Program-made: the position numbers and the translations under genes | The notes under the pieces: generated by a model | The model's input: the letters and a program-made list of their open reading frames with translations, nothing else | Database searches by the model: none | What the model was told of the DNA's origin: nothing | Origin: Streptomyces sp. CA-210063 | GTDB taxonomy: Bacteria; Actinomycetota; Actinomycetes; Streptomycetales; Streptomycetaceae | DNA length: 64,000 nt | Direction of reading: 5' to 3' | NCBI RefSeq assembly: GCF_024612015.1 | Contig: NZ_CP102512.1 | Coordinates: 9,114,001-9,178,000 of the forward strand | Shown: in pieces, positions 1-64,000 of the stretch | Numbering within the stretch: the stretch's first letter is position 1 | Layout of the letters: each line of letters begins with the position of its first letter

Positions 1-121
1 CGATCGGTACGTCCGCCGCGTCGGCGTCCCGGAACAGGTCGGCGAGCAGGGCGGTCTTCCGGGACCGGGCCGAGGTGGCGGCGACCTCCTGCGACACGCG
101 GGCGAGGCGGGCGAAGAGCAT
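1..121 (-). CDS. ATP-dependent DNA ligase, N-terminus only
   Basis: The reverse strand from 121 encodes an uninterrupted start MLFARLARVSQEVAATSARS followed by RKTALLADLFRDADAADVPI, then runs off the window. From memory of the family, this is the N-terminal helical DNA-binding segment of actinobacterial ATP-dependent DNA ligases (roughly 500 residues), which seal nicks using a lysine-AMP intermediate. The ligase catalytic motif lies beyond the edge. A GTAGGAG Shine-Dalgarno sits about 9 nt upstream of the ATG. No homology search was possible. The gene is cut only by the window boundary. Confidence 0.75.
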   Translation of the reverse strand, partial: MLFARLARVSQEVAATSARSRKTALLADLFRDADAADVPI

Positions 122-174
122 GCAGCCATGCTCCTACGGAGTTTCGCCGGGCGCCTATTGGGTGGGGGCTGTGT

Positions 175-250
175 GTGGTTCGGCGGGTGCGGGTTCGTCG
201 TGGCTTGTCGCGCAGTTCCCCGCGCCCCTCGAAGGCCCTTCGGGCCGATC
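175..250. repeat. Half copy of a dispersed Streptomyces palindromic repeat
   Basis: This contains the stretch GCGCAGTTCCCCGCGCCCCT, also found at 6665-6684 as one arm of a large palindrome. Only one arm is present here, followed by a short GAAGG/CCTTC hairpin. It lies between the ligase start and the stop of the flavoprotein gene, so it may act as a terminator for the latter. Confidence 0.6.
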
Positions 251-252
251 GA

Positions 253-1182
253 TCAGGCCGTGTCCAGGTCCGTCATCAGGAGTTCTCCGTTGATCGTGGC
301 GCCCGCGCGGTAACCGGCCGACGCCGCGTTGATCACCTGTTCGGAGAAGCCCATCGCGTTGCCGGCCGCCCAGACGCCGGGGACGGTGGTCAGGCCGGTC
401 GGGTCGACCAGGGGGTACGAGCCGAACGGGGTCTCGTTCAGCTTGGCGCCCAGTCTGTCCAGCAGACCCGTCTGCGGGATCGGGCGGGGAGCCGTGAACA
501 GCACGGAGCGGGCGTGCGTCGTGCCGTCCGCGAGTCGGACGCCGGTGAGGCGGTCGTCTTCCACGACGAGGCTCGCGACCTCACCGGGGACCACGGAGAC
601 CCCGGCCGCGGCGAGGCGGCGCAGGTCGTCGTCGGAGAGTTCGGCCTCGGTGACGGTGTGCAGGAAGAGGGTCACGTCCTTGGACCACTGGGAGACCATC
701 AGGGCCTGGTGGACGCTCATCGGGGTCGTGGCGAGTACGCCGAAGGGCTCGTCGCGGACCTCCCAGCCGTGGCAGTACGGGCAGTGGAGGACGTCCCGGC
801 CGAAGCGCTCGGCGACGCCGGGGACGGCGGGGAGTTCGTCCTTCAGGCCGGTGGCGACGACCAGACGCCGGGCGCGCACCGCTCGGCCGTCCGCGAGGGT
901 CACGATGAAGGTCTGTCCGTCCTCATTCCGGGTGGCGTCCACCGCCCGGCCCCGGACCAGGTCGACGCCGTACCGGGCGATCTCCTCCCGGCCGACGGCC
1001 AGGAAATCGGCCGGCGGCATCCCGTCCCGCGACAGATAGCCCTGCATGTGCGCGGCGGGCGCGTTGCGGGGCTCGCCCGCGTCGACGACCAGGGTGCGGC
1101 GCCGGGCCCGGCCGAGGACCAGGGCGGCGGAGAGTCCGGCCGCGCCGCCGCCGATGACGATCACTTCGTACTGCTCGGTCAT
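253..1182 (-). CDS. Thioredoxin-reductase-like FAD-dependent oxidoreductase
   Basis: 309 residues. The N-terminus has a dinucleotide-binding GGGAAG at residues 11-16 for FAD, and a redox disulfide CPYC at 134-137, as in low-molecular-weight thioredoxin reductases. The middle domain reads GVLATTPMSVHQA where reductases have a GxGxxA NADPH motif followed by an HRRxxxR element, and neither is visible. The C-terminal flavin motif reads AAGNAM rather than the usual AGD. The protein may therefore be a dithiol oxidase or an atypical reductase rather than a true TrxB. The start ATG at 1182 was chosen because GGTGGTCACC lies just upstream and FAD motif spacing fits. It is divergent from the XRE-cupin gene, which may control it. 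Confidence 0.85.
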   Translation of the reverse strand: MTEQYEVIVIGGGAAGLSAALVLGRARRRTLVVDAGEPRNAPAAHMQGYLSRDGMPPADFLAVGREEIARYGVDLVRGRAVDATRNEDGQTFIVTLADGRAVRARRLVVATGLKDELPAVPGVAERFGRDVLHCPYCHGWEVRDEPFGVLATTPMSVHQALMVSQWSKDVTLFLHTVTEAELSDDDLRRLAAAGVSVVPGEVASLVVEDDRLTGVRLADGTTHARSVLFTAPRPIPQTGLLDRLGAKLNETPFGSYPLVDPTGLTTVPGVWAAGNAMGFSEQVINAASAGYRAGATINGELLMTDLDTA

Positions 1183-1224
1183 GGTGACCACCTCCACGAC
1201 GAGAGTCGCCCGAGCCCTGCGGCA

Positions 1225-1253
1225 TTGACAAACACCTTTGCCGAAACTGCAAT
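1225..1253 (+). promoter_or_regulatory. Putative promoter for the XRE-cupin gene
   Basis: TTGACA at 1225-1230 is followed after 17 nt by TGCAAT at 1248-1253, a good -35 and a 4/6 -10. It lies in the divergent gap between the flavoprotein and the regulator and argues against using the GTG at 1264 as start. Confidence 0.5.
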
Positions 1254-1275
1254 ATCGGCATGAGTGAGGGAGAGC

Positions 1276-1884
1276 ATGGGTGAGGAGAGCGGGATGAGCG
1301 AGGGGACGGACGAGGGGACGGACGAGGTTCTCGCCGGGGTCGGGCCGCGGCTGCGCCGGATCCGCAAGGAGCGGGGAGCGACGCTCGCCGGGCTGTCGGA
1401 GGCGACCGGGATCTCGGTGAGCACCCTGTCGCGGCTGGAGTCGGGGCTGCGCAAGCCCAGCCTGGAACTGCTGCTGCCGATCGCGCGGGCGCATCAGGTG
1501 CCGTTGGACGAGCTGATCGGGGAGCCGCCGGTCGGCGATCCCAGGGTCCGGTCGAAGGCGATCGTGCGGCACGGGCGCACGTACTGGCCGCTCACCCGGC
1601 AACCGGGCGGTCTCCAGGCCTTCAAGGTCCTCGTGCCCCAGTCGCAGCAGGAGCCGGAGCCGCGCACCCACGAGGGCTACGAGTGGCTGTATGTGATGTC
1701 CGGGAAACTGCGGGTCGTGCTCGGCGAGCATGATGTGGTGATGGTCGCCGGGGAGGCCGCCGAGTTCGACACCCGGGTCCCGCACTGGTTCGGTTCGACG
1801 GGGGAGGGGCCGGTGGAGTTCCTCAGTCTGTTCGGGCCGCAGGGGGAGCGGATCCACGTACGGGCCAAGCCCGCGCGGTCGTGA
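1276..1884 (+). CDS. XRE-family regulator with C-terminal cupin domain
   Basis: About 202 residues from the ATG at 1276, which has GAGGGAGAG just upstream; an in-frame GTG at 1264 and an ATG at 1294 are alternatives. The N-terminal half carries a lambda-repressor-type helix-turn-helix (LRRIRKERGATLAGLSEATG, then ISVSTLSRLESG). The C-terminal half is a small beta-barrel cupin (EGYEWLYVMSGKLRVVLGE to PHWFGS) that probably senses a small ligand. Regulators of this build usually control an adjacent gene. The divergent flavoprotein gene is the obvious candidate, and the downstream oxidoreductase operon is another. Confidence 0.9.
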   Translation: MGEESGMSEGTDEGTDEVLAGVGPRLRRIRKERGATLAGLSEATGISVSTLSRLESGLRKPSLELLLPIARAHQVPLDELIGEPPVGDPRVRSKAIVRHGRTYWPLTRQPGGLQAFKVLVPQSQQEPEPRTHEGYEWLYVMSGKLRVVLGEHDVVMVAGEAAEFDTRVPHWFGSTGEGPVEFLSLFGPQGERIHVRAKPARS

Positions 1885-1989
1885 CGCACGCTCCTGGTCC
1901 CCGGCTGTTCCCCGGAGGGCAAGCGACCGCTTAGTATGCAGTGGAACAGTCGACCCCGGTCCGACGAAGCAGTCCCGTGGAGGCACCGC

Positions 1990-2967
1990 ATGCAGGCATG
2001 GCAAGTGCACGAGAACGGCGAGCCGAGCGAGGTGATGCGGCTCCAGGACGTGGAGCGGCCCACTCCCGGTGACGGCCAGGTCCTGCTGAAGGTGCGCGCC
2101 GCGAACATCAACTTCCCGGACGCGCTGATGTGCCGGGGGCACTACCAGGTCAGGCCGCCGCTGCCGTTCACCCCGGGCGTGGAGATCTGCGGCGAGACCG
2201 AGGACGGCCGCCGGGTCATCGCCAACCCCGCGCTGCCGTACGGCGGTCTCGCCGAGTACGCGGTCGCCGACGCCGCCGCTCTGCTGCCCGCGCCCGAGGC
2301 GCTGGACGACGCCGAAGCCGCGGCCCTGCACATCGGCTACCAGACGGGCTGGTTCGGCCTCCACCGCCGGGCCCGTCTCGAAGCCGGGGAGACCCTGCTC
2401 GTCCACGCTGCCGCCGGAGGGGTCGGCAGCGCGGCCGTGCAGCTCGGCAAGGCGGCCGGCGCGACGGTCATCGGTGTCGTCGGCGGCGCCGACAAGGCCG
2501 CCGTGGCCCGGGAGTTGGGCTGCGACGTGGTGGTCGACCGGCGGAGCGAGGACGTCGTCGCCGCCGTTAAGGAGGCCACCGGAGGCCGGGGCGCGGACGT
2601 GATCTACGACCCCGTGGGCGGCGAGGCCTACACGCAGTCGACCAAGGTCGTCGCCTTCGAAGGGCGCATCGTGGTCGTCGGCTTCGCCAGCGGGACGATC
2701 CCCAGCCCCGGCCTCAACCACGCCCTCGTCAAGAACTACTCGATCCTCGGTCTGCACTGGGGCCTGTACAACACCAAGAACCCGAAGCTGGTCCAGCACT
2801 GCCACGAGCAGCTCACCGAACTGGCGGCCCGGGGCGTCGTCAGGCCGCTGGTGAGCGAGCGCGCGCCGCTCGACGGGGCCGCGGCCGCCGTGCAGCGCGT
2901 CGCGGACGGCGTCACCACGGGCCGGGTCGTCGTAGTGCCCTCGCTGGAGAACGGAGCCGCCGCATGA
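1990..2967 (+). CDS. NADPH:quinone oxidoreductase family (MDR/zeta-crystallin type)
   Basis: 325 residues. GroES-like N-terminal domain, then a Rossmann fold with the NADPH motif HAAAGGVGSAAVQL and the family phrase ADVIYDPVGGEAY. No zinc-binding cysteine cluster is visible, as expected of the quinone-oxidoreductase branch of medium-chain dehydrogenases. The start at 1990 has GGAGG 7 nt upstream; the longer frame from 1936 lacks this. The stop overlaps the next ATG (ATGA at 2964), so it is translationally coupled to two acyl-CoA dehydrogenase genes. This suggests a role in fatty-acyl or aromatic-acid catabolism; the substrate cannot be read from the sequence. Confidence 0.88.
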   Translation: MQAWQVHENGEPSEVMRLQDVERPTPGDGQVLLKVRAANINFPDALMCRGHYQVRPPLPFTPGVEICGETEDGRRVIANPALPYGGLAEYAVADAAALLPAPEALDDAEAAALHIGYQTGWFGLHRRARLEAGETLLVHAAAGGVGSAAVQLGKAAGATVIGVVGGADKAAVARELGCDVVVDRRSEDVVAAVKEATGGRGADVIYDPVGGEAYTQSTKVVAFEGRIVVVGFASGTIPSPGLNHALVKNYSILGLHWGLYNTKNPKLVQHCHEQLTELAARGVVRPLVSERAPLDGAAAAVQRVADGVTTGRVVVVPSLENGAAA

Positions 2968-4145
2968 CCGACGCAGCTGAACTCAGGCGCCGCACCGCCG
3001 AGTTGCTGGCCGCGTATCCGCCCGCCACCACCGACCGCGTGGACTTCCTGCGTGCCCGCTTCGACGCGGGGCTCGCCTGGGTGCACTACCCCGAAGGGCT
3101 CGGCGGCCTCGGCGCCCCGCGCTCCCTCCAGGCCGTGGTGGACGCGGACCTGGAGGCGGAAGGCGCCCCCGACAACGACCCGCGGCGCATCGGTATCGGC
3201 CTCGGCATGGCCGCGCCGACGATTCTCGCCTACGGCACACAGGAGCAGAAGCGCCGGTACCTGCGGCCGCTGTGGACCGGCGAGGAGGTCTGGTGCCAGC
3301 TCTTCAGCGAGCCCGGCGCCGGCTCCGACCTCGCCGCGCTCGGCACGCGTGCCGTTCGTGAGGGCGACGAGTGGGTCGTCAACGGCCAGAAGGTGTGGAC
3401 GTCCAGCGCGCACATCGCCCGCTGGGCCATCCTCATCGCCCGCACCGACCCGGACGTGCCCAAGCACCGCGGCATCACCTACTTCATCTGCGACATGACC
3501 GACCCGGGCGTCGAGGTCCGGCCCCTGCGCCAGGTCACCGGTGAGGCCGAGTTCAACGAGGTGTTCATCACCGACGTGCGGATCCCGGACTCACGTCGCC
3601 TCGGCGAGGTCGGCGACGGCTGGAAGGTCGCGCAGACCACGCTGAACAACGAACGCGTCGCCATCGGCGGTATGCGGCTGCCCCGCGAGGGCGGCATGAT
3701 CGGCCCGGTCTCCAAGACCTGGCGCGAACGCCCCGAACTGCGCACGCACGACCTCCACCAGCGGCTCCTGAAGCTGTGGGTCGAGGCCGAGGCCGCCCGG
3801 CTCACGGCGGAGCGGCTGCGCCAGCAGCTCGTCGTCGGACAGCCCGGCCCCGAGGGCGCCGGCATGAAGCTCGCCTTCGCCCGCCTCAACCAGGAGATCA
3901 GCGGCCTGGAGGTCGAACTCCGCGGCGAGGAAGGCCTGTTGTACGACGACTGGACCATGCGGCGCCCGGAACTGGTCGACTTCGTCGGCCGCGACGCCGG
4001 CTACCGCTACCTCCGCTCCAAGGGCAACAGCATCGAGGGCGGGACCACCGAGGTCCTGCTGAACATCGTCGCCGAGCGCGTCCTGGGCCTGCCCAGCGAG
4101 CCGCGCACCGACAAGGACGTCGCCTGGAAGGACCTCGCCCGATGA
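2964..4145 (+). CDS. Acyl-CoA dehydrogenase (first of a pair)
   Basis: 393 residues, full length for the family. The FAD-binding middle region has QLFSEPGAGSDLAALGTRA and WVVNGQKVWTSSA. The C-terminal helical domain ends with SKGNSIEGGTTEVLLNIVAE, typical of ACADs. The enzyme removes alpha,beta hydrogens from acyl-CoA, passing electrons through FAD to ETF. It is coupled by ATGA overlaps to both neighbours. Two unlike ACADs side by side resemble the actinobacterial FadE pairs that form mixed alpha2beta2 enzymes on bulky acyl-CoAs such as steroid side chains; that pairing is an inference from arrangement. Confidence 0.92.
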   Translation: MTDAAELRRRTAELLAAYPPATTDRVDFLRARFDAGLAWVHYPEGLGGLGAPRSLQAVVDADLEAEGAPDNDPRRIGIGLGMAAPTILAYGTQEQKRRYLRPLWTGEEVWCQLFSEPGAGSDLAALGTRAVREGDEWVVNGQKVWTSSAHIARWAILIARTDPDVPKHRGITYFICDMTDPGVEVRPLRQVTGEAEFNEVFITDVRIPDSRRLGEVGDGWKVAQTTLNNERVAIGGMRLPREGGMIGPVSKTWRERPELRTHDLHQRLLKLWVEAEAARLTAERLRQQLVVGQPGPEGAGMKLAFARLNQEISGLEVELRGEEGLLYDDWTMRRPELVDFVGRDAGYRYLRSKGNSIEGGTTEVLLNIVAERVLGLPSEPRTDKDVAWKDLAR

Positions 4146-5218
4146 CGGATCTTCTCTACTCCGAGGAGGAAGAGGCCCTCCGCGCGGCCGTCCGCGATCT
4201 GCTGGCCGACCACTGCGACGCGGCGGGCGTCATCGCGCGCGTCGAGTCGGACGCCCCGCACGACCGCGAACTGTGGAAGCTGCTCGCCGACGGCATGGGC
4301 CTCGCCGGGCTGCTCGTCCCCGAGGAGCAGGGCGGCCAGGGCGCCACGCACCGCGAAGCCGCCGTGGTCCTGGAGGAGTTGGGGCGTGCGGTCGCGCCGG
4401 TGCCGTTCCTCACGAGCGCCGTCGTCGCCACCGAGGCCCTGCTCGCCGGTGGCGCCGACGACCTGCTCGCCGACCTGGCCTCCGGCCGGAAGATCGGCGT
4501 CCTGGCCGTCGCTCTGAACCTCCCCGCGGGGAGCGCCTACAAGGTCGTACGGTTCGAAGACGGCGCCCTGCACGGGGAGTTGACCGGCATCGCGGACGCG
4601 GCCGTCGCCGATGTGCTGCTGGTGCCCGCCGACGACGGCGGCCTGTACGTGGTCGACGCCTCGGCCGCGACCGTCACCCCGCAGGTGTCCCTGGACCTCA
4701 CCCGGCCGCTGGCCGAGGTGGTGCTCGACGGGGCGCGGGGCCGTCTCCTCGGGGACGCCGAGCCCGCCGTACGCCGTGCCCTGCGGGCCGGAGCCGGGCT
4801 CCTGGCCTCCGAGCAACTCGGCCTCGCGGACTGGACGTTGACCGAGACGGTCCGCTACCTCAAGGAGCGCAAGCAGTTCAACCGGCCCGTCGGCGGCTTC
4901 CAGGCGCTCAAGCACCGCCTCGCGCAGCTGTGGCTGGAGATCGTCAACCTCCGGGCGGCCGCCCGGAACGCGGCGGACGCGCTCGCCACCGGCAGCGACG
5001 ACGCCGATGTGGCGGTCGCCGTCGCGCAGGCGTTCGCGGCGCCCGTGGCCGTGCACGCGGCCGAGGAGGCGCTGCAACTGCACGGCGGGATCGGCATGAC
5101 CTGGGAGCACCCGGTCCACCTGTATCTGAAGCGGGCGAAGGCCGACTCGATCGCGTACGGCACGGCGGGCGCCCACCGGGCAGCCCTCGCCGAACTCGTC
5201 GACCTCCGAGCCCCCTGA
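4142..5218 (+). CDS. Acyl-CoA dehydrogenase (second of a pair)
   Basis: 358 residues, starting at the ATG that overlaps the preceding stop. It has the N-terminal helical domain (LLVPEEQGGQGATHREAAVV), the flavin-contacting KERKQFNRPVGGFQALKHRL, and the C-terminal LHGGIGMTWEHPVHLYLKRA. It is shorter and more divergent than its neighbour, with a weak middle beta domain, as is common for the partner subunit in heteromeric ACADs. The last gene of the three-gene operon, followed within 25 bp by a strong terminator. Confidence 0.9.
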   Translation: MTDLLYSEEEEALRAAVRDLLADHCDAAGVIARVESDAPHDRELWKLLADGMGLAGLLVPEEQGGQGATHREAAVVLEELGRAVAPVPFLTSAVVATEALLAGGADDLLADLASGRKIGVLAVALNLPAGSAYKVVRFEDGALHGELTGIADAAVADVLLVPADDGGLYVVDASAATVTPQVSLDLTRPLAEVVLDGARGRLLGDAEPAVRRALRAGAGLLASEQLGLADWTLTETVRYLKERKQFNRPVGGFQALKHRLAQLWLEIVNLRAAARNAADALATGSDDADVAVAVAQAFAAPVAVHAAEEALQLHGGIGMTWEHPVHLYLKRAKADSIAYGTAGAHRAALAELVDLRAP

Positions 5219-5240
5219 CGTACGACCGGAGAAGAACAGG

Positions 5241-5270
5241 GAAAGCCCGCCCCACCTGGGGCGGGCTTTC
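5241..5270 (+). terminator. Rho-independent-type hairpin after the ACAD operon
   Basis: GAAAGCCCGCCCC at 5241-5253 and GGGGCGGGCTTTC at 5258-5270 form a perfect 13-bp stem with a 4-nt loop, directly after the operon stop. There is no long T run, as is usual in high-GC genomes. Confidence 0.85.
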
Positions 5271-5402
5271 GCATGTGCGCACAGCGACGCAGGTGAACGA
5301 ACGACGGCGGTCCGGCCAACTCCCCGCACGGCCCTGCTCATCGGCCTCTTCCGGCTCGCATACTCGCTGAGTCCGTAACCGGCCCCACCCGGAAGGCAGA
5401 GC

Positions 5403-6272
5403 ATGGCCCTCACCACCCGCCGCAGAGCTCTCACCACCCTCGGCGCCGCCCTCGCGGGCGCGGTCGCCCTGCCCGGCACGAGCGCGCTGGCCGGCGAACA
5501 GAAGCACCGCCCGCGCCCGCTGTGGCGCGCCCACGCGCACAACGACTACGAGCACCCGCGCCCCCTCCTCGACGCCCTCGACCACCGCTTCGGCAGCGTC
5601 GAGGCCGACATCTTCCTCGTCGGCGACCAGCTGCTCGTCGCCCACGACGCCGCCGACCTCGACCCCACCCGCACCCTCGAATCCCTCTACCTGGACCCGC
5701 TCGCCGCCCGCGTCCGGACGAACCACGGTTCGGTGTACCGGGGTCACCGCAAGCCGCTGCAACTGCTCATCGACCTCAAGACCGAGGGCGCGTCGACATA
5801 CCTCGAACTCGACCGCCATCTGCGGCGCTACCGGAACCTGTTCACGACGTACGCGCACGGCCGGGTGTACCCGGGCGCGGTCACGGCCGTGATCTCCGGG
5901 GACCGGGCCGCCCGGGTGCCCATGGAGGCGCAGAGCGTGCGGCGCGCCTTCTACGACGGCCGGCTCGCCGACCTCGTCAGCGCGACGCCCGCGCCCGCCT
6001 CCTTCATCCCGCTGATCTCCGACAACTGGACGCTCAACTTCACCTGGCAGGGCGTCGGCCCGTTCCCGGACACCGAGCGCGCGAAGCTGCGCCAGATCGT
6101 CTCGACGGCCCACGGACGCGGGCAGAGGGTGCGGTTCTGGGCGACGCCCGACGTGGCGGGCCCGGCCCGGGACGCGCTGTGGGGCGAACTGGTCGCCGCG
6201 GACGTGGACCACCTCAACACGGACGACCTGGCGGGCCTCGAAGCCTTCCTGGACGCCCACCGGTCGGCGTAG
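5403..6272 (+). CDS. Secreted PI-PLC/glycerophosphodiesterase-like phosphodiesterase
   Basis: 289 residues. The N-terminus TTRRRALTTLGAALAGAVAL is a twin-arginine-like export signal with an AxA cleavage site near residue 30. The mature protein starts with WRAHAHNDYEHPRPLLDAL and SVEADIFLVGDQLLVAHDA, the HxHND and E-x-D elements of the TIM-barrel PI-PLC/GDPD superfamily (AIM6-type branch). Members cleave phosphodiesters of glycerophospholipid head groups using a metal or a pair of histidines. It stands alone between two terminators. The substrate is not established. Confidence 0.8.
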   Translation: MALTTRRRALTTLGAALAGAVALPGTSALAGEQKHRPRPLWRAHAHNDYEHPRPLLDALDHRFGSVEADIFLVGDQLLVAHDAADLDPTRTLESLYLDPLAARVRTNHGSVYRGHRKPLQLLIDLKTEGASTYLELDRHLRRYRNLFTTYAHGRVYPGAVTAVISGDRAARVPMEAQSVRRAFYDGRLADLVSATPAPASFIPLISDNWTLNFTWQGVGPFPDTERAKLRQIVSTAHGRGQRVRFWATPDVAGPARDALWGELVAADVDHLNTDDLAGLEAFLDAHRSA

Positions 6273-6399
6273 ACCGGTCCGGTCAGGACACGTTCGACAC
6301 CACTCGTTCGGCGGACACGTCAGCCGCACGGACGAACCCTCCGCTACGCCACACTTACGGCCGAATGCCGCGAAGTGGGCGTGGCGGAGGAGGTTGACG

Positions 6400-6594
6400 A
6401 TGGCCATTTCCATCTCTGTGGTGCTGCTGCTCGTGATTTTGACGGTGATCTTCCTGCGCAACGGCGCGCTGAAGTTCTCGCACGCCGCCGTCTGTGTGCT
6501 GCTCGGCTTCTACATGGCGAGCACGAGCCTGGCGCCGACCATCCACAACGGCCTCACGGCGACGGCGGACATCGTCAGCACGCTGAAGCCGTGA
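6400..6594 (+). CDS. Small conserved hydrophobic protein (64 aa)
   Basis: An ATG at 6400 behind GGAGGAGG gives a 64-residue protein with two hydrophobic stretches (residues 3-19 and about 29-45) and the tail STSLAPTIHNGL. Very similar short proteins recur in Streptomyces genomes as far as I recall; no function is known to me. The hydrophobic profile suggests a membrane protein. Its end faces the NAGPA-domain gene across a palindromic terminator repeat. Confidence 0.7.
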   Translation: MAISISVVLLLVILTVIFLRNGALKFSHAAVCVLLGFYMASTSLAPTIHNGLTATADIVSTLKP

Positions 6595-6637
6595 GTGGGG
6601 GCGGGGGCGCCTAGTAGCTCGGGGCGTGCTGTGTGTC

Positions 6638-6757
6638 GGCGGGTGCGGGTGGTGTGTGGTTGCTCGCGCAGTTCCCCGCGCCCCTTGAAAGCCCCGGGCG
6701 CGACCCAGGCCGTCAAGGGGCGCGGGGAACTGTGCGACCAGCCCCCACCCACCCGCG
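6638..6757. repeat. Full palindromic repeat between convergent genes, likely bidirectional terminator
   Basis: The arms at about 6660-6687 and 6713-6741 are near-perfect inverted copies built on CAGTTCCCCGCGCCCCTTGA, with weaker pairing extending out through GGGTGGGGGCTGGTCG. It sits between two genes that converge, the position expected of a shared terminator. A half copy lies at 175-250. Confidence 0.8.
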
Positions 6758-6771
6758 GCCGAAGAACTCGC

Positions 6772-8001
6772 TCAGGGTTTCGTGAAGACGCCGATGCCGT
6801 TCGGCACGGCCCGCTCCGTGCCGTCGGTCGGATGGTTCCGTACGGTGACGGCGCTCGCGCCCGGGGCGCGGGCGACCAGGGTGCTCGATCCGCCGCCGTC
6901 CAGGCTGAAGGCGTCGACGGCGCCCAACCCCCGCATGGTGTCGGCGACTTCCGCGATGGTGAGCCCGGTGCGGTAGGCGGCGGCGCCGTCCAGGGCGAGC
7001 AGCAGAAGACGGTGACCGTCGTCGGCGACGCCGGCGGCCGTCCGTACCGCCGAGGTCGTGCGGTCGAGGCCGGGGAGCGGCAGGCCGCCCCGGAGGACCG
7101 GGTAGCCGCCGAGCGCGAAGGCGTACGGGGTCCTGGTCGACGACGCGACGAGGCGGTGCCGTACCTCGACCGGGTCGCCCGGGGAGAGTGCGCGCAGCCG
7201 CTGGGCGCCCGCCTCGCGGCCGACGAGGACGGTGGTGCCGGACTCGATGGCGCCACTGCCGGGGGTGCCGGCCGTGCGGACCACACGGCCTCCCGAGACC
7301 ACCACCTCGTGGGTGTCGGCGCTGCACGGCGCCGCCCGGTCGGTGTCCGTGCCGCAGACGGCCCGCAACCGGGACACCTCACCCCAGTCCGCGGTGAACG
7401 CCCCGACGGAACCGACCGGCAGGGCGTACTGGTTGAGGCCGCCGAGCGGGAGAGCGCCCTCGGCGGTGGTGACGGAACCGTCGAGGGCGATGCTGTCGAG
7501 GCGGGCCGTGCCGTCGGCCGTGACGCCGAGCACGTCCTTGGTGCTCGTGCCGGGCGGCAGGGCCGGGCCGAAGCGCTGGCCGTTCGGGACGGCGGCCTTG
7601 AGCGCGTGCCCCTGGGCGATCGCCGGGCCGACCGACGCGCCCGTGGCCGCGACACCGGGATGCTGGGTCTCGGTGATGTTGAAGAAGTCGCCGTTGACCC
7701 CTGCCACGGCGCCCGCCGAGGTGGCCAGCCGGGACACGGTCGCCCGCGCGGCCACCTTTCCCGGGTACAGCAGCCCGACGCCCACCTGACGGCTGCGCAG
7801 ATCGACGCTCAGCACATGGGCGTGCGCCACACCCTTGGCCGCCCGGATGTCGAACTCGGTGTACTCGATGCCCGGCGCGACGACGACGGCCCCGGGCGCG
7901 CCACTGGCCGGTGCCGCCCCCACGAGGGCCGCGCCGGCCAGCACACTCCACGCCGCGAGAACCGTCAGTACCGTTCTGAACCGTCCACCACGACGCGTCA
8001 C
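6772..8001 (-). CDS. Secreted phosphodiester glycosidase-family protein (NAGPA domain)
   Basis: 409 residues from a GTG at 8001 with GGGGG upstream. Residues 1-35 form a Sec signal (VLTVLAAWSVLAGAALVGAA, then APASGA). The mature part has GVNGDFFNI and, near the C-terminus, DAFSLDGGGSSTLVARAPG, the signature of the domain found in mammalian N-acetylglucosamine-1-phosphodiester alpha-N-acetylglucosaminidase. In bacteria such proteins are thought to remove or edit sugar-phosphodiester decorations of the wall or exopolysaccharide. No operon partner is evident. Confidence 0.85.
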   Translation of the reverse strand: MTRRGGRFRTVLTVLAAWSVLAGAALVGAAPASGAPGAVVVAPGIEYTEFDIRAAKGVAHAHVLSVDLRSRQVGVGLLYPGKVAARATVSRLATSAGAVAGVNGDFFNITETQHPGVAATGASVGPAIAQGHALKAAVPNGQRFGPALPPGTSTKDVLGVTADGTARLDSIALDGSVTTAEGALPLGGLNQYALPVGSVGAFTADWGEVSRLRAVCGTDTDRAAPCSADTHEVVVSGGRVVRTAGTPGSGAIESGTTVLVGREAGAQRLRALSPGDPVEVRHRLVASSTRTPYAFALGGYPVLRGGLPLPGLDRTTSAVRTAAGVADDGHRLLLLALDGAAAYRTGLTIAEVADTMRGLGAVDAFSLDGGGSSTLVARAPGASAVTVRNHPTDGTERAVPNGIGVFTKP

Positions 8002-8058
8002 GATGCCCCCTGATGTCTCGTCAACCGTCCCAGGACTCAGGGGAAGTGCACCAGACGA

Positions 8059-8433
8059 CTACCGGCCGGGCGGTTGCCCCGCCTCGACGACGCGGGAACG
8101 GATGAGGAAACGCACTCCTTCGGGTGCCTCCAGGGAGAAACCGCTGCCCCGGCCGGGTACGACGTCGACGATCAGCCGGGTGTGGCTCCACACCTCGTAC
8201 TGGTTGCGGGACATCCAGAACCCGACCGATTCGTCGACCCCGTCCACGTCCAGCTCCGCGAGGAGGACGTCCGAGTCGCCCGTCCGGAACTCGCCGGCGG
8301 GGTAGCACATGGGGGCGCTGCCGTCGCAGCAGCCGCCCGACTGGTGGAACATCAACGGGCCGTGGGCCGCCCGCAGCCGCCGCAGAAGATCGGCGGCCGC
8401 GGGGGTCAGCTGTACGCGCGGGACCACATCCAT
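8059..8433 (-). CDS. DUF779-family protein
   Basis: 124 residues. The motif MFHQSGGCCDGSAPMC with paired cysteines, plus SRNQYEVWSHTRLIVDVVPG and RGSGFSLEAPEG, identifies this small family, which is often found next to acetaldehyde or other aldehyde dehydrogenase genes. Here no aldehyde dehydrogenase is adjacent. The Shine-Dalgarno is weak. Function unknown; the cysteines may bind metal. Confidence 0.85.
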   Translation of the reverse strand: MDVVPRVQLTPAAADLLRRLRAAHGPLMFHQSGGCCDGSAPMCYPAGEFRTGDSDVLLAELDVDGVDESVGFWMSRNQYEVWSHTRLIVDVVPGRGSGFSLEAPEGVRFLIRSRVVEAGQPPGR

Positions 8434-8492
8434 GGCCGCAGTGAACGCCTCGCGAGGTTGCGAGGACGTTGCGTGCCCCGGGGGATGACCGG

Positions 8493-10007
8493 TCAGCTCT
8501 CCGGCCGGCCGCCCGCGCGGTTGCGGCGGCGCAGCAGGAGCAGGCCGCCCGTGAGGGCCGCGACGCCGCCCGCGGCGGTCCAGGCCGGGAAGTCGGAGGT
8601 GCCGGTCGCGGCCAGGTCCTCGCCCCGGCCGCCCTGGGCGCTCGCGGAGGCGGACGGAGAGGCGGACGAGGTGCCCTTCTTCGAGGTGCCCTTCTTCGAG
8701 GTGGCTTCGGACCCCGAGCCGGACCCCGATCCGGACGCGTCGGTGGACGCCGACGGTGACGCGTCCACCTCGGCGGGCGTGGCCTTGTCGCGGGTGAACG
8801 CCAGGGTGCCGAAGCCCAGTTGGTCGAAGCCGCCGCTGTTGGGGCCGTAGTCGCCGCCACCGCCCTCGGGGGCCGCCTTGGCCGCGATACGGGTGACGTA
8901 CGAGGCGTCGAGGCCCCGGCGCTTGGTGTAGTGGTTGGCGATCATGGCCCAGATCGGGCGCATCGTGTTCGGGTCGACGCCGGCCGCCCGGGACGCGGTC
9001 TCCCGGCCGGACCAGCCGTTGATCGCGCCCTTCGCGCGGGTGTTCGCGGTGTAGGAGACCTGGCCGCCCATGCTCCACTTGGCCACGTACTGGGCGCCCT
9101 TGAGGAAACGGTTGTCGTCGTAGCCGTACAGGTCGATGCCCTGGTTCCAGGCCATCTCGCAGAAGGTGCCCATGAGGCCGACGCCCAGCAGGGCGTGGCC
9201 CTGGTCGCGGCCGGACTCCAGCCACTCGGCGAGGCCGTCGTCGTGCACGACGGGGATGGCCTTCTTGACCGCGCCGAGGCCCTCGCCGTTCTTGAAGTAG
9301 TCGACGGCGCGGGCGACTTGGGCCTTGTCGTCGCAGAAGATGCCGGTGGCCAGGACGCAGGCCATGTTGGCGAGGTCCCAGTTGGGCCAGTAGTTCGTGA
9401 TGACGGCGCCGTTGTGCCTGACCAGGAAGTCGTCGCTGACCTCGGCGAAGACCCCGCTCAGCATCTCCTGCAAGCGGCCGAGCTCGAAGTCCGGGTGGTC
9501 GCGGACGAGTTCTGCGGCGTTGGCGATCTGGTAGCCGTACAGCCCGGCGGCCAGGAAGCGGTCGGCGTTGCCCGCCAGCGAGGTGAGCTTCGCCGACCAG
9601 GCGTTGAGGATCGCGACAGCCGTGTCGGCGTAGGCGGAGTCGCCGGTGACGTGGTGACGGAGGCCGTTCTGGTAGGCGGCGTGGACGTCGTTGTAGAGGG
9701 TCACGTAGTTCTGGCCGGTGCCGCCCCGGACCACGGTCGCCTGCGGGTTGGCCTGCCAGCCGCTCTGCGCGTGCCGGTTGGCGGTCAGCTTCGCGAAGCC
9801 CGCCGTGTAGGGCTCGGCGCCCGCCTTCACCTTGGCCGCCATACGGGCCAGGTCCGTCCTGGTGTGGAGCAGACCGGGGTGCGCGTAGGCGCCGCCCGCC
9901 GCCGCGGCCGGCGTCGCCACCGCGCCCGTACCGACGCCGAGTCCCACCGCGCCTGCGGCGATACCGGCGATCTTCAGCGTGCTCCGGCGGCTGATCTGTG
10001 CTGTCAC
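8493..10007 (-). CDS. Alginate-lyase-family enzyme with LAxTG sortase signal
   Basis: 504 residues. A Tat signal (SRRSTLKIAGIAAGAVGLGV) precedes an alpha/alpha-toroid domain with YAHPGLLHTRTDLARM and ITNYWPNWDLANMACVLATG, resembling the alginate lyase/PL5-like family. From about residue 415 a low-complexity Ser/Thr/Lys/Gly spacer (with SKKGT repeated) leads to LAATG, a hydrophobic segment and RRRNR. This is the cell-wall sorting signal recognised by class E sortases. The enzyme should thus be displayed covalently on the wall. The actual polysaccharide substrate is not known. Confidence 0.87.
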   Translation of the reverse strand: MTAQISRRSTLKIAGIAAGAVGLGVGTGAVATPAAAAGGAYAHPGLLHTRTDLARMAAKVKAGAEPYTAGFAKLTANRHAQSGWQANPQATVVRGGTGQNYVTLYNDVHAAYQNGLRHHVTGDSAYADTAVAILNAWSAKLTSLAGNADRFLAAGLYGYQIANAAELVRDHPDFELGRLQEMLSGVFAEVSDDFLVRHNGAVITNYWPNWDLANMACVLATGIFCDDKAQVARAVDYFKNGEGLGAVKKAIPVVHDDGLAEWLESGRDQGHALLGVGLMGTFCEMAWNQGIDLYGYDDNRFLKGAQYVAKWSMGGQVSYTANTRAKGAINGWSGRETASRAAGVDPNTMRPIWAMIANHYTKRRGLDASYVTRIAAKAAPEGGGGDYGPNSGGFDQLGFGTLAFTRDKATPAEVDASPSASTDASGSGSGSGSEATSKKGTSKKGTSSASPSASASAQGGRGEDLAATGTSDFPAWTAAGGVAALTGGLLLLRRRNRAGGRPES

Positions 10008-10159
10008 GTGGGGGTCCTCGGGTCTCGGGTACGGGTCGCAGGTCGTGCCCGCGTCGGCTCGCGCGGGCGGCTGTGAACAGGAGACGCACCGGCCCCGGGG
10101 AGATAACAGAAAATCGGGGCGGTGCGTCCGACGTGGCGTTCCCGAGGCGGCGCGGAGCG

Positions 10160-12217
10160 TCAGGTGCCGGGTGTCCAGCCGCCCAGCCAGTCCGCGACCT
10201 CCTGGTCCGCGGCCTGCGCGTCCGTGAGCTGCGGCCGGTCGGAGCTCGCGCCGCCCGCGCCCGCGCCGGTGTTCTTGTACTCGGCGAAGCGGTCGTCCTT
10301 CCAGGAGAAACCGCCCATGTCGGACCAGGGTGTGGACTTGATCGCGGCGCTGAGCGTGCTGTTGCGGACGGTGGTCTGCGGGTCGACGGTGGTGTCGCCG
10401 CCGGGGTGCCAGTTGCGGCCGAGGAAGAAGCTCGCCGCGGACACGTCACCGTTGACGGTGGAGCGGTTGATCAGGATGCCCTTGCGGTTACCGGGCGTGC
10501 TGGGGGCGGTGATGTACCCGGCGGAGGTGCCGTTCCAGCGCTTCTTCAGGGTGATGACCGACTTGTCGACGACGACCGTCGCCCGGCCGAAGATGAAGTC
10601 GACGTTGCCCGTGACGTAGGAGTTGGTGAGGTAGACCCGGCCGAGCTTGTCCTTGGCGGCGGTCTCCAGCTCCAGGGTGTCCTGGTCGCCGTTGACGATG
10701 ATCCCGTCGAGGACGATCCGGTCGGCCTGCGTCAGCAGCGCGACGGCCTGGTGGCCGGAGAGGGACTGGTTCGCCGCCTCGTCGAAGTCGTTGGTGACGG
10801 TCAGGTTGCGGACCTGGGAGTCGTCGGACTGGATGGACACGGTCGCGCTGCTCGGGGTGCCGTAGGTGCCGGAGCCGTCGGGCTTCTGCATCCCGGCCGC
10901 GTTGCCGTACACGATCGTCGTGTCCTTGCGGCTGCCGCCCGAGCCCTGGATGGTGACGTGCGGCTTGTTGGACGGGACCTTGACGACCTCCCGGTACGTG
11001 CCCGGCGCGACCGAGATCACCACCCGCGAGGTGTTGTTCGCGGGCACGGCGTCGACGGCCTTCTGCACGCTGGTGAACTGGCCGCTGCCGTCCTTGGCGA
11101 CGGTGAGCGTGGTGGCCGCGGCGGCGGTGGTCGTGGCCGTCGTACCGATCGAACTCCTCGGTCCCGCACCGGACTTGAGGAGCGCGGGCACGTCGGCCGT
11201 CTTGTCGAGGGTGTAGCTGTAGTACGTCTTCGGGTCGAAGGCCGTGCCGCCGCTCTCGTTGCGGCCGGAGGTGCCGGAGAAGACGTTGCCGCGCTGGACG
11301 AGGGCCGCCGTCGCGTCCTTGGTGACCGGGTTCCTCATGCCCTGGAAGTAGCTGTTCTCCAGGACCATCTTCGTGTTGCCGCGCGCGTAGTTGCCGTACG
11401 AGGAGGTGATGTCCGTGCCGGAGACGTCCTCCAGGAAGTTGTTGTACAGGTGCGCGTGGGCGACGTTGTCCGTGGAGGGGTTGCGCTGCTCGGTCTCGCG
11501 GATCCAGTTGTGGTGGATCGTCAGGTCGGCGGTGGTGTTCGTGGTCCAGCCGATGCCGAAGGTCTTGTTGTTCTGGCTCAGCTTGTTCCAGGACACCGTG
11601 ACGTAGGTGGTGTCCTTACGGCTGTCGATGAGGCCGTCCGCCATGTGCCGCAGGTCGTTGTGGTCGATCCAGACATGGTGGGCGCCGTCCATCTGGATGG
11701 CGTCGAAGTCGTGGTCCTTGTCGTTCCAGGTGCCCTGGTAGGAGTCACGGATCGTCAGGTTGCGGATGATCACGTTGTGGACGCCCGAGCCGAGGAAGAA
11801 GCCGCCGCCGACGATGTGCCCGGAGGTCCCGGAGCCGACGATCGTCTTGTCCGAGGCGACCTTGATCTCCTTGCCCACCGGGTTCATGGTGATCGTCGCG
11901 GCCACGACGATGACGTACGGCTCGGCGGCGGTCGCGTACTTCTCCAGGTCGGCCAGGGTCTTCACGGTGACCGTTCTGCCGTCCCGGCCGCCGTAGGTGC
12001 CGTTCTGGCCGAGGGCGTTGACGGACGCGAAGCCGTCGGCGGACTCGGCGGCCCAGGCCGGGGCCGCTGCCGCCGCCTGGGGCTGTGCGTCCTCGCCGAA
12101 CACGCCGAGGACCGTGCCGTACGCCATGGTTCCGGCGGCGGCCAGGGTCAGGGGGACTCCGGCCACGAGTGCGGTCTTCCTTCTGCGGTGGCGGGCCTTG
12201 CCGCTGTTCTCGCTCAC
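10160..12217 (-). CDS. Bifunctional pectate lyase (PL1) - pectinesterase (CE8)
   Basis: 685 residues. After a basic N-terminus and one hydrophobic segment (about 14-35), residues 58-345 are a PL1 parallel beta-helix (GFASVNALGQNGTYGG, HHVWIDHNDLRHMADGLID, ENSYFQGMRNPV). After an Ala/Thr linker, residues 370-680 form a pectin methylesterase with GTYREVV, GHQAVALLTQAD, GDQDTL, GNVDFIFGRA and FLGRNWHPGG, which include the catalytic aspartates and arginine. The protein would de-esterify pectin and cleave the product, two steps in one chain. The GTG at 12217 starts the gene. The divergent lipoprotein gene lies 396 bp away. Confidence 0.93.
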   Translation of the reverse strand: MSENSGKARHRRRKTALVAGVPLTLAAAGTMAYGTVLGVFGEDAQPQAAAAAPAWAAESADGFASVNALGQNGTYGGRDGRTVTVKTLADLEKYATAAEPYVIVVAATITMNPVGKEIKVASDKTIVGSGTSGHIVGGGFFLGSGVHNVIIRNLTIRDSYQGTWNDKDHDFDAIQMDGAHHVWIDHNDLRHMADGLIDSRKDTTYVTVSWNKLSQNNKTFGIGWTTNTTADLTIHHNWIRETEQRNPSTDNVAHAHLYNNFLEDVSGTDITSSYGNYARGNTKMVLENSYFQGMRNPVTKDATAALVQRGNVFSGTSGRNESGGTAFDPKTYYSYTLDKTADVPALLKSGAGPRSSIGTTATTTAAAATTLTVAKDGSGQFTSVQKAVDAVPANNTSRVVISVAPGTYREVVKVPSNKPHVTIQGSGGSRKDTTIVYGNAAGMQKPDGSGTYGTPSSATVSIQSDDSQVRNLTVTNDFDEAANQSLSGHQAVALLTQADRIVLDGIIVNGDQDTLELETAAKDKLGRVYLTNSYVTGNVDFIFGRATVVVDKSVITLKKRWNGTSAGYITAPSTPGNRKGILINRSTVNGDVSAASFFLGRNWHPGGDTTVDPQTTVRNSTLSAAIKSTPWSDMGGFSWKDDRFAEYKNTGAGAGGASSDRPQLTDAQAADQEVADWLGGWTPGT

Positions 12218-12613
12218 GTGTCGCTTCCGTTCCGTGCGGGGGAGTGTCGGTCAGCCGAGCAGTCGCCGCCAAAGGCGCGGAGGTTGCCGCCCTTGCGGAA
12301 CCAATTCAGGCCAGGAGCGCGGAACTTCGCACCGGGGCCGAGGATGGCTGATAATCGACCCTCCCGCACGGAGTGGAACGGTCCATGTCGCTCGGCCGGG
12401 GACCGTGGCGGGCGTTGACACGTGTGCGCAGGTCAGCAGCGGGCTGTCACAGCAGCACATCGATTTTGTTGTTCACTTGACTACCGGGCGTCACACGCGA
12501 TTGGCTCCGCCCAGCGAAAGTCAGCCAGTCGCCGCACGTCATCGCGGTGATGAGGGCGACTTCGTCCTCCCCAGACGTCCCGCCCCGGTCGCACAGCGAG
12601 GTGCCGCACCCCC
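12218..12613. other. 396-bp divergent intergenic region
   Basis: This separates the pectinase gene from the sugar-binding lipoprotein gene. It must hold both promoters. TTGACA occurs at 12415-12420 and TTGACT near 12477, but neither has a convincing -10 at 16-18 nt. No LacI-type or CebR palindrome was found. Confidence 0.5.
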
Positions 12614-13624
12614 ATGAACCGACCCCCCGCGCCCCACAGGATCTTCACCGCCTGTCGCGCCACGGCGCTCGCCGCCGCCGTCTGTCTGACCGTCGCCGGC
12701 TGCTCGGTGTTCGGCGGAACGGACTCCGATTCGGACACGGGCACGTCGGGCGCCTCGGGCGGCGGGACGAAGGTCGCACTGATCACGCACAGTGCCGAGG
12801 GGGACGCCTTCTGGGACCTGGTCCGCCGGGGCGCGGAGGTCGCGGCGGCCAAGGACGACATCGAGCTGACGTACGCCAGCGACCCCGACCCCGCCGGACA
12901 GGCGAAGCTCGTACGCGACGCCATCGCCGACAAGGTCGACGGCATCGCGGTGACCCTGGCCAAGCCGCGGGCGATGCGGGGCGCGGTCGCCGAGGCCCGC
13001 GCCGCGGGCATACCCGTGGTGGCCCTCAACTCGGGCATCGACGCCTGGCAGGCGCAGGGCCTGCTGGGCTTCTTCGGCCAGGACGACAGCGTCGCCGGCC
13101 GCGCGCTCGGCGACGAACTCGACGCCCGTGGCGCCGAGCACGCCCTCTGCGTCATCCACGAGCGCGGCAACGTCGCCGTGGAGGCCCGTTGCGCCGGCGT
13201 ACGGAAGACCTTCGGCGGCCGGACCGAGAACCTCTACGTGGACGGCACCGACATGGCCGCGGTGACCGACGCGATCACCGCCAAGCTCCGCCAGGACCCG
13301 ACCGTCGACGAGGTCGTCACGCTCGGCGCGCAGTTCGCGCTCGCCGCCGTGGACTCGGTCGACGAGGCGGGCAGCAAGGCCCAGGTCGCCACCTTCGACC
13401 TCAACAAGGACCTGGTCAAGGCGGTGCGGAGCGGCGACATCCAGTTCGCGGTGGACCAGCAGCCGTACCTCCAGGGCTATCTGGCGATCGACGGGCTCTG
13501 GCTCTACAGGACCAACGGCAACATCAGCGGCGGCGGTGTCGAGCCCGTGCTCACCGGCCCGGCGTTCGTGACCAAGAAGAACATCGCAGGAATCGCGAAG
13601 TTCGCCGCGAACGGGACCCGTTGA
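12614..13624 (+). CDS. Sugar-type substrate-binding lipoprotein (RbsB-like), orphan
   Basis: 336 residues. The lipobox LTVAGC (Cys near residue 34) is followed by a flexible Ser/Gly/Thr stretch and a two-lobed periplasmic-binding domain (KVALITHSAEGDAFWDLVRR, GIAVTLAKPRAMRGAVAEA, IPVVALNSGIDAW, VATFDLNKDLVKAVRSG). It is of the ribose/galactose ABC type, but no permease or ATPase gene follows. The next gene, on the same strand 298 bp on, is the conservon sensor kinase. The protein could therefore feed a ligand signal to that kinase rather than serve uptake; that is inference from position. Confidence 0.88.
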   Translation: MNRPPAPHRIFTACRATALAAAVCLTVAGCSVFGGTDSDSDTGTSGASGGGTKVALITHSAEGDAFWDLVRRGAEVAAAKDDIELTYASDPDPAGQAKLVRDAIADKVDGIAVTLAKPRAMRGAVAEARAAGIPVVALNSGIDAWQAQGLLGFFGQDDSVAGRALGDELDARGAEHALCVIHERGNVAVEARCAGVRKTFGGRTENLYVDGTDMAAVTDAITAKLRQDPTVDEVVTLGAQFALAAVDSVDEAGSKAQVATFDLNKDLVKAVRSGDIQFAVDQQPYLQGYLAIDGLWLYRTNGNISGGGVEPVLTGPAFVTKKNIAGIAKFAANGTR

Positions 13625-13678
13625 CCCAATGCGCACGGCCCCCGCGACCAGCGGCCTCGGCGCCGCCGCGAACAGACA

Positions 13679-13824
13679 AACGGAACCTTCCGTTCGGGCA
13701 TGACCGCACCACGGAACCCAAGCATCCGGAACGGTCGTGTAACGGCGACCCCAAACTTCCGACCACCCCTGCGACGTGCGTTCACTTGTGCGGATAACAT
13801 CCTGCGCATCCCCTGCGCATCCCC
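13679..13824. promoter_or_regulatory. Inverted repeat and short direct repeats upstream of cvnA
   Basis: AACGGAA at 13679-13685 and TTCCGTT at 13688-13694 form a 7-bp inverted repeat with a 2-nt centre. A perfect -10-like TAACAT lies at 13795-13800, though no good -35 precedes it. The tandem CCTGCGCATCC units at 13801-13823 follow. These are candidate control sites for the conservon. Confidence 0.35.
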
Positions 13825-13922
13825 TGTGCGCCGTACCGACAGGTGCCCACCCACTGCCCGCGGACCCCTGTCGCCAGGCCCCCCGATCCCTTCCGCTCCC
13901 CGCCAACCGCCCAAGGACGACG

Positions 13923-16346
13923 ATGCCCCCACGGACCGGCGCCCGGCGCCGTCTCGGCTCCATACGTCTCTCGCTGATCCTCCTGGCTCTGATCCCCAGC
14001 GTCACGCTCACCGTCAGCTGGGCGGTGACGACGACCCAGATGTTCTCGGAGGGGCTGCGGCTGCGGGCCCAGACCGGACTCAGCAAGTCCACCGGCGCCA
14101 TGGGAACCGACGCGACCCTCGCCCTGCAGCGCGAGCGTGCCCTGTCGGCCGCCTACATGGCGGCCCCCGGCAGCAGCATGGCCGCCCTGGAGGAGCAGCG
14201 CGAGCAGACCGACGCGGCGGTCGCGAAGCTCGCCGCACGCGCGGGCGCGATCGAGGACGCCCCCGACCGCATCGGTGACCGGCTGTACTCGGTGATGGCC
14301 GGCTCCGGCAGCCTCGAGTACTACCGGGACCAGGTGGACAACCCCACCGACATCACCCCCGAGCAGGTCCTGGACCAGTACTCGGAGATCATCGACGGCC
14401 AGATCCACGCCTTCCAGGAGCTCTCGCAGGTCGACGACGGCGACCTCACCTCGCAGGCCGGCCCGCTCGTCACTCTCGAACAGGCCGCCGAGCTGGTCTC
14501 CCAGGAGGACGCGCTCCTCACCCTCAACTGGCCGAAGGGGCAGCTCGACGAGGCGACCAGGGACCGCTTCGCCCAGGTGGTCAACGCCCGGCGCTGGCTC
14601 GTCGACAACCAGCTCGTGTCCTCGCTGGAGGGCGAGGTGAAGATCCAGGTCGAACGGATCGTCCAGGGCGGGGACTGGCAGGCGCTGCAGGCCGTGGAGG
14701 ACCAGGTCCTCTCGGCCCACACCACGGGCACCGGGAACTCCCGGAAGACCGAACTGCCGGACGCCCAGGCCCGCTGGGACGCCTCGATGGCGAAGCTGTC
14801 GCGCCAGTACGAGCAGCTGATCCGGGAGCAGACCCGGGGGCTGCTGGAGCGCAGTGGTGAGGAGGCGCGCGCACTGCTGATCACGGCCGGCTCGCTGAGC
14901 GCCGGCGGTCTCGCCGCGCTGCTGCTGTGCGTCGTGATGTCCTGGCGCATCACCCGCTCCCTGTCCCGCCGGCTCACCGGCCTCAAGGCGGCCACCCTCA
15001 GCCTCGCCGAGGAGCGGCTGCCCGACGTCGTGGCCCGCCTCGACCGGGGCGAGAAGGTCGACGTGGACGCCGCCGCGGCCCCCCTGGACTACGGCACCGA
15101 CGAACTCGGCCAGGTCGCCAAGGCGTTCAACGCCGCCCAGCGGACCGCCGTGCACACCGCCGTCGAACTCGCCGACACCCGGCGCGGCTTCCAGCGGGTG
15201 ATCCTCGGCATCGCCCGGCAGAGCCAGAACCTGGTCAACCTCCAGCTCACCAAGCTCGACAAGCTGGAGCGCCAGCACCAGGACCCGGAGATCCTCAAGG
15301 GTCTGTACGAGCTGGACTCCACCGCCAGCCAGCTGCGCCGCTACGAGGAGAACCTGGTCATCATCAGCGGCGAGCGCCCCGGCCGCAGCTGGACCGAACC
15401 CGTCGCGCTGATCGACATCCTCCGCAGCGCCGTCGGCGAGGTCGCCGAGTACCAGCGGGTCGAGGTGCACGCCGACGACGACGTGTGGATCGCCCCGCCG
15501 GCCGTGGCCGACGTCATCCACCTCCTCGCCGAGCTCATCGACAACGCCACCTCCTACTCGCCGGCGCCCAGCCCGGTGAGCGTCCGGGCCGCGATCGTCG
15601 CCAAGGGCCTCGCCGTCGAGGTCGAGGACCGCGGGCTCGGCATGTCCGAGGAGGACTACGCCGCGTTCAACTCCCAGCTGGCGGTGCCCCCGCAGTTCGA
15701 CGTGGTGGCGCTCGCCGACGACCTCCGGCTCGGCATGTTCGTCGTCGCCCGCCTCGCCACCCGGCACGGCATCGGCGTCACCCTGCGCGCCTCGCCGTAC
15801 GGCGGCACCACCGCGATCGTGCTGATCCCCCACGAGATCGTGGTACGCGAGGCCCCGGCCCCCGCCGAGGACGGCACCGAAGCCGCCGAACCGCCCGCAC
15901 GGGCCTCGCTCGTCGCCGCGCGGGTCGCCGCCGCCACGGCCGAGCCCGAACCCGAGGGGGAGCCCGCAGGGCAGGACCCGGACCGTACGCCGGAGGAACG
16001 GCCCGTCGCGAGCGGGCGGACCGCCGAGGCCGTCGAGGACGGGAACGGGGCACGGCCGGCCGCCGCGAGGAAGCCCCTGGCCGCGAAGAAAGGCGGCCCG
16101 ATGCCGTTGCCCCGCCGGATTCCGCAGACCAGTCTGGCCGCGGAGCTGAAGGAGGAGGCGGAACCCTGCCCCGACGGCGACGGCGACGCCGACGACTTCA
16201 CGGCCGAGCGGGCAGCCTCCTCGCTCGCCGGATTCCAGCGCGGAACGCTCCAGGCACGTGACGACGACGCGGAACCCGAGTACCCACTAGGGGAGGAATC
16301 CGTATCCCAAGACCCAGGAGACCGGATCCCCGCCTCCGGCACCTGA
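13923..16346 (+). CDS. cvnA: Conservon sensor kinase-like protein CvnA (NIT domain)
   Basis: 807 residues from ATG 13923 with AAGGA upstream. TM1 at about 14-36 and TM2 at about 317-338 enclose an extracytoplasmic nitrate/nitrite-sensing-type helical domain, followed by HAMP (about 339-400) and an ATPase domain. The ATPase has the N-box ELIDNATSYSP (Asn541), G1 VEDRGLGMSEEDY and G2 LGMFVVARLATRHGIG. A long acidic, Pro/Ala-rich tail follows. In the dimerisation helix YELDSTASQLRRYEENL, a Ser (466) stands where related kinases have the phospho-acceptor His. Conservons act as membrane complexes resembling eukaryotic G-protein receptors. It heads cvnABCD. Confidence 0.92.
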   Translation: MPPRTGARRRLGSIRLSLILLALIPSVTLTVSWAVTTTQMFSEGLRLRAQTGLSKSTGAMGTDATLALQRERALSAAYMAAPGSSMAALEEQREQTDAAVAKLAARAGAIEDAPDRIGDRLYSVMAGSGSLEYYRDQVDNPTDITPEQVLDQYSEIIDGQIHAFQELSQVDDGDLTSQAGPLVTLEQAAELVSQEDALLTLNWPKGQLDEATRDRFAQVVNARRWLVDNQLVSSLEGEVKIQVERIVQGGDWQALQAVEDQVLSAHTTGTGNSRKTELPDAQARWDASMAKLSRQYEQLIREQTRGLLERSGEEARALLITAGSLSAGGLAALLLCVVMSWRITRSLSRRLTGLKAATLSLAEERLPDVVARLDRGEKVDVDAAAAPLDYGTDELGQVAKAFNAAQRTAVHTAVELADTRRGFQRVILGIARQSQNLVNLQLTKLDKLERQHQDPEILKGLYELDSTASQLRRYEENLVIISGERPGRSWTEPVALIDILRSAVGEVAEYQRVEVHADDDVWIAPPAVADVIHLLAELIDNATSYSPAPSPVSVRAAIVAKGLAVEVEDRGLGMSEEDYAAFNSQLAVPPQFDVVALADDLRLGMFVVARLATRHGIGVTLRASPYGGTTAIVLIPHEIVVREAPAPAEDGTEAAEPPARASLVAARVAAATAEPEPEGEPAGQDPDRTPEERPVASGRTAEAVEDGNGARPAAARKPLAAKKGGPMPLPRRIPQTSLAAELKEEAEPCPDGDGDADDFTAERAASSLAGFQRGTLQARDDDAEPEYPLGEESVSQDPGDRIPASGT

Positions 16347-16392
16347 CGTCCCACCGACTCCCCACGCAGACCGCTCATTGAAGGACACACAG

Positions 16393-16821
16393 ATGACACG
16401 CCCCATCCCCGCCACGCACAGCCAGCTCGACCAGCTGCTCACCGGACTGGTGGACCGGGTCGCCGAGGTCGACCACGCCGTCGTGCTCTCCGAGGACGGA
16501 CTGGTCGTCAGCAAATCCACCGCGTTCCTGCGCGACGACGCCGAGCGGCTCGCGGCGACCGCGTCGGGCCTGATGAGCCTCAGCAAGGGCGTCAGCATGG
16601 ACTTCCGCGGCGGCCCCGTCCGCCAGTTGCTCATCGAGATGGGCAACGCCTTCCTGATCCTCACCAACGCCGGACCCGGCGCCAACCTCGCCGTGCTCAC
16701 CCGGCAGGGCGCGGACGTCGGCGTGGTGGCGTACCAGATGAACATGCTGGTGAAGAAGATCGGCGAGCACCTCAGCGCGGCACCACGCGCCGGTGTCGTC
16801 GCGGCCGACAGCGGCGAGTGA
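16393..16821 (+). CDS. cvnB: Roadblock/LC7-domain protein CvnB
   Basis: 142 residues from ATG 16393 (AAGGA 8 nt upstream). The roadblock/LC7 fold is seen in LLTGLVDRVAEVDHAVVLSE, DGLVVSKSTAF and NAFLILTNAGPGANLAVLTR. In conservons this protein resembles MglB-type GTPase-activating partners and binds CvnD. It lies 46 bp after cvnA and is near-contiguous with cvnC. Confidence 0.93.
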   Translation: MTRPIPATHSQLDQLLTGLVDRVAEVDHAVVLSEDGLVVSKSTAFLRDDAERLAATASGLMSLSKGVSMDFRGGPVRQLLIEMGNAFLILTNAGPGANLAVLTRQGADVGVVAYQMNMLVKKIGEHLSAAPRAGVVAADSGE

Positions 16822-16822
16822 G

Positions 16823-17179
16823 GTGAACGGAGGCGACGCGGCGGGCCGGCTGGTTCGCCCGTTCACCCTGACGGGCGGCCGGACCCGGCCCGCCCGTGGC
16901 GACTTCACCCTCATCACCATGGTGACGGCGGCGGATCCGCAGCCGACCGGGGGCACCCGGCCGCAGCCCGAGCACGCGCGGATCCTCAAGCTGTGTGCCA
17001 AGCCGATCGTGGTGGCGGAGCTGGCCAGCAAGCTCGACCTCCCGGTGAGCGTGGTCGCCATCATGCTCTGCGACCTGCTGGAGGCGGGCCGGATCGGCGT
17101 GCGCCAGCCACGCCTGATCGCCCGCGCCCCCGACCTGGACCTGCTGAAGAAAGTGAGGGACGGCCTTGGCCGGCTCTGA
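16823..17179 (+). CDS. cvnC: DUF742 protein CvnC
   Basis: 118 residues from a GTG at 16823; a longer GTG start at 16793 would overlap cvnB. DUF742 is recognised by LVRPFTLTGGRTRPARGDFT near the start and a winged-helix-like C-terminal half (ARILKLCAKPIVVAELASKL, LLEAGRIGVRQP). The third invariant component of conservons, thought to scaffold or regulate the GTPase. It overlaps cvnD by 14 nt. Confidence 0.9.
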   Translation: MNGGDAAGRLVRPFTLTGGRTRPARGDFTLITMVTAADPQPTGGTRPQPEHARILKLCAKPIVVAELASKLDLPVSVVAIMLCDLLEAGRIGVRQPRLIARAPDLDLLKKVRDGLGRL

Positions 17180-17747
17180 CCCCACCTACCAGGGGATTTC
17201 GGCTCCCGACACGGTGAAGATCCTCATCGCCGGGGGATTCGGTGTCGGCAAGACGACCATGGTCGGGTCGGTCAGCGAGATCGTCCCCCTGCGCACCGAG
17301 GAATCCCTCACCACCGCCGGGCTCGGTGTCGACGACCTCGACGGCATCCCGGAGAAGCACGCCACCACGGTGGCCCTCGACTTCGGCCGGATCAGCATCG
17401 GCCAGGACCTCGTGCTGTATCTGTTCGGGACGCCCGGGCAGCAGCGGTTCTGGTTCATGTGGAACGACCTCGCGATCGGCGCCCTCGGCGCCGTGGTCCT
17501 CGTGGACGTGCGCCGCCCCGAGTCCAGCTTCGCCGCCATCGACTTCTTCGAGCGCCGCAAGATCCCGTTCGTCATCGGCGTCAACGGCTTCCATGGCGAG
17601 CACCCGTACGAGCCGGATGTGATCCGCGAGTCCCTGGCCCTGCCGGAGAACACCCCCGTCCTGCTCTTCGACGCCCGGGAGCGCACCTCGTGCCGCGATG
17701 TGCTGATCGCCCTGCTGGACCGGCTGATCGCCGCTTCCGCCCGCTGA
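17166..17747 (+). CDS. cvnD: Conservon GTPase CvnD
   Basis: 193 residues from a TTG at 17166 behind GAGGGA, the only in-frame start that keeps the N-terminus. The P-loop GGFGVGKTTM lies at residues 23-32, followed by a switch-II-like FGTPGQQRFWFM. A Ras-like small GTPase that ends the conservon. Many conservons add a cytochrome P450 (cvnE); none follows here, as the next gene is a convergent TetR regulator 7 bp away. Confidence 0.93.
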   Translation: MAGSDPTYQGISAPDTVKILIAGGFGVGKTTMVGSVSEIVPLRTEESLTTAGLGVDDLDGIPEKHATTVALDFGRISIGQDLVLYLFGTPGQQRFWFMWNDLAIGALGAVVLVDVRRPESSFAAIDFFERRKIPFVIGVNGFHGEHPYEPDVIRESLALPENTPVLLFDARERTSCRDVLIALLDRLIAASAR

Positions 17748-17754
17748 CGTCGGA

Positions 17755-18360
17755 TCAGGGGCGGACTTCCTCCCGCACGAGCCCGGCCACGTGGTCGGTG
17801 ATCGTGTCGAGGATGTCCGTCCAGGCCGCGTCGTCACCCAGGACCAGGAAGTTCAGGGTGAGGCCGTCCGTCATGGCGGCCAGGTAGCGGGCCAGGACGG
17901 GGACGGGAACGGCCAGTTCGAACCCCACGGACTGCCGCAACTGCTCGATCAGGTCGGCATAGGTCTCGCAGTACATCTCGTACTGCCGTCGCGCCAGATG
18001 CTCGAACCCGGGCTCCCGCAGGGCGTACTGGGTCAGCTCGTAGGTGAGCATGTGCTCGCCCGGGTGGGCGGAGACATGGTCCCAGTACGCCTGGAAACCG
18101 GCCCGGACGGTCTCCCTGAGCGTCTCCCGGGGGCGGATCGCCTCCCGTACCAGCGTCACGTAGTGGCCGGTGATGGTGGTGATGACGGACTCGATCAGCT
18201 CCTGCTTCGAGTGGAAGCAGTAGTGGAAGACGCTCAGTGACACGCCTGCCTCGGCCGCGATGGACCGGGTCGTCGTCCTGGGGACGCCGTCCCGGGTCAT
18301 CGCGCGGATCGCCGCCTCGGTGAGCTGTCTGCGCCGCTCGGCCGACGGCAAGCGTGCCAT
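17755..18360 (-). CDS. TetR/AcrR-family regulator
   Basis: 201 residues. The N-terminal HTH (RRRQLTEAAIRAMTRDGVPR, TTTRSIAAEAGVSLSVFHYC) is typical of TetR repressors, and the remainder is an all-helical ligand pocket. It is encoded 36 bp downstream of the M19-type secreted dipeptidase gene on the same strand. It may control its own transcription and that of a neighbour; no clear operator was located. Confidence 0.92.
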   Translation of the reverse strand: MARLPSAERRRQLTEAAIRAMTRDGVPRTTTRSIAAEAGVSLSVFHYCFHSKQELIESVITTITGHYVTLVREAIRPRETLRETVRAGFQAYWDHVSAHPGEHMLTYELTQYALREPGFEHLARRQYEMYCETYADLIEQLRQSVGFELAVPVPVLARYLAAMTDGLTLNFLVLGDDAAWTDILDTITDHVAGLVREEVRP

Positions 18361-18396
18361 GTGGATTCCCTTCCCCCGTGTGCCCCGTACCCGCGG

Positions 18397-20460
18397 TCAG
18401 CTGCTGTAGACGCCGACCTCGTGGAGGGAGTAACCCCAGTCGGTGCCGCGGTCCGTCCCCAGCATCCGAACATATCTGGCCGTCACGGCGGAGAACTTGG
18501 CCGTGTCCAGTCCGCCGTCACCGGCGGTCGTGGACCACACAGTCTTCCAGGTCGACCCGTCGGTCGAGACATCGACCTGGTACGCCTTGCCGTAGGCGCG
18601 CTCCCAGTCCAGGGTGACCTTCTTGATCACACGGGAGGAGCCGAGGTCCAGTTTCAGCCACTGGCTGTCGCTCCAGTCGCTCGCCCAGCGGGTGCCGCCG
18701 TCGCCGTCCACCGCCCGGCCGGGCTGGTAGCTGGTGACGGGGTTCGACTCGGACGAACTGGCCGTCGCCGTCACGCCCTTGGCGAGGTTCACGCCCGCCC
18801 GGTGGTCCTCCGAGGAGCTCCACGTGCCGAGATAGGACTCGGCGCCCCGGAAGAGGTCGTCCACGACGCCCTGGCCGCCGACGAGCCGGATGTCCTCGAT
18901 CCAGTCCGGGACCATGCCGACATGGGCGGCGCCGTCGGTGTTGTAGTTCCACGTCCGCGAGCCGGTGGTCTGCTTGGCGATGGTGGAGCCGCCGTCGACG
19001 CTCTTGAAGGGATACGTCACCGGGTTCGAGGTGTCGGCGCCGCGCGGGGCGGGGTGGTCGCCGATGCCGTTGAAGTCGGTGCCGTAGCCGTAGCCCACGT
19101 TGTATTTGGTCCGCAGGGCGTCCGTGCGCTCGGCCTCCTCGCTGAACTCCTCCGAGCCGTGCATGTACTGGGCGACGAAACCGCCGAGGGAGTAGACGCG
19201 CTCGGTCCAGTTCAGGTCCATCCAGCTGTGCGAGGACAGCACGCCCGGGTAGGACTCGGCCTCGAAGATGTCGAGGACGGCGCCGGTGGCCTTGACGCTC
19301 ATGTGGTCGATCTCGAGCATCATCTTGCGCTGCATCATGCCGCGCACCGCGTACTCGCCGAGATCGGTGAGCCCGCGCACGTTGCACTGCGCGTCCTCGT
19401 CGTACTCCGGCACCTCGGTGCCCTCCGGCAGGTCCTCCTCGGCCTCCGTGGACGCCTCACCGATCGGGTTGTCCTTCTGCGCGCCCGTGCACTTCTCCGT
19501 CTGCCAGAACGTGCCGGTCGACAGGAACTGGCCGACGTTGATCGCCGTACCGAGACCGTGCTCGTCGAAGCGGACACCGCAGAGCGCGTTGTCGAACTTG
19601 TGGCACAGGAACATGCTGCGCACACCCAGGTCGTACAGCTCGTCCAGGCCCTTGTCGATGTCCTCCTTGCCGCACTGGGCGACGTCGAGGATCTGCTTGC
19701 AGCCGAACGGCTCGGAGGTCTCCACGCCCAGGACGACGGCGAGCTTGCCCTGTGCGATGACGTCGCGGGCCTGCGCGCTGTCGAGGACGATCCGGAACCA
19801 GCCCTTGCCGGCACCGCCGTACTGCGCGTCGATGTAGTCCTGCAGGTCGTACGTCAGCTTCGCCTGGAGCCGGATCGACGTCATCTCGTCGCAACCGCGG
19901 TCCTTGAACGGGTAGATCGAGCAGATCATGCCGTTGGTCACCAGGTCGTTGACCAGCACGCGCTGGCCGCCGCGCCAGGCGCGCTCGATCCAGGCGTAGT
20001 AGTTGGCCTGGTGGGTCATCGAGTCGTAGGCCGGCCAGTCCTTGAACGTCGGGTAGCCGACCGGGTCGTGCTTGCCGTCGCCGCCGTGGGTGATGTAGTC
20101 GAAGAGCGCGAGGCTGCCGTCGGGGTAGTGCTCGGGGCAGTCCTTGAGCGCGTCGGCGATGCCGGACGTCGAGAACACCTTGCCGCAGATGAGCCGGCCG
20201 CCGAACGCCTCGTTGGAGAACAGGTGGTTGTGCGCGTCCACGAACCCGCGCACGTCGCCCGCCGAGTCGGTCCCCTTGAACGGCTCGCCGGTGACGTTGA
20301 TCTGGGAGTCGGGCGAGGGACGGGAGGTGGGCAGCCACCAGTCGCCGGTCGCGGCCGAACTGGACGACGGGCTGAGCAGCATGCCCATCGCGGTGAGGAA
20401 CAGCGCCAGCACCATGAGGGGTCTGCGTCTGCGGTGGGCGCGTGGAGTCCTGGTCATCAC
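18397..20460 (-). CDS. Secreted metallo-dependent hydrolase (M19 dipeptidase-like) with discoidin domain
   Basis: 687 residues. A basic signal peptide (HRRRRPLMVLALFLTAMGML) leads to a TIM-barrel hydrolase with FVDAHNHLFSN (metal-binding HxH), MLEIDHMSVKATGAVLD, LSSHSWMDLN and YGYGTDFNGIGDHP, a pattern like membrane dipeptidases of family M19. From about residue 565 a discoidin (F5/8 type C) beta-sandwich begins (GVTATASSSESNP, DGDGGTRWASDWSDSQWLKL), which usually binds carbohydrate or surfaces. The combination suggests a secreted hydrolase targeted to a polymer; the substrate is unknown. Confidence 0.85.
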   Translation of the reverse strand: MMTRTPRAHRRRRPLMVLALFLTAMGMLLSPSSSSAATGDWWLPTSRPSPDSQINVTGEPFKGTDSAGDVRGFVDAHNHLFSNEAFGGRLICGKVFSTSGIADALKDCPEHYPDGSLALFDYITHGGDGKHDPVGYPTFKDWPAYDSMTHQANYYAWIERAWRGGQRVLVNDLVTNGMICSIYPFKDRGCDEMTSIRLQAKLTYDLQDYIDAQYGGAGKGWFRIVLDSAQARDVIAQGKLAVVLGVETSEPFGCKQILDVAQCGKEDIDKGLDELYDLGVRSMFLCHKFDNALCGVRFDEHGLGTAINVGQFLSTGTFWQTEKCTGAQKDNPIGEASTEAEEDLPEGTEVPEYDEDAQCNVRGLTDLGEYAVRGMMQRKMMLEIDHMSVKATGAVLDIFEAESYPGVLSSHSWMDLNWTERVYSLGGFVAQYMHGSEEFSEEAERTDALRTKYNVGYGYGTDFNGIGDHPAPRGADTSNPVTYPFKSVDGGSTIAKQTTGSRTWNYNTDGAAHVGMVPDWIEDIRLVGGQGVVDDLFRGAESYLGTWSSSEDHRAGVNLAKGVTATASSSESNPVTSYQPGRAVDGDGGTRWASDWSDSQWLKLDLGSSRVIKKVTLDWERAYGKAYQVDVSTDGSTWKTVWSTTAGDGGLDTAKFSAVTARYVRMLGTDRGTDWGYSLHEVGVYSS

Positions 20461-20700
20461 TCACGTCCTCGGTCGGGGGGATGCGCGGTCGATCGGCCAG
20501 ACCGTTCCGGGACGCGTTGAACACCCACGACGCCATAGCCCGATTGTCATGGCTGGCACAAGCGATGTGATGAGAATCGCCATTGGGGTGACCCGAGTCA
20601 ATAGTCCGGGACGGTTGACCTGATGGCGCTCGCGGCCGAACGACGGGATGACGATTCGTCAAACTCCCGTGAAAGCGAGGCGGTTGGTTCGGCCCCCGGC

Positions 20701-20838
20701 TTCACGAACCGGTGCGTACGTTCACGAAGGCATGCGTACGTTCACGAAGGCATGCGTACGTTCACGAAGGCATGCGTACGTTCATGAAGGCATGCGTACG
20801 TTCACGAAGGCGTGCGTACGTTCATGAAAGCGCGCGTA
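20701..20838. repeat. 20-bp tandem repeat array
   Basis: Five full units of TGCGTACGTTCACGAAGGCA (20713-20812, one with an internal C to T change), flanked by partial copies on both sides, fill the space between the dipeptidase gene's 5' side and the 3' end of the LacI gene. The last partial copy overlaps the LacI stop codon at 20822. Each unit contains the small palindrome CGTACG, and GCATGC forms across unit junctions. There is no spacer, so it is not a CRISPR. Confidence 0.9.
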
Positions 20839-21937
20839 CCGACTGGCGGATCACCAGCTGCGTGCTCAGCACCACGTGGTCGTCGCCCCCGAGACGCTCC
20901 TCGCGCTCCAGCGCCAACCGGACCGCCGTGCGCCCCAGATCCTCGTACGGCACCCGCACCGTGGTGAGCGCGGGAGTGAGGTCGGCGGCGAACGGGACGT
21001 CGTCGAACCCGACGAGGGAGACGTCACCCGGCACGTCGAGACCGGCCTCGCGCAGCGCGGCCAGCGCCCCGGTGGCCACCATGTCGGTGCCCGCGAAGAC
21101 CGCCGTGAACTCCAGACCGGCGGCCAGCGCCTCCCGGGTGCGCTGGTAGCCCGAGAGGCGGGTGTACGCGCCGGGGACGTCGAGCTCCTCCGCGTACGCC
21201 ACGCCGTGCGCCCGCAGGGCGTGCAGGAAGCCGTCCCGGCGCTGTTCGTTCGTGCTGAGTCCGGGGGTGCCCCCCAGGAGGAGGACGCGCCGGTGCCCGG
21301 CCGTGAGCAGATGGTCGGTGGCCTGGAAGGCGCCACCCCGGTTGTCGTACTGCACCACGGTGACCGGCAGATCGCCGGGGAGCGGCGGCCGGCCCACCAG
21401 CACCAGGCGGGAGCCCGCCGCGTCGAGCGCCGTGGCGTAGTCGGCCATGCGCCGCTGGTACGCCTCGTCCTGCACCGCCCCGCCGACGAGGACCACCGCG
21501 GCCGCGTGCTGCTCGCGCATCAGCTGCACCAGGTCGTCCTCGCGGGCGGAGTCGTCATGGGTGGCGCAGACGAGGCTCAGCCGCCCCCGGCCGGCCGCCT
21601 CCTGCTCGACCCCCGCGGCGACATGGGCGAGGGAGGGGCCGGTGATGTCCCTGATGACCAGGGCGATCGGGCCCGCGACCCGGCCGGAGAGCGCCTTGGC
21701 GTGCACGTTCACCACGTAGTGCAGCGAGTCGACGGCCGCCATGACCCGGGCCCTGGTCTCGGCGGACACTGGGTAGTTGCCGGCCAGTGTGCGGGAAACG
21801 GTTGCTAGGGACACTCCGGCCTGGGCGGCGACATCCCGAATCGTGCTGGGCCGCTCGCCGCCCGCGGTGTTGCTCCGTCGACGCCTGGCCCCATGGGGTT
21901 CGGGGCTGCTCCGGCGACCGTTTTCATTGACCGTCAC
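20822..21937 (-). CDS. LacI-family transcriptional regulator
   Basis: 371 residues. The HTH STIRDVAAQAGVSLATVSRT and hinge RVMAAVDSLHYVVN are standard LacI. The C-terminal periplasmic-binding-like domain (GPIALVIRDITGPSLAHVAA, TDHLLTAGHRRVLLLGG, VFAGTDMVATGALAALREAG, GFDDVPFAADLTPALTTVRV) should bind a sugar. A 24-bp near-perfect palindrome 63-86 nt upstream is probably its own operator. No transporter is adjacent, so its targets could be the surrounding glycoside hydrolase genes. Confidence 0.93.
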   Translation of the reverse strand: MTVNENGRRSSPEPHGARRRRSNTAGGERPSTIRDVAAQAGVSLATVSRTLAGNYPVSAETRARVMAAVDSLHYVVNVHAKALSGRVAGPIALVIRDITGPSLAHVAAGVEQEAAGRGRLSLVCATHDDSAREDDLVQLMREQHAAAVVLVGGAVQDEAYQRRMADYATALDAAGSRLVLVGRPPLPGDLPVTVVQYDNRGGAFQATDHLLTAGHRRVLLLGGTPGLSTNEQRRDGFLHALRAHGVAYAEELDVPGAYTRLSGYQRTREALAAGLEFTAVFAGTDMVATGALAALREAGLDVPGDVSLVGFDDVPFAADLTPALTTVRVPYEDLGRTAVRLALEREERLGGDDHVVLSTQLVIRQSVRALS

Positions 21938-21999
21938 GGTTCGACGTTACTGCATGGGGAGGGGAATAGTGGACCACAGTCCGGGACCCGGAGGCCCCG

Positions 22000-22023
22000 G
22001 TGACGGTAAGCGTTTACCGTCAC
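22000..22023. promoter_or_regulatory. 24-bp LacI-type operator palindrome
   Basis: GTGACGGTAAGC (22000-22011) and GTTTACCGTCAC (22012-22023) are inverted copies with one mismatch in 12. The centre (TAAGCGTTTA) matches the general LacI-family operator pattern TAAnCGnTTA. Placed between the LacI start and the divergent side, it is a likely autoregulatory site. Confidence 0.75.
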
Positions 22024-22068
22024 AGTGTCGCCCACCCCGCGTCTCGGTTGCGCCGCCGTCGCGCCGGA

Positions 22069-22467
22069 TCAGGCCGACGGGTCGCCGGCCGTGCCGGTGG
22101 CGGTCGCCGTGGCGGTGGCGTTGGTGCTTTCCGGGCTGGTGGCGGGTCCCGGTACGGCGGGGAGCGGGGCCGGGGTGCGGCGGCGGCCCGCCAGGCGGCA
22201 GCCGAGGCAGTCGGGGTGACCGCCGTGTGCGGAGCGGTCGCGGGCCCGGAGGCTCCACTGGTCCCGGGGGCGCGGGCCCGGCGGCTTGCCCCAACCGGCG
22301 AGGTGGAGGCCCCAGGTGACCAGGAGCGCGAGTACCGACACGGCGACGCCCAGCCCGAACCCCGGTGTCCAGCCGCAGACGCCCAGGCCGAGTGCCGTGG
22401 CCCCGGCCGTGCCGATGGCCGTACCGGTCCAGCCGGCGACGGTGTGGCCCTCGTCGTAAAGACTCAC
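22069..22467 (-). CDS. Small membrane protein with HxxxCxxC motif
   Basis: 132 residues from a GTG at 22467 with GGGGAG seven bases upstream. Two hydrophobic segments (about 9-27 and 33-54) are followed by a cytoplasmic part with GHPDCLGCRLAGRRR, a possible metal-binding HxxxCxxC, and a low-complexity Thr/Ala tail. I recall similar small proteins in Streptomyces but know of no function. It is divergent from the MarR gene, 116 bp away. Confidence 0.65.
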   Translation of the reverse strand: MSLYDEGHTVAGWTGTAIGTAGATALGLGVCGWTPGFGLGVAVSVLALLVTWGLHLAGWGKPPGPRPRDQWSLRARDRSAHGGHPDCLGCRLAGRRRTPAPLPAVPGPATSPESTNATATATATGTAGDPSA

Positions 22468-22583
22468 GTGTCTGCTCCCCTCGCGCGCCGTGCTGTGCCA
22501 CGGCACGCCGCAGCCACGCCCACGGCGCCGGACTATGATGTCTTAGCAAGTAAGGAAATTAGCCTGCCCCGGAGGCAAGGGCA

Positions 22584-23045
22584 ATGGAGGCCGACCGCAG
22601 CCCCACCGTCCCCGACGCGATCAGTGCCATGGACGGCCTGATCGCGACGATGATCGTCGGTCAGCAGGAGTTCGCCCGGAATCTCGGGCTCAGCGTCACG
22701 GACCTCGTCTGCTTCGCGTACGTCCTGGAGGCCGGGGACACCCCGGTCACCGCCGGTGATCTGGCCGGGCGCGCGCATGTCACCACGGGGGCGGTGACCG
22801 GCATCCTCAACCGTCTGGAGCGCGGCGGTTTCGTGACCCGGCAGCCGGACCCCGCCGACCGGCGCCGGGTCCGCGTGGTCGCGGTCCCGGACGCCGCCGA
22901 GCGGGTGGTGGCCGTCTACGGCCCGTTCTACGCCCGCCTCGCCGCACTCTTCGGTGCGTACTCGGCCGACGAACTCGCCCTGCTCGTCGACTGGTTCACG
23001 CGCGCGGGTGAGCTGGCGCGCGGGTATCTGGACGAGTCCTGCTGA
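22584..23045 (+). CDS. MarR-family regulator
   Basis: 153 residues. The winged helix is visible in PVTAGDLAGRAHVTTGAVTG, ILNRLERGGFVTRQPDPADR and RRVRVVAVPDAA, the DRR element being the classic MarR wing. Start at 22584 with a purine-rich CCGGAGGCAAGGGCA region upstream. The AT-rich stretch CTTAGCAAGTAAGGAAATTAG at 22543-22563 just ahead is a plausible operator or promoter, being unusually AT-rich for this genome. Confidence 0.9.
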   Translation: MEADRSPTVPDAISAMDGLIATMIVGQQEFARNLGLSVTDLVCFAYVLEAGDTPVTAGDLAGRAHVTTGAVTGILNRLERGGFVTRQPDPADRRRVRVVAVPDAAERVVAVYGPFYARLAALFGAYSADELALLVDWFTRAGELARGYLDESC

Positions 23046-23082
23046 GCGCTCCGCCGGAGGCGCGGTGTCGAAGTCGCGGGCC

Positions 23083-23152
23083 GGTGGGGGCTGGTCGTGC
23101 CCATGCGGCGGAGCCGCATATCGAACAGCCCGGCGCCCCCTACGGGGCGCCC
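23083..23152. repeat. Dispersed repeat, second family (copy 1)
   Basis: GGTGGGGGCTGGTCGTGCCC, then a hairpin TGCGGCGGAGCCGCA, then ATCGAACAGCCCGGCGCCCC. The same arrangement occurs inverted at 60231-60299. The GGGGGCTGGTCG head is shared with the palindrome at 6638-6757, so the two families are related. It follows the MarR gene. Confidence 0.7.
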
Positions 23153-23254
23153 TACCGCACCGGACTTCGCCAAGGCCGCTGAGGGCGGGCCCTTCTGCCG
23201 CTGTCGCCGGGGGCGTCCCTCGCCGGATCGGGCGCGGCGGGTCGGGACAGCGGT

Positions 23255-23384
23255 GCCGTCGATCCCCTGGTGCTCGCGGGCGGTGCGTGCCCTCGCCGAC
23301 GGGTGGGTGGCCGAGGGGCTGTTCGGCGGGGCCGAGCGGGACGCGGTCGTCGCGGCGGCGGTCACGGCGAACCTCGGGCACTGA
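23255..23384 (+). pseudogene. Possible 3' fragment of an unidentified gene
   Basis: A reading frame ending at 23384 encodes AVRALADGWVAEGLFGGAER then DAVVAAAVTANLGH. This is compositionally protein-like and has a natural stop, but the frame upstream runs into repeat DNA and no start with a ribosome site fits. I could not assign a family. The stretch 23046-23254 otherwise holds only the dispersed repeat. Confidence 0.25.
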
Positions 23385-23426
23385 ACACGCGCGAAGGGTT
23401 GACGTGTACTTGCCGAAATGGGTTTA

Positions 23427-23440
23427 TGGGAGCGCTCCCA
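23427..23440. promoter_or_regulatory. CebR-type operator (cellulose/cellobiose box)
   Basis: A perfect TGGGAGCGCTCCCA, the published consensus of the Streptomyces CebR / Thermobifida CelR repressor site, lies 61 nt before the mannanase start. A TTGACG at 23399-23404 with a poor -10 overlapping the box (TTTATG) suggests repression by promoter occlusion. A second identical box lies at 56938. Confidence 0.92.
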
Positions 23441-23501
23441 TCGCCACCCCCACACTCTTGACGCCTGAGATTCCCGGCGCCCACCCCCACCTGGAGCCGC
23501 A

Positions 23502-25175
23502 ATGAGAACTGTGAGAAGGACCCAGCGGAGGAACCCCTTAGCAACCCTCCTGGCCGGACTCGCGAGCCTGATCGGGCTCACGCTCCTCGGTGTCCTCGCC
23601 CCGGCCGCCGCCCAGGCCCGGTCGGCCCCCGACACCCTCGCCACCGGCCTGCACATCAGCGACGGCCGGCTGCTGGAGGGCAACGGCAACGATTTCGTGA
23701 TGCGCGGCGTCAACCACGCCCACACCTGGTACCCGGGTGAGACGCAGTCGTTGGCCGACATCAAGGCGCTGGGCGCCAACACCGTCCGCGTCGTCCTCTC
23801 CGACGGGCACCGCTGGGCCGAGAACAGCCCGGCCGACGTGGCGAACGTCGTCGCCCAGTGCAAGGCCAACCGGCTCATCTGCGTCCTGGAGGTGCACGAC
23901 ACCACCGGATACGGCGAGGAGGCCGCGGCCGGGACGCTCGACCACGCGGCCGACTACTGGATCGGCCTCAAGGACGTCCTCGCCGGCGAGGAGAACTACG
24001 TCATCGTCAACATCGGCAACGAGCCCTGGGGCAACACCAACCCCGAAGGCTGGACCGCCCCCACCATCGCCGCCGTGCAGAAGCTGCGGGCCGCCGGCTT
24101 CGAGCACACGATCATGGTGGACGCGCCCAACTGGGGCCAGGACTGGCAGGGCGTCATGCGCGCCAACGCCCAGTCCGTGTACGACGCCGACACCACCGGC
24201 AACCTGATCTTCTCGATCCACATGTACAGCGTCTTCGACACGGCAGCCGAGATCACCGATTATCTGGGCGCCTTCGTGAACGCCGGACTGCCCATTCTCA
24301 TCGGCGAGTTCGGCGGTCCCGCCGACCAGTGGGGCGACCCGGACGAGGACACCATGATGGCCACCGCCGAGCGGCTGGATCTCGGCTACCTCGCCTGGTC
24401 CTGGAGCGGCAACACCGACCCGGTCCTCGATCTGTCGATCGGCTTCGACCCCACGCAGCTCAGCGCCTGGGGCCGGCGCATCTTCAACGGCGCCAACGGC
24501 ATCGCGCAGACCGCCGAGGAAGCCACCGTCTTCGGCGGCGGCAACCCGGGCGACACCCAGGCCCCGACCACCCCCGGCACCCCGACCGCCTCCGCCGTGA
24601 CGGCCACGTCCGCCACCCTCTCCTGGACCGCCGCCACGGACAACGTCGGCGTCACCGGGTACGACATCGTCCGGGTGAGCGGCACCACCGAGACCAAGCT
24701 GGCGGCCTCCACCACCACCTCCGTCACCCTGACCGGCCTCACCGCCGACACGGCCTACACCTTCGCCGTCTACGCCCGTGACGCGGCCGGCAACCGCTCG
24801 GCCCGCTCGGCCACCGTGAACGTCACCACCGAGGAGGGCGGCAGCACACCCGGCGGGAACTGCTCCGTCGCCTACCGCGCCACCAACGAGTGGCAGGGCG
24901 GCTTCCAGGGCGAGATCGTCATCCGCAACACGGGCACCACCGCCATCAGCGGCTGGACCCTCGCCTTCACGTTCGCCAACGGCCAGACGATCACCAACAT
25001 GTGGGGCGGGACTCCCACCCAGAGTGGTGGCTCGGTGAGCGTGACTCCCGCTTCCTACACCTCCACCATCCCCGCCGCGGGCTCCGTGACGGTCGGGTTC
25101 ATCGGCAGCAAGGGGACGACGAACACCGCACCGACCGCGTTCACGCTCAACGGGGCAACCTGCGCGAGCAGTTGA
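23502..25175 (+). CDS. manA: Secreted endo-beta-1,4-mannanase (GH5) with FN3 and CBM2
   Basis: 557 residues. Signal peptide 1-40 (ends AAAQARS). The GH5 catalytic domain (about 46-345) opens with GLHISDGRLLEGNGNDFVMR and has the acid/base Glu174 in NIGNEPWGN and the nucleophile Glu269 in LIGEFGG; the overall phrase set (NHAHTWYPG, HDTTGYGEE, MVDAPNWGQDWQG) is that of actinobacterial mannanases. An FN3 module (about 352-438) and a family 2 cellulose-binding module (about 455-557, bounded by two cysteines) follow. The CebR box upstream fits induction on cellulosic plant wall. It converges with the GH30 gene over a 14-bp terminator stem. Confidence 0.93.
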   Translation: MRTVRRTQRRNPLATLLAGLASLIGLTLLGVLAPAAAQARSAPDTLATGLHISDGRLLEGNGNDFVMRGVNHAHTWYPGETQSLADIKALGANTVRVVLSDGHRWAENSPADVANVVAQCKANRLICVLEVHDTTGYGEEAAAGTLDHAADYWIGLKDVLAGEENYVIVNIGNEPWGNTNPEGWTAPTIAAVQKLRAAGFEHTIMVDAPNWGQDWQGVMRANAQSVYDADTTGNLIFSIHMYSVFDTAAEITDYLGAFVNAGLPILIGEFGGPADQWGDPDEDTMMATAERLDLGYLAWSWSGNTDPVLDLSIGFDPTQLSAWGRRIFNGANGIAQTAEEATVFGGGNPGDTQAPTTPGTPTASAVTATSATLSWTAATDNVGVTGYDIVRVSGTTETKLAASTTTSVTLTGLTADTAYTFAVYARDAAGNRSARSATVNVTTEEGGSTPGGNCSVAYRATNEWQGGFQGEIVIRNTGTTAISGWTLAFTFANGQTITNMWGGTPTQSGGSVSVTPASYTSTIPAAGSVTVGFIGSKGTTNTAPTAFTLNGATCASS

Positions 25176-25191
25176 CCGACCTGTTCGAAGC

Positions 25192-25226
25192 GACCGGCGG
25201 GGGCCCGCTCGTGGCCCCCGCCGGTC
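25192..25226. terminator. Bidirectional terminator between convergent glycosidase genes
   Basis: GACCGGCGGGGGCC (25192-25205) pairs perfectly with GGCCCCCGCCGGTC (25213-25226), 14 bp with a 7-nt loop, centred between the mannanase and GH30 stops. Confidence 0.88.
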
Positions 25227-25229
25227 ACG

Positions 25230-28200
25230 TCAGCGTCGTACAAGCTCGATCCGGTACGTCCGGGTCTGCGAACCGTCCTCACTCGTCACGGAGACGAGGG
25301 CCGAGGTCCGGCCGCTCCGGTCCACGGTGACGGTCGCGTACGGGTCGCGGGCCGTCGCCGTGACCGCCGCCCGGTTCGGGTTGTCGGTGACGACCCGGTA
25401 GGTGGTGGTGTCGGGGTCGAAGGACGGGATCGGCTGCCCGGCGACCTCGACGGAGGTGGCGGCGGCGTCCGAGGAGGCGCCGGGGGTCTTGGCGTACACC
25501 TCGATCTCGCTCATGGTGATGTAGCCGCCCTGACGTGCCGTCATGACCACGCGCACGCCGGTCGCCGGGCCCGTGGCGAGCGGGACGTCGACCACCGGCG
25601 TGCCCTCGGTGCCGACCGCGACGGAGTCGCTCGCGTCGGTCCACGGACCGTTCTCGGTCGCCCGGACCTGCACCTTCAGGCTCTCGGGGAAGGAGGCGTT
25701 GGTGCCGTCCCGGTGGAAGTGGGCGACGATCCGGGTGAGGTCCCGCGCCTTCGGCAGGGTGAAGGTGAGCGTGTCGGACGGGTTCTTGGTGCCCGACCTC
25801 CAGTTGGACCAGGCCTTCTCGGCGGTGTTGCCGTTGCGCAGGCGCTCGGCGGAGTAGCCGCTCTCGGTGAAGGTGGCCGCGACGGAGACGTTCGCGTCGG
25901 GCGCGATGTTGGCCGCCGTCGGCTCGGTGACCTGGACCCGTACCGTCGCGTCGGCCGTGCTGCCGTCGACGACCTCCGCCGTGCCGGAGAGGGTGACGAC
26001 GCCGGTCTTGTCGAACGCCCCTTCGGGTACCGCGTCCCAGGTCACCGGGAGGTCGGTCCGGCCGCCGTGCCTGCCGATGCCGACGACCGTCGCCGGCAGT
26101 TCCGGCTCACCGCCCGCGTAGGTCTTGGCGCGGCCGGGCTGTGTCGAGGCGATCGTGTCGACGGTGACGAGGGCCGTCGCGGGGATCTTGCCTCCGAGGG
26201 CGTCGGTCGCCTCACCCGTGACGCGTACGGTCCCGGGCCTGCTCCACTTCCGGTCCGACGGCAGATCCCACACCACGGGCAGGGAGCCCCTGGCGCCGTC
26301 CCGGAACACCGGCGTCACCGTCGTCGGCAGCTTCGGCCGCAGACCGGGGACGGTGAACGCCTCGGCCCGCTCGGTGCGCAGCACGGTCTCGTCGGTCACG
26401 GTCCAGCGCTGGTTGGCCGCCGAGGTGGGGGTGTACGTCGACACCTCGGCGCCGTCCGCCGACGACTGCCCGGTGACGTCGAGGAGGCGGCCGGTGGCGG
26501 CGTTCACGAAGGTCCAACTGCCGTCGCCCGTCGTCGACATGATCCACTGGGCGGCTGCGGGGACCTCGCCGTCGGCCGGGTCTTCGAGGACGGCCTGGTG
26601 GTCGCGCACGGCGAGTCGCTTGCCGGTCTGGGCGTTGGTGAGGGCGTAGCGCTCGCGGTTGTCGGTGCCGGGCGTCAGCTTCTCCAGGGACCAGAGCTGC
26701 TGGGCGCTGCTCGCGTCGGTCGTGCGGATGACGACGCCGGTGCCGTCCTCCGAGGGGGCCTGCGACTTGCCGCTCTGCGCGCCCTGGAGCCGGTAGACGT
26801 GCCCGGGCTGGACGAGGGCGGCGTCCTTCGCCACGCCGCTGACGCCCTCGACCAGGAAGGTGGTGACGGACTTGGCGGGGACGTCGAGCGTGGCCGAACG
26901 GTCGGTCACCCGGACCGGCGTGCCCTCGACGAGGGCGCCGTCGGCGCTCGTCACGACCGGGGTGACGGTGGCGCGGGAGGAGACCTTGCCGAAGCGCGAG
27001 AGGTCGAGGGTGACGGAACGAGCGGTCGCAGCGCCGTTCACGTGGACCACGGTGGCCGCACGGCCGGACTTCTTGACGGCGGCGACGCTGGACGGGTCGT
27101 CGACCTTCACGAAGTGGTCGCCGGGGCGGATGTGGTGGGTGAAGTTCCGGATGGTGTGGAACTTGGAGTTGGCGCGGATCGGGCAGGTCTCCAGGGTGTC
27201 CTCGGCCGTGCAGTTGAACGGGACGTGGATGCTGCCCCAGTTCTTGCCGGCCGCGGCCTGGGGGATCGCGTCCTCGATCGGCTGCCAGAACACCCAGGCG
27301 GAGGGCTCCAGTTCACGCATGTCGTCGACCATGCGGGTGGCGATCCCGAGGCCCGGGTCCATGCCGGTGAAGTCGGTGCCGGTGCCCCAGGTGCCCTCGA
27401 CCTCGCTCATCCAGAGCTTCTTGTCCGCGCCCTTGGCGATGTCACGCGCGCTGGTGCGCATGCCCGTGCCGTAGGTGTGCACGTTGAGCTGGGGGACCGC
27501 CGCCCGCGCGGAGGTGTCGTACGCGTTCCAGTTCTGGGTGAAGATCGTGGGGTTGGTCTCGTCCATCGCCGAGAGCTCGGCGTCGGTCGCGGCCCCTTCG
27601 AGCGCCCTGTCGAGCGCGAGGAGCACCTTCTGCTGGAGCGCCGGTCCGGCGTGCGCGCCCTCCTGGCGGCCGCCGGTGGGTTGCCCGTCCGCGCCGATCT
27701 GGGTGCCCCAGTAGTTGGTGTTGGGTTCGTTGAGCGGGGCGATGGTGTCGAAGTCGATGCCGTGCGTCTCTTCGAGACGCTCGGTGACCTTCACCAGATA
27801 CGTGGCGAACTCGTCGACGCGGTCCGCGCGGATCTGGTCCGTGTTCGCGTCGAAGCCGCCGGAGACATAGCCGCTGACGGTCTGGAACCAGGGCGGCGAG
27901 TTGCTGAACGCCTCCCACTTGGTGATCTTGTCCTTGATCTGGTCCACCCACCAGCGCTGGCCCGCGTCGGCGTCCCAGTTCCAGTGGTCCGGGTTGTCCG
28001 GGTCCCACCACTCCATGTCCTGCCGGGTGGTTCCCTCGGGGGCCTTCCAGAAGCCCTCCATGGTCGCGCCGGCCTTCATGTAGTCCTTGCGGACGTCCGG
28101 GGCGTTGCCGCCGCCGATGTTGTAGCGCGCGATAGTGAGACCGAGCCCGTCCTCGCCGAACAGCATGTCGACGAGCTGTCTTCGGACGGGCTCCGGATAG

Positions 28201-28412
28201 TTGCCCGTGGCGTTGGCGAACCAGACGAGGCTCGTGCCCCACCCCTCGAACTCCTGCTGCCGGTACGACGGGTCGATCCGTACGGTCACCGCGCTCTGCG
28301 CCGCCGAGGCCGACGTGTCCGCCGTCGCCGGCGGCGCGGCCGTCAGACTCGCGCCGAGCACCAGGGGAACCATGGGCGCCAAGGCCCGGACGATGCGATG
28401 TCGTGGGGACAC
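25230..28412 (-). CDS. Large secreted GH30-type glycoside hydrolase with lectin and Ig-like modules
   Basis: 1060 residues from a GTG at 28412 with GGAAGGGAG upstream. After a signal peptide (about 1-32), a GH30-like barrel has FEGWGTSLVWFANATG, IAPLNEPNTNYWG (acid/base Glu), and LWMSEVEGTWG (candidate nucleophile Glu). It most resembles the endo-beta-1,6-galactanase branch known in Streptomyces. Next come a ricin-type trefoil (VYRLQGAQSGKSQAP to NQRWTV), two bacterial Ig-like domains (LPTTVTPVFRDG, LPATVVGIGRHGG), an F5/8-type sugar-binding module (NGNTAEKAWSNWRSG) and a final beta domain. Substrate specificity is inferred, not proven. Divergent from the second pectate lyase. Confidence 0.85.
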   Translation of the reverse strand: MSPRHRIVRALAPMVPLVLGASLTAAPPATADTSASAAQSAVTVRIDPSYRQQEFEGWGTSLVWFANATGNYPEPVRRQLVDMLFGEDGLGLTIARYNIGGGNAPDVRKDYMKAGATMEGFWKAPEGTTRQDMEWWDPDNPDHWNWDADAGQRWWVDQIKDKITKWEAFSNSPPWFQTVSGYVSGGFDANTDQIRADRVDEFATYLVKVTERLEETHGIDFDTIAPLNEPNTNYWGTQIGADGQPTGGRQEGAHAGPALQQKVLLALDRALEGAATDAELSAMDETNPTIFTQNWNAYDTSARAAVPQLNVHTYGTGMRTSARDIAKGADKKLWMSEVEGTWGTGTDFTGMDPGLGIATRMVDDMRELEPSAWVFWQPIEDAIPQAAAGKNWGSIHVPFNCTAEDTLETCPIRANSKFHTIRNFTHHIRPGDHFVKVDDPSSVAAVKKSGRAATVVHVNGAATARSVTLDLSRFGKVSSRATVTPVVTSADGALVEGTPVRVTDRSATLDVPAKSVTTFLVEGVSGVAKDAALVQPGHVYRLQGAQSGKSQAPSEDGTGVVIRTTDASSAQQLWSLEKLTPGTDNRERYALTNAQTGKRLAVRDHQAVLEDPADGEVPAAAQWIMSTTGDGSWTFVNAATGRLLDVTGQSSADGAEVSTYTPTSAANQRWTVTDETVLRTERAEAFTVPGLRPKLPTTVTPVFRDGARGSLPVVWDLPSDRKWSRPGTVRVTGEATDALGGKIPATALVTVDTIASTQPGRAKTYAGGEPELPATVVGIGRHGGRTDLPVTWDAVPEGAFDKTGVVTLSGTAEVVDGSTADATVRVQVTEPTAANIAPDANVSVAATFTESGYSAERLRNGNTAEKAWSNWRSGTKNPSDTLTFTLPKARDLTRIVAHFHRDGTNASFPESLKVQVRATENGPWTDASDSVAVGTEGTPVVDVPLATGPATGVRVVMTARQGGYITMSEIEVYAKTPGASSDAAATSVEVAGQPIPSFDPDTTTYRVVTDNPNRAAVTATARDPYATVTVDRSGRTSALVSVTSEDGSQTRTYRIELVRR

Positions 28413-28490
28413 GACACTCCCTTCCACAACACGGAGGCGGGCACGACTTCGTTGACATGCCCAAAACACGTGCTTAGCATTCAGGAAACT

Positions 28491-28502
28491 GAAAGCGCTT
28501 TC
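28491..28502. promoter_or_regulatory. GAAAGCGCTTTC palindrome between divergent glycosidase genes
   Basis: A perfect 12-bp palindrome, LacI-family in type, lies between the GH30 gene (start 28412) and the pectate lyase gene (start 28569). It could control both. It differs from the CebR box in the outer bases, so a different LacI protein is expected. Confidence 0.6.
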
Positions 28503-28568
28503 TAGACTCTGTGCTCCCGTTCTCGCACGGCCCAGGAAGATCCACCCACTCACACCGGGAGGAACCAC

Positions 28569-29552
28569 ATGAGGTCGTCGTTACGCACCGTTCCCGCTCT
28601 CACGCTCGCCCTGTTGCTCGCCTCCACCGCACCCGTCGAGGCGGGGGCGGAGGCGGCACCCCTGGCGGAGACGTCACCCACCGGCTTCGCCGCCGTCAAC
28701 GCGCTCGGACAGAACGGCACCACCGGTGGGGTCGGCGGCGCGACCGTGACCGCCACCACCACCGAGCAGTTCCTGGAGTACATCGACACCGTGGGCCCGC
28801 TGGTCATCCGCGTCCAGGGCACCATCGACATCACCAGCAAGCAGGGCGTCCGCCCCAACAAGACCATCATCGGGGCCGGTTCCTCGGCCGTCATCAACGG
28901 CGGCGGCCTGGACTTCTACCGCTCGTACAACGTCATCGTGCGGAACATCAAGTTCACGAACGCCGAGGACGACGCCGTCAGCGTCGGCCAGGAGTCCCAC
29001 CACATCTGGATCGACCACAACGAGTTCGTGGCCCCGCTCGACGGGGCGATCGACGTCGTCCGCGGCGCCGAGTACGTCACCGTGTCCTGGAACTGGTTCA
29101 ACAAGACCGACAAGAGCATGCTGCTCGGCCACTCCGACGGCAACGGCAGCCAGGACGCGGGGAAGTTGAAGGTCTCCATCCACCACAACTTCTTCGACGG
29201 CTCACGGCAGCGGCATCCCCGGGTCCGCTTCGGTGAGCCGGTGCACGTCTACAACAACTACTACAAGGGGAACGCCCTCTACGGCGTCGCCTCGACCATG
29301 AACGCCGGCGTCGTCGTCGAGGGCAACCACTTCGAAGGGGTTCCCAACCCCTGCTACTCCGCGAGCGGCTACGACGCCTCCGGCCCCGGCCGGCTCGTCC
29401 AGCGGAACAACGTCTTCACCGGGTCCGGCACCTGCGAGACCTACGGCACGGTGACCGAGCCGCGCACGTACTACGCGTACCCGCTGGACCCCGCCGCCGA
29501 CGTCCCCGCCCTCGTACGGGCCGGGGCGGGCATCGGAAAGATCGGTGCCTGA
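28569..29552 (+). CDS. Secreted pectate lyase (PL1)
   Basis: 327 residues, ATG 28569 behind GGGAGGA. Signal peptide about 1-28. The PL1 beta-helix shows GFAAVNALGQNGTTGG, NKTIIGAGSSAVINGGG, HHIWIDHNEFVAPLDGAIDV (calcium-binding aspartates) and RQRHPRVRFGEPVHVYNNYY with the catalytic arginine. It shares the GFA(S/A)VNALGQNGT start with the PL1 half of the 10160-12217 fusion, so the two are paralogues. The DNA after its stop has a good ribosome site and an ATG at 29588 whose frame is immediately lost in transposon debris. Confidence 0.93.
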   Translation: MRSSLRTVPALTLALLLASTAPVEAGAEAAPLAETSPTGFAAVNALGQNGTTGGVGGATVTATTTEQFLEYIDTVGPLVIRVQGTIDITSKQGVRPNKTIIGAGSSAVINGGGLDFYRSYNVIVRNIKFTNAEDDAVSVGQESHHIWIDHNEFVAPLDGAIDVVRGAEYVTVSWNWFNKTDKSMLLGHSDGNGSQDAGKLKVSIHHNFFDGSRQRHPRVRFGEPVHVYNNYYKGNALYGVASTMNAGVVVEGNHFEGVPNPCYSASGYDASGPGRLVQRNNVFTGSGTCETYGTVTEPRTYYAYPLDPAADVPALVRAGAGIGKIGA

Positions 29553-29587
29553 ACACCCCCCCACGCACACAACAGGAGACCCCCCAC

Positions 29588-29907
29588 ATGAGTTCACCTC
29601 TTTCTTGCGAGGAGGCCTCGGTGTTCACGCCGAGGTCGGATCGCATCCGGGTGTCGCGACGCGGAGTGTCGCCGCGTCTCCGGGGCGGGTGACCTTCTGC
29701 GGTTCCGGAATCAGCAGGTCGCCGATCTCGCAGCCGAGCTTCCGCCCGAAGTTCCTCGCCAAGAGCACCATGGCCCGCAAGGCGCTTTCGGAACGTACCT
29801 ACACCTGCACCGCTTGCGGAGCCGTGTCCCCACGGGAGCCGGTCGCTGCCGCCTGCATGAGCCGGTATCCGAAGGGCTACCGCAAGCCCACCGACTCCTG
29901 GCCCTGA
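29588..29907 (+). pseudogene. Disrupted gene start joined to tnpB-like 3' remnant
   Basis: AGGAGACCCCCCAC before ATG 29588 looks like the start of a gene lost to insertion. From about 29760 the frame ending at 29907 reads MARKALSERTYTCTACGAVS then PREPVAAACM, like the zinc-ribbon and terminal part of OrfB/TnpB proteins of IS200/IS605 elements. The first CxxC of the ribbon and all RuvC motifs are absent, and the tail (GYRKPTDSWP) is unlike the family. A GC-rich hairpin region at 29920-29945 follows. Assignment is tentative. Confidence 0.45.
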
Positions 29908-29980
29908 GCCCCGCTGCGTCCCCGGGCCCGTAGCCGGGGGGTTCTTCCTCCTTCGTGTGCCCAGCCGCAGGTTCCACCTC

Positions 29981-30080
29981 ATCGGGCCAGTCCTTCCAGC
30001 CGCTTCGCGGCCCGTTCCATCCCGGCGTCCCAGGCGTCCTCGACCCGGGTCTGCTGCACGTGGATATACGGCCTCGGTTG
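29981..30080 (-). pseudogene. C-terminal fragment of an unidentified protein (SRPBCC-like?)
   Basis: The reverse frame reads PYIHVQQTRVEDAWDAGMER then AAKRLEGLAR and a stop. It is clearly protein-like, and recalls the last helix of SRPBCC/AHSA1 proteins (YxHVQQTGV..AW). About 30 residues remain; the upstream part was replaced by the IS5 element. Confidence 0.35.
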
Positions 30081-30084
30081 TCCA

Positions 30085-30942
30085 GCAGCAGGTCATCCGC
30101 GACTTCGGCCGATCCCGCGCCAAGGCGCACAAGGACATCGAAGCGCGCCCCGCCCGGTTCCGTTTCAGCCGGTTGATGCCGCACTCGACCGCGTGCCGGG
30201 CCTTGTAGTCCTCACGATCGAAGGCCGGAGGCCGCCCACCAGACGTCCCCCGGCGCTTGCGGTGGCCGGCCTGATCGGCAGGTTCCGGGATCGTGCAGCG
30301 GATCCCGCGCTGACGCAGATACGCACGGTTCGCGCGCGATGAATACGCCTTGTCACCCCGCACCCGTAACGGCCGAACCCGTGGCCGGCCCAGCCCGAGA
30401 CGAGGAACCCGGATGGCTTCCAGCACGGCCTTGAACTGCGGGCTGTCTCCCCGCTGCCCTGCTGTGACCAGCAGCGATAACGGCCGCTGCCCTTGCTCGC
30501 AGGCCAGGTGAATCTTCGTGCCCCAACCCCCGCGGGACCGGCCCAGACCGTGATCGTCGGGTTCGGCTTGATTGCCGCCCGGCGATTCCTTCTGGGCTCG
30601 GCTGTCCCGTCGGGCACCGGCCGCGTGCTGATGGGCCCGGCAAATCGTTGAGTCGACGTTCACGTCCCAGGTGATCAAACCAGCGGCGTCCGCCCGGGCC
30701 TGCAGCCCGGTCAGGACCGCCGACCAGACACCATCGCGTTGCCAGCGACGGAAGAGGCCATAGACCGTCTGCCACGGACCGTACTCGGGTGGCAAATCCC
30801 GCCACGGAGCGCCAGTTCGCACGCGCCAACGGATCCCGTCGATCAACCGCCGCCGACCAACCGCCGGCCTGCCCAACACCGCGACCGGTAACTACGGCCC
30901 CAGCACCGCCCACTGGTCATCTGAAAGATCCCCTCGCCCCAC
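30085..30942 (-). pseudogene. Degenerate IS5-family transposase
   Basis: The frame from GTG 30942 reads VGRGDLSDDQWAVLGP, then an in-frame TAG at 30892-30894, then LPVAVLGRPAVGRRRLIDGI and RWRVRTGAPWRDLPPEYGPW, VDSTICRAHQHAAGARRD, GDSPQFKAVLEAIRVPRLG and HAVECGINRLKRNR, all typical of Streptomyces IS5-type DDE transposases. Around 30150 the frame shifts, since RARFDVLVR continues in another frame. The element is inactive. Terminal inverted repeats were not identified. Confidence 0.85.
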
Positions 30943-31156
30943 ACCGAGATCATCGCGGCACCAGGCGAGGCACGGACCCCAGTTGGTTGGTTCCGTGCCC
31001 GCGATCGCTGAGAGGCCCGGCGCGCCGGCGAAAGTACCAGGTGGAGGCACCACGGCCACTGGCCGTTGTGTTACGCCACGAAAGCAGCGGTCCCCACGCG
31101 GTAGGTCGCTGAAGCTGCCCCGGCGAGCGGGAGGCGGATTGTTGGAGACAGGCTGT

Positions 31157-32032
31157 TCAACCAAGGATGTGTCCGCCACCCGTCACAGGGCTCCGCGTCG
31201 GCGATGAAGCCGGCCACGCAACGTCGTCAATCGCGAGCCACGGCGCGACGGCCACCGCCATGGGAGTAAGCCCGGCGAACGACTTGACCTCGCGGTGAAG
31301 GTGGGACTGGTCGACGTAGCCACTCTCAGCGGCGACGCCGGCGGCGGCGTGACCCGCCGCGAGAAGGCGGGCAGCGTGGTCGAACCGCATCAGTCGGGCG
31401 GCGCGTTTGGGCGTGATACCGAGCTGATCCCGGAAGCGAGCCGACAGACGCTTCCGGCTCCAGCCGACCTCGTCCGCAAGGCCGTCAACCCGCGCCCGCC
31501 CCCGGCTGGTGCGCATCTGCCGCCAGGCGAAGGCGATCTCTGGGGCGACTGTTGGTCGGCTGCCCAGCCGTCGGCCGAGGAGGTCCGCCGCAATCGTGAA
31601 CCGTTCGCCCCATGACGCGGCGGCGCGCAGCCTGTCCTCGGTTCGTCCGGCGTCACGGCCCCAGACATCCTCGAGGGATACCACGGCCCCGGTGAGCTCG
31701 GTCGCCGTGCCGAGCACTGCAGCCGCTGCGGCCGGATCCAGCCGGATTTGGAGGCACTCGCCCACCCGGCCGCCTGCCCGGAGCTCGCCGGGGAGGAGCC
31801 CGACGACGACACTGCCGTGGACATCCCGGCCATGGGTTCGGTGGACGAGGCCTTCGCCCTCGCTCAGGTCGATGAACAAGGTGACGGAGGGATGCGCGAC
31901 CATCGCAATGTCCACGGATGCCGGGGCACGGTGGCGGAACCCGGCCATGCTGACCCCCGGCAGCCGATCTGACGAGCGGGGGACGGCGATGTCCACAAGC
32001 GACCAGTCGAGTGGTGCCCCTGTCGACAGCAT
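31157..32032 (-). CDS. AraC-family transcriptional regulator
   Basis: 291 residues. The C-terminal double HTH is visible in VDGLADEVGWSRKRLSARFR, LGITPKRAARLMRFDHAARL and AAGVAAESGYVDQSHLHREV, followed by KSFAGLTP. The N-terminal half is an AraC-type ligand domain. It appears intact though it sits inside a region of transposon scars and clipped genes. The clipped alpha/beta-hydrolase fragment just beyond its 5' end may be what it once controlled. Confidence 0.9.
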   Translation of the reverse strand: MLSTGAPLDWSLVDIAVPRSSDRLPGVSMAGFRHRAPASVDIAMVAHPSVTLFIDLSEGEGLVHRTHGRDVHGSVVVGLLPGELRAGGRVGECLQIRLDPAAAAAVLGTATELTGAVVSLEDVWGRDAGRTEDRLRAAASWGERFTIAADLLGRRLGSRPTVAPEIAFAWRQMRTSRGRARVDGLADEVGWSRKRLSARFRDQLGITPKRAARLMRFDHAARLLAAGHAAAGVAAESGYVDQSHLHREVKSFAGLTPMAVAVAPWLAIDDVAWPASSPTRSPVTGGGHILG

Positions 32033-32065
32033 ATGACCAGCCTAGACCTCATCAAGGGCGGGATG

Positions 32066-32160
32066 TCAGCGGTCTGTTGCCGCAAAATCGAGGAGCAGCT
32101 TGCTGGTTGCCTCGGGCGCTTCGAGCATAGGCAGGTGCCCGACCCCGGGCAATTGTTCGA
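32066..32160 (-). pseudogene. Alpha/beta-hydrolase C-terminal fragment
   Basis: The reverse frame ending at 32066 reads VEQLPGVGHLPMLEAPEATS then KLLLDFAATDR, the standard end of an alpha/beta hydrolase with the catalytic His in GVGHLP. Everything upstream is replaced by integrase DNA. Confidence 0.65.
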
Positions 32161-32178
32161 CCCGCGCGTTCGCCACTG

Positions 32179-32342
32179 GATCAGTGCCTCGATGCGCGGG
32201 CAGGACGCGACGCTGGAGCGGCTCCGCGTCGACCGGCAGCTCGAAGAGGCCCTGACCCACGGGCCCGATCCGCTCCACCTCGCCGAGGTGTTCGGGCTCG
32301 ACGAGAAGACCGCGATGCGCTATGCGGACTCCACACGGGCAC
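32179..32342 (+). pseudogene. Tyrosine integrase-like protein, C-terminal fragment
   Basis: The frame reads MRGQDATLERLRVDRQLEEA, LTHGPDPLHLAEVFGLDEKT and AMRYADSTR. This matches, from memory, the end of a site-specific integrase type common in Streptomyces. It abuts the hydrolase fragment in opposite orientation. The matching N-terminal part of such an integrase lies about 1 kb downstream. Confidence 0.6.
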
Positions 32343-32419
32343 ACTACTGCAACAGACAGCCGAGCACTCGGCATCGACCTTGGGAAAAGAACTTGGCCCG
32401 GATCGACGGGACTTGAAGA

Positions 32420-32935
32420 ATGACGGCCATGCAGACTCGACAGGCATGGCCTGATGACGCATCAGCGGTCGCCGGTGTCTACGTGCGCTCCTGGCAGGCG
32501 GCCTTCGCCGGTCTTGTTCCCCAGCACTACCTCAACGCCATGGATCCAAGCCGCGAAGAGTCCGAGTGGAAGACACGCATCGCGGAGACACGATGGCCAT
32601 CGTCGGGAGTGCTGGTAGCCGAAACCGAGGCGGGGATCGTCGGATTCGCAGGTTTCGGCCCATCTCAGGAGACCCCTGCCATCGCGGAAATCGGCACGCT
32701 TTACACGATGCCCGAGGTCTGGGGCACCGGGATCGGGAAGCAGTTGATGCTGGCCGCGTTGACGACTCTCGGACAGGCCGAGTACACGCAAGCCACCTTG
32801 TGGGTCCTGGAAGACAATGAACGCGCCCGGCGCTTCTACGAAGCCGCTGGCTGGCGCGCAGACGGCGCAGCCGTGGAGGACACCACCGGTGGGGCCTCTC
32901 TCAACAAGTTGCGCTACCGCTGCCCTGTTGGCTAA
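32420..32935 (+). CDS. GNAT-family N-acetyltransferase
   Basis: 171 residues. GNAT motifs: IGTLYTMPEVWGTGIGKQLM (acetyl-CoA pyrophosphate loop) and ATLWVLEDNERARRFYEAAG. It is complete and flanked by two integrase fragments, so it may be cargo of a former element. The acceptor substrate is unknown. Its base composition is slightly more AT-rich than the flanking biosynthetic genes. Confidence 0.9.
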   Translation: MTAMQTRQAWPDDASAVAGVYVRSWQAAFAGLVPQHYLNAMDPSREESEWKTRIAETRWPSSGVLVAETEAGIVGFAGFGPSQETPAIAEIGTLYTMPEVWGTGIGKQLMLAALTTLGQAEYTQATLWVLEDNERARRFYEAAGWRADGAAVEDTTGGASLNKLRYRCPVG

Positions 32936-33290
32936 CCCGCTCACCGTCATGCTCGTCCAGGGAACCAGGAACGGCATAGTCGTGAGTTGGAGTCGAACTT
33001 ACGGAACCAGCTCCAGGGAGCACGACGACGGACCCTTGAGTTCTCACCGAGAACCCTTCAGTTTGCATGAACTCACGGCACTCACGGGGGTTGAGGAACA
33101 TCGGAACGAAAACCGGTGCTAAGCCTCGATCGGCCCTGGTGGGCGGCTGGCGGAGCGTCGGCGGCGGGACCCGTCTGAAGTCTTCCCGCAGAAAACGCCC
33201 CCAATATCTGTGGGAAGAGATCGCGACCTGCGGGAACGGCCGCCAGACCGTACATGAAGCGGCCCCGTTATCTGCGGCAAGGGGGAAAGG
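32936..33290. other. Intergenic stretch without a recognised gene
   Basis: 355 bp between the acetyltransferase and the integrase fragment. Short inverted motifs such as GAGTTCTCACCGAGAACCC occur near 33038. No RNA gene or convincing reading frame was identified. Confidence 0.4.
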
Positions 33291-33674
33291 GTGCCCACAG
33301 TCGTACATCTGCCAACCGGGAAGGCGCTCACCGTCCGGACGGCGGCCGACGTGTTCCTGGACTCGCTTGGCAATCCGAACGCGGTACGGTACTACGGGAT
33401 CGGGGTGGGCAAGACCGCCGAGCGGCTCGGCGAGGGCCGGCCGTTGGAACGGTCGCGGACGACGAGATCGGCGAGGCCCTGGAACTGCTGTGGGGCACCG
33501 CTGCGGTGAACACCTGGAACTCCCGCCGGGCGTCGGTACTGTCCTGGCTCGGGTGGTGCTGTAAGCGCGGCTACGACGGACCCACCGTCCCGACCTGGGC
33601 GAAGCGGCTGACGGAGCCGGACTCCGAGACCCCGGCCCGCTCGAAGATGGCGATCGACTGGCTGATCGCGCGTC
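33291..33674 (+). pseudogene. Tyrosine integrase-like protein, N-terminal part, frameshifted
   Basis: The frame from GTG 33291 reads PTVVHLPTGKALTVRTAADV, FLDSLGNPNAVRYYGIGVGK and TAERLGEGRPL. The protein then continues in another frame as TVADDEIGEALELLWGTAAV, NTWNSRRASVLSWLGWCCKR and PDSETPARSKMAIDWLIARR. A single missing base near 33450 explains the shift. This is the SAM-like core-binding domain of the integrase. The catalytic half is replaced from 33675 by unrelated sequence. Confidence 0.65.
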
Positions 33675-33916
33675 GCATCGCGCACACCATCGGGGTGGGC
33701 ACCAGCTCGGGCTGGTCACGGCTGGGCGGCTCGGGCACATGGACCGGTGCGCGGGCCACGGCGCTCGTCCGGCAGTACGACGGGGCGAGCGCGAAGATCT
33801 CCACCGGCGGCGGCCACTTCTGGCCGTACGGGCTGAACTACGACAACGAGTTCTCCGGTACGGCGGCCGACCGGCACGTCCGGATCGTTGCCGCGATGGT
33901 GAGCGACGGGCTGTAA
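33675..33916 (+). pseudogene. 3' fragment of an unidentified protein fused to integrase remnant
   Basis: Continuing the same frame: TGARATALVRQYDGASAKIS, TGGGHFWPYGLNYDNEFSGT, AADRHVRIVAAMVSDGL, stop at 33916. This is protein-like and unrelated to integrases. I do not recognise the family. About 80 residues of its C-terminus remain. Confidence 0.45.
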
Positions 33917-34027
33917 CGCCGGTCGTCGGCAAAGGGAGTTGGTGCCTCATGACAAAGGCGCCGACAGCGGCTGCGTTGTTGTGAGCATGGGGCGGCGGGG
34001 CCGTTGTGCCGGTCCTACCGTCCCAGC

Positions 34028-35749
34028 ATGAACACGAGTCGCAGCGGAGAAAGAACGTGGCGCAGTGCCGTGCCGGCGGTCTTGCTGACCGTCGGGGCGC
34101 TCATCGGGGCCGCCCCGGACGCCCGGGGCGAGGACGCGCGGACCGAGACGGCCGTGGCGTCGACGAGTCCGGTCGGCGGTGTGACCGAGACGGTGGTGCG
34201 GGTGAGGGCGCCGCTGCCGGCGTCCTTCGGGGCGCGGCCGGCGGCGTGCGACTGGCTGTCGTACCTGCGCTACCGGGCCGCCGACGGGCCGGCGGACTCG
34301 GCCGACGCCGACCGGATCCTCGTCGCCCAGCCGGGGATCCTGGAAGGCGCCGGAGCCTTCGACAGCGTCGCCCGCAACACCGTCGCCCGCGCCACCGAAC
34401 AGGGGCGGCACATCGAGTTCTGGGCCCTGGACCGGCGCTCCAACTGCCTGGAGGACCGCACCGGAGTGGCCTCCGGCGACCAGCACACGGCCGTCGACTA
34501 CTACTACCGGGACAAGCAGGTCGAGGGCCGTACCTTCGACGGGTTCGTCGGCAACGGCGAGCTGGGGTGGATGGCGAAGCTCGGCATCGAGCGGACCGTC
34601 CGCGACCAGTACGACCTGCTCACCGCCGAACTGCCCGACCAGCGGCTGCGCAAGGAGAAGGTGCTGTGCGGAGGGCACTCGCTCGGCGGTGTGATCACCG
34701 GGTACTTCGCGACCGCCGACTTCGACGGCGACCGGGCCACCACGGCGGACGCCGGGCACAACCAGTGCGCCGGCTACTTCGCGCTCGACACCACCGTGTC
34801 CACCTCGCTCGCCGATCTGAGCGGCAGCATCCCGGACGACACCAACCTGCCCGACATCGGCCTCGGTTACGGCGCGGTGCAGGCCGGGCTCGACAGCGGC
34901 GTGCTGCCGCGCACGCTGTCCGCGCCGGTGCTCCTCAACCCGGAGATGATGACGCTGCTGGCCATCGCCGGCCTGGGCGCGCTGCAGGACCCGGGTGGCG
35001 AGGCCACCCTGCCGAGCTATCTGCCCCTCAACACCAACATCGAGGTCACCAACCGCTTCCTGTTCTCCGAGGACACCGCCACCTTCCTCACCGGCTCACC
35101 CGCGGTGAGGGACTTCCGGCTCACCAACGAGGCGATCCTCGGCGCGCTGATGGACGACCACTCCGTACCGCTGGCGTTCCTGCAGAGCAGCGTGGGCTTC
35201 TTCGACGGCGGGCCGATCGTCGACAAGAACTTCCCCCTCGCCAACGGGAGCGACGAGCAGCCGGCGCTCTTCGGCAGCGAGTACAAGGCCATCCCCGACC
35301 AGCCGGGCGGGCCGCTCTACACCTGGCGGAACTACGACCGCGTCGGCGATGCCGACGACCCCGGGTACCGGTCTGCCGACGGGACACCGTTCACGGGCGC
35401 GGGCAAGGAGGTCACCGACATCCAGGAGCTGGCCCGCAGCATGGCCGAGCAGCCGCTGGACTTCGCCGAGCAGTACTTCCCGACCAAGCTGGTCACCGAC
35501 CTCCAACTGGCCACCTCGCCCCAGGTGAAGCGCCTCGTCGTCCACCCGGACGGGCTCACCGCCAACCCGACGCTCACCGTGCTCGCGGGCGACGGACTGC
35601 TGGCGGGCCGTGTCCCGGCCGACCTGGACCCCGTGGTCGCCGACGGCTACCAGCATCTGGATGTGCTGACCGCCGCGCCCACGCAGAACGACGGCCGTCC
35701 CGAGCCCGTCTCCACGAGCCTGACGGAGTTCGCGCGGGCTCCCGAGTAA
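34028..35749 (+). CDS. Secreted alpha/beta-hydrolase-fold protein
   Basis: 573 residues from ATG 34028; an in-frame GTG lies at 34004, and neither has a clear ribosome site. The signal peptide is about 1-34. The nucleophile elbow CGGHSLGGVITGYF gives a GHSLG serine. Long insertions and a Cys/Asp-rich N-terminal part make it longer than lipases of 300-400 residues. No close family comes to mind. The stop TAA ends at 35749 and the tnpB-type scar starts within 1-2 bp, so any native terminator has been displaced. Confidence 0.75.
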   Translation: MNTSRSGERTWRSAVPAVLLTVGALIGAAPDARGEDARTETAVASTSPVGGVTETVVRVRAPLPASFGARPAACDWLSYLRYRAADGPADSADADRILVAQPGILEGAGAFDSVARNTVARATEQGRHIEFWALDRRSNCLEDRTGVASGDQHTAVDYYYRDKQVEGRTFDGFVGNGELGWMAKLGIERTVRDQYDLLTAELPDQRLRKEKVLCGGHSLGGVITGYFATADFDGDRATTADAGHNQCAGYFALDTTVSTSLADLSGSIPDDTNLPDIGLGYGAVQAGLDSGVLPRTLSAPVLLNPEMMTLLAIAGLGALQDPGGEATLPSYLPLNTNIEVTNRFLFSEDTATFLTGSPAVRDFRLTNEAILGALMDDHSVPLAFLQSSVGFFDGGPIVDKNFPLANGSDEQPALFGSEYKAIPDQPGGPLYTWRNYDRVGDADDPGYRSADGTPFTGAGKEVTDIQELARSMAEQPLDFAEQYFPTKLVTDLQLATSPQVKRLVVHPDGLTANPTLTVLAGDGLLAGRVPADLDPVVADGYQHLDVLTAAPTQNDGRPEPVSTSLTEFARAPE

Positions 35750-35750
35750 C

Positions 35751-36010
35751 CGTTCCTAGAGACTGAGTGGGAGTGAGTCCTGTTGCCAGGACTCGCGCTC
35801 AGCCGAACGCCCCGGACGGTGTTAAGCGTTCTGGTTGCCCGCGTTCACTCCGCTTCCGGGCGGCACGGATCGTGTCCGTGGTCCGGGAATGCGGGGGCGG
35901 ATTCCCTCACGCCCGGGAACACGCCGGCCGGCCTGGACGATCCGATGCCCCTGCTCATCACTCCGGTGAGCAGGGGGCGGTGCCGTCCGTCGCCGGATCG
36001 GGTGTCCCTG
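35751..36010 (-). ncRNA. Putative tnpB right-end (omega/re) RNA scaffold, copy A
   Basis: About 260 bp that is an inverted, diverged copy of 51710-51970. It corresponds to the extreme 3' end of a tnpB gene plus element end. A 10-bp hairpin (35948-35957 with 35967-35976) and a 6-bp hairpin (35864-35869 with 35875-35880) are both kept in the other copy by paired base changes. The element end is at GGAACGG; the next bases on this strand, TTACTCGGGAGCCCGCGCGA, would be the guide. They match the flanking hydrolase gene because that is where the element sits. Confidence 0.6.
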
Positions 36011-36349
36011 GGCGCGAATACCCGCTTCCAGATTCTGGAGGTGCGCCAGCTGGCAGCGGCGGGCCAGCCCCCACTGGTCGTGAGTGGCTTTGGTGATGCT
36101 GCCCGCCCACCGCGAGGACGAGAGCGGCGTCAGCTCCCGCTTACGCACCGCCCACGCCTCACCGGAGTGCTCCAGCCCGTCCCGGCAGCGCGCCTTGAGA
36201 TCCTTCGAAGCGAGCGACCCCAGATGCGCGCCGACCAGGCACAGCACCTTCTCATCGTCCGACGTCAGATGCTTGAGGCGGGTCCGGACAGCCACCCCAC
36301 TGGGACCGGACGCGATGAACGACGCCGCCACACTCCTCAGCTCACCCAC
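35822..36349 (-). pseudogene. tnpB with in-frame internal deletion (copy A)
   Basis: The ORF begins with a tnpB-type N-terminus (LTSDDEKVLCLVGAHLGSLA, GEAWAVRKRELTPLSSSRWA, GSITKATHDQWGLARRCQLA, HLQNLEAGI) and then jumps at about 36011, in frame, to the C-terminal segment RAQGHPIRRRTAPPPAHRSD shared with copy B. All RuvC motifs and the zinc ribbon are missing. A premature TAA at 35822 replaces the CAA seen in copy B. The protein cannot be a nuclease, but the RNA-like end is retained, as in short non-autonomous derivatives. Confidence 0.65.
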
Positions 36350-36597
36350 CCCGTCACCCCCGCCCCGACCCCACCCGAAGATCCCGTCGCCCTGGGAAAC
36401 GAGCGCTGCCCATGAGGGTCACGCATTCGATGAGAGAACGTCAGTTCCTCACTGAAACCGACACCACGGCCTACTACTCCAGCTGTAGATCGTGATCTTG
36501 CTGGAGGTGAAACTGGGCGTCCGAGTTGGCCTGTGAGCTTGGCCTGTGAGGTCTCGGCCTTGAGTGAGCCGGTCCGTGGGAGTGGGCGCTGTCTCCG

Positions 36598-37185
36598 TCA
36601 GGTACGGGACGCGTCGGCCGGGTTGTGGCGCCGGTAGTAGCGGGCGACGCGGGTCCGGTTGCCGCAGCGGGTGGGGGAGCACCAGCGGCGGCGGGGGTGT
36701 GACGACAGGAACACCATGACGCAGTCGTCGGCCTCGCACTCCTTGAGCCTGCCGATCGCGGGGGCGCTGAGCATCTCGGCAGCGGCCTCGGCCAGCAGTG
36801 CGGCGAGGCGGGTGCCGAGGGGGCCGGTGCGGCGGGAGATGGCGGTGACCGCGGTGCCGTCCCAGCCGAGTTCCCGGACAGATGGTGCCGCACGCTGGGC
36901 CTCGGTGAGTCCGCCCAGGGCGGACCCGGGGGGTTCGGTTTGGTCCAACAATGCCCGGACGGCGGCTTCGGTATGTGCTCGGACGGCGTGGACGGGGGCG
37001 AGGTCGGCCCGGGTCGGTGCGGTGTCCCGGACCTCTCCCTGGAGGCGGTCCCCCTCCAGGGTCAGCCAGTCGGACAACTGCCGCGGGGTGGCGAGCAGAT
37101 CCACGCGCCCGTGGGCCCCCACTGGGCGGGTGTTGACCAAGTCCAAGGCCAGGACCTCGCCGGTCAGCGGTGCACTGTCAGTCAT
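36598..37185 (-). CDS. CGNR zinc-finger regulator (ABATE domain)
   Basis: 195 residues. The N-terminal ABATE domain (EVLALDLVNTRPVGAHGRVD, LLATPRQLSDWL) is followed by a C-terminal zinc finger CEADDCVMVFLSSHPRRRWC, then SPTRCGNRTRVARYYRRH with the defining CGNR. Such proteins are small stress or ligand-responsive regulators. It is divergent from the alpha/beta-hydrolase gene at 37270, and the gap holds palindromes suited to a shared operator. Confidence 0.92.
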   Translation of the reverse strand: MTDSAPLTGEVLALDLVNTRPVGAHGRVDLLATPRQLSDWLTLEGDRLQGEVRDTAPTRADLAPVHAVRAHTEAAVRALLDQTEPPGSALGGLTEAQRAAPSVRELGWDGTAVTAISRRTGPLGTRLAALLAEAAAEMLSAPAIGRLKECEADDCVMVFLSSHPRRRWCSPTRCGNRTRVARYYRRHNPADASRT

Positions 37186-37269
37186 GCCCTAATGCTACAT
37201 CGCGCACTTGACGCGTTAGTCGCAGCGAGGTTAGTACTAATGCATCTTTGCGCTAAGGAGGCATGTGAT
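37186..37269. promoter_or_regulatory. Divergent control region with TTAGTACTAA palindrome
   Basis: Between the CGNR gene and the hydrolase gene lie a perfect palindrome TTAGTACTAA (37231-37240) and two CTAATGC copies (near 37190 and 37237). These are unusually AT-rich for this genome and fit an operator of the CGNR protein. Confidence 0.5.
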
Positions 37270-38163
37270 ATGACGTCCGCGACACCGCCCCGCATCGCTG
37301 TTCCGGCCCGGACCGTCCACCGGTTCGTAGAGGTCGATCAGGTGGAGGTCTTCTACCGGGAGTCCCTACCCGAGCGTCCCGACGCCCCGGTGGTGCTGCT
37401 CCTGCACGGCTTTCCCTCCGCCTCGCACCAGTACCGTCGCCTCATCGACACCCTCGGCCGCCACTACCGGCTCATCGCCCCCGACTACCCGGGCTTCGGA
37501 CACACCCGCACCCCGGACGGGTTCACCTACTCCTTCGAGCGGCTCGCAGATGTCGTCGAGCGCTTCACCGAACGCCTGGCCCTGACCCGCTTCGCCATGT
37601 ACCTCTTCGACTTCGGCGCCCCCGTCGGCTTCCGCCTGGCACTCCGCCGCCCGGATCGTGTCGCGGGCCTGGTCGTGCAGAACGGCAACGCATACGCCGA
37701 GGGGCTGTCGGAGGCGGCCCGCGAGTTCACCGCCCTCACCCCCGACACCCCCGGCGCCGACCAGGCCGTCCTCGACCTGTTCACCCTGGACGCCACACGC
37801 GCCCAGTACGAGGGCGGCACCGCCGACCCCGAACTGATCGCCCCCGAGGGCTGGCTGCTCGACCAGCACTTTCTCGACCAGCCCGGCCGCAAGCAAGCGC
37901 AGCGCGCGCTTGCCTACGACTACAAGAGCAACATCGCCGCCTACCCCGACTGGCAGGCGTGGCTGCGCAAGCACAGGCCGCCGACTCTGATCACCTGGGG
38001 CAGCCGCGACCCGTTCTTCCCCGAACCCGGCGCGCTTGCCTACCTTTCCGACCTGCCGGACGCCGAACTTCACCTGTTCGACACCGGTCACTTCGCCCTG
38101 GAGGACCACTTGCCCGAAATCGCCCCGCTGATTGCCGACTTCCTCACCCGCACCTGGGCCTGA
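37270..38163 (+). CDS. Alpha/beta hydrolase with Asp nucleophile (epoxide hydrolase/dehalogenase-like)
   Basis: 297 residues from ATG 37270 with AAGGAGG 8-9 nt upstream; longer frames lack this. The oxyanion motif LLHGFPSASHQYR, the nucleophile elbow LFDFGAPVGFRLA (Asp instead of Ser) and the terminal DTGHFALEDH place it with epoxide hydrolases and haloalkane dehalogenases, which form an ester on Asp. It is probably controlled by the divergent CGNR regulator and may detoxify a reactive compound that the regulator senses. Confidence 0.88.
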   Translation: MTSATPPRIAVPARTVHRFVEVDQVEVFYRESLPERPDAPVVLLLHGFPSASHQYRRLIDTLGRHYRLIAPDYPGFGHTRTPDGFTYSFERLADVVERFTERLALTRFAMYLFDFGAPVGFRLALRRPDRVAGLVVQNGNAYAEGLSEAAREFTALTPDTPGADQAVLDLFTLDATRAQYEGGTADPELIAPEGWLLDQHFLDQPGRKQAQRALAYDYKSNIAAYPDWQAWLRKHRPPTLITWGSRDPFFPEPGALAYLSDLPDAELHLFDTGHFALEDHLPEIAPLIADFLTRTWA

Positions 38164-38506
38164 CTGGCCCGTTTGCACTCGTCGTACCGCGGCGGCCGAG
38201 GCATGGGCCGCCGGAGCGACGAGGCCGATCCCGATGCTCAGCCGGCCCAACTCAAAATGCTCACGGGCTAACTCGGACGCCCAGTCACAGGTGGCGGCCC
38301 GGAGCTACCTCCATCCGCAGACCAGCAGCCTGGACCACTTCCACCGACTGCTTGCCGCACTCCTGCACCGCCGCAACCAGCACCCTGATGGCCCAGATGC
38401 TGAGCGTCACACGCACCAACCAGTCCAACCAGTTCCAGGACGGTCACTGCAAACTCGTCTGACGTCCGTGGAGAACACCCCTACAGATCTCTGACAGTTA
38501 TTCACG
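38164..38506. other. Intergenic debris between hydrolase and IS701 remnant
   Basis: 343 bp. The reverse frame across 38180-38290 reads ASELAREHFELGRLSIGIGL then VAPAAHASAAAVR, which looks like a gene fragment but was not identified. The rest has no convincing coding signal. Confidence 0.35.
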
Positions 38507-39430
38507 AACAAGCCCCAGGGCCGGATCGAGAACTCCCAGGTCACCGTCTACCTCGTCTACGCCGGCGCCCGGGGACAAGCTGCGGCGGACCGGGAGCTGT
38601 ACATCTCGCGCTCCTGGACCTGCGGCCCGGACCGCTGCCGGACAGCGGGGCTCGGCGAGGACACCGTCTTCGCGACCAAGCCGGAACTGGCCCGCACGAT
38701 GATCGAACGGTTCCTGGCCGCCGGACACCGCGTCGGCTGGGTCACGGGTGACGAGGTCTACGGCGGCAACCCGAAACTGCGGGCCGCTTTGGAGGAACGC
38801 GGCATCGGCTACGTTCTCGCGGTGGCATGCTCGACCGAAGTGCCCACCGGCGCAGGCACGTTCCGCGCTGATGCCTTGGTGAAGAAGGTGCCGAAGCGGG
38901 CCTGGCAAAGACTCTCGGCCGGGCCCGGTGCGAAGGGACAGCGGTTCTACGACTGGGCCGTCATCGACCTCGCCGAAGCGGCACCGGGCCGGCGCCAGCT
39001 CCTGATCCGCCGCAACCGCACCACCGGCGAACTCGCCTACTACCGCTGTCACACCACCACGCCGGCATCACTGGCCACCCTGGTCATGGTCGCAGGTTCC
39101 AGATGGCGGGTGGAGGAAACATTCCAGAGCGAGAAGGGGCTGGCCGGAGTGGATGAGCACCAGGTCCGCAACTACCCCTCCTGGGCCCGCTGGGTCACCC
39201 TCGCGATGCTCGCCCACGCCTTCCTCGCCGTCGTCCACGGCAACGAGTACGCACACCCACCCCCATCGGACGACCTGATCCCGCTGACCTGCAACGAGAT
39301 CCAGCGCCTGTTCATCACTGTGGTTGTCCGACACGATCACGGCCCGGGCCACCGGCTCAGCTGGTCCACCTGGCGACGCCGCCACCAGGCCGCTGACCAG
39401 CCCAGATACCGAACTGCGGCTGGAGTGCTA
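38507..39430 (+). pseudogene. IS701-family transposase, N-terminally truncated
   Basis: The frame reads GRIENSQVTVYLVYAGARGQ, AAADRELYISRSWTCGPDRC, GWVTGDEVYGGNPKLRAALE, VAGSRWRVEETFQSEKGLAG and LIPLTCNEIQRLFITVVVRH, the middle and end of an IS701 DDE transposase. The family is about 400 residues; roughly 100 N-terminal residues are lost, and the frame reads past the normal end. The DD(E) acidic positions D (GDEVYGG) and E (RVEETFQ) remain. Inactive. Confidence 0.88.
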
Positions 39431-39434
39431 ACCA

Positions 39435-39462
39435 GGCCCGGGAGGATTTCTCCTCCCGGGCC
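39435..39462. terminator. Hairpin terminator after the cutinase gene
   Basis: GGCCCGGGAGGA (39435-39446) and TCCTCCCGGGCC (39451-39462) form a perfect 12-bp stem with a 4-nt loop, 34 nt beyond the cutinase stop. Confidence 0.85.
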
Positions 39463-39495
39463 CTTCGCCTCTCTGTGCGGGGCTTCGCGTGGGGC

Positions 39496-40137
39496 TCAGA
39501 CCTTGCCCGCGGCGAAGGCCGCCGCCGCGTCCGCGTTCGCCCGGTAGCTCAGGTGCGCGCCCGTGTCGCCCCCGCCGTTCTCGCAGACGGGGTCGCCGGC
39601 CGCGCAGAAGTCGATGGTGCGGCTCTGGTAGGTGCCGGTGACGCTCTTGCCGATGGCCCGGATCGGGTTGCCGAACAGCAGCACCGCGGCGACCTTGGGT
39701 TCGAGCGCGGCGGGAATGGTGGCCACGATGGGGCTGCCGACCACCGCGCCGGCGCTGCTGATGCCGATGGAGTTGTCGACGACGTTCGCGCCCTGCGAAT
39801 AGCCGACCAGGATGAAACGCTGGTTCGGGCAGGAAGCGGCCTGGCTCCTGACGTGGTTCACCAGGTCCCTGTTGCCCTGCGCGGCCGAGGTGAGGGAAAG
39901 GTCCGCGGGATAGTTCACCTTGTAGCTGGACAGTGATTTGCCCGTGATTTTCTTCTGCAGCGCGGAATACACGGGGTCGCCGACGATGAAGCCGAGCGTG
40001 CCCGGCTCGAAGGTGCCGCGAGCCGCGACGACGTCGATGTCCGTGCAGGCCGCGGCGGCGGCCGTGGGTGCCGAGACGGTGGCCAGTCCGGCCCCGCCGG
40101 CCAGGGAGAGTGCGGCGAGGCACAAGCGGATACGCAT
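39496..40137 (-). CDS. Secreted cutinase-family esterase
   Basis: 213 residues from ATG 40137 with AAAGGA upstream. Signal peptide about 1-27 (ends TAAAAA). The mature protein has CTDIDVVAARGTFEPG, the nucleophile FILVGYSQGANVVDNS, and the disulfide/Asp region IDFCAAGDPVCENGGG then HLSY, the Ser-Asp-His set of family CE5. It would hydrolyse cutin, acylglycerols or other lipid esters. In mycobacteria a cutinase-fold protein (Rv3802c) is part of the mycolate locus; here one lies three genes from a Pks13-like synthase. Confidence 0.93.
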   Translation of the reverse strand: MRIRLCLAALSLAGGAGLATVSAPTAAAAACTDIDVVAARGTFEPGTLGFIVGDPVYSALQKKITGKSLSSYKVNYPADLSLTSAAQGNRDLVNHVRSQAASCPNQRFILVGYSQGANVVDNSIGISSAGAVVGSPIVATIPAALEPKVAAVLLFGNPIRAIGKSVTGTYQSRTIDFCAAGDPVCENGGGDTGAHLSYRANADAAAAFAAGKV

Positions 40138-40274
40138 GGGGATCCTTTGAGGGTGGGGCGCGTGGAGCGCCTGCGGAAAAGGACGTCCCGAAGGTATTCG
40201 CGTTGTTGGACCGGGTGTTATGGACGGGAATTCAGTAATCGATTTTCTTTTTGCGCAGAGGTGAGTCTGTTTCC

Positions 40275-41519
40275 TTATGTGGTTCCTTGTGCGGTGAATG
40301 TGTCGTCGTCCCGCAACGCCTCCGCGCGCAGGGCGAGGATGAGGTCCAGGCGGGTGCCCGGGTCGTGCAGGGCGTCGCCGAAGAGCTTCTCCAGCTGGCG
40401 CAGGCGGTAGCGGACCGTCTGTGGGTGGATGTGGAGGCGGGCGGCGACATCGGGCACGTTGCTGCCGCCGAGCAGCCATGCCAGCAGGGTCTCGGCGAGC
40501 CGGCCGCGCGGCCCCTCCGCGACCGTGTCCAGCGGGGCCAGGACCCGCAACCGGAGCTGGTCGAGCATCGGTTCGTCGCTGTGCAGCAGCAGCGTGGAGA
40601 GATGGTCGGCGCAGCGCACCACCCCCTGCCGGGGCAGGATGCCGCGCCCCATGAGGCCGAGCGCGCGGGTGGCCCAGCGCAGCGAACGGGCGGCCTCGGC
40701 GAGGGGGACCGTCGGCCCGATCGCGGCGGGCCGGCCGCGCAACGCGAGCGTGAACGCCCGGCCGCCGAAACGGCCGGAACCGTCCGGGTCGGGCACCAGC
40801 ATCCGCGGGGGCCGCGACTCCATGTCCACCAGCGCCCCCGCCGCCGCCAACGGCCGGTCCGCCTCCCGCTGGTCCGGGGTCGCCGCCAGCGCGACCACCG
40901 CGACCTGCCTCGGCACCGACCACCGGGCGCCGTGCGCCAGATCCCGCACCGCCTCCGGGGCCACCGGCCCCTCGCCCAGCAGCAGATCGAGCAGCCGTCT
41001 GCGCCGCCGCTCCAACTCGTCCGTGCTGCGCAGCTGGGCCTCCGCGTATCCGGCGGCGGCCGCCTCGGCCACCTCGTGCACCGTCTGGAACGCGAGTTCG
41101 CCGAGCGCCGCCACCACCGAGGAGTCCAGGCCCAGTGCCTCCGCCGTACGGCCCATCAGCCGCCAGGCGTGCAGTCCCCCGACCCGTAACGCCGACTGCA
41201 ACGCGTCCAGGGCACGGCCCTCCAGGGCCTCGCCGCGCCCGAGTTCGTAGTACGTGGCGGTGATCGCGGCCCCCTGGCCGCGCGGATCGGCGATGTGGTC
41301 GACGAACAGGGTCAGCGCCTGTACGACCCCGGATCTGAGGTGCGCGAGATACGTCCCGTCGGCCGGGCGGGCGTACTCCGGGACCTGTCTGCGCACCTCC
41401 TCCTCCACCTCGTCGGCGACGGCCTCCAGCTGATCGCGCAGCAGCTTGGCCAGTTCGGGAGGCACGGGGGCGGCGCCGGGGCCGTCCGGTACGCCGTGCG
41501 GCGGGGTGGGGGCAGCCAC
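40275..41519 (-). CDS. PucR-family transcriptional regulator
   Basis: 414 residues from a GTG at 41519 behind AAAGGAGG. The C-terminal HTH_30 region LLAWLLGGSNVPDVAARLHI, HPQTVRYRLRQLEKLFGDAL and DPGTRLDLILALRA identifies PucR/CdaR-type regulators. The N-terminal half (LLRDQLEAVADEVEEEVRRQ) is helical. It lies between the cutinase and Ag85-type esterase genes on the same strand and is the likely local regulator of the lipid locus. Confidence 0.92.
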   Translation of the reverse strand: MAAPTPPHGVPDGPGAAPVPPELAKLLRDQLEAVADEVEEEVRRQVPEYARPADGTYLAHLRSGVVQALTLFVDHIADPRGQGAAITATYYELGRGEALEGRALDALQSALRVGGLHAWRLMGRTAEALGLDSSVVAALGELAFQTVHEVAEAAAAGYAEAQLRSTDELERRRRRLLDLLLGEGPVAPEAVRDLAHGARWSVPRQVAVVALAATPDQREADRPLAAAGALVDMESRPPRMLVPDPDGSGRFGGRAFTLALRGRPAAIGPTVPLAEAARSLRWATRALGLMGRGILPRQGVVRCADHLSTLLLHSDEPMLDQLRLRVLAPLDTVAEGPRGRLAETLLAWLLGGSNVPDVAARLHIHPQTVRYRLRQLEKLFGDALHDPGTRLDLILALRAEALRDDDTFTAQGTT

Positions 41520-41641
41520 GGCGGACCCTCCTTTCACCCGGAAGCGGCTCACCCGCGGGCTGGTGCCCGTGGGATGAGGGGCAAGTCCTGGGTTGGACGG
41601 ACGTCCCCTGCGCTCCGTTCCGTGCCCCGACGGCACCGGCC

Positions 41642-42712
41642 TCACGCCGGCACCCCCAGCGCACCCGCGAGCATCGGCCACGACGCGCCGAACTCCCGCT
41701 TCCAGTAGGCCCAGCTGTGCCCTCCTCCCGCGTAGAAGTGGGTCGTCACCGGGACGCGCAGCAGCGCCAGCGTGTTCGTGAACGCGTGCGCCGACGGCCA
41801 CAGCGCGCTCTCCAGCGCCTCCGGCAACCAGTCGCCGGTCCCGCCCACCACCCCGCTGCCGCTGGACACGTACAGGGCGGTGCCGCGCAGCCCCGCCGCG
41901 CGGTACCGCGGATTGAAGTCCCGCCAGGTGAGCAGATTCAGGATCGGGTTGCCCCACAGGGACAGGGGCGCCAGGTTCTCGCGGGCCACGATGGCGTCCA
42001 TCAGGCTCGGCACACCGGGTGCCGTGGTGTCGAGGATGCCGCTGTACGAGGCCGCCGCCGCGAACGCCCCCGGATGCCGTGCCGCGTGCGCCATCGCTCC
42101 GTAGCCGCCGGTGGACACCCCGGCGACGACCTGGACCCCGGACGCCCGGTAGTTCCGGGCGAGCAGTGCCGGGACCTCGGCGAGCTGGAACGTCTCGTAG
42201 TCCGGGCCGTTCCGCCAGGCCGTGGGTATTCCGGTGGGCCCCGCGTCCGGCATCGCCACGATCAGCTCCCGGCCCTCCGTGAACGCCACGATGTCCGTCT
42301 CCCGGGTCCAGGACGTGTAGTCGTCGTGGGCGCCGTGGAGGAGATACAGCACGGGGTACTTCCGGCCCGGCTGCGTGCCGAAGGAGGAGGGGAGGACCAG
42401 CCGCACCGGTGCGTTGCGTCCCAGGGCGGCGGAGGGGAGGGAGACGTCGAGGGTACGGGGGCCGAGGCGGGTGACGGTTTCTGTGGCTGTGACGGTTTCT
42501 GTGGCTGTGGCTGTGGCTGTGGCTGCGGTGGCCTGGCTGGTGGTGGTCCGGCTGGTGGTGGTCCGGCTGGTGGTGGTCCGGGCGGTGGGCGCCCGGCGGG
42601 TGGCCGCGCCGGCGGTGCCGGTGGCTGTGGCGCCGAAGAGGGCGGCCAGGCCGGTGGCGGCGGCCGTCCTGGTGACGGCGCGGCGGGACATTCCGGTGGT
42701 GCGGTCGGACAT
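41642..42712 (-). CDS. Antigen-85/esterase-D-type secreted acyl esterase
   Basis: 356 residues. A Tat-like signal (SRRAVTRTAAATGLAALFGA) precedes a Thr-rich linker with repeated TTTSR and TATATE units (about 40-85). The PF00756-type alpha/beta domain then has KYPVLYLLHGAHDDYTSW, the nucleophile VVAGVSTGGYGAMAHAARHP and the C-terminal HFYAGGGHSWAYWKREF. The family includes mycolyltransferases (Ag85) and formylglutathione/trehalose-ester hydrolases. It is encoded 22 bp after the Pks13-like gene, as mycolyltransferase genes cluster with pks13 in mycobacteria; transferase activity is inferred only. Confidence 0.85.
   Translation of the reverse strand: MSDRTTGMSRRAVTRTAAATGLAALFGATATGTAGAATRRAPTARTTTSRTTTSRTTTSQATAATATATATETVTATETVTRLGPRTLDVSLPSAALGRNAPVRLVLPSSFGTQPGRKYPVLYLLHGAHDDYTSWTRETDIVAFTEGRELIVAMPDAGPTGIPTAWRNGPDYETFQLAEVPALLARNYRASGVQVVAGVSTGGYGAMAHAARHPGAFAAAASYSGILDTTAPGVPSLMDAIVARENLAPLSLWGNPILNLLTWRDFNPRYRAAGLRGTALYVSSGSGVVGGTGDWLPEALESALWPSAHAFTNTLALLRVPVTTHFYAGGGHSWAYWKREFGASWPMLAGALGVPA
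42475..42582. repeat. Short tandem repeats coding the Thr-rich linker
   Basis: Units of GGTTTCTGTGGCTGTGAC and CTGTGG are followed by three copies of the 15-mer CTGGTGGTGGTCCGG. Both lengths are multiples of three, so expansion or loss would change linker length without breaking the frame. Confidence 0.8.
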
Positions 42713-42734
42713 GGCGGCTCTCCTCGGATCGGGT

Positions 42735-45700
42735 TCAGCGGGTGCCCCTGGCGAGCTCCCGCCGCAGATGGGCGGCGATCTCGTCGACGTACGGCGGGTC
42801 GAGCAGCGACAGATGGTGTCCCGCGACCCGGACGACGGAGAGGTCCGGGCACACCTCGTCCCAGCCGAGCGCCTCGTCGTCCCGCTCGTACGCGGGGTCG
42901 CGCACGGTGTGCGGGGCGGGCTCGGTGGCCCGGTAGAGGACCACTCGCCCGTCGTGGCGCCCCGGCCGGTGGGCCTCGCCGATCCTCAGGTCCAGATAGG
43001 AGGACCGTTGGTGATCGAGGGCTGCCCGTGGCACGTCGGCCGCCTCGCGCAGGGCCCGCAGTACGGTGTCGACGCGCTCGCCGTCGTCCTCCATGGCGGC
43101 CAACTCGTCGTACGGCACCGCCAGTTCGACCCCGTAGGTGTCGGCGACATGCCGGGCGAAGCCCGTGAAGTGCGCGCGGATCCGGTCGGCCGGTGTGCCT
43201 TCTGTCCGGGGGAGCGGCCGTACGGAGTCGATGAGCACCACCAGATCCACGTCCCGCCCGGCCGCCGTGAGCTGCCGTGCGGCCTCCTGCGCGACGAACC
43301 CCCCGAACGACCAACCGCCCAGCAGACAGGGCCCGTCGGGCTGAACAGTGGCGACCGCCTCGGCGTAACGGCGCGCCCTCTCGGCGACCGTACGGGCCTC
43401 TTCGAGCCGCTCCAGCCCGTACACCGGCCGCTCCCCGCCGAGGCGTTCCACGAGGGGCCGGTAGACGTCGGTCGTGCCACCGGCGGCGTGGACGAGGAAG
43501 AGCGGGGGGTGGGGGCCGGTGGGGTGAAGGGGGCGGAGTGAGGGAGGGGGGCCGGAGGTGTGCAGGGACTGGAGCGGAGGATTCTCGACCGGCGCTGGCT
43601 GCGGCTGCGGGCCGGTGCCCCTGCGGAGGGCTCCTGCTGCCCCTGTCATGGCTTCCTCGCCCGGCGCCCGTGGTGCTCCCGAGGGGGAGTACCCGCCGGG
43701 CGCCTTCGTGGGCCGCGTGAGTCGGGCGCCGCCGGCCGCCGTCGCCCTGACCGGCAGCGCCTGCTGGATGCGGGCCGCCGTGTCCTCGACCGTGGCGGCG
43801 CCCAGCAGATCGCGCAGGGGCAGTTCGATGTCGAACTCGCGTTCCAGCGCGGCACGGATGCGGACGGCCATCAACGAGTCCAGGCCCAGCGCGGCGAAGG
43901 CCGTGGCCGGGGTGATGCGGGCCGGCGGATGGCCGGTGACGGCGGCGATGTGGTGACAGAGGCGGGCGGAGACCGAGGCGTCCTCCGCCACGCGGCGCGC
44001 TTCCGGCCCGTGCCCGCCTTCCCCTCCGGCGGGGCCCTTCTCCGGCCCGTGCCCGCCGCCCACCCCGGCGCGGCCGGCCTCCGACCCGTGCCTGTCGGCC
44101 ACCACGTGGCCCCCCTCCGGCACAAGGCCCCCCGCCACTCTCGCCGTCGCCGAGCCCGCCGCCACGCCCCCCGCCCGTCCATCCGTCCACCAATGCCGCA
44201 CATGCCGCCAGCGCGGTGCGGGCAGGTCGATGACGCGGCCCGGCGGTCGTGGCAGGCGTAACCCGGCGGTGTGGAGCGTGCCGAGGCGCGTGAGGAAGTC
44301 GGCGGAGGTGTCGGCGTCGCGGTGGAGGGTGCCGAGGGCGAGGACGCCGGGGGCGGTGTCCGTGATGGCTCGGGTCAGGACCGGGTGGGGGGAGAGTTCG
44401 ACGAACGCGGTGTGGCCGTCGGCGGCGGCAGCGGCGACGGCCCGGTCGAGGCGTACCGGCCGCCGCAGGTTCGCGACCCAGTGCGCGGCGTCGAAGACGC
44501 AGTCGCCCCGTGGGTCGTCCAGCACGGTGGAGTAGACGGGGATCCGGGGGCGTCCTCCTCGGATGTCCGCCAGCGAGTCGGCCAACTCGGGGAGCAGTGG
44601 CTCTACTTGGGGGGAGTGCCCCGCCCCGACCACCCGCATCGCACGCGCGGTCCGCCCCTCCTCTTCCAGCCGACGCACCAGCCCGGCCACCGCGGTCTCC
44701 TCCCCGGTGACCACTTTCTGGCCGGGGGAGGAGTGGACGGCGACGTGGACTTCGGGGAAGTCCCGTACCAGGGCGTCGAGTTCGCCGTCTTCGAGGTCGA
44801 CCACCGCCATCGCCCCGCCCCGCAGCCCGCTGAGCAGCCGGGCCCGTACGGCGACCACGCGGGCCGCGTCCGACACCTCCAGCGCGCCCGCGCACACCGC
44901 GGCGGCCACCTCGCCCAGAGAGTGGCCGATGACGGCGACGGGCTCCACGCCGTGCGCCCGCCACAGCTCGGCGAGCGCCAACTGGAGCCCGAAGAGGACA
45001 GGTTGGGCGATCTCCAGGCGGTCGAGGTCGCCGCCGGACGCCAGATGGTCGTACAGGGAGAGACCGCACTCGGGCGCCAGTCGCGCGTCCAGCTTCTCCA
45101 CGGCCGCGGCGAAGGCGGGTTCCTCGGCCAGGAGCCGCCGCCCCATGCCGGCCCACTGGCTGCCGTACCCGGAGAACACCCACACCGGGCCGCGCCCGAC
45201 GAGGTCCCGGTCGCCCGTCATGACCGCCGTGTGGGGGCGGCCTCCCGCCAACGCGCCCAGCCCGTCCACGAGTTCGACGCGGTCACGGGCGACGACCGCC
45301 GCGCGTACCGGTCCGCGTCCCGCGCGCCCCGCCAGTGTGCGGGCCACGTCGGCGGGGTGCGTGGCGCTTCCCTCGGGCGTGCCGAGCCAGTCGGCCAGCC
45401 GGGCGGCGGTGTCGCGGACGCGGGAGGCGTCGGTGTCGGAGAGGAGGTGGAGGCGGGCGGGGGGTTCGTCGGCCGGGGGCGGGAGCAGGGCGCCGGGCCG
45501 CCATTCCTCCAGTACGGCGTGGGCGTTGGTGCCGCCGAACCCGAACCCGGAGACCCCGGCGGTGGCCGTTCCGCCGTACCGGGGCCACGGCTCGGCCTCC
45601 GTCACGACCCGCAGCCGTACGTCGTCGTCCAGGGCGCTGCCTTCGGTGCAGTGCAGCGAGGGCGGGATCAGGTCGTGGTGGAGGGCGAGCACCGTCTTCA

Positions 45701-47060
45701 CCAGGCCGGCGACGCCCGCGGCGGACTCCAGGTGGCCGAGGTTGCCCTTGACGGAGCCGAGAAGCAGCGGCTGGTCGGGGTCGCGGCCCGCGCCGAGCAC
45801 GGCGCCGAGCGCACCCGCCTCGATGGGGTCACCGAGCGGGGTGCCCGTGCCGTGCGCCTCGACGTGGTCGATGTGCGTGGGGGAGAGTCCGGCTCGGGCG
45901 TAGGCGGTCGTCAGAAGGGCCTGCTGGGCCGTCGGGTTGGGCGCCAGGAGGCCGTTGGAGCGGCCGTCGGAGTTGACGGCGGTGGCGCGGATGACGGCGA
46001 GGACGCGGTCGCCGTCCCGCTCGGCGTCGGACAGTCGCTTCAACAGCACGGCCGCGCAGCCCTCGCCACGGCCGATGCCGTCGGCCGCCGCCGAGAACGG
46101 CTTGCACCGCCCGTCCGGCGCGAGCGCGCCCGCCCGCCGGAACGCGACGGTGACCGTGGGCGAGAGCAGCAGATTGACCCCGGCGGCGATCGCGAGGTCG
46201 CTCTCCCCCGTGCGCAGGCTGACGCACGCGTGGTGCACGGCGACCAGCGACGACGAGCACGCGGTGTCGACGGCCATGCTCGGCCCCCGCGTGTCCAGGA
46301 CGTACGCCAGCCGGCCCGCCGCCACGCTCAGCGCCCCGCCCGCCGGCGCCCAGGGATCGACGGCCGCCGGGTCGGCGCCCGTGAGCTGGCCGTACTCAGG
46401 CGCGGAGACCCCGACGAAGACACCGGTGGCGCTGCCGGCGAGGGACGCGGCCGGAACGGCGGCGTGGTCGAGGGTCTCCTGGACGACCTCCAGGAGAATC
46501 CGCTGCTGCGGGTCCATCACCGCCGCCTCGCGCGGCGTGATGCGGAAGAAGTCCGCGTCGAACCCGGCGATGTCGTCGAGGTAGCCGCCGTACGGGAGCG
46601 CGTCGGCGGGCGGGTACGGCGTGAAGTCCCGCCACCGGTCCTCCGGGACCCGCCGGATCGCGTCGACGCCCTCGCACAGCGACCGCCAGTACTCCGCCGG
46701 GCCGTGCACGCCGCCGGGCAGTCGGCAGCCGACCCCGACGACGGCGATCGGTTCGCCGGGCGTGGGTGCGGGCGCCATCGAGGGAGGGGCCGCGACCCCC
46801 ACCGGAGCCGTCGTACCGCACAGCCGCGCCACCAGCGCATCCCCCGTGGACGCCTCCCACAGCAACGTCGCCGGCAGCTCACGGCCCGTCGCCCGGGACA
46901 ACTCCCCGGCCAGCACGACCGCGTCCCGCGAGGACATCCCGAGATCCGCGAGCGGCCGGTCCATCGGCACGTCCCCGACGGCCGTACCGCTCCAGGCGGC
47001 CACCTGCTCGGCGATCAGCCGCCGCAACGCGCGCGCTTCGTCGTCCCCCACCACCCTCAT
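42735..47060 (-). CDS. Pks13-like type I polyketide synthase, ACP-KS-AT-ACP-TE
   Basis: 1441 residues. ACP1 (about 8-85, Ser44 in LGMSSRDAVVL), ketosynthase (about 103-520: Cys268 in DTACSSS, His403 in HGTGT, His443 in GNLGH), acyltransferase (about 625-905: Ser714 in GHSLGE), ACP2 (about 1030-1100: Ser1062 in LGLDSLMAV), Pro-rich linker, thioesterase (about 1185-1440: Ser1251 in GGWSFGG). No ketoreductase, dehydratase or enoylreductase. This is the architecture of mycobacterial Pks13 (about 1730 residues), which condenses an AMP-activated fatty acid with a 2-carboxyacyl chain to an alpha-alkyl beta-keto ester. The AT reads GAGHSPQV where malonyl or methylmalonyl ATs read HAFH or YASH. Coupled by 4-bp overlap to the FAAL gene. 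Confidence 0.92.
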   Translation of the reverse strand: MRVVGDDEARALRRLIAEQVAAWSGTAVGDVPMDRPLADLGMSSRDAVVLAGELSRATGRELPATLLWEASTGDALVARLCGTTAPVGVAAPPSMAPAPTPGEPIAVVGVGCRLPGGVHGPAEYWRSLCEGVDAIRRVPEDRWRDFTPYPPADALPYGGYLDDIAGFDADFFRITPREAAVMDPQQRILLEVVQETLDHAAVPAASLAGSATGVFVGVSAPEYGQLTGADPAAVDPWAPAGGALSVAAGRLAYVLDTRGPSMAVDTACSSSLVAVHHACVSLRTGESDLAIAAGVNLLLSPTVTVAFRRAGALAPDGRCKPFSAAADGIGRGEGCAAVLLKRLSDAERDGDRVLAVIRATAVNSDGRSNGLLAPNPTAQQALLTTAYARAGLSPTHIDHVEAHGTGTPLGDPIEAGALGAVLGAGRDPDQPLLLGSVKGNLGHLESAAGVAGLVKTVLALHHDLIPPSLHCTEGSALDDDVRLRVVTEAEPWPRYGGTATAGVSGFGFGGTNAHAVLEEWRPGALLPPPADEPPARLHLLSDTDASRVRDTAARLADWLGTPEGSATHPADVARTLAGRAGRGPVRAAVVARDRVELVDGLGALAGGRPHTAVMTGDRDLVGRGPVWVFSGYGSQWAGMGRRLLAEEPAFAAAVEKLDARLAPECGLSLYDHLASGGDLDRLEIAQPVLFGLQLALAELWRAHGVEPVAVIGHSLGEVAAAVCAGALEVSDAARVVAVRARLLSGLRGGAMAVVDLEDGELDALVRDFPEVHVAVHSSPGQKVVTGEETAVAGLVRRLEEEGRTARAMRVVGAGHSPQVEPLLPELADSLADIRGGRPRIPVYSTVLDDPRGDCVFDAAHWVANLRRPVRLDRAVAAAAADGHTAFVELSPHPVLTRAITDTAPGVLALGTLHRDADTSADFLTRLGTLHTAGLRLPRPPGRVIDLPAPRWRHVRHWWTDGRAGGVAAGSATARVAGGLVPEGGHVVADRHGSEAGRAGVGGGHGPEKGPAGGEGGHGPEARRVAEDASVSARLCHHIAAVTGHPPARITPATAFAALGLDSLMAVRIRAALEREFDIELPLRDLLGAATVEDTAARIQQALPVRATAAGGARLTRPTKAPGGYSPSGAPRAPGEEAMTGAAGALRRGTGPQPQPAPVENPPLQSLHTSGPPPSLRPLHPTGPHPPLFLVHAAGGTTDVYRPLVERLGGERPVYGLERLEEARTVAERARRYAEAVATVQPDGPCLLGGWSFGGFVAQEAARQLTAAGRDVDLVVLIDSVRPLPRTEGTPADRIRAHFTGFARHVADTYGVELAVPYDELAAMEDDGERVDTVLRALREAADVPRAALDHQRSSYLDLRIGEAHRPGRHDGRVVLYRATEPAPHTVRDPAYERDDEALGWDEVCPDLSVVRVAGHHLSLLDPPYVDEIAAHLRRELARGTR

Positions 47061-48805
47061 CCCACGACCCCCGCCGCATAGGCATCCGCCAGATACCGCT
47101 CACGGGTCAGTGCCCGCGACACCTTCCCGCTGGACGTACGGGGCACGGTGCCCGGCGGGACGAGGACGACATCGGAGAGCCGCAGCCCGTGCCGGGCCGA
47201 GACGGCCGCGCGTACGGCCCGCACCAGGGCCGGCACGTCGATCTCGGCGAGAGGAACCGCCCGTACATGTTCCGCGACGACGACCACCCGTTCCCCGGAG
47301 CCGCCGGGTACGCCGAACGCGGCGAGCCGGTCGCGTCGTACGGCCGGATGCGCGTCCTGGGCGGTGGCCTCGACGTCCTGCGGGTAGTGGTTGCGCCCGT
47401 CGACGACGATGAGGTCCTTCAGCCGCCCGGTGACGATCAACTGCCCGTCCAGCACCGTCCCCAGGTCGCCGGTCCGCAGCCACGCGCCCGGACCGGCCGC
47501 CGCATCGGCGAACTCGGCGCCGAAGACGAGCCCGGTCTGCCGGTCCTGGTTCCGGTAACCCCGCCCCACGTTGGGGCCCTGCACCCAGATCTCGCCGACC
47601 TCGCCCTCCGCCGGCGCGACCCGCGACACCGGATCGGCGATCCGCACCCGCTGCCCCGCCGGAGCGCCGCAACCGGACAGCAGCACGGCCCTCGGATCGT
47701 CGGGCCGCGCGGGCAGGGCCTTCCCGGTGGCCAGGGCGTCACGGTCGAGCGCGAATCGCCGCAACGGCTCCCCGGGCCGCGCGGCACTGACGAAGACGGT
47801 CGCCTCCGCCAGCCCGTACGACGGGCAGTGCGTCTCCGGGACGAGGCCCTGCGCGGCGAACGCGGCGTGGAAACGGTCGGCCGTGCCGGGGCGGACCGGC
47901 TCACTGCCGTTGATCAGCGCGAAGACGCCGTCCAGCCGCAACCCGGCCTTCTGCGCCTCGGTGACCGTCGACGCGCAGTAGTCGTAGGCGAAGTTGGGCG
48001 CCGCGCTCAGCGCGCGCGGGTGCGCGGCCAGCAGCCGCAGCCAGCGCACCGGCTCGTGCAGAAACGCCACCGGATCCATGAGCACCGACAGCAGCCCCCG
48101 CACCACCGGCGCCGCGACACTCAGCACCAGCCCCATGTCGTGGTACAGCGGCAGCCAGCCCACACAGGTCACCGGATGCGCGTCGGCCCCGTACGCGGCC
48201 AGCGCCTGACGGGCGTTGGCGACGACATTGGCGTGGGTGATCTCCACGCCCGCCGGGGTGCGGGTCGAGCCGGAGGTGTACTGGAGATAGGCGACCGCGC
48301 TGTCGTCGGGAGCGGGCGGCAGCCAGTCGTCGGCGGCGGCGTCGGGCACATGGTCCCCGGCGACGACCTTCACCGCCCGGCCCTCGCACAACTCCCGTAC
48401 CCCCGCGAGGGCGTGACCTGTCGTCACGACGACCGCCGGGCGCGCGTCGGCCAGGACCGCCGACAGCCGGTCGCCCTGCCCGGGCAGCCCGGGCGGATAC
48501 AGCGGTACGGCGACCAGGCCGGCGGCGAGCGCCCCGAGGAAGGCGGTGACGTACTCCGTTCCCTGCGGACACAGCACCGCGACCCGTGCCCCGGGCTCCG
48601 CCTCCGTGGCGAGCCGGGCGGCCACGGCCCGCATACGCAGGTCCAGCCGGCGCCAGGTCAGCGTGCGGTGGACGCCGCGCGAGTGCGGCGCGGGATGGTC
48701 GACGAAGGTGAACGCCCGGCGGTCGGGGGTGGTCTCGGCCCAGTGCCGCACATACTCCGGCAGACTCCGGAACACGGGCGCGAGCGGGGGGCGGCGGCTG
48801 TCCAT
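47057..48805 (-). CDS. Fatty acyl-AMP ligase (FAAL, FadD32-like)
   Basis: 582 residues from ATG 48805. Adenylation motifs LQYTSGSTRTPAGVEITHAN (P-loop), GWLPLYHDMGLVLSV (a FAAL hallmark), CPSYGLAEATVFVSA, WLRTGDLG and GRLKDLIVVDGRNHYPQDVE, with the C-terminal Lys in RTSSGKVSRA. FAALs activate fatty acids as acyl-AMP and load them directly on an ACP, here presumably the N-terminal ACP of the adjacent synthase. An out-of-frame ATG just upstream is ignored. The stop overlaps the PKS start (ATGA), indicating coupled translation. Confidence 0.93.
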   Translation of the reverse strand: MDSRRPPLAPVFRSLPEYVRHWAETTPDRRAFTFVDHPAPHSRGVHRTLTWRRLDLRMRAVAARLATEAEPGARVAVLCPQGTEYVTAFLGALAAGLVAVPLYPPGLPGQGDRLSAVLADARPAVVVTTGHALAGVRELCEGRAVKVVAGDHVPDAAADDWLPPAPDDSAVAYLQYTSGSTRTPAGVEITHANVVANARQALAAYGADAHPVTCVGWLPLYHDMGLVLSVAAPVVRGLLSVLMDPVAFLHEPVRWLRLLAAHPRALSAAPNFAYDYCASTVTEAQKAGLRLDGVFALINGSEPVRPGTADRFHAAFAAQGLVPETHCPSYGLAEATVFVSAARPGEPLRRFALDRDALATGKALPARPDDPRAVLLSGCGAPAGQRVRIADPVSRVAPAEGEVGEIWVQGPNVGRGYRNQDRQTGLVFGAEFADAAAGPGAWLRTGDLGTVLDGQLIVTGRLKDLIVVDGRNHYPQDVEATAQDAHPAVRRDRLAAFGVPGGSGERVVVVAEHVRAVPLAEIDVPALVRAVRAAVSARHGLRLSDVVLVPPGTVPRTSSGKVSRALTRERYLADAYAAGVVG

Positions 48806-48945
48806 CGGGCATGGCTCCTCACGTCGCGGGGACGGCTTGCGGTCAGAGCGGGCAGAGCGAGTCGGCGGGGGTTGGGCCGGTGGACCGGTTGCCAACATCC
48901 CTGTCGGGAGGGTGAGTTGGGCCGGACCCGGCGATCCGGAACCGG

Positions 48946-50556
48946 TCAGAGCGGGATGTTGCCGTGGCGGCGCTCCGGCATCGGGGCCCGCTTGCCGCGC
49001 AGGGCCCGCAGGGCGCGGCAGAGGTGGGCGCGGGTGTCGCGCGGGGCGATGACGGCGTCGACGTAGCCGCGCTCGGCGGCGAGGTACGGGGTGCCGTACG
49101 TGCTCTCGTACGCGGTGACGAGGCGGGCGCGGAGCGCCTCGGGGTCGGCCGCGGCGGCGAGTTCGCGGCGGTGCAGGACGCCCACCGCGCCCTCGGCGCC
49201 CATGACGGCGATCCGGGCGGTGGGCCAGGCGAGGTTGATGTCGGCGCCCAGATGCTTGGAGCCCATCACCGCGTACCCGCCGCCGTACGCCTTGCGCACC
49301 ACCACCGTGATCTTCGGGACGGTCGCCTCGGCGTACGCGTACAGGAGTTTGGCGCCGCGCCGGATGATGCCGGCCTGCTCCTGGCGGACGCCCGAGAGAT
49401 AGCCCGGTACGTCGGCGAAGGTCAGCAGCGGGATGCCGAACGCGTCGCAGAACCGTACGAACCGCGCGGCCTTCTCGGACGCGTCGATGTCGAGGACCCC
49501 GGCGGCGTGCGACGGCTGGTTGGCGACGACGCCGACGGAGGCGCCCTCGACGAGCGCGAACGCGCAGATGATGTTCGGCGCGAACAGCTCCTGGACCTCC
49601 AGGAGTTCACCGTCGTCGACGACCGCGCGCAGGATGTCGCGCATGTCGTAGGCCTGCCCGAGCCGGTCCGGCACCACCGTGTCGAGACACAGCCCGGCGG
49701 GCGCGGCCCCCGGCGCGTACTGCGGCGGCCGCTCCAGGTTGTTGGCAGGCAGGTACGACAGCAGGTCGCGTACGGTGTCGAGGGCGTCCACCTCGTCGGC
49801 TGCGAGGAAGTGGGCGTTGCCGTTGACGGTGTTGCTGGTGCGGGCGCCGCCCAGCTCCTCGGCGCTGGTGCGCTCGCCGGTGACCGTCTCGATGACGTCG
49901 GGCCCGGTGACGAACATGTGCGAGGCGCCGTCCACCATCACGGTGAAGTCGGTGATGGCCGGAGAGTACGCGGCTCCGCCGGCGCACGGGCCGAGGACGA
50001 CCGAGATCTGCGGGATCACGCCGGACGCCCGTACATTGCGGCGCACCAGCTCGGCGTAGAGGGCGAGCGAGGTGACGCCCTCCTGGATACGGGCGCCGCC
50101 GCCGTCGTTGAGCCCGATGACCGGACAGCCCGTCTTCAGGGCGAGGTCCATCAGCGCGATGGTCTTCTCCCCGAAGGCCTCGCCCATGCTGCCGCCGAAG
50201 ACCGTGGCGTCCTGGGCGAAGACACAGACGGGCCGGCCGTCGATCGTGCCGTGCCCCGTGACCACCCCGTCGCCGTACGGGCGCCCGCCGCCGTCACCGG
50301 TGGGCCGGGCCCGCACGAACAGACCCGTCTCGGTGAACGAGCCCGCGTCCAGCAGCAGATCGATCCGCTCCCGGGCGCCGTACTCCCCCCGTCTCCTCGG
50401 CCCGTTCGGGGCAACCGCCCGCAACCGGCGGCTCTCCAGTTCGGTGATGCGGTCGGCGGTTCGGTCGACGGTTCGTCCGGCGATCGGGTCGGGCACACGG
50501 CCGGCCGCCCGCTCCGCCACCTGCCTCGCCCGGGATGTCGTCACCTCTAGTGTCAC
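48946..50556 (-). CDS. Acyl-CoA carboxylase carboxyltransferase (AccD-type beta subunit)
   Basis: 536 residues from a GTG at 50556 with GGAGG 5 nt upstream. Both crotonase-like halves are present: [60 protein letters not shown] and [20 protein letters not shown]; then [20 protein letters not shown] and [20 protein letters not shown]. It transfers carboxyl from biotin to an acyl-CoA alpha carbon. No biotin-carrier alpha subunit is adjacent, so it must share one. Next to a Pks13-like synthase and FAAL it matches AccD4, which makes the carboxyacyl extender. Confidence 0.94.
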
Positions 50557-50794
50557 AGCCACCTCCGAAGTGGCTTCCGAATATGGCAGCGCCGGAGGGG
50601 CGGTCCGGGTCAATCACCGTTCTGTTTGCGGGAGATGAGTCCTGCGGGGCCGGTGTTCGTCCGTGGGTGACAAGGGCTCGGGCGTGACACGGGGCGTTCC
50701 GGACGTATGGCTGTGATCGTGCTTCATTTGACCTTTCAACGATGCCAGGATCGCCGCGCCCGCGCACGCCCCACCGTCCTCGAAAGGCATCGAC

Positions 50795-51472
50795 ATGCGC
50801 AGCCGACTCGCGTTCCTCGCCGCCGTCACGGCCTTCCTGACCACGGCCACGGCCACGGCACCGGCGTACGCCAGTGTCCGGCCCGGCGTCACCTACTCCG
50901 GCGAGGGCACCTTCTACGGCGCGACCGGCGTCGGCAACTGCCTCTACGACGCCACGAGCGACATCGCCATCGCGGCCCTCAACCACACCGACTACGAGGG
51001 CTCCCGGATGTGCGGGGCCCACCTCCACGTCAAAGGACCTCGGGGCGAGCTCACGGTGAAGATCGTCGACCGCTGCCCGGAGTGCGCCCCCGGAGACGTC
51101 GACCTCGGCCAACAGGCCTTTGCCCGCATCGCCGACCCCGTGGCCGGCCGGGTGCCGATCACCTGGACCCTGGTGAGCCCGGACATCGGCGGCCCGGTCG
51201 CCTACCGCTACAAGGAGGGCTCCACACAGTGGTGGTGCGGCATCCAGGTCCGCAGCCACCGCAACCCCGTCGCCACCCTGGAGGTCCGCACCGGCACGAC
51301 CTGGCGTCAACTGCCCCGCCAGGAATACAACTACTTCGTCTCGGCCGACGGCACCGGCTGCGGCTCCGACATCCGCGTCACCGACATCCACGGCCAGACC
51401 CTCACCGACACCGGCATCACCATCACCCCGAACGTCGACCAGCCGGGCCGCGCCCAGTTCACGAAGCGCTGA
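50795..51472 (+). CDS. Bacterial expansin-like secreted protein
   Basis: 225 residues. Signal peptide about 1-26. Domain 1 is a double-psi beta-barrel (GEGTFYGATGVGNCLYDATS, KIVDRCPECAPGDVDLGQQA with the conserved Asp, AFARIADP). Domain 2 (ITWTLVSPDIGGPVAYRYKE, WWCGIQVRSHRNPVATLEVR) is like CBM63. Expansins loosen cellulose or pectin networks without hydrolysis. It fits with the pectin, mannan and galactan enzymes in the window. It is transcribed away from the carboxylase gene. Confidence 0.9.
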   Translation: MRSRLAFLAAVTAFLTTATATAPAYASVRPGVTYSGEGTFYGATGVGNCLYDATSDIAIAALNHTDYEGSRMCGAHLHVKGPRGELTVKIVDRCPECAPGDVDLGQQAFARIADPVAGRVPITWTLVSPDIGGPVAYRYKEGSTQWWCGIQVRSHRNPVATLEVRTGTTWRQLPRQEYNYFVSADGTGCGSDIRVTDIHGQTLTDTGITITPNVDQPGRAQFTKR

Positions 51473-51586
51473 CGGGCGGGAAGGGTTTGGAACTGCTGTC
51501 GCTGGAGTGTGCTCAAGCGTGTTCTGGTGAGCAGGAGCGCGTGTCGGTGGTTTTGGTCGTGCGTGTGTCGCCCCAATGGGTCGGCC
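51473..51586. other. Junction DNA before tnpB remnant B
   Basis: 114 bp between the expansin stop and the recognisable tnpB C-terminus. It may include a left element end but shows no identifiable feature. Confidence 0.35.
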
Positions 51587-51970
51587 TTCGCCGTGGACCC
51601 CGCCTACACCAGCCGTTGGGGCGCCCAGCACTGGCAGAAGCCCCTCACCAGCACCACCCGCACCACCACTCGCCACGACGCGGCAGCCGTGGCGATCGGA
51701 AGGCGCGCCCAGGGACACCCGATCCGGCGACGGACGGCACCGCCCCACGACGACCGGAGTGATCGTCGTGGGCATCGGACCGCCCAGGCCCGACCGGGCG
51801 TCCCTGGGCGTGAGGGAACCCGCCCCCGCATTCCCGGACCACGCACCAGATGCGTGCCGCCCGGACGCGGAGCGAACGCGGGCAACCAGAACGCCCAACA
51901 CCGTCCGGGGCGTTCGGCTGAGCATGAATCCTGGCAACAGGACTCACTCCCGCTCAGTCTTCAGGAACGG
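51587..51970 (+). pseudogene. tnpB C-terminal remnant (copy B)
   Basis: The frame reads AVDPAYTSRWGAQHWQKPLT, TRHDAAAVAIGRRAQGHPIR, RRTAPPHDDRSDRRGHRTAQ, VPPGRGANAGNQNAQHRPGR and SAEHESWQQDSLPLS. The DPAYTS motif is that of the last RuvC-like acidic site of Streptomyces tnpB/OrfB proteins. The stop normally expected near the end has been lost, so the frame reads through into the aminotransferase region. Everything N-terminal is deleted. The end GGAACGG is 8 bp before the aminotransferase ATG. Confidence 0.7.
51710..51970 (+). ncRNA. Putative tnpB right-end (omega/re) RNA scaffold, copy B
   Basis: A diverged inverted copy of 35751-36010. A 10-bp hairpin (51744-51753 with 51763-51772) shares its 9-nt loop CCGGAGTGA with copy A, but five of its ten pairs differ, each change compensated. 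A 6-bp hairpin (51840-51845 with 51851-51856) also shows a compensated pair. A candidate guide, TGTGGGCATGGACATCGACG, follows the element end. Whether it is transcribed is unknown. Confidence 0.6.
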
Positions 51971-51977
51971 TGTGGGC

Positions 51978-53159
51978 ATGGACATCGACGCACTGCGCCG
52001 GGACACCCCCGGCACCGCCAACCGAGTGCACCTCAACAACGCCGGCGCGGCTCTGCTCTCCCGGCGGACCCTGGACGCCGTCACCGCCCACCTGGAGCTC
52101 GAAGCGGCCATCGGCGGCTACGAGGCGGCCGATCAGGAACGGGACCGGATCGACGCCACCTACGCGAACCTCGCGCGGCTGGTGGGCGGACGGCCCGACG
52201 AGATAGCCCTGTTCGACAACTCCACCCACGCCTGGAACGCGGCGTTCTACGCGCTGACCTTCAAGCCGGGCGACCGCATCCTCACCGGCCGGGCCGAGTA
52301 CGGCAGCAACGTCCTCGCCTACCTCCAGATCGCCCGGCGCACCGGCGCGGAGATCGTGGTCGTCCCGGACGACGCGTCCGGCCAGCTCGACACCACCGCC
52401 CTCGCCGACCTGATCGACGACCGCACCCGACTGGTCGGAATCAGCCACATCCCCACCAGCGGCGGCCTGATCAACCCGGCGGCGGAGATCGGGCGGATCA
52501 CGCGGGCCGCCGGTGTCCCGTTCCTCCTGGACGCCACCCAGTCCGTGGGCCAGTTCCCCGTCGACGTCGCCGCCATCGGCTGCGACATGCTCACCGCCAC
52601 CGGCCGCAAATTCCTGCGCGGCCCGCGCGGCACGGGCTTCCTCTGGGTGCGCTCCGAGGCGCTGGAGTACCTGGACCCGTACGTCACCGAGATCCGGGCG
52701 GCCGCCTGGGACGGCGGACGCGGCTTCACCTGGCGGGCCGGCGCCCGGCGCTTCGAGACCTGGGAGGTCAGCTACGCCAACGTCCTCGGCCTGGACGCGG
52801 CCGTACGCCAGGCCCTCGACCTGGGCCTGGACCGGATCGGAGAGCGAGCCGTCGCACTGGGCGCGTACCTGCGCGACCGGCTCGACGCCCTCCCCGGCGT
52901 CACCACCCATGACCTCGGCGAGCACCGCTGCGCCATCGTCACCGCCAAGGTCGACGGCATGCCCACAGCCGAAGTCGCCGCCGCCCTCGCCCGGCAACGG
53001 ATCAACGTCTCCACCACCGACCCCGAACACACCCAGTTCGACACCGAACAGCGAGGCGTCCACCCCCTGGTCCGGCTCTCCCCGCACTACTACAACACCG
53101 AGTCCGAACTCGACCGCACCGTCGAGGCCATGGCCGCCATCGCGCGCTCCGCGCGCTGA
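51978..53159 (+). CDS. PLP-dependent aminotransferase class V (cysteine desulfurase-like fold)
   Basis: 393 residues from ATG 51978. Class V signatures: VHLNNAGAALLSRRTLDAV, FDNSTHAWNAAFYAL, LVGISHIPTSGGLINPAAEI, FLLDATQSVGQFPVDVAAIG (Asp contacting PLP nitrogen) and TATGRKFLRGPRGTGFLWVR with the Schiff-base Lys. Related to isopenicillin-N epimerase and selenocysteine lyase-like enzymes. The tnpB element ends 8 bp upstream, so its own leader is lost; AGGAACGG at the element's end could act as ribosome site. Confidence 0.9.
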   Translation: MDIDALRRDTPGTANRVHLNNAGAALLSRRTLDAVTAHLELEAAIGGYEAADQERDRIDATYANLARLVGGRPDEIALFDNSTHAWNAAFYALTFKPGDRILTGRAEYGSNVLAYLQIARRTGAEIVVVPDDASGQLDTTALADLIDDRTRLVGISHIPTSGGLINPAAEIGRITRAAGVPFLLDATQSVGQFPVDVAAIGCDMLTATGRKFLRGPRGTGFLWVRSEALEYLDPYVTEIRAAAWDGGRGFTWRAGARRFETWEVSYANVLGLDAAVRQALDLGLDRIGERAVALGAYLRDRLDALPGVTTHDLGEHRCAIVTAKVDGMPTAEVAAALARQRINVSTTDPEHTQFDTEQRGVHPLVRLSPHYYNTESELDRTVEAMAAIARSAR

Positions 53160-53289
53160 GACGGGCCTTTTGAAGCCGACGGTTCACTCGTCCATGGCGG
53201 CGCCGACCGTTGCGTCTGCTCCGCGCGCGCCCCGCACATACCGGTTCACGCCCTGACGGCGGCGTCCCGCCTCCTTCCACACTGATGCC

Positions 53290-54783
53290 GTGGTGAACGC
53301 AGAGGTCATCGTGGTGGGGGCGGGACTGTCCGGGATCGGTGCCGCCATCAGGCTGCGCCAGGAGGGCATCCAGGATGTGCTGATACTGGAGAGAGCACCG
53401 GAGGTGGGCGGCACCTGGCGGGAGAACACCTACCCGGGCTGCGCGTGCGACGTCCCGTCCTCGCTGTACAGCTACTCCTTCGCACCGAACCCGGACTGGA
53501 GCCGGGTCTTCGCGGAACAGCGGGAGATCCACGACTACGTGCGGACGACCGCGCGGCGGCACGGTATCGGCCCCTCGCTGCGCTGCGGCGTCGACGTCGA
53601 ACGGGCCCGGTGGGACGACCGGGAACAGCGTTGGCACCTGGAGACGAACGAAGGCCCGTACAGCGCCGCCGTACTCGTCCTGGCGACCGGCCCGTGGCGG
53701 ACCCCACTGCGGCCCGACGTACCGGGCCTGGGGGAGTTCGACGGACCGGTGCTGCACACCGCGCGCTGGGACCCCTCGGTCCGGCTGACCGGACGGCGGA
53801 TCGCCGTCGTGGGCGGCGGTGCCTCCGCGGTGCAGATCGTTCCCGCGATCCAGGAGCAGGCCGCCGCCGTACACGTCTTCCAGCGCACCGCCCAGTGGCT
53901 GCTGCCCAAGCCCGACCACGGCATCCCCGGCTGGCTCCGCGCGCCGGGCACGCAGCACCTCTTGCGGGCCGCCCAGTACCGGCTCCAGGAAGGCCTCGGC
54001 TACGCCTTCCGCCACCCCCGGCTCGTACGACCGGTGGAGGCGGCTGCCCGAGCCCACCTGCGCATGGCCGTCCGGGACCCGCGACTGCGCCGGGCGCTCA
54101 CCCCGGACTACCGGCTGGGCTGCAAACGGCTGCTGACATCGAGCACGTACTACCCCGCGCTGACCCGCCCCCACGTCCACCTTCACCCGACCGCCCTGGC
54201 CGAGGTGCGGGGCAACCGGGTCGTCGGCGCCGACGGCAGTGAGGCCGAGGCCGATGTGATCGTCCTGGCGACCGGCTTCCACATCGGCGAACTGCCCCTC
54301 GCCCGGGGCGTGCACGGCGCACACGGCCGTACGCTCCAGCAGACCTGGGACGACGACGGACCCGAGGCCTATCTCGGCACCAGCGTCAGCGGCTTCCCCA
54401 ACCTCTTCCTGCTCCTGGGGCCGAACGTGCTGGCCGGCTCCACCTCCACGCTCACCGTGGTCGAGGGCCAACTGTCCTACCTCACGGCCGCGCTGACCCA
54501 TCTGCGCGCCACGGGCGACACCTCGCTGGACGTACGGCCCGCCGTACAGGCCCGCTACAACGCGGCGGTCCAGGACGCGCTGCGCACCACCGTCTACAAC
54601 TCCGGCGGCTGCTCCAGCTATTACTTCAGCCCCAGCGGGCGCAACACGTTCTGCTGGCCGTGGTCCACCGGGCGCCTCATCCACCGTCTGAACCGCTTCG
54701 ATCCGGACGCCTACACCTGGACGGCACCCGCGCACGCCCCGGAGCGGCTCCGCCCCGTGAATGAGGAAGAGATCACCGCATGA
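53290..54783 (+). CDS. Flavin monooxygenase, type I Baeyer-Villiger-like
   Basis: 497 residues, GTG start at 53290 or 53293. FAD Rossmann VIVVGAGLSGIGAAIRLRQE, the family phrase GGTWRENTYPGCACDVPSSL, the fingerprint FDGPVLHTARWD (FxGxxxHxxxW) and a second Rossmann RRIAVVGGGASAVQIVPAI for NADPH. The enzyme should insert oxygen into ketones or N/S-oxidise. Its stop overlaps the start of a truncated Rieske gene (ATGA at 54780), so the two once formed a coupled oxygenation pair. Confidence 0.93.
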   Translation: MVNAEVIVVGAGLSGIGAAIRLRQEGIQDVLILERAPEVGGTWRENTYPGCACDVPSSLYSYSFAPNPDWSRVFAEQREIHDYVRTTARRHGIGPSLRCGVDVERARWDDREQRWHLETNEGPYSAAVLVLATGPWRTPLRPDVPGLGEFDGPVLHTARWDPSVRLTGRRIAVVGGGASAVQIVPAIQEQAAAVHVFQRTAQWLLPKPDHGIPGWLRAPGTQHLLRAAQYRLQEGLGYAFRHPRLVRPVEAAARAHLRMAVRDPRLRRALTPDYRLGCKRLLTSSTYYPALTRPHVHLHPTALAEVRGNRVVGADGSEAEADVIVLATGFHIGELPLARGVHGAHGRTLQQTWDDDGPEAYLGTSVSGFPNLFLLLGPNVLAGSTSTLTVVEGQLSYLTAALTHLRATGDTSLDVRPAVQARYNAAVQDALRTTVYNSGGCSSYYFSPSGRNTFCWPWSTGRLIHRLNRFDPDAYTWTAPAHAPERLRPVNEEEITA

Positions 54784-55065
54784 AGCTCCGGCGCACCCGA
54801 ACGCGCCCCTACGACCGCGAGCTCCACGACCGCGAGCTCCACCACCGCCTGCTCCCCGCCGTCGGCGACGAGCAGGAACCCGTGCCGGTCGGCTGGTACT
54901 TCGCCCGCTTCAGCGGCCATCTGCGGCGCGGCGAAGTGGTCCCGGTGACCTATATGAGCAGGCAGTACGCGCTGTTCCGGACCGACGAGGGCCGGATCGG
55001 CATGATCGACAGCCAGTGCTGTCACATGGGGGCGGACCTCAGCCGCTGCGGGGCACCGGAGAAAC
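54780..55065 (+). pseudogene. Rieske [2Fe-2S] oxygenase, N-terminal remnant
   Basis: From ATG 54780 the frame reads VPVGWYFARFSGHLRRGEVV, PVTYMSRQYALFRTDEGRIG and MIDSQCCHMGADLSRCG. This gives the first Cys-x-His pair of a Rieske centre, but the second CxxH and the whole catalytic domain are missing. After about 55040 the sequence becomes unlike the family. A deletion has fused it to unrelated DNA. The duplicated DRELHDRELHHR near the start is odd. Confidence 0.75.
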
Positions 55066-55129
55066 CCTCGCGGGCCCGAATTCGTCGTATCGACGTCCCG
55101 GTGAGTCAGTACGGCAGACAGATGTGGCC

Positions 55130-55154
55130 CAGGACACGTCCATTCCGTGTCCTG
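55130..55154. promoter_or_regulatory. 9-bp inverted repeat before the 55225 gene
   Basis: CAGGACACG (55130-55138) and CGTGTCCTG (55146-55154) pair perfectly with a 7-nt loop. It could be an operator for the next gene or a terminator for the former Rieske operon. Confidence 0.45.
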
Positions 55155-55224
55155 CGCCATTTCCGGGCAAGACGGCACCCGGCTACGTTTTGTCACTCGC
55201 TCCCCAGGACCCACGGAAGGCCCA

Positions 55225-55746
55225 GTGCTCGCAGATCTCTCCCCGCTCATAGCGGCGACCACTCAATGGCTGACGCGCGCCTATCCGGCGGGCGGCGGCG
55301 CGCTGGACGAGGCGCTCGCCGAGGCGCAGGCCCGGCAGGCCGTCACCGTGGCGGCCTGGCTCCGCTATCCGACGCCGATCGACGCGGCCCTCGTCGGCGT
55401 GGCGGGATCCGGCGGATCCGCCCGGCTCGACTGGCTCACCGGCGTCGACGAGGCCCCGACACCGGAGGAGTACGCCTGGCGGACCTGGGTCGACGAGGTC
55501 GTGGCCAGCTGGGCGGCCTGTCTGCTCGCCGACCCCGAGCTGGCCCGCACGGCGGTGGCCGCCCTCACCGACACCACGCACACGGCCGGCTCACCGGTCG
55601 CCTTCCGCCGCCTTCTCGCCCCGGACGACCTCGACCGGCGGGCGGCCGCACTGCTCCGCCACCCCGACCTCCTCGCCCCCGTGGCGACACTGCATCACGC
55701 CGGCCTCCTCGCCACGCTGGAGCCCGGGCAGTCCCTGACGGCCTGA
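55225..55746 (+). CDS. Hypothetical protein, 173 aa
   Basis: GTG start at 55225 with GGAAGG five bases before. The protein (LADLSPLIAATTQWLTRAYP, DEALAEAQARQAVTVAAWLR, DDLDRRAAALLRHPDLLAPV) is Ala/Leu-rich, helical and soluble-looking. No motif or family was recognised. Converges with the CE2 esterase gene 28 bp away. The upstream inverted repeat suggests it has its own regulation. Confidence 0.65.
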   Translation: MLADLSPLIAATTQWLTRAYPAGGGALDEALAEAQARQAVTVAAWLRYPTPIDAALVGVAGSGGSARLDWLTGVDEAPTPEEYAWRTWVDEVVASWAACLLADPELARTAVAALTDTTHTAGSPVAFRRLLAPDDLDRRAAALLRHPDLLAPVATLHHAGLLATLEPGQSLTA

Positions 55747-55774
55747 GCCCTCCCGGCACACCACGAGAGCCCCG

Positions 55775-56911
55775 CTACCAGCGCAGCGGCAGCCCCGCGA
55801 GATGGCCGTCCAGCAGCCCGGAGATGATCCGGTGGTCGTTGAGCGAGGGGTGCCAGTCGCAGCCCAGGTGATCCAGGCCGGGATCGTCGTAGTACCAGCG
55901 ACTGACCCGGCCGTCGCCCCGGCGGCCGCGCTCCTCGACGATCCGCAGGGTGGCCTCCGCGAACGCGGTGGTGTTCCAGAGACGGGCGGCGGCGACCACG
56001 ACGAACGCCTTGGGCCCGTACCGGGCGCGCAACTTGTCGAGGAACCCGTGATAGGCGCTTTCGTAGGCGGCGACCAATTCGTCCACCGTCGTCCAGCGCT
56101 CGCCGGGATTGAGGGGCGTCGAGAAGTCGTTGATGCCGAGCCCCACCACGACGACCTGCGGACGCCAGCCGGCCGGCTTCCGCCAGACATCACCCTCGAC
56201 GTTCAGCAGGGCGCGATCGTAGTACGTGCGAAAGTCGGTTCCTGGATCGCCGCCGTTGTAATTGCGGACCATTCCACGGCCGGAAAAGGCACTGATCTGG
56301 TAGTCGGCGTCGAGCTTTCGGGCCGTGAGCGCGCCGAACGCGAGATCGGCATTGCTGTTCCGGTTGACCCCGCCGTTGCCGGAACAGTCCTGGGTGTCGG
56401 AGACATTGCCGTATCCGGCGGTGTACGAGTCACCGATGAACTCGATCTGTCTGCTCCGCGCCGGAGGTCCGGCGAGGATCGCGCCACCGGGAGCCGCGAC
56501 GAACCCGCCGAACCGGCCTGCCGCCCAGGGGCTCTCCGTCCGCTTCACGACCCGTACACCGTGTCCGCCGTCGGTGAGGCCGTCGATCCAGGAGACGGTC
56601 CGGCCCGGCGTCACGAGGGTGGCCACGGTCGTTCCGTCGACCTGGACGTCGTAGTCGTTGTCGGAGTCGTCGAGGGCGACACCGACACCCGTTCCCCTGA
56701 ACCGCCCCTCGAAGTAGACGCCGGGCCAGCTGTACCGAACCGTCCCGTCGTCGCCCTTCTTGACCCGGCCCACCGTGTGGAACCGGGCACGGGTGCTGCC
56801 GGCCGCCCGCGAGGGGGAGGCGACGGCGGTGACGAGGCCCGCGGCGGCCGCCGTGACCAGGGTCCTTCTGGATATCGGGGGTGTACGGGGTAAGCGGTGG
56901 GGCGTGGGCAT
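55775..56911 (-). CDS. Secreted SGNH esterase of CE2 type
   Basis: 378 residues from ATG 56911 with AAGGGA upstream. Tat signal (ISRRTLVTAAAAGLVTAVAS). Residues about 45-145 form a beta-sandwich (YSWPGVYFEGRFRGTGVGVA, LDDSDNDYDVQVDG), followed by an SGNH domain with the nucleophile Ser162 in IEFIGDSYTAGYG, Asn in VVGLGINDFS, and the C-terminal CDWHPSLNDH. This two-domain build is that of CE2 acetylxylan or acetylmannan esterases. A CebR box 27 nt upstream supports a hemicellulose role. Confidence 0.9.
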   Translation of the reverse strand: MPTPHRLPRTPPISRRTLVTAAAAGLVTAVASPSRAAGSTRARFHTVGRVKKGDDGTVRYSWPGVYFEGRFRGTGVGVALDDSDNDYDVQVDGTTVATLVTPGRTVSWIDGLTDGGHGVRVVKRTESPWAAGRFGGFVAAPGGAILAGPPARSRQIEFIGDSYTAGYGNVSDTQDCSGNGGVNRNSNADLAFGALTARKLDADYQISAFSGRGMVRNYNGGDPGTDFRTYYDRALLNVEGDVWRKPAGWRPQVVVVGLGINDFSTPLNPGERWTTVDELVAAYESAYHGFLDKLRARYGPKAFVVVAAARLWNTTAFAEATLRIVEERGRRGDGRVSRWYYDDPGLDHLGCDWHPSLNDHRIISGLLDGHLAGLPLRW

Positions 56912-56937
56912 GTGACCATCCCTTCGGCTCACGAGCC

Positions 56938-56951
56938 TGGGAGCGCTCCCA
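56938..56951. promoter_or_regulatory. CebR-type operator, second copy
   Basis: A perfect TGGGAGCGCTCCCA 27 nt upstream of the CE2 esterase start, identical to the box at 23427. This places the esterase in the same cellobiose-responsive regulon as the mannanase. Confidence 0.92.
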
Positions 56952-57040
56952 TGGCTATGCGCTATCGAAGGTGGCCGCCCCAGAGGACTCCGTCAACCCC
57001 TCGCGTCGACATCCGTATCTCGGCCCGGGCCATCCGCATC

Positions 57041-57715
57041 TCAGCCCGGGACATGGTCGCCGAACGACGTGACGGACAGGAAGCGGATGGGGAGTTCCAC
57101 CAACTCCTGCGGCCCGTGCGCGCCCTCGCCGTCGAGCTGGAGGGCGTCGCCGGGGCGCATCGTGTAACTCGCCTCGCCGTGCCCGTAGATCATCTCGCCC
57201 TCCAGCATGTAGAGGAGCTCGGTGCCGGGGTGCTGGAAGAGGGGGAACACCTCGCTCTGCTCGGTGAGCGTGACGAGGACGGCCTCCATGCGCTTGTGCG
57301 GGCCGCGCAGGGCGCCGAGGAGTTCGTAGAGGTGGCCGACCCGGCTGCCGCGGCGGACGATGCGGGCGCCCTGCCCGGCCGGGACGAAGACGGCCTCGCG
57401 GTCGGCGTCGACCCCGCGGAACAGCGCGGTGACCGGCACCCCGAGACCGGTGGCGAGCCGGCCGAGCGTCGTGAGGCTGCACGAGGTCTGCGCGTTCTCG
57501 ATCTTGGAGAGCATCGCCTTGGAGATCCCGACCCGGGCTGCCGTCTCGGCCACCGACAGGCCCGCGGCCGTACGGTACTCCCGCACCTGACGCCCGATGA
57601 CGACCTCCAGCTCCAGCTTCCGCGCGGCCTCGCCGGGATCGACCTCGCGGTCCGGCAGGTCGGCGTCAGGGTCGGGGAACGCGGGGGTGTCCGGGTCAGA
57701 CGTCATGGGGGCCAT
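57041..57715 (-). CDS. XRE-family regulator with cupin domain
   Basis: 224 residues from ATG 57715, or 221 from ATG 57706. HTH: VIGRQVREYRTAAGLSVAET, AARVGISKAMLSKIENAQTS, CSLTTLGRLATGLGVPVTAL. Cupin: FPLFQHPGTELLYMLEGEMI to GDALQLDGEGAHGPQELVEL. Such regulators often control amine or glutamine metabolism. It is at the end of the glnT-glx-solA operon direction, and an inverted repeat GTTTCC-N5-GGAAAC lies 15 nt upstream of its start. Confidence 0.92.
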   Translation of the reverse strand: MAPMTSDPDTPAFPDPDADLPDREVDPGEAARKLELEVVIGRQVREYRTAAGLSVAETAARVGISKAMLSKIENAQTSCSLTTLGRLATGLGVPVTALFRGVDADREAVFVPAGQGARIVRRGSRVGHLYELLGALRGPHKRMEAVLVTLTEQSEVFPLFQHPGTELLYMLEGEMIYGHGEASYTMRPGDALQLDGEGAHGPQELVELPIRFLSVTSFGDHVPG

Positions 57716-57729
57716 TGTGCCGCGACGGT

Positions 57730-57746
57730 GTTTCCCACGAGGAAAC
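57730..57746. promoter_or_regulatory. GTTTCC-N5-GGAAAC inverted repeat upstream of XRE gene
   Basis: GTTTCC at 57730-57735 and GGAAAC at 57741-57746. A related but weaker site (GTTTCC, TGTCG, TGAGAC read on the minus strand) occurs upstream of glnT, so both could bind the XRE-cupin protein. Confidence 0.5.
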
Positions 57747-57761
57747 GGGGGTCCGTGGTGG

Positions 57762-58889
57762 TCATCGCCGGGCGGCATGAGCGGCCAGCGTGAAGCGGGG
57801 CTCCGGCGCCGCCCCGCCCAGCGCCAGATCGGTGGCCAGCTCCCCGATGAGCGGCGCGAACTTGGCGCCGTGCCCGGAGCAGGGCGAGCACACGACCAGG
57901 GGACCGGACCGGTCGAGCACGAAGTCGTCGTTCGCGGTGGAGGTGTAGAGGCACGTGGCCTCGTTGAAGGGCTCCGGCACCAGACCCGGCAGCCACTGTC
58001 GTACGTACGCGGTGATGCGGTCGCGGGCGGCCGGGTCCACCTGCCCGTCGCGGGTGCCGGCGGTCGTGGGCCCGCCCGCGTCGTGCTCGGCGATCTTGCG
58101 GCCGTCGAAGGGGCCGCCGTCCCGTCCGCCCGGCAGGCTGTAGGTGCTGAGGGCGTCCTTGTGCACGACGACCGGCCAGGGCTCGGCCGCCGCATCGTGG
58201 CGCGGGAAGTGGAAGATCTGCTGCTGGGTGACGGTCAGCTCGGGCAGCGGTACGAGGCCTCCCAGCAGGTCGGACGCCCAGGCCCCGGCGGCCACGACGG
58301 CCCGGCGCGCGATGAGGCTCGCCCCCTCCGCCGTCTCCAGCCGTACGGCCGCCTCCCCGAGCGGGGTGACGCGGCGTACGGCGGTGCCGTGCCGGATGTC
58401 CGCCCCGCGGGCGCCGGCCCGCTCCACGAAGGCGGCCACGGCCCCGGCCGCGTCGACGGTGCCCGCCTCCGGGTGGAAGAGGACCGGGCCGTCGAAGCGC
58501 AGCCCCGGCCAGCGCCGTGCCGCCTCCTCGGGCGGCAGCAGTTCATGCGGGACGGCGGCCGCGGCGAGGCCGGACGCGATGCGCTCGGGTTCACGCAGCC
58601 GGCCGTGGTCGATGCCGCCGACGATGCGCAGCACCCGGGTGCCGGCGTCGGTCTCCAGCTCCCGCCACAGGTCCATCGCGCGCCCGGTCATCCCGATGTA
58701 CATCGGGTCCGGATAGGCGCGGCGGACGATACGGGCGCTGCCGTGCGAACTGCCCCTGGTGTGCCCGGCGTCGAACCGCTCGAGCACGGCCACGGACAGC
58801 CCGCGCCGGGTGGCGGCCCACGCGGTGGCCGCCCCCATCAGCCCCGCGCCGACGACCGCGACGTCGAACTCCGGCGTTCCGGGGCTCAC
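57762..58889 (-). CDS. solA: N-methyl amino acid oxidase (sarcosine/N-methyltryptophan oxidase family)
   Basis: 375 residues. FAD Rossmann FDVAVVGAGLMGAATAWAAT, substrate region SSHGSARIVRRAYPDPMYI, and SGHGAKFAPLIGELATDLAL preceded by SPC, the Cys that binds FAD covalently in monomeric sarcosine oxidase. It oxidatively demethylates a secondary amine to give formaldehyde and peroxide. The start overlaps the glxD stop by 4 bp, so it belongs to the glnT-glxBCD operon; the true substrate may be N-methylglutamate or a related compound. Confidence 0.9.
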   Translation of the reverse strand: MSPGTPEFDVAVVGAGLMGAATAWAATRRGLSVAVLERFDAGHTRGSSHGSARIVRRAYPDPMYIGMTGRAMDLWRELETDAGTRVLRIVGGIDHGRLREPERIASGLAAAAVPHELLPPEEAARRWPGLRFDGPVLFHPEAGTVDAAGAVAAFVERAGARGADIRHGTAVRRVTPLGEAAVRLETAEGASLIARRAVVAAGAWASDLLGGLVPLPELTVTQQQIFHFPRHDAAAEPWPVVVHKDALSTYSLPGGRDGGPFDGRKIAEHDAGGPTTAGTRDGQVDPAARDRITAYVRQWLPGLVPEPFNEATCLYTSTANDDFVLDRSGPLVVCSPCSGHGAKFAPLIGELATDLALGGAAPEPRFTLAAHAARR

Positions 58890-60205
58890 AGCCCGGCCCC
58901 CGGTATCCAGTTGGTGCCCGCCAGCGGCACCCGGGCCATGGCGGCCGCCTCGATGGTGAGGGCGACCAGGTCCTCCGGCTCCAGGTGTCGCAGGTGGGCC
59001 TTGCCGCAGGCGCGGGCGATGGTCTGCGCCTCCATGGTCATCACGCGGAGGAAGTTGGCGAGCCGACGGCCGCCCTCGACCGGATCGAGGCGGGCGGACA
59101 GGGCAGGGTCCTGTGTGGAGATGCCCGCCGGGTCGCGGCCGTCCTGGTAGTCGTCGTAGTACCCGGCGGCCGAGCCCAGCCCCCGGTACTCGGCGTCGTA
59201 CTTCGGGTGGTTGTCGCCCAGCGCGATCAGCGCGGCGGTGCCGATGGCCACCGCGTCCGCGCCCAGCGCCATGGCCTTGGCGAGGTCGGCGCCGCCGCGG
59301 ATGCCGCCGGAGACGATGAGCTGGACCTCCCGGTGGACGCCCAACTCCTGGAGGGCCTGGACGGCTTGGGGGAGTGCGGCGAGCGTCGGGATGCCGACGT
59401 GCTCGATGAACACGTCCTGGGTGGCGGCGGTACCGCCCTGCATACCGTCGAGGACGACGACGTCCGCGCCCGCCTGGACGGCGAGCTTCACGTCGTAGTA
59501 CGTACGGGTCGCGCCGATCTTGACGTAGACCGGCTTCTCCCAGTCCGTGATCTCCCTGAGCTCCCGGATCTTGATCTCCAGGTCGTCGGGGCCCGTCCAG
59601 TCGGGGTGGCGGCAGGCGCTGCGCTGGTCGATGCCGAGCGGCAGGGTCCGCATGGCGGCGACCCGCTCGGTGATCTTCTGGCCGAGCAGCATGCCGCCGC
59701 CGCCCGGCTTGGCGCCCTGGCCGAGGACGACCTCGATGGCGTCGGCCTTGCGCAGGTCGTCGGGGTTCATGCCGTAGCGGGACGGCAGGTACTGGTACAC
59801 GAGGTGCTTGGACTGGCCGCGCTCCTCGGGCGTCATGCCGCCGTCGCCGGTGGTGGTGGACGTGCCGGCCTCGGACGCGCCCCGGCCGAGGGCCTCCTTC
59901 GCCTGCGCGGACAGCGCGCCGAAGCTCATGCCCGCGATGGTGACCGGGGTCTTCAGGCGCAGGGGGTGCTTCGCGTTGCGGCTGCCGAGCACGACGTCGG
60001 TGTCACAGCGCTCGCGGTAACCCTCCAGCGGATAGCGGGACATGGACGCGCCGAGGAACAGCAGATCGTCGAAGTGCGGGACGCCGCGCTTGGCGCCCCA
60101 GCCGCGGATGTCGTAGATACCGGTCTCGGCGGCACGCTGGATGGCGTGGATGGTCGCGCGGTCGAAGGTGGCCGACTCGCGGAGGCCGTGGGATGCGGGT
60201 TCCAC
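58886..60205 (-). CDS. glxD: FMN-binding glutamate-synthase-like protein GlxD
   Basis: 439 residues from a GTG at 60205 with GAGGAG upstream. The FMN barrel shows VTIAGMSFGALSAQAKEALG, TTTGDGGMTPEERGQSKHLV, YVKIGATRTYYDVKLAVQAG, ADVVVLDGMQGGTAATQD and LIVSGGIRGGADLAKAMALG. It corresponds to the central synthase domain of glutamate synthase and to the third subunit of N-methylglutamate synthase-type enzymes. With GlxB and GlxC it makes a split glutamate-synthase-like enzyme that moves an amine onto a keto acid. Confidence 0.93.
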   Translation of the reverse strand: MEPASHGLRESATFDRATIHAIQRAAETGIYDIRGWGAKRGVPHFDDLLFLGASMSRYPLEGYRERCDTDVVLGSRNAKHPLRLKTPVTIAGMSFGALSAQAKEALGRGASEAGTSTTTGDGGMTPEERGQSKHLVYQYLPSRYGMNPDDLRKADAIEVVLGQGAKPGGGGMLLGQKITERVAAMRTLPLGIDQRSACRHPDWTGPDDLEIKIRELREITDWEKPVYVKIGATRTYYDVKLAVQAGADVVVLDGMQGGTAATQDVFIEHVGIPTLAALPQAVQALQELGVHREVQLIVSGGIRGGADLAKAMALGADAVAIGTAALIALGDNHPKYDAEYRGLGSAAGYYDDYQDGRDPAGISTQDPALSARLDPVEGGRRLANFLRVMTMEAQTIARACGKAHLRHLEPEDLVALTIEAAAMARVPLAGTNWIPGAGL

Positions 60206-60230
60206 TGCAGAACTCCTCTGGTAGGGCGAG

Positions 60231-60299
60231 CTGTCGCGCGCCTTCAGGGGCGCGGGGCTGTATCGATGTGCGGCTCCGCCGCGTGGGCGCGACCAGCCA
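60231..60299. repeat. Dispersed repeat, second family (copy 2, inverted)
   Basis: The reverse complement reads GTGGCTGGTCGCGCCCACGC, a GCGGCGGAGCCGC hairpin, and ATCGATACAGCCCCGCGCCC, the same order as at 23083-23152. It lies inside the glx operon between glxC and glxD, so it may adjust relative expression. Confidence 0.75.
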
Positions 60300-60338
60300 C
60301 ATCGGACGCGCGGTTTCAATGCGGCGCTTCCGCCGGAA

Positions 60339-61028
60339 CTAATAGGCGGCCGAGTTGTCGACCTCGAAGTGGTACAACTTCCGGGCCGAGCCGTAGCGGC
60401 GGAACGCGGCCGGGTCGTCGTCCCGGTCGGCCGACTTCAGCAACTCCGCCAGTTCGGCGAGGTGTTCGGCCCGCATCTCCTTCTCCACGCAGTCCGCGCC
60501 GAGGGACTTGACCCTGCCCTGGACGTAGACGCGGGCCTCGTAGAGCGAGTCGCCGAGGGCGTCCCCGGCGTCACCGCACACCACCAGGCGCCCGGCCTGG
60601 CCCATGAAGGCGCTCATATGGCCCACGTCGCCGCCGACGACGATGTCCACGCCCTTCATGGAGATCCCGCAGCGGGCGGAGGCGTTTCCCTCGATGACCA
60701 GCAGGCCGCCGTGGGCGGTGGCGCCGGCGGACTGGGAGGCGCTGCCGCGCACCCGCACCGTGCCGGACATCATGTTCTCGGCGACACCCGTACCGGCGTT
60801 GCCGTGGACGGTGACCGTGGCGCGCTGGTTCATACCGGCGCAGTAGTAGCCCGCCGGGCCGTCGATGACGACGTCCAGTTCGGCGGTGAGACCCACGGCG
60901 AGGTTGTGGGCGCCGTCGGGATGGGCGACGTGCCATGACGTACCCGAACTCGCCTGGTGCAGAGCGGAGTTGAGATCCCGTACGGACTTCTCGGCCAGGT
61001 CGACCAGCGTGGTCGTCAGCGCTGCCAT
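60339..61028 (-). CDS. glxC: Glutamate-synthase alpha-domain protein GlxC
   Basis: 229 residues from ATG 61028. A right-handed beta-helix (GXGXG-type repeats): DVVIDGPAGYYCAGMNQRAT, TVTVHGNAGTGVAENMMSGT, VRVRGSASQSAGATAHGGLL, DIVVGGDVGHMSAFMGQAGR. This is the C-terminal structural domain of GltB, here as a separate protein, as in the mgs/glx systems. It overlaps glxB by 13 bp. Confidence 0.93.
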   Translation of the reverse strand: MAALTTTLVDLAEKSVRDLNSALHQASSGTSWHVAHPDGAHNLAVGLTAELDVVIDGPAGYYCAGMNQRATVTVHGNAGTGVAENMMSGTVRVRGSASQSAGATAHGGLLVIEGNASARCGISMKGVDIVVGGDVGHMSAFMGQAGRLVVCGDAGDALGDSLYEARVYVQGRVKSLGADCVEKEMRAEHLAELAELLKSADRDDDPAAFRRYGSARKLYHFEVDNSAAY

Positions 61029-61906
61029 GTGTAGACCTCCGCCGGCTCGGGTTCGAAGATGCGGGCGGACTCGATGCCCGGCAGATGCGCGAAGTAGCGG
61101 TACTCGGAGGCCATCGCCACCCACGCGTCGGTCTCGGCGACGATCGCGGGCTTGCAGGCGATGGCGTCCCGGACGACGGCGAAGGTGTCCCCCGTCGTCA
61201 CCAGCAGGGTGTAGAAGCCGTCGAACCGTTCGCAGAGCAGCCGCAGCGCCTTCTCCAGGTCGTGCCCGGCGGCGAGCTGGGCGGCCACGAAACGGGCGCC
61301 GACCTCGGAGTCGTTCTCGCTGTCGAACGCGACGCCCTCCGCGCGCAGTTCGCGCCGGATGGTGGCGTGGTTGGCGAACGAGCCGTTGTGCACGAGGCAG
61401 ACGTTCTCGTCGACGGAGAAGGGGTGGGCGCCCTCCGGGGTGACCGCCGACTCCGTGGCCATCCGGGTGTGGGCGATGCCCTGCCGCCCGGTCGCCGCGC
61501 GCAGGCCGAACTCCTCGGCGAGCGCGTCCGGGTGGCCGACGCCCTTGAGGACGGCCAGGTCGGTGCCGCGTCCGGTGACCACGGCCGTCGGGAAGGCCGC
61601 GCGCACCGCCCTTTCCAGGTCGGCGACCGGCAGACCCGGCGAGTGGACGACGACCGACTGGCTGACGGTCACGGCGGCCGTGTCCCCGCCGACCAGCGCG
61701 GCGATCTCGGCGGCGGACGCGTCGCCCGGCGCCAGCAGGCTGACCGCCGAGTGGCCGGGCGGGGTGAGGCGGGCGTCGCCGTACAGGGCGACCCCGGCCG
61801 AGTCGGGACCGCGCTCGGCGGCCTGGTGAAGCATCCCGGTGAGCAGTTCGCCGAGCCGGGGCTCCAGCGAGGGGTCGCGCACCTGGAGTCCTGCGATGCC
61901 GCACAT
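61016..61906 (-). CDS. glxB: Class II glutamine amidotransferase GlxB
   Basis: 296 residues. Start ATG 61906 was chosen so that Cys2 (MCGIAG) becomes the N-terminal nucleophile; GGAGG lies 8 nt before it. Ntn motifs RGPDSAGVALYG, GIAHTRMATESAVTPEGAHP and CLVHNGSFANHATIRRELRA, then NDSEVGARFVAA. It releases ammonia from glutamine for the GlxC/GlxD partners. The second gene of the operon after glnT. Confidence 0.94.
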   Translation of the reverse strand: MCGIAGLQVRDPSLEPRLGELLTGMLHQAAERGPDSAGVALYGDARLTPPGHSAVSLLAPGDASAAEIAALVGGDTAAVTVSQSVVVHSPGLPVADLERAVRAAFPTAVVTGRGTDLAVLKGVGHPDALAEEFGLRAATGRQGIAHTRMATESAVTPEGAHPFSVDENVCLVHNGSFANHATIRRELRAEGVAFDSENDSEVGARFVAAQLAAGHDLEKALRLLCERFDGFYTLLVTTGDTFAVVRDAIACKPAIVAETDAWVAMASEYRYFAHLPGIESARIFEPEPAEVYTWQR

Positions 61907-61981
61907 GGGCATGACCTCCAACGGGCTTGTGACGACGGGGGTGGTCAGACGGCGGTGGTCAGAGGGGAGTGGTCAGGGGGG

Positions 61982-63340
61982 TCAGACGGCGGTGAGATAG
62001 CGGTCGATCTCCCAGGGGGAGACCGTGTTGTGCCAGCTGTAGAACTCCTCGCGCTTCAACTCGGCGTAGTAGTCGCTGACTCCGGCCTTCGCGTCCACCG
62101 CGTCGAGCACTCCGCGGACCACGTCGTCGCACTCCAGCGCGTGCACCGCGTCGAGCAGGGTGCGCGGCAGCCGGGGGCCGTCCTCGGCGGCGCCCGGCCG
62201 GCCGGGGTCGAGCCGGCGGCGCACCCCGTCCAGGCCCGCGCCCAGCGCGCCGGCCGCCGCGAGGTAGGAGTTCGCCGAGCCGTCGCCGCCGCGCAGCTCG
62301 ACCCGGTGGGCGTCCGGCACACGGAGGAAGTGCGTACGGTCGTTGCCGCCCCAACTCGCCATGCGCGGCGCCCAGGTGGCACCCGAGGCGGTCGTGGTCG
62401 CGCCGGTGCGTTTGTACGAGTTGACGGTGGGCGCGATGAGCGCGTGCAGCGCGGGCGCGTGCTCCAGCAGACCGGCGGTGAAGTGGTACGCCTCGGGGCC
62501 GAACCCCATGCCGTACTGGTCCCTGGCGTCCCCGCCCGCCGGGAACAGCGCGCGCTCGCCGTCCCACAGCGACAGGTGCATGTGCAGCCCGCTGCCGGTG
62601 CGGTCGGTGAACGGCTTCGGCATGAACGTGGCCGTCATTCCGCGCTGTTCGGCGAGGACCTGCACGATGTACCGCAGGGTGACCACCCGGTCGGCGGTGG
62701 TCAGCGCGTCCGCGTGGTGGAAGTTCTGCTCGAACTGCCCGTTGCCGTCCTCGTGGTCGCTCGCGTACGGCCCCCAGCCCAGTTGCACCATCGCGTCGGA
62801 GACGGCGGTGAGGTGGTCGTACATCCGGGTCAGTCCCCGGGCGTCGTAACAGGGCTGGGCCGCGTCGTCGAGCCGGTCGGCCGTCGTGAGCGCGCCGTCC
62901 GCCCCGCGCTGCACCAGGAAGTACTCCACCTCCGCCCCGCTGACCATGCGCGTGCCCTCGGCCGCCGCCTTCTCGGCGAGCGTCCGCAGGATCACCCGTG
63001 GCGCGAAGGCGTACGGGCTGCCCTCGACGTACGGGTCGCAGTGCACCATGCCGAGACCGGGGCGGACGAAGGTGAGCGGGACGTAGGAGGAGACGTCCGG
63101 GATCGCGACCACATCGGGGTCGCGCGGCAGTTGGCCCATGGCCCCGGCGGCGTATCCCGCGAAGCCGACGCCGTCGCCCTCCAGCGCGTCCGCCGCCTCG
63201 ACGGGCACGAGCTTGGCGCAGGGCTTGCCGGTCAGCGTGGTGAAGGTGGCGAGGAGGAACCGGACGCCGTCCGCCTTGGCGAGCGAGGCGAGTGACTGGG
63301 TGCCCGGGACGGGCGGAGTGGACTTCGGCGGAACGGACAC
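61982..63340 (-). CDS. glnT: Glutamine synthetase-like protein GlnT
   Basis: 452 residues. Catalytic-domain motifs: MVSGAEVEYFL (metal Glu), DHEDGNGQFEQNFHHADALT, MPKPFTDRTGSGLHMHLSLW, and GGNDRTHFLRVPDAHRVELR with SANSYLAAA. Of the GlnT/type III-related branch often encoding gamma-glutamylamide synthetases rather than housekeeping GlnA. First gene of the operon with glxBCD and solA. Together they could convert small amines to gamma-glutamyl or N-alkyl glutamate intermediates. Short repeats of GGTCAGACGGCGGT at its end precede glxB. Confidence 0.9.
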   Translation of the reverse strand: MSVPPKSTPPVPGTQSLASLAKADGVRFLLATFTTLTGKPCAKLVPVEAADALEGDGVGFAGYAAGAMGQLPRDPDVVAIPDVSSYVPLTFVRPGLGMVHCDPYVEGSPYAFAPRVILRTLAEKAAAEGTRMVSGAEVEYFLVQRGADGALTTADRLDDAAQPCYDARGLTRMYDHLTAVSDAMVQLGWGPYASDHEDGNGQFEQNFHHADALTTADRVVTLRYIVQVLAEQRGMTATFMPKPFTDRTGSGLHMHLSLWDGERALFPAGGDARDQYGMGFGPEAYHFTAGLLEHAPALHALIAPTVNSYKRTGATTTASGATWAPRMASWGGNDRTHFLRVPDAHRVELRGGDGSANSYLAAAGALGAGLDGVRRRLDPGRPGAAEDGPRLPRTLLDAVHALECDDVVRGVLDAVDAKAGVSDYYAELKREEFYSWHNTVSPWEIDRYLTAV

Positions 63341-63369
63341 GGGCTCTCCCCGGGGTCGGGTGCGTTCAC

Positions 63370-63394
63370 TGTCGTGACAACAAGTCTCACGACA
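63370..63394. promoter_or_regulatory. Inverted repeat upstream of glnT
   Basis: TGTCGTGA (63370-63377) and TCACGACA (63387-63394) with a 9-nt centre, 30 nt upstream of the glnT start. The overlapping GTTTCCTGTCG on the minus strand resembles the site ahead of the XRE-cupin gene. Confidence 0.55.
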
Positions 63395-64000
63395 GGAAAC
63401 ACCCCCAGAATGTCCCTTCTGTTGCCGTTCTGTAAATCGCCTGGCCTCGCGGATCCGGCCGGCGGCGCGGTGCGTGCGTCACGCGGTCGGCCGAGTGGCC
63501 GAAACGCCGCGCCGGGCGCGGCGTTTCGGTGAAGGCGGTGCGGGAGGAGGCGCCGGGGCGCGGTGGCCGTCTCGTCGGGAGGGTTTCCGCGTGAGTCACC
63601 TTATGCCCGGCTCGCCCCTTCTTTCCTGGCAGCCATAGGTTCGGCCTTGGGCAGGTCGGGGGAAACGAGGGTTCACCGACGGGTGCAGGTTCCCCTTGAT
63701 CGCCGCATGGATGGGCGGTCGAACGGCGAGGGTCGAGGGGAAGTGTGCCGTTATTGGCGTCAACGTCCGATTTACCCACACCGTCGGCCCGGCGCGGCGG
63801 CATCGGCCGACAGGTCGCAATTACCGGTTACTCGGGTCACCGAAAGTGTCTTCACCGTGCGGAAAGTCGCATGCGGCGACAGTTACATAAGGCGAAGTCA
63901 CTCCTGTGAGTCGACTCCTCGCGCGCGGCGAAATCCCTCCATCGGGGCCTTGTTTTGGCATGCCCTCTCGGCATCCTCGACGCGGATAACAATTCAATTC
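63395..64000. other. 606-bp end region without an assigned gene
   Basis: A GC-rich hairpin (GAAACGCCGCGCC at 63501-63513 with GGCGCGGCGTTTC at 63515-63527 or nearby) is evident. The minus strand at 63640-63700 reads GGGGAACC then GGTGAACC, faintly like a structured leader. From about 63740 the DNA is AT-richer and probably holds the promoter of a gene beyond the window. No convincing coding frame. Confidence 0.4.

Follow-up and report, generated by a model that had tools for sequence, protein, structure and literature searches.

The window, that is, the whole 64-kb stretch of Streptomyces DNA analysed here, contains a block of six genes on the minus strand, identified from open reading frames and Pfam matches. 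They encode AccD, a fatty acyl-AMP ligase (FAAL), a type I polyketide synthase (PKS), an esterase, a PucR-family regulator and a cutinase, as the initial annotation had described. Of the limits given there, 39496 to 50556, the cutinase end is correct, and at the AccD end the open frame reaches 50613 instead. The PKS start codon, an ATG, lies across the FAAL stop with 4 bases in common, which agrees with the overlap noted earlier. The features are as follows.

50632..50673, minus strand: conserved promoter-region block 5' of AccD, in which TTGTCAC and a GGACTCA-like element are spaced by 31 bases
48946..50613, minus strand: AccD, acyl-CoA carboxylase carboxyltransferase (PF01039, 603 bits; start uncertain, homology from about 50493)
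47057..48898, minus strand: FAAL (NCBIfam NF004509; start uncertain, the conserved one probably 48805)
42735..47060, minus strand: Pks13-like type I PKS, 1441 aa, ACP-KS-AT-ACP-TE (Pfam, PDB, NCBIfam)
46791..47060, minus strand: N-terminal ACP, LGMSSRDAV from 46943 (residue 40; motif reading)
45486..46760, minus strand: KS domain, with the motifs of the catalytic Cys and of both His preserved (Pfam, motifs, KS tree)
44259..45185, minus strand: AT domain, GHSLGE and GAGH (44627) (Pfam)
43767..43964, minus strand: C-terminal ACP, LGLDSL (Pfam, motif)
42750..43505, minus strand: Pks13-type TE domain, GWSFGG and later D and H motifs (Pfam, TE tree)
41642..42712, minus strand: secreted esterase of mycolyltransferase fold (PF00756, PDB match, GVSTGG and HSWAYW)
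40275..41537, minus strand: PucR-family regulator, start uncertain (PF13556, 67.7 bits; position conserved)
39496..40137, minus strand: secreted CE5 cutinase, Sub1 orthologue as judged by primer mapping (PF01083, 139.9 bits)

The synteny survey proposed in the initial annotation was carried out on 60 loci of this kind, called S-type below, two of which (L051 and L057) are pieces of one strain. All six genes have the same order and lie on a single strand in each of the 44 S-type Streptomyces loci of at least 23 kb, the window included. Since the order is kept in 44/44, the arrangement is more than chance. With 6 to 8 candidates scored per genome, a strong match to the TE was found in 40/295 Streptomyces genomes, about 1 in 7 sampled species. 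When up to 1 mismatch to TTGTCAC and 4 to the GGACTCA-like element were allowed, both promoter-block elements were present in 55/55 S-type upstream regions, at a spacing of 31 in 53 and of 32 in 2. Inspection by eye of the conserved S-type block revealed no KR and no MmpL; for MmpL this says little, because 26 MMPL matches lie in other parts of the genome. No described counterpart of the operon appears in the available text of the literature matches listed.

In the PKS, Pfam recognizes a ketoacyl synthase and an AT, then a thioesterase and two stretches of PP-binding type, and no KR, DH or ER. The catalytic motifs LGMSSRDAV, DTACSS, EAHGTGT, KGNLGH, GHSLGE, GAGH, LGLDSL and GWSFGG are intact. 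Thus, the annotated order ACP-KS-AT-ACP-TE, the LGMSSRDAV motif and the lack of reductive domains (Pfam) are all seen, and the synthase is of Pks13 type in this wider sense. Its best PDB match is Pks13 (847 bits; mycocerosic acid synthase, 680), and its best NCBIfam model is NF040607, mycolic_Pks13. The score with this model is 1194.8 bits, below the cut-off of 2100; therefore, the protein is a relative of Pks13 rather than Pks13 proper.

It is very improbable that the locus encodes an ordinary FAAL-primed secondary-metabolite PKS, which would extend its chain with malonyl- or methylmalonyl-type units next to unrelated esterases. The features that speak for this are common to the PpsA-type FAAL-primed synthases of mycobacteria (a label given from architecture), namely the SSRDA-like motif and high KS similarity. 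The S-type KS scores 480–513 bits against PpsA-type KSs and 433–480 bits against those of Pks13. For this reason, raw KS similarity was rejected as proof of kinship with Pks13, and a wider KS outgroup was built. The SSRDA motif at the N-terminal ACP was rejected as a Pks13-specific mark, since PpsA-type synthases have it too. The KS tree comprised 53 chosen rows (7 S, 5 mid, 17 long, 8 Pks13, 4 PpsA-type and 12 other), where the long type denotes ACP-KS-AT-(DH)-KR-ACP-TE synthases. It turned out that S-type, Pks13 and long synthases form one clade (support 97/93), with the modular PKSs outside it and the PpsA-type KS as the next clade out (100/99). The earlier proposal that the KS would group with Pks13 and not with modular starters is therefore borne out. 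The TE tree of 40 chosen rows (7 S, 5 mid, 16 long, 7 Pks13 and 5 other) agrees: S-type, Pks13 and long synthases are one clade apart from the other TEs (96/99). In AU tests, p was 0.328 (KS) and 0.325 (TE) for Pks13 nested in the family versus sister to it, and 0.347 (KS) and 0.20 (TE) for S, mid and Pks13 as a single non-reducing clade; none of these arrangements is thereby rejected. Other points against an ordinary PKS are the AT and AccD signatures described below, the constant presence of an esterase of mycolyltransferase fold and, on inspection of the conserved block by eye, the lack of tailoring genes and of any extra module.

In surveys that scored 6 to 8 candidates per genome, TE matches at E ≤ 1e-30 occurred in 60/394 genomes of the class, 35 of the 60 in a single family (f4). 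The Pks13 model cut-off was exceeded in 34 of these 35 genomes; only 2 candidates per genome were scored here, and misses mean little. Judging by these matches, a TE of this type is a specific mark.

The AT carries GAGH in 56/56 S-type rows, and GASH or GAGH is found in 32/32 Pks13 rows (among these and the 32 AccD4 rows below, L129 duplicates L081 from the same genome). In 4 PpsA-type rows the motif reads VASH or VAPH, and GAGH or GASH was found in 0/17 other rows. The motif differs from GAGH in 9/40 long-type loci (the KS is identical in L066 and L118, and in L073 and L115) and in 5/10 mid-type loci (L209 duplicates L055). ATs more than one letter position off GAGH, or with AAGH, TAGH, GGAH or GAAH, make up 7/40 and 5/10, respectively. 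Pks13 has a remnant dehydratase, DH*, between the AT and the C-terminal ACP (PMC11649247). No match to DH* was found in the AT-ACP linker of S-type synthases (16 rows, hhalign 0.1%); the controls of this comparison had 2–3 sequences each, and the Streptomyces subset of the long type gave no DH* match either.

The nearest solved relative of AccD is a PccB (698.7 bits), and by this match AccD is PccB-like overall. In its pocket, Val and Ala replace the Phe and Asp of PccB. The site of PccB Asp421 is Ala in 54/55 S-type rows (the remaining one has a gap) and in 32/32 AccD4 rows. The site of MccB Gly161 is Val in S-type rows and Gly in 31/32 AccD4 rows, whereas a PccB-like copy in the same genome has Phe there. 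The meaning of both sites follows section 9 of PMC5187497. In the AccD tree, branching among S-type, long-type and AccD4 rows gave no support for any grouping. Taken together, the AT motif GAGH and the Val/Ala pocket point to bulky 2-alkylmalonyl units, acceptance by the AT being predicted from the motif alone.

For the FAAL, the best NCBIfam model is the fatty-acid--AMP ligase NF004509 (548.7 bits). The six top models are all FAAL models (442–549 bits), and the best model named for a CoA ligase, NF005850, reaches 293.8. The best PDB matches are 5d6j and 5icr, named acyl-CoA synthase (429 bits), followed by FadD32 (5hm3, 397) and FadD23 (395). The expectation that this enzyme would fall in the FadD32 clade is not supported. 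It scores 508.4 bits with the FadD32 equivalog NF038339 (cut-off 975), and in the tree, whose root is weak, FadD32 stands apart from the S-type FAAL with PpsA-type FAALs between them.

The esterase, described earlier as Ag85-type, belongs to PF00756, and its best solved relative is PS1, a mycolyltransferase (E 1.3e-30), although among the PDB matches plain esterases come after PS1 and ahead of Ag85C. It has the motifs GVSTGG and HSWAYW, and a twin-arginine-like leader was read by eye. At the sequence level, the protein thus combines the fold kinship and the active-site motifs of mycolyltransferases (Ag85/PS1). The next best match within its own genome has only 44.7 bits. Mycolyltransferase-type genes near pks13 scored 108–139 bits in 3 of 4 f4 genomes, identity to the best f4-genome matches is 34–36%, and 23 of 24 such rows form a clade of their own in the esterase tree. 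The esterase is also present in 37/40 long-type and 10/10 mid-type loci.

We consider it probable, from the sequence evidence, that the operon carries out a mycolate-type Claisen condensation leading to an alpha-branched lipid. The FAAL would adenylate a free fatty acid and load it onto the N-terminal ACP. AccD, together with a biotin carboxylase subunit encoded elsewhere, would convert a medium- or long-chain acyl-CoA to 2-alkylmalonyl-CoA, and the AT would place this bulky unit on the C-terminal ACP. As CO2 leaves, the KS would then couple both chains, and an alpha-alkyl beta-keto acyl thioester would result. From there the Pks13-type TE may transfer the chain either to water or to an acceptor, by analogy a sugar, and the secreted esterase may shift it between cell-surface acceptors or cleave it. 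In the longer relatives, the in-line KR would convert the keto group to the beta-hydroxyl of the true mycolic motif. This reading is supported by the conserved order, the KS and TE clades, GAGH, the AccD pocket and the PS1-like esterase. It is weakened because the PKS is under the NF040607 cut-off, the KS is equally PpsA-like and the FAAL is apart from FadD32, and further because AccD is nearest to PccB, the AccD tree supports no grouping with AccD4, plain esterases lie between PS1 and Ag85C, the AT motif has exceptions, the S-type block has no KR or MmpL (the latter counting for little), and such lipids are not reported from Streptomyces. The mycolate-type system initially annotated is thus supported in part: the KS and TE clade, the AT motif and the AccD pocket speak for it, and the kinship with FadD32 and the counterpart of Rv3802c are not supported.

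Alternatively, hydrolysis could release a free alpha-alkyl beta-keto acid, which would lose CO2 to become a long-chain ketone or serve as a small secreted lipid, the esterase being a plain hydrolase and nothing being attached to the envelope. The initial annotation saw no mycolate-type reductase in the window; as far as the genes listed here go, neither the synthase nor the other conserved genes contain a reductase. When M. smegmatis lacks its reductase, ketones arise by decarboxylation of free alpha-alkyl beta-oxo acids (PMC2568869, available part). However, the same part of that source reports that beta-oxo chains left unreduced were attached as esters to trehalose and to the cell wall all the same, which shows that transfer can proceed with no reductase. 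The Pks13 type of the TE and the retention of the esterase beside the synthase in all subtypes also argue against release as a free acid, which we regard as unlikely.

The cutinase had been taken for a counterpart of Rv3802c (Culp6). This was rejected: it scores 23.7 bits with NF050160, whose cut-off is 570, and primers published for Sub1 of Streptomyces scabies map to the gene in close relatives. In 6 related loci both primers lie at the two gene ends, 558 bp apart, with at most 2 mismatches each; in the window the forward primer fits with 1 mismatch, and the reverse one does not fit within 2. Judged by primer positions rather than by the Sub1 sequence, this gene encodes the Sub1 orthologue. 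In the mid-type locus L207, one Sub1 primer match lies outside any cutinase and was discarded. Sub1 breaks down both suberin and cutin, and suberin induces it; the available parts of the sources say nothing of a PKS operon linked to it (PMC7104285, PMC5158115).

It could therefore be supposed that the operon serves the use of plant polyesters: during growth on plant matter, the cutinase would release fatty acids of cutin or suberin, and from these the FAAL and PKS would build a signal or else a lipid for storage or for the surface. This is compatible with the mycolate-type reading, and we give it a low probability. The cutinase is present in 44/44 S-type loci with full flanks, but exceeds the threshold in 0/10 mid-type loci and occurs in only 4/40 long-type loci. 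When upstream regions were searched for an operator and compared with shuffles, 16/55 PucR regions and 9/54 cutinase regions were above the 95% level; these counts do not establish a promoter element common to the operon and the cutinase. At the edge of the mid-type locus L210 there is a 96-aa cutinase-like frame (82 bits).

Going beyond the mycolate-type reading of this one operon, we put forward, as a speculative possibility, that mycolate-type lipids extend beyond mycolic-acid bacteria. FAAL-synthase-esterase loci of Streptomyces, Amycolatopsis, Saccharopolyspora, relatives of Planomonospora and Streptosporangium, and Parafrankia would make surface alpha-alkyl beta-keto or beta-hydroxy lipids. 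Pks13 would be a branch that lost the in-line DH and KR, with DH* as a remnant, and the Streptomyces pathway would be coupled to a suberinase and fed by fatty acids of plant polyesters. Mycolic acids, the two-armed lipids of the waxy mycobacterial coat, count as a hallmark of a single bacterial order and are a main drug target there. A related Streptomyces operon, with longer KR-containing forms in several other families, would provide outgroups for tracing how the mycomembrane arose and might account for the unusual DH* domain of Pks13. Such loci would also suggest that bacteria long studied and easy to work with make a class of lipids not yet described, and the suberinase link suggests a growth condition.

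The closest known system is the Pks13/FadD32/AccD4 locus of Mycobacteriales (for example, L129 and L130), which likewise has a FAAL, a KR-less ACP-KS-AT-ACP-TE synthase, AccD and adjoining esterases of mycolyltransferase fold. Both share the KS and TE clade, GA[GS]H in the AT and Ala in the AccD pocket. In Streptomyces, however, the order is rearranged (AccD-FAAL-PKS-esterase-PucR-cutinase), the 1441-aa synthase is under the model cut-off and has no DH* match in its AT-ACP linker, AccD is nearer to PccB overall, and the FAAL lies outside the FadD32 clade in a weakly rooted tree. To our knowledge, neither mycolates nor lipids of this kind have been reported from Streptomyces. The system is wider than initially annotated, as relatives with an in-line KR exist. 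These long-type synthases (Amycolatopsis, Saccharopolyspora, Planomonospora, Streptosporangium, Parafrankia and others) belong to the same KS and TE clade; of their 40 loci, 23 have a FAAL and 10 an AccD beside the 37 with the esterase. They differ from the S-type in having a KR and a DH region, and often MFS (30/40) and MMPL (12/40) transporters. The PpsA-type synthases share the N-terminal ACP with its SSRDA-like motif, but have a KR and VASH or VAPH in the AT, and a terminal TE of the Pks13 kind was not found in them. In the lipstatin pathway, Streptomyces forms an alpha-branched beta-hydroxy acid by condensing two fatty acyl chains, using FabH-type ketosynthases and not a Pks13-like synthase. 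Finally, PS1 and Ag85 have in common with the esterase the fold family, the GxSxG and HxWxYW motifs and secretion.

The window occupies 9.114–9.178 Mb of a 10.86 Mb genome, on one contig, and the closest relatives at the operon locus are Streptomyces. All six genes proposed in the initial annotation were located on the minus strand, in the following 5'→3' order:

48946-50613, minus strand: AccD, acyl-CoA carboxylase carboxyltransferase
47057-48898, minus strand: FAAL, fatty acyl-AMP ligase
42735-47060, minus strand: PKS
41642-42712, minus strand: putatively secreted esterase
ending at 40275, minus strand: PucR regulator
39496-40137, minus strand: cutinase

As claimed, the start of the PKS gene and the stop of the FAAL gene overlap, and Pfam agrees with an ACP-KS-AT-ACP-TE synthase without reductive domains: KS, AT, two ACP and TE stretches were found, and no KR, DH or ER stretch was detected by Pfam in the window PKS. 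Its active-site motifs are all intact. The operon is enclosed by the arms (35749-36016 and 51704-51971, 15.7 kb apart) of a 268-nt inverted repeat, 87% complementary. A transposase DDE-domain frame (PF01609, 38699-39547) directly adjoins the cutinase and is itself adjoined by an alpha/beta hydrolase gene (36940-38163). Both intervene between the cutinase and the gene at 34004-35749, whose counterpart in many relatives comes straight after the cutinase. Divergent from AccD lies another plant-wall related gene adjoining the operon, an EXLX1-family expansin (50795-51472; NF041144, 261 bits, cut-off 100). In the frame at 54780-55871, which by eye looks shortened, a Rieske domain match is confined to residues 39-93.

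Relatives were collected with the PKS as query, which biases the scan towards close relatives. From 88 confirmed and 80 kept sequences we obtained 76 loci, of which 60 belong to Streptomyces records, and partner genes were sought with HMMER. AccD, FAAL, esterase, PucR and cutinase genes accompany the PKS, on one strand and in identical order, in all 44 loci of the window's type (S type) that span 23 kb or more, a count that includes the window. The operon is therefore a conserved unit. Counted over all 60 S-type loci, including those shortened by contig ends, FAAL, esterase, PucR and cutinase are each found in 56 and AccD in 55. The probably secreted protein of 34004-35749, for which Pfam gave no match, is present in 40 of the 44 longer loci, and all 55 AccD upstream regions examined contain the conserved block.

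The best PDB match of the window PKS is Pks13, the mycolic acid condensing synthase (847 bits; mycocerosic acid synthase, 680). The best NCBIfam model is likewise that of Pks13, at 1194.8 bits, below its cut-off of 2100. KS scores by themselves are non-specific for kinship with Pks13, because PpsA-type (FAAL-primed mycobacterial) KSs reach 480-513 bits and Pks13 433-480; long-type synthases, ACP-KS-AT-(DH)-KR-ACP-TE, reach 478-574. A careful phylogeny of 53 KS rows groups the S, long and mid types (the last with an S-like synthase without KR) with Pks13 in one clade (97/93), as the suggested kinship predicts. PpsA-type KSs are the neighbouring branch (100/99), and the 12 rows from other PKSs fall outside. 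The careful TE tree (40 rows) unites the same four groups against five other TEs (96/99), and a quick tree with nine other TEs agrees. Pks13 is nested within the family in the best trees; the AU test also allows it a position outside all other members (p 0.328 for KS, 0.325 for TE).

We also surveyed genomes with a TE-domain probe. At E<=1e-30, 60 of 394 genomes of the class matched: 35 in one family (f4), six in Streptomyces, and 19 spread over three further families (10, 8 and 1). The Pks13 cut-off was passed by 34 of the 35 f4 genomes; the remaining one, G345, has a split frame scoring 2012.9 bits. Genome G232 also exceeds the cut-off, only through summing of neighbours in a 5697-aa frame. 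From these Pks13 matches, and since Corynebacterium glutamicum was the sole control genome to match, we infer that f4 comprises mycolic-acid bacteria. A phylum draw of 396 genomes gave three Streptomyces and 14 f4 matches. The TE therefore marks Pks13 and its relatives. At E<=1e-35, 53/295 Streptomyces genomes matched. Sorted by hand from the match list, some genomes having two, the matches comprise 40 of at least 391 bits (S type), nine of 278-337 bits (mid type) and ten of 210-235 bits, nine of these in frames of 2236-2764 aa and one in a 1292-aa frame.

Long forms occur in Amycolatopsis, Saccharopolyspora, Planomonospora, Streptosporangium, Planobispora, Bailinhaonella, Wenjunlia, Parafrankia and some Streptomyces. 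Pfam assigns KS, AT, KR, ACP and TE domains and a DH-type stretch to each of four examined, in three of which the given frame also includes the N-terminal ACP. Among 40 long frames, 38 have a KR cofactor or YA[AG]AN motif and 11 the DH motif HxxxGxxxxP after the KS, some perhaps by chance. Their neighbours are esterase (37), MFS (30), FAAL (23), PucR (21), MMPL (12), AccD (10), LIP lipase (6), cutinase (4) and biotin carboxylase (1); flank lengths vary, so genes may fall past the edge, and one example each of MMPL, MFS, LIP and biotin carboxylase was checked by Pfam. The ten mid loci all have FAAL and esterase, with MFS in eight, PucR in seven, AccD in one and a cutinase over threshold in none. 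Outside f4, the fullest mycolate-like gene set in the present analysis is that of two long-type Amycolatopsis loci, L061 and L077, where some 16 kb hold MMPL, MFS, FAAL, a KR-bearing PKS, AccD, esterase, LIP lipase and cutinase.

A cryo-EM study describes an inactive dehydratase-like domain, DH*, after the AT of Pks13 (PMC11649247). When a DH* profile built from 30 Pks13 rows was compared with 36 long-type rows, it matched their DH region over 119 columns at a probability of 96.7%. Subsets gave 69.0, 95.5 and 94.9%, Streptomyces long types 0.1%, and control sets of only 2-3 PKS rows each 1.3, 0.6 and 0.4%. Descent of Pks13 from a DH-bearing form would fit this match; the controls are tiny, and another DH might match equally. 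The same profile comparison found no DH* remnant in the S-type linker.

Substrate clues come from the AT and AccD. Among AT motifs, YASH goes with methylmalonyl, HAFH with malonyl and xAGH with larger units. All 56 S rows have GAGH. The other counts are: long (n=40), GAGH 31, AAGH 4, GGAH 3, GAAH 2; mid (n=10), GAGH 5, AAGH 4, TAGH 1; Pks13 (n=32), GASH 24, GAGH 8; PpsA-type, VASH 3, VAPH 1; other PKSs (n=17), YASH 6, HAFH 4, the remainder mixed, with neither GAGH nor GASH. Overall the window AccD is PccB-like (698.7 bits, versus 514.7 for a PDB chain which, from its name D4, we take to be AccD4). In PccB, Asp421 limits chain length and an Asp→Ala change lets longer chains in; enzymes for at most four carbons are marked by Phe at the MccB-161 site (PMC5187497). 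The window AccD has Val at the 161 site, which we located visually in the alignment using the published Tyr157-Gly161 spacing, and Ala at the 421 site. This pair recurs in 54 of 55 S-row AccDs, the other showing a gap at the 421 site. The residues are Gly/Ala (8/9) or Val/Gly (1/9) in long rows, Gly/Ala (31/32) or Ser/Ala (1/32) in AccD4 rows, and Phe/Asp in a PccB-like copy elsewhere in the window's genome.

The esterase matches the mycolyltransferase PS1 best in the PDB (110 bits), followed by an esterase (73), Cmt1 (59), esterases (57-48) and Ag85C (47). Homologues were sought in five genomes. Its own has one further match (44.7 bits). In three of four f4 genomes the best match (108-139 bits) lies about 10 kb or less from Pks13; in the fourth it scores 79 bits and is not near Pks13. 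A quick tree, with four repeated rows and a single paralogue as outgroup, placed 23 of 24 mycolyltransferase-side rows in one clade beside the esterases of the PKS loci.

Published primers for S. scabies Sub1 match six loci, S. europaeiscabiei and S. caniscabiei included, with at most two mismatches each and 558 bp apart; for these two species, gene coordinates were listed alongside the primer sites. In the window cutinase the forward primer fits with one mismatch, and the reverse primer gave no fit at up to two mismatches. Cutin and suberin are both degraded by Sub1, and suberin induces it (PMC7104285, PMC5158115). Because of these matches and the activity and induction of Sub1, the cutinase is most likely a polyester-degrading enzyme whose inducing conditions are known from a relative.

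Among the matches listed in the open-licence literature we found no description of such a locus outside mycolic-acid bacteria. Judged by sequence, the operon probably carries out a mycolate-type condensation. The weakest step of this reading is the fate of the chain. Attachment to an acceptor may occur even without a reductase, because M. smegmatis lacking the mycolate reductase still carries beta-oxo chains on trehalose and the cell wall (PMC2568869).
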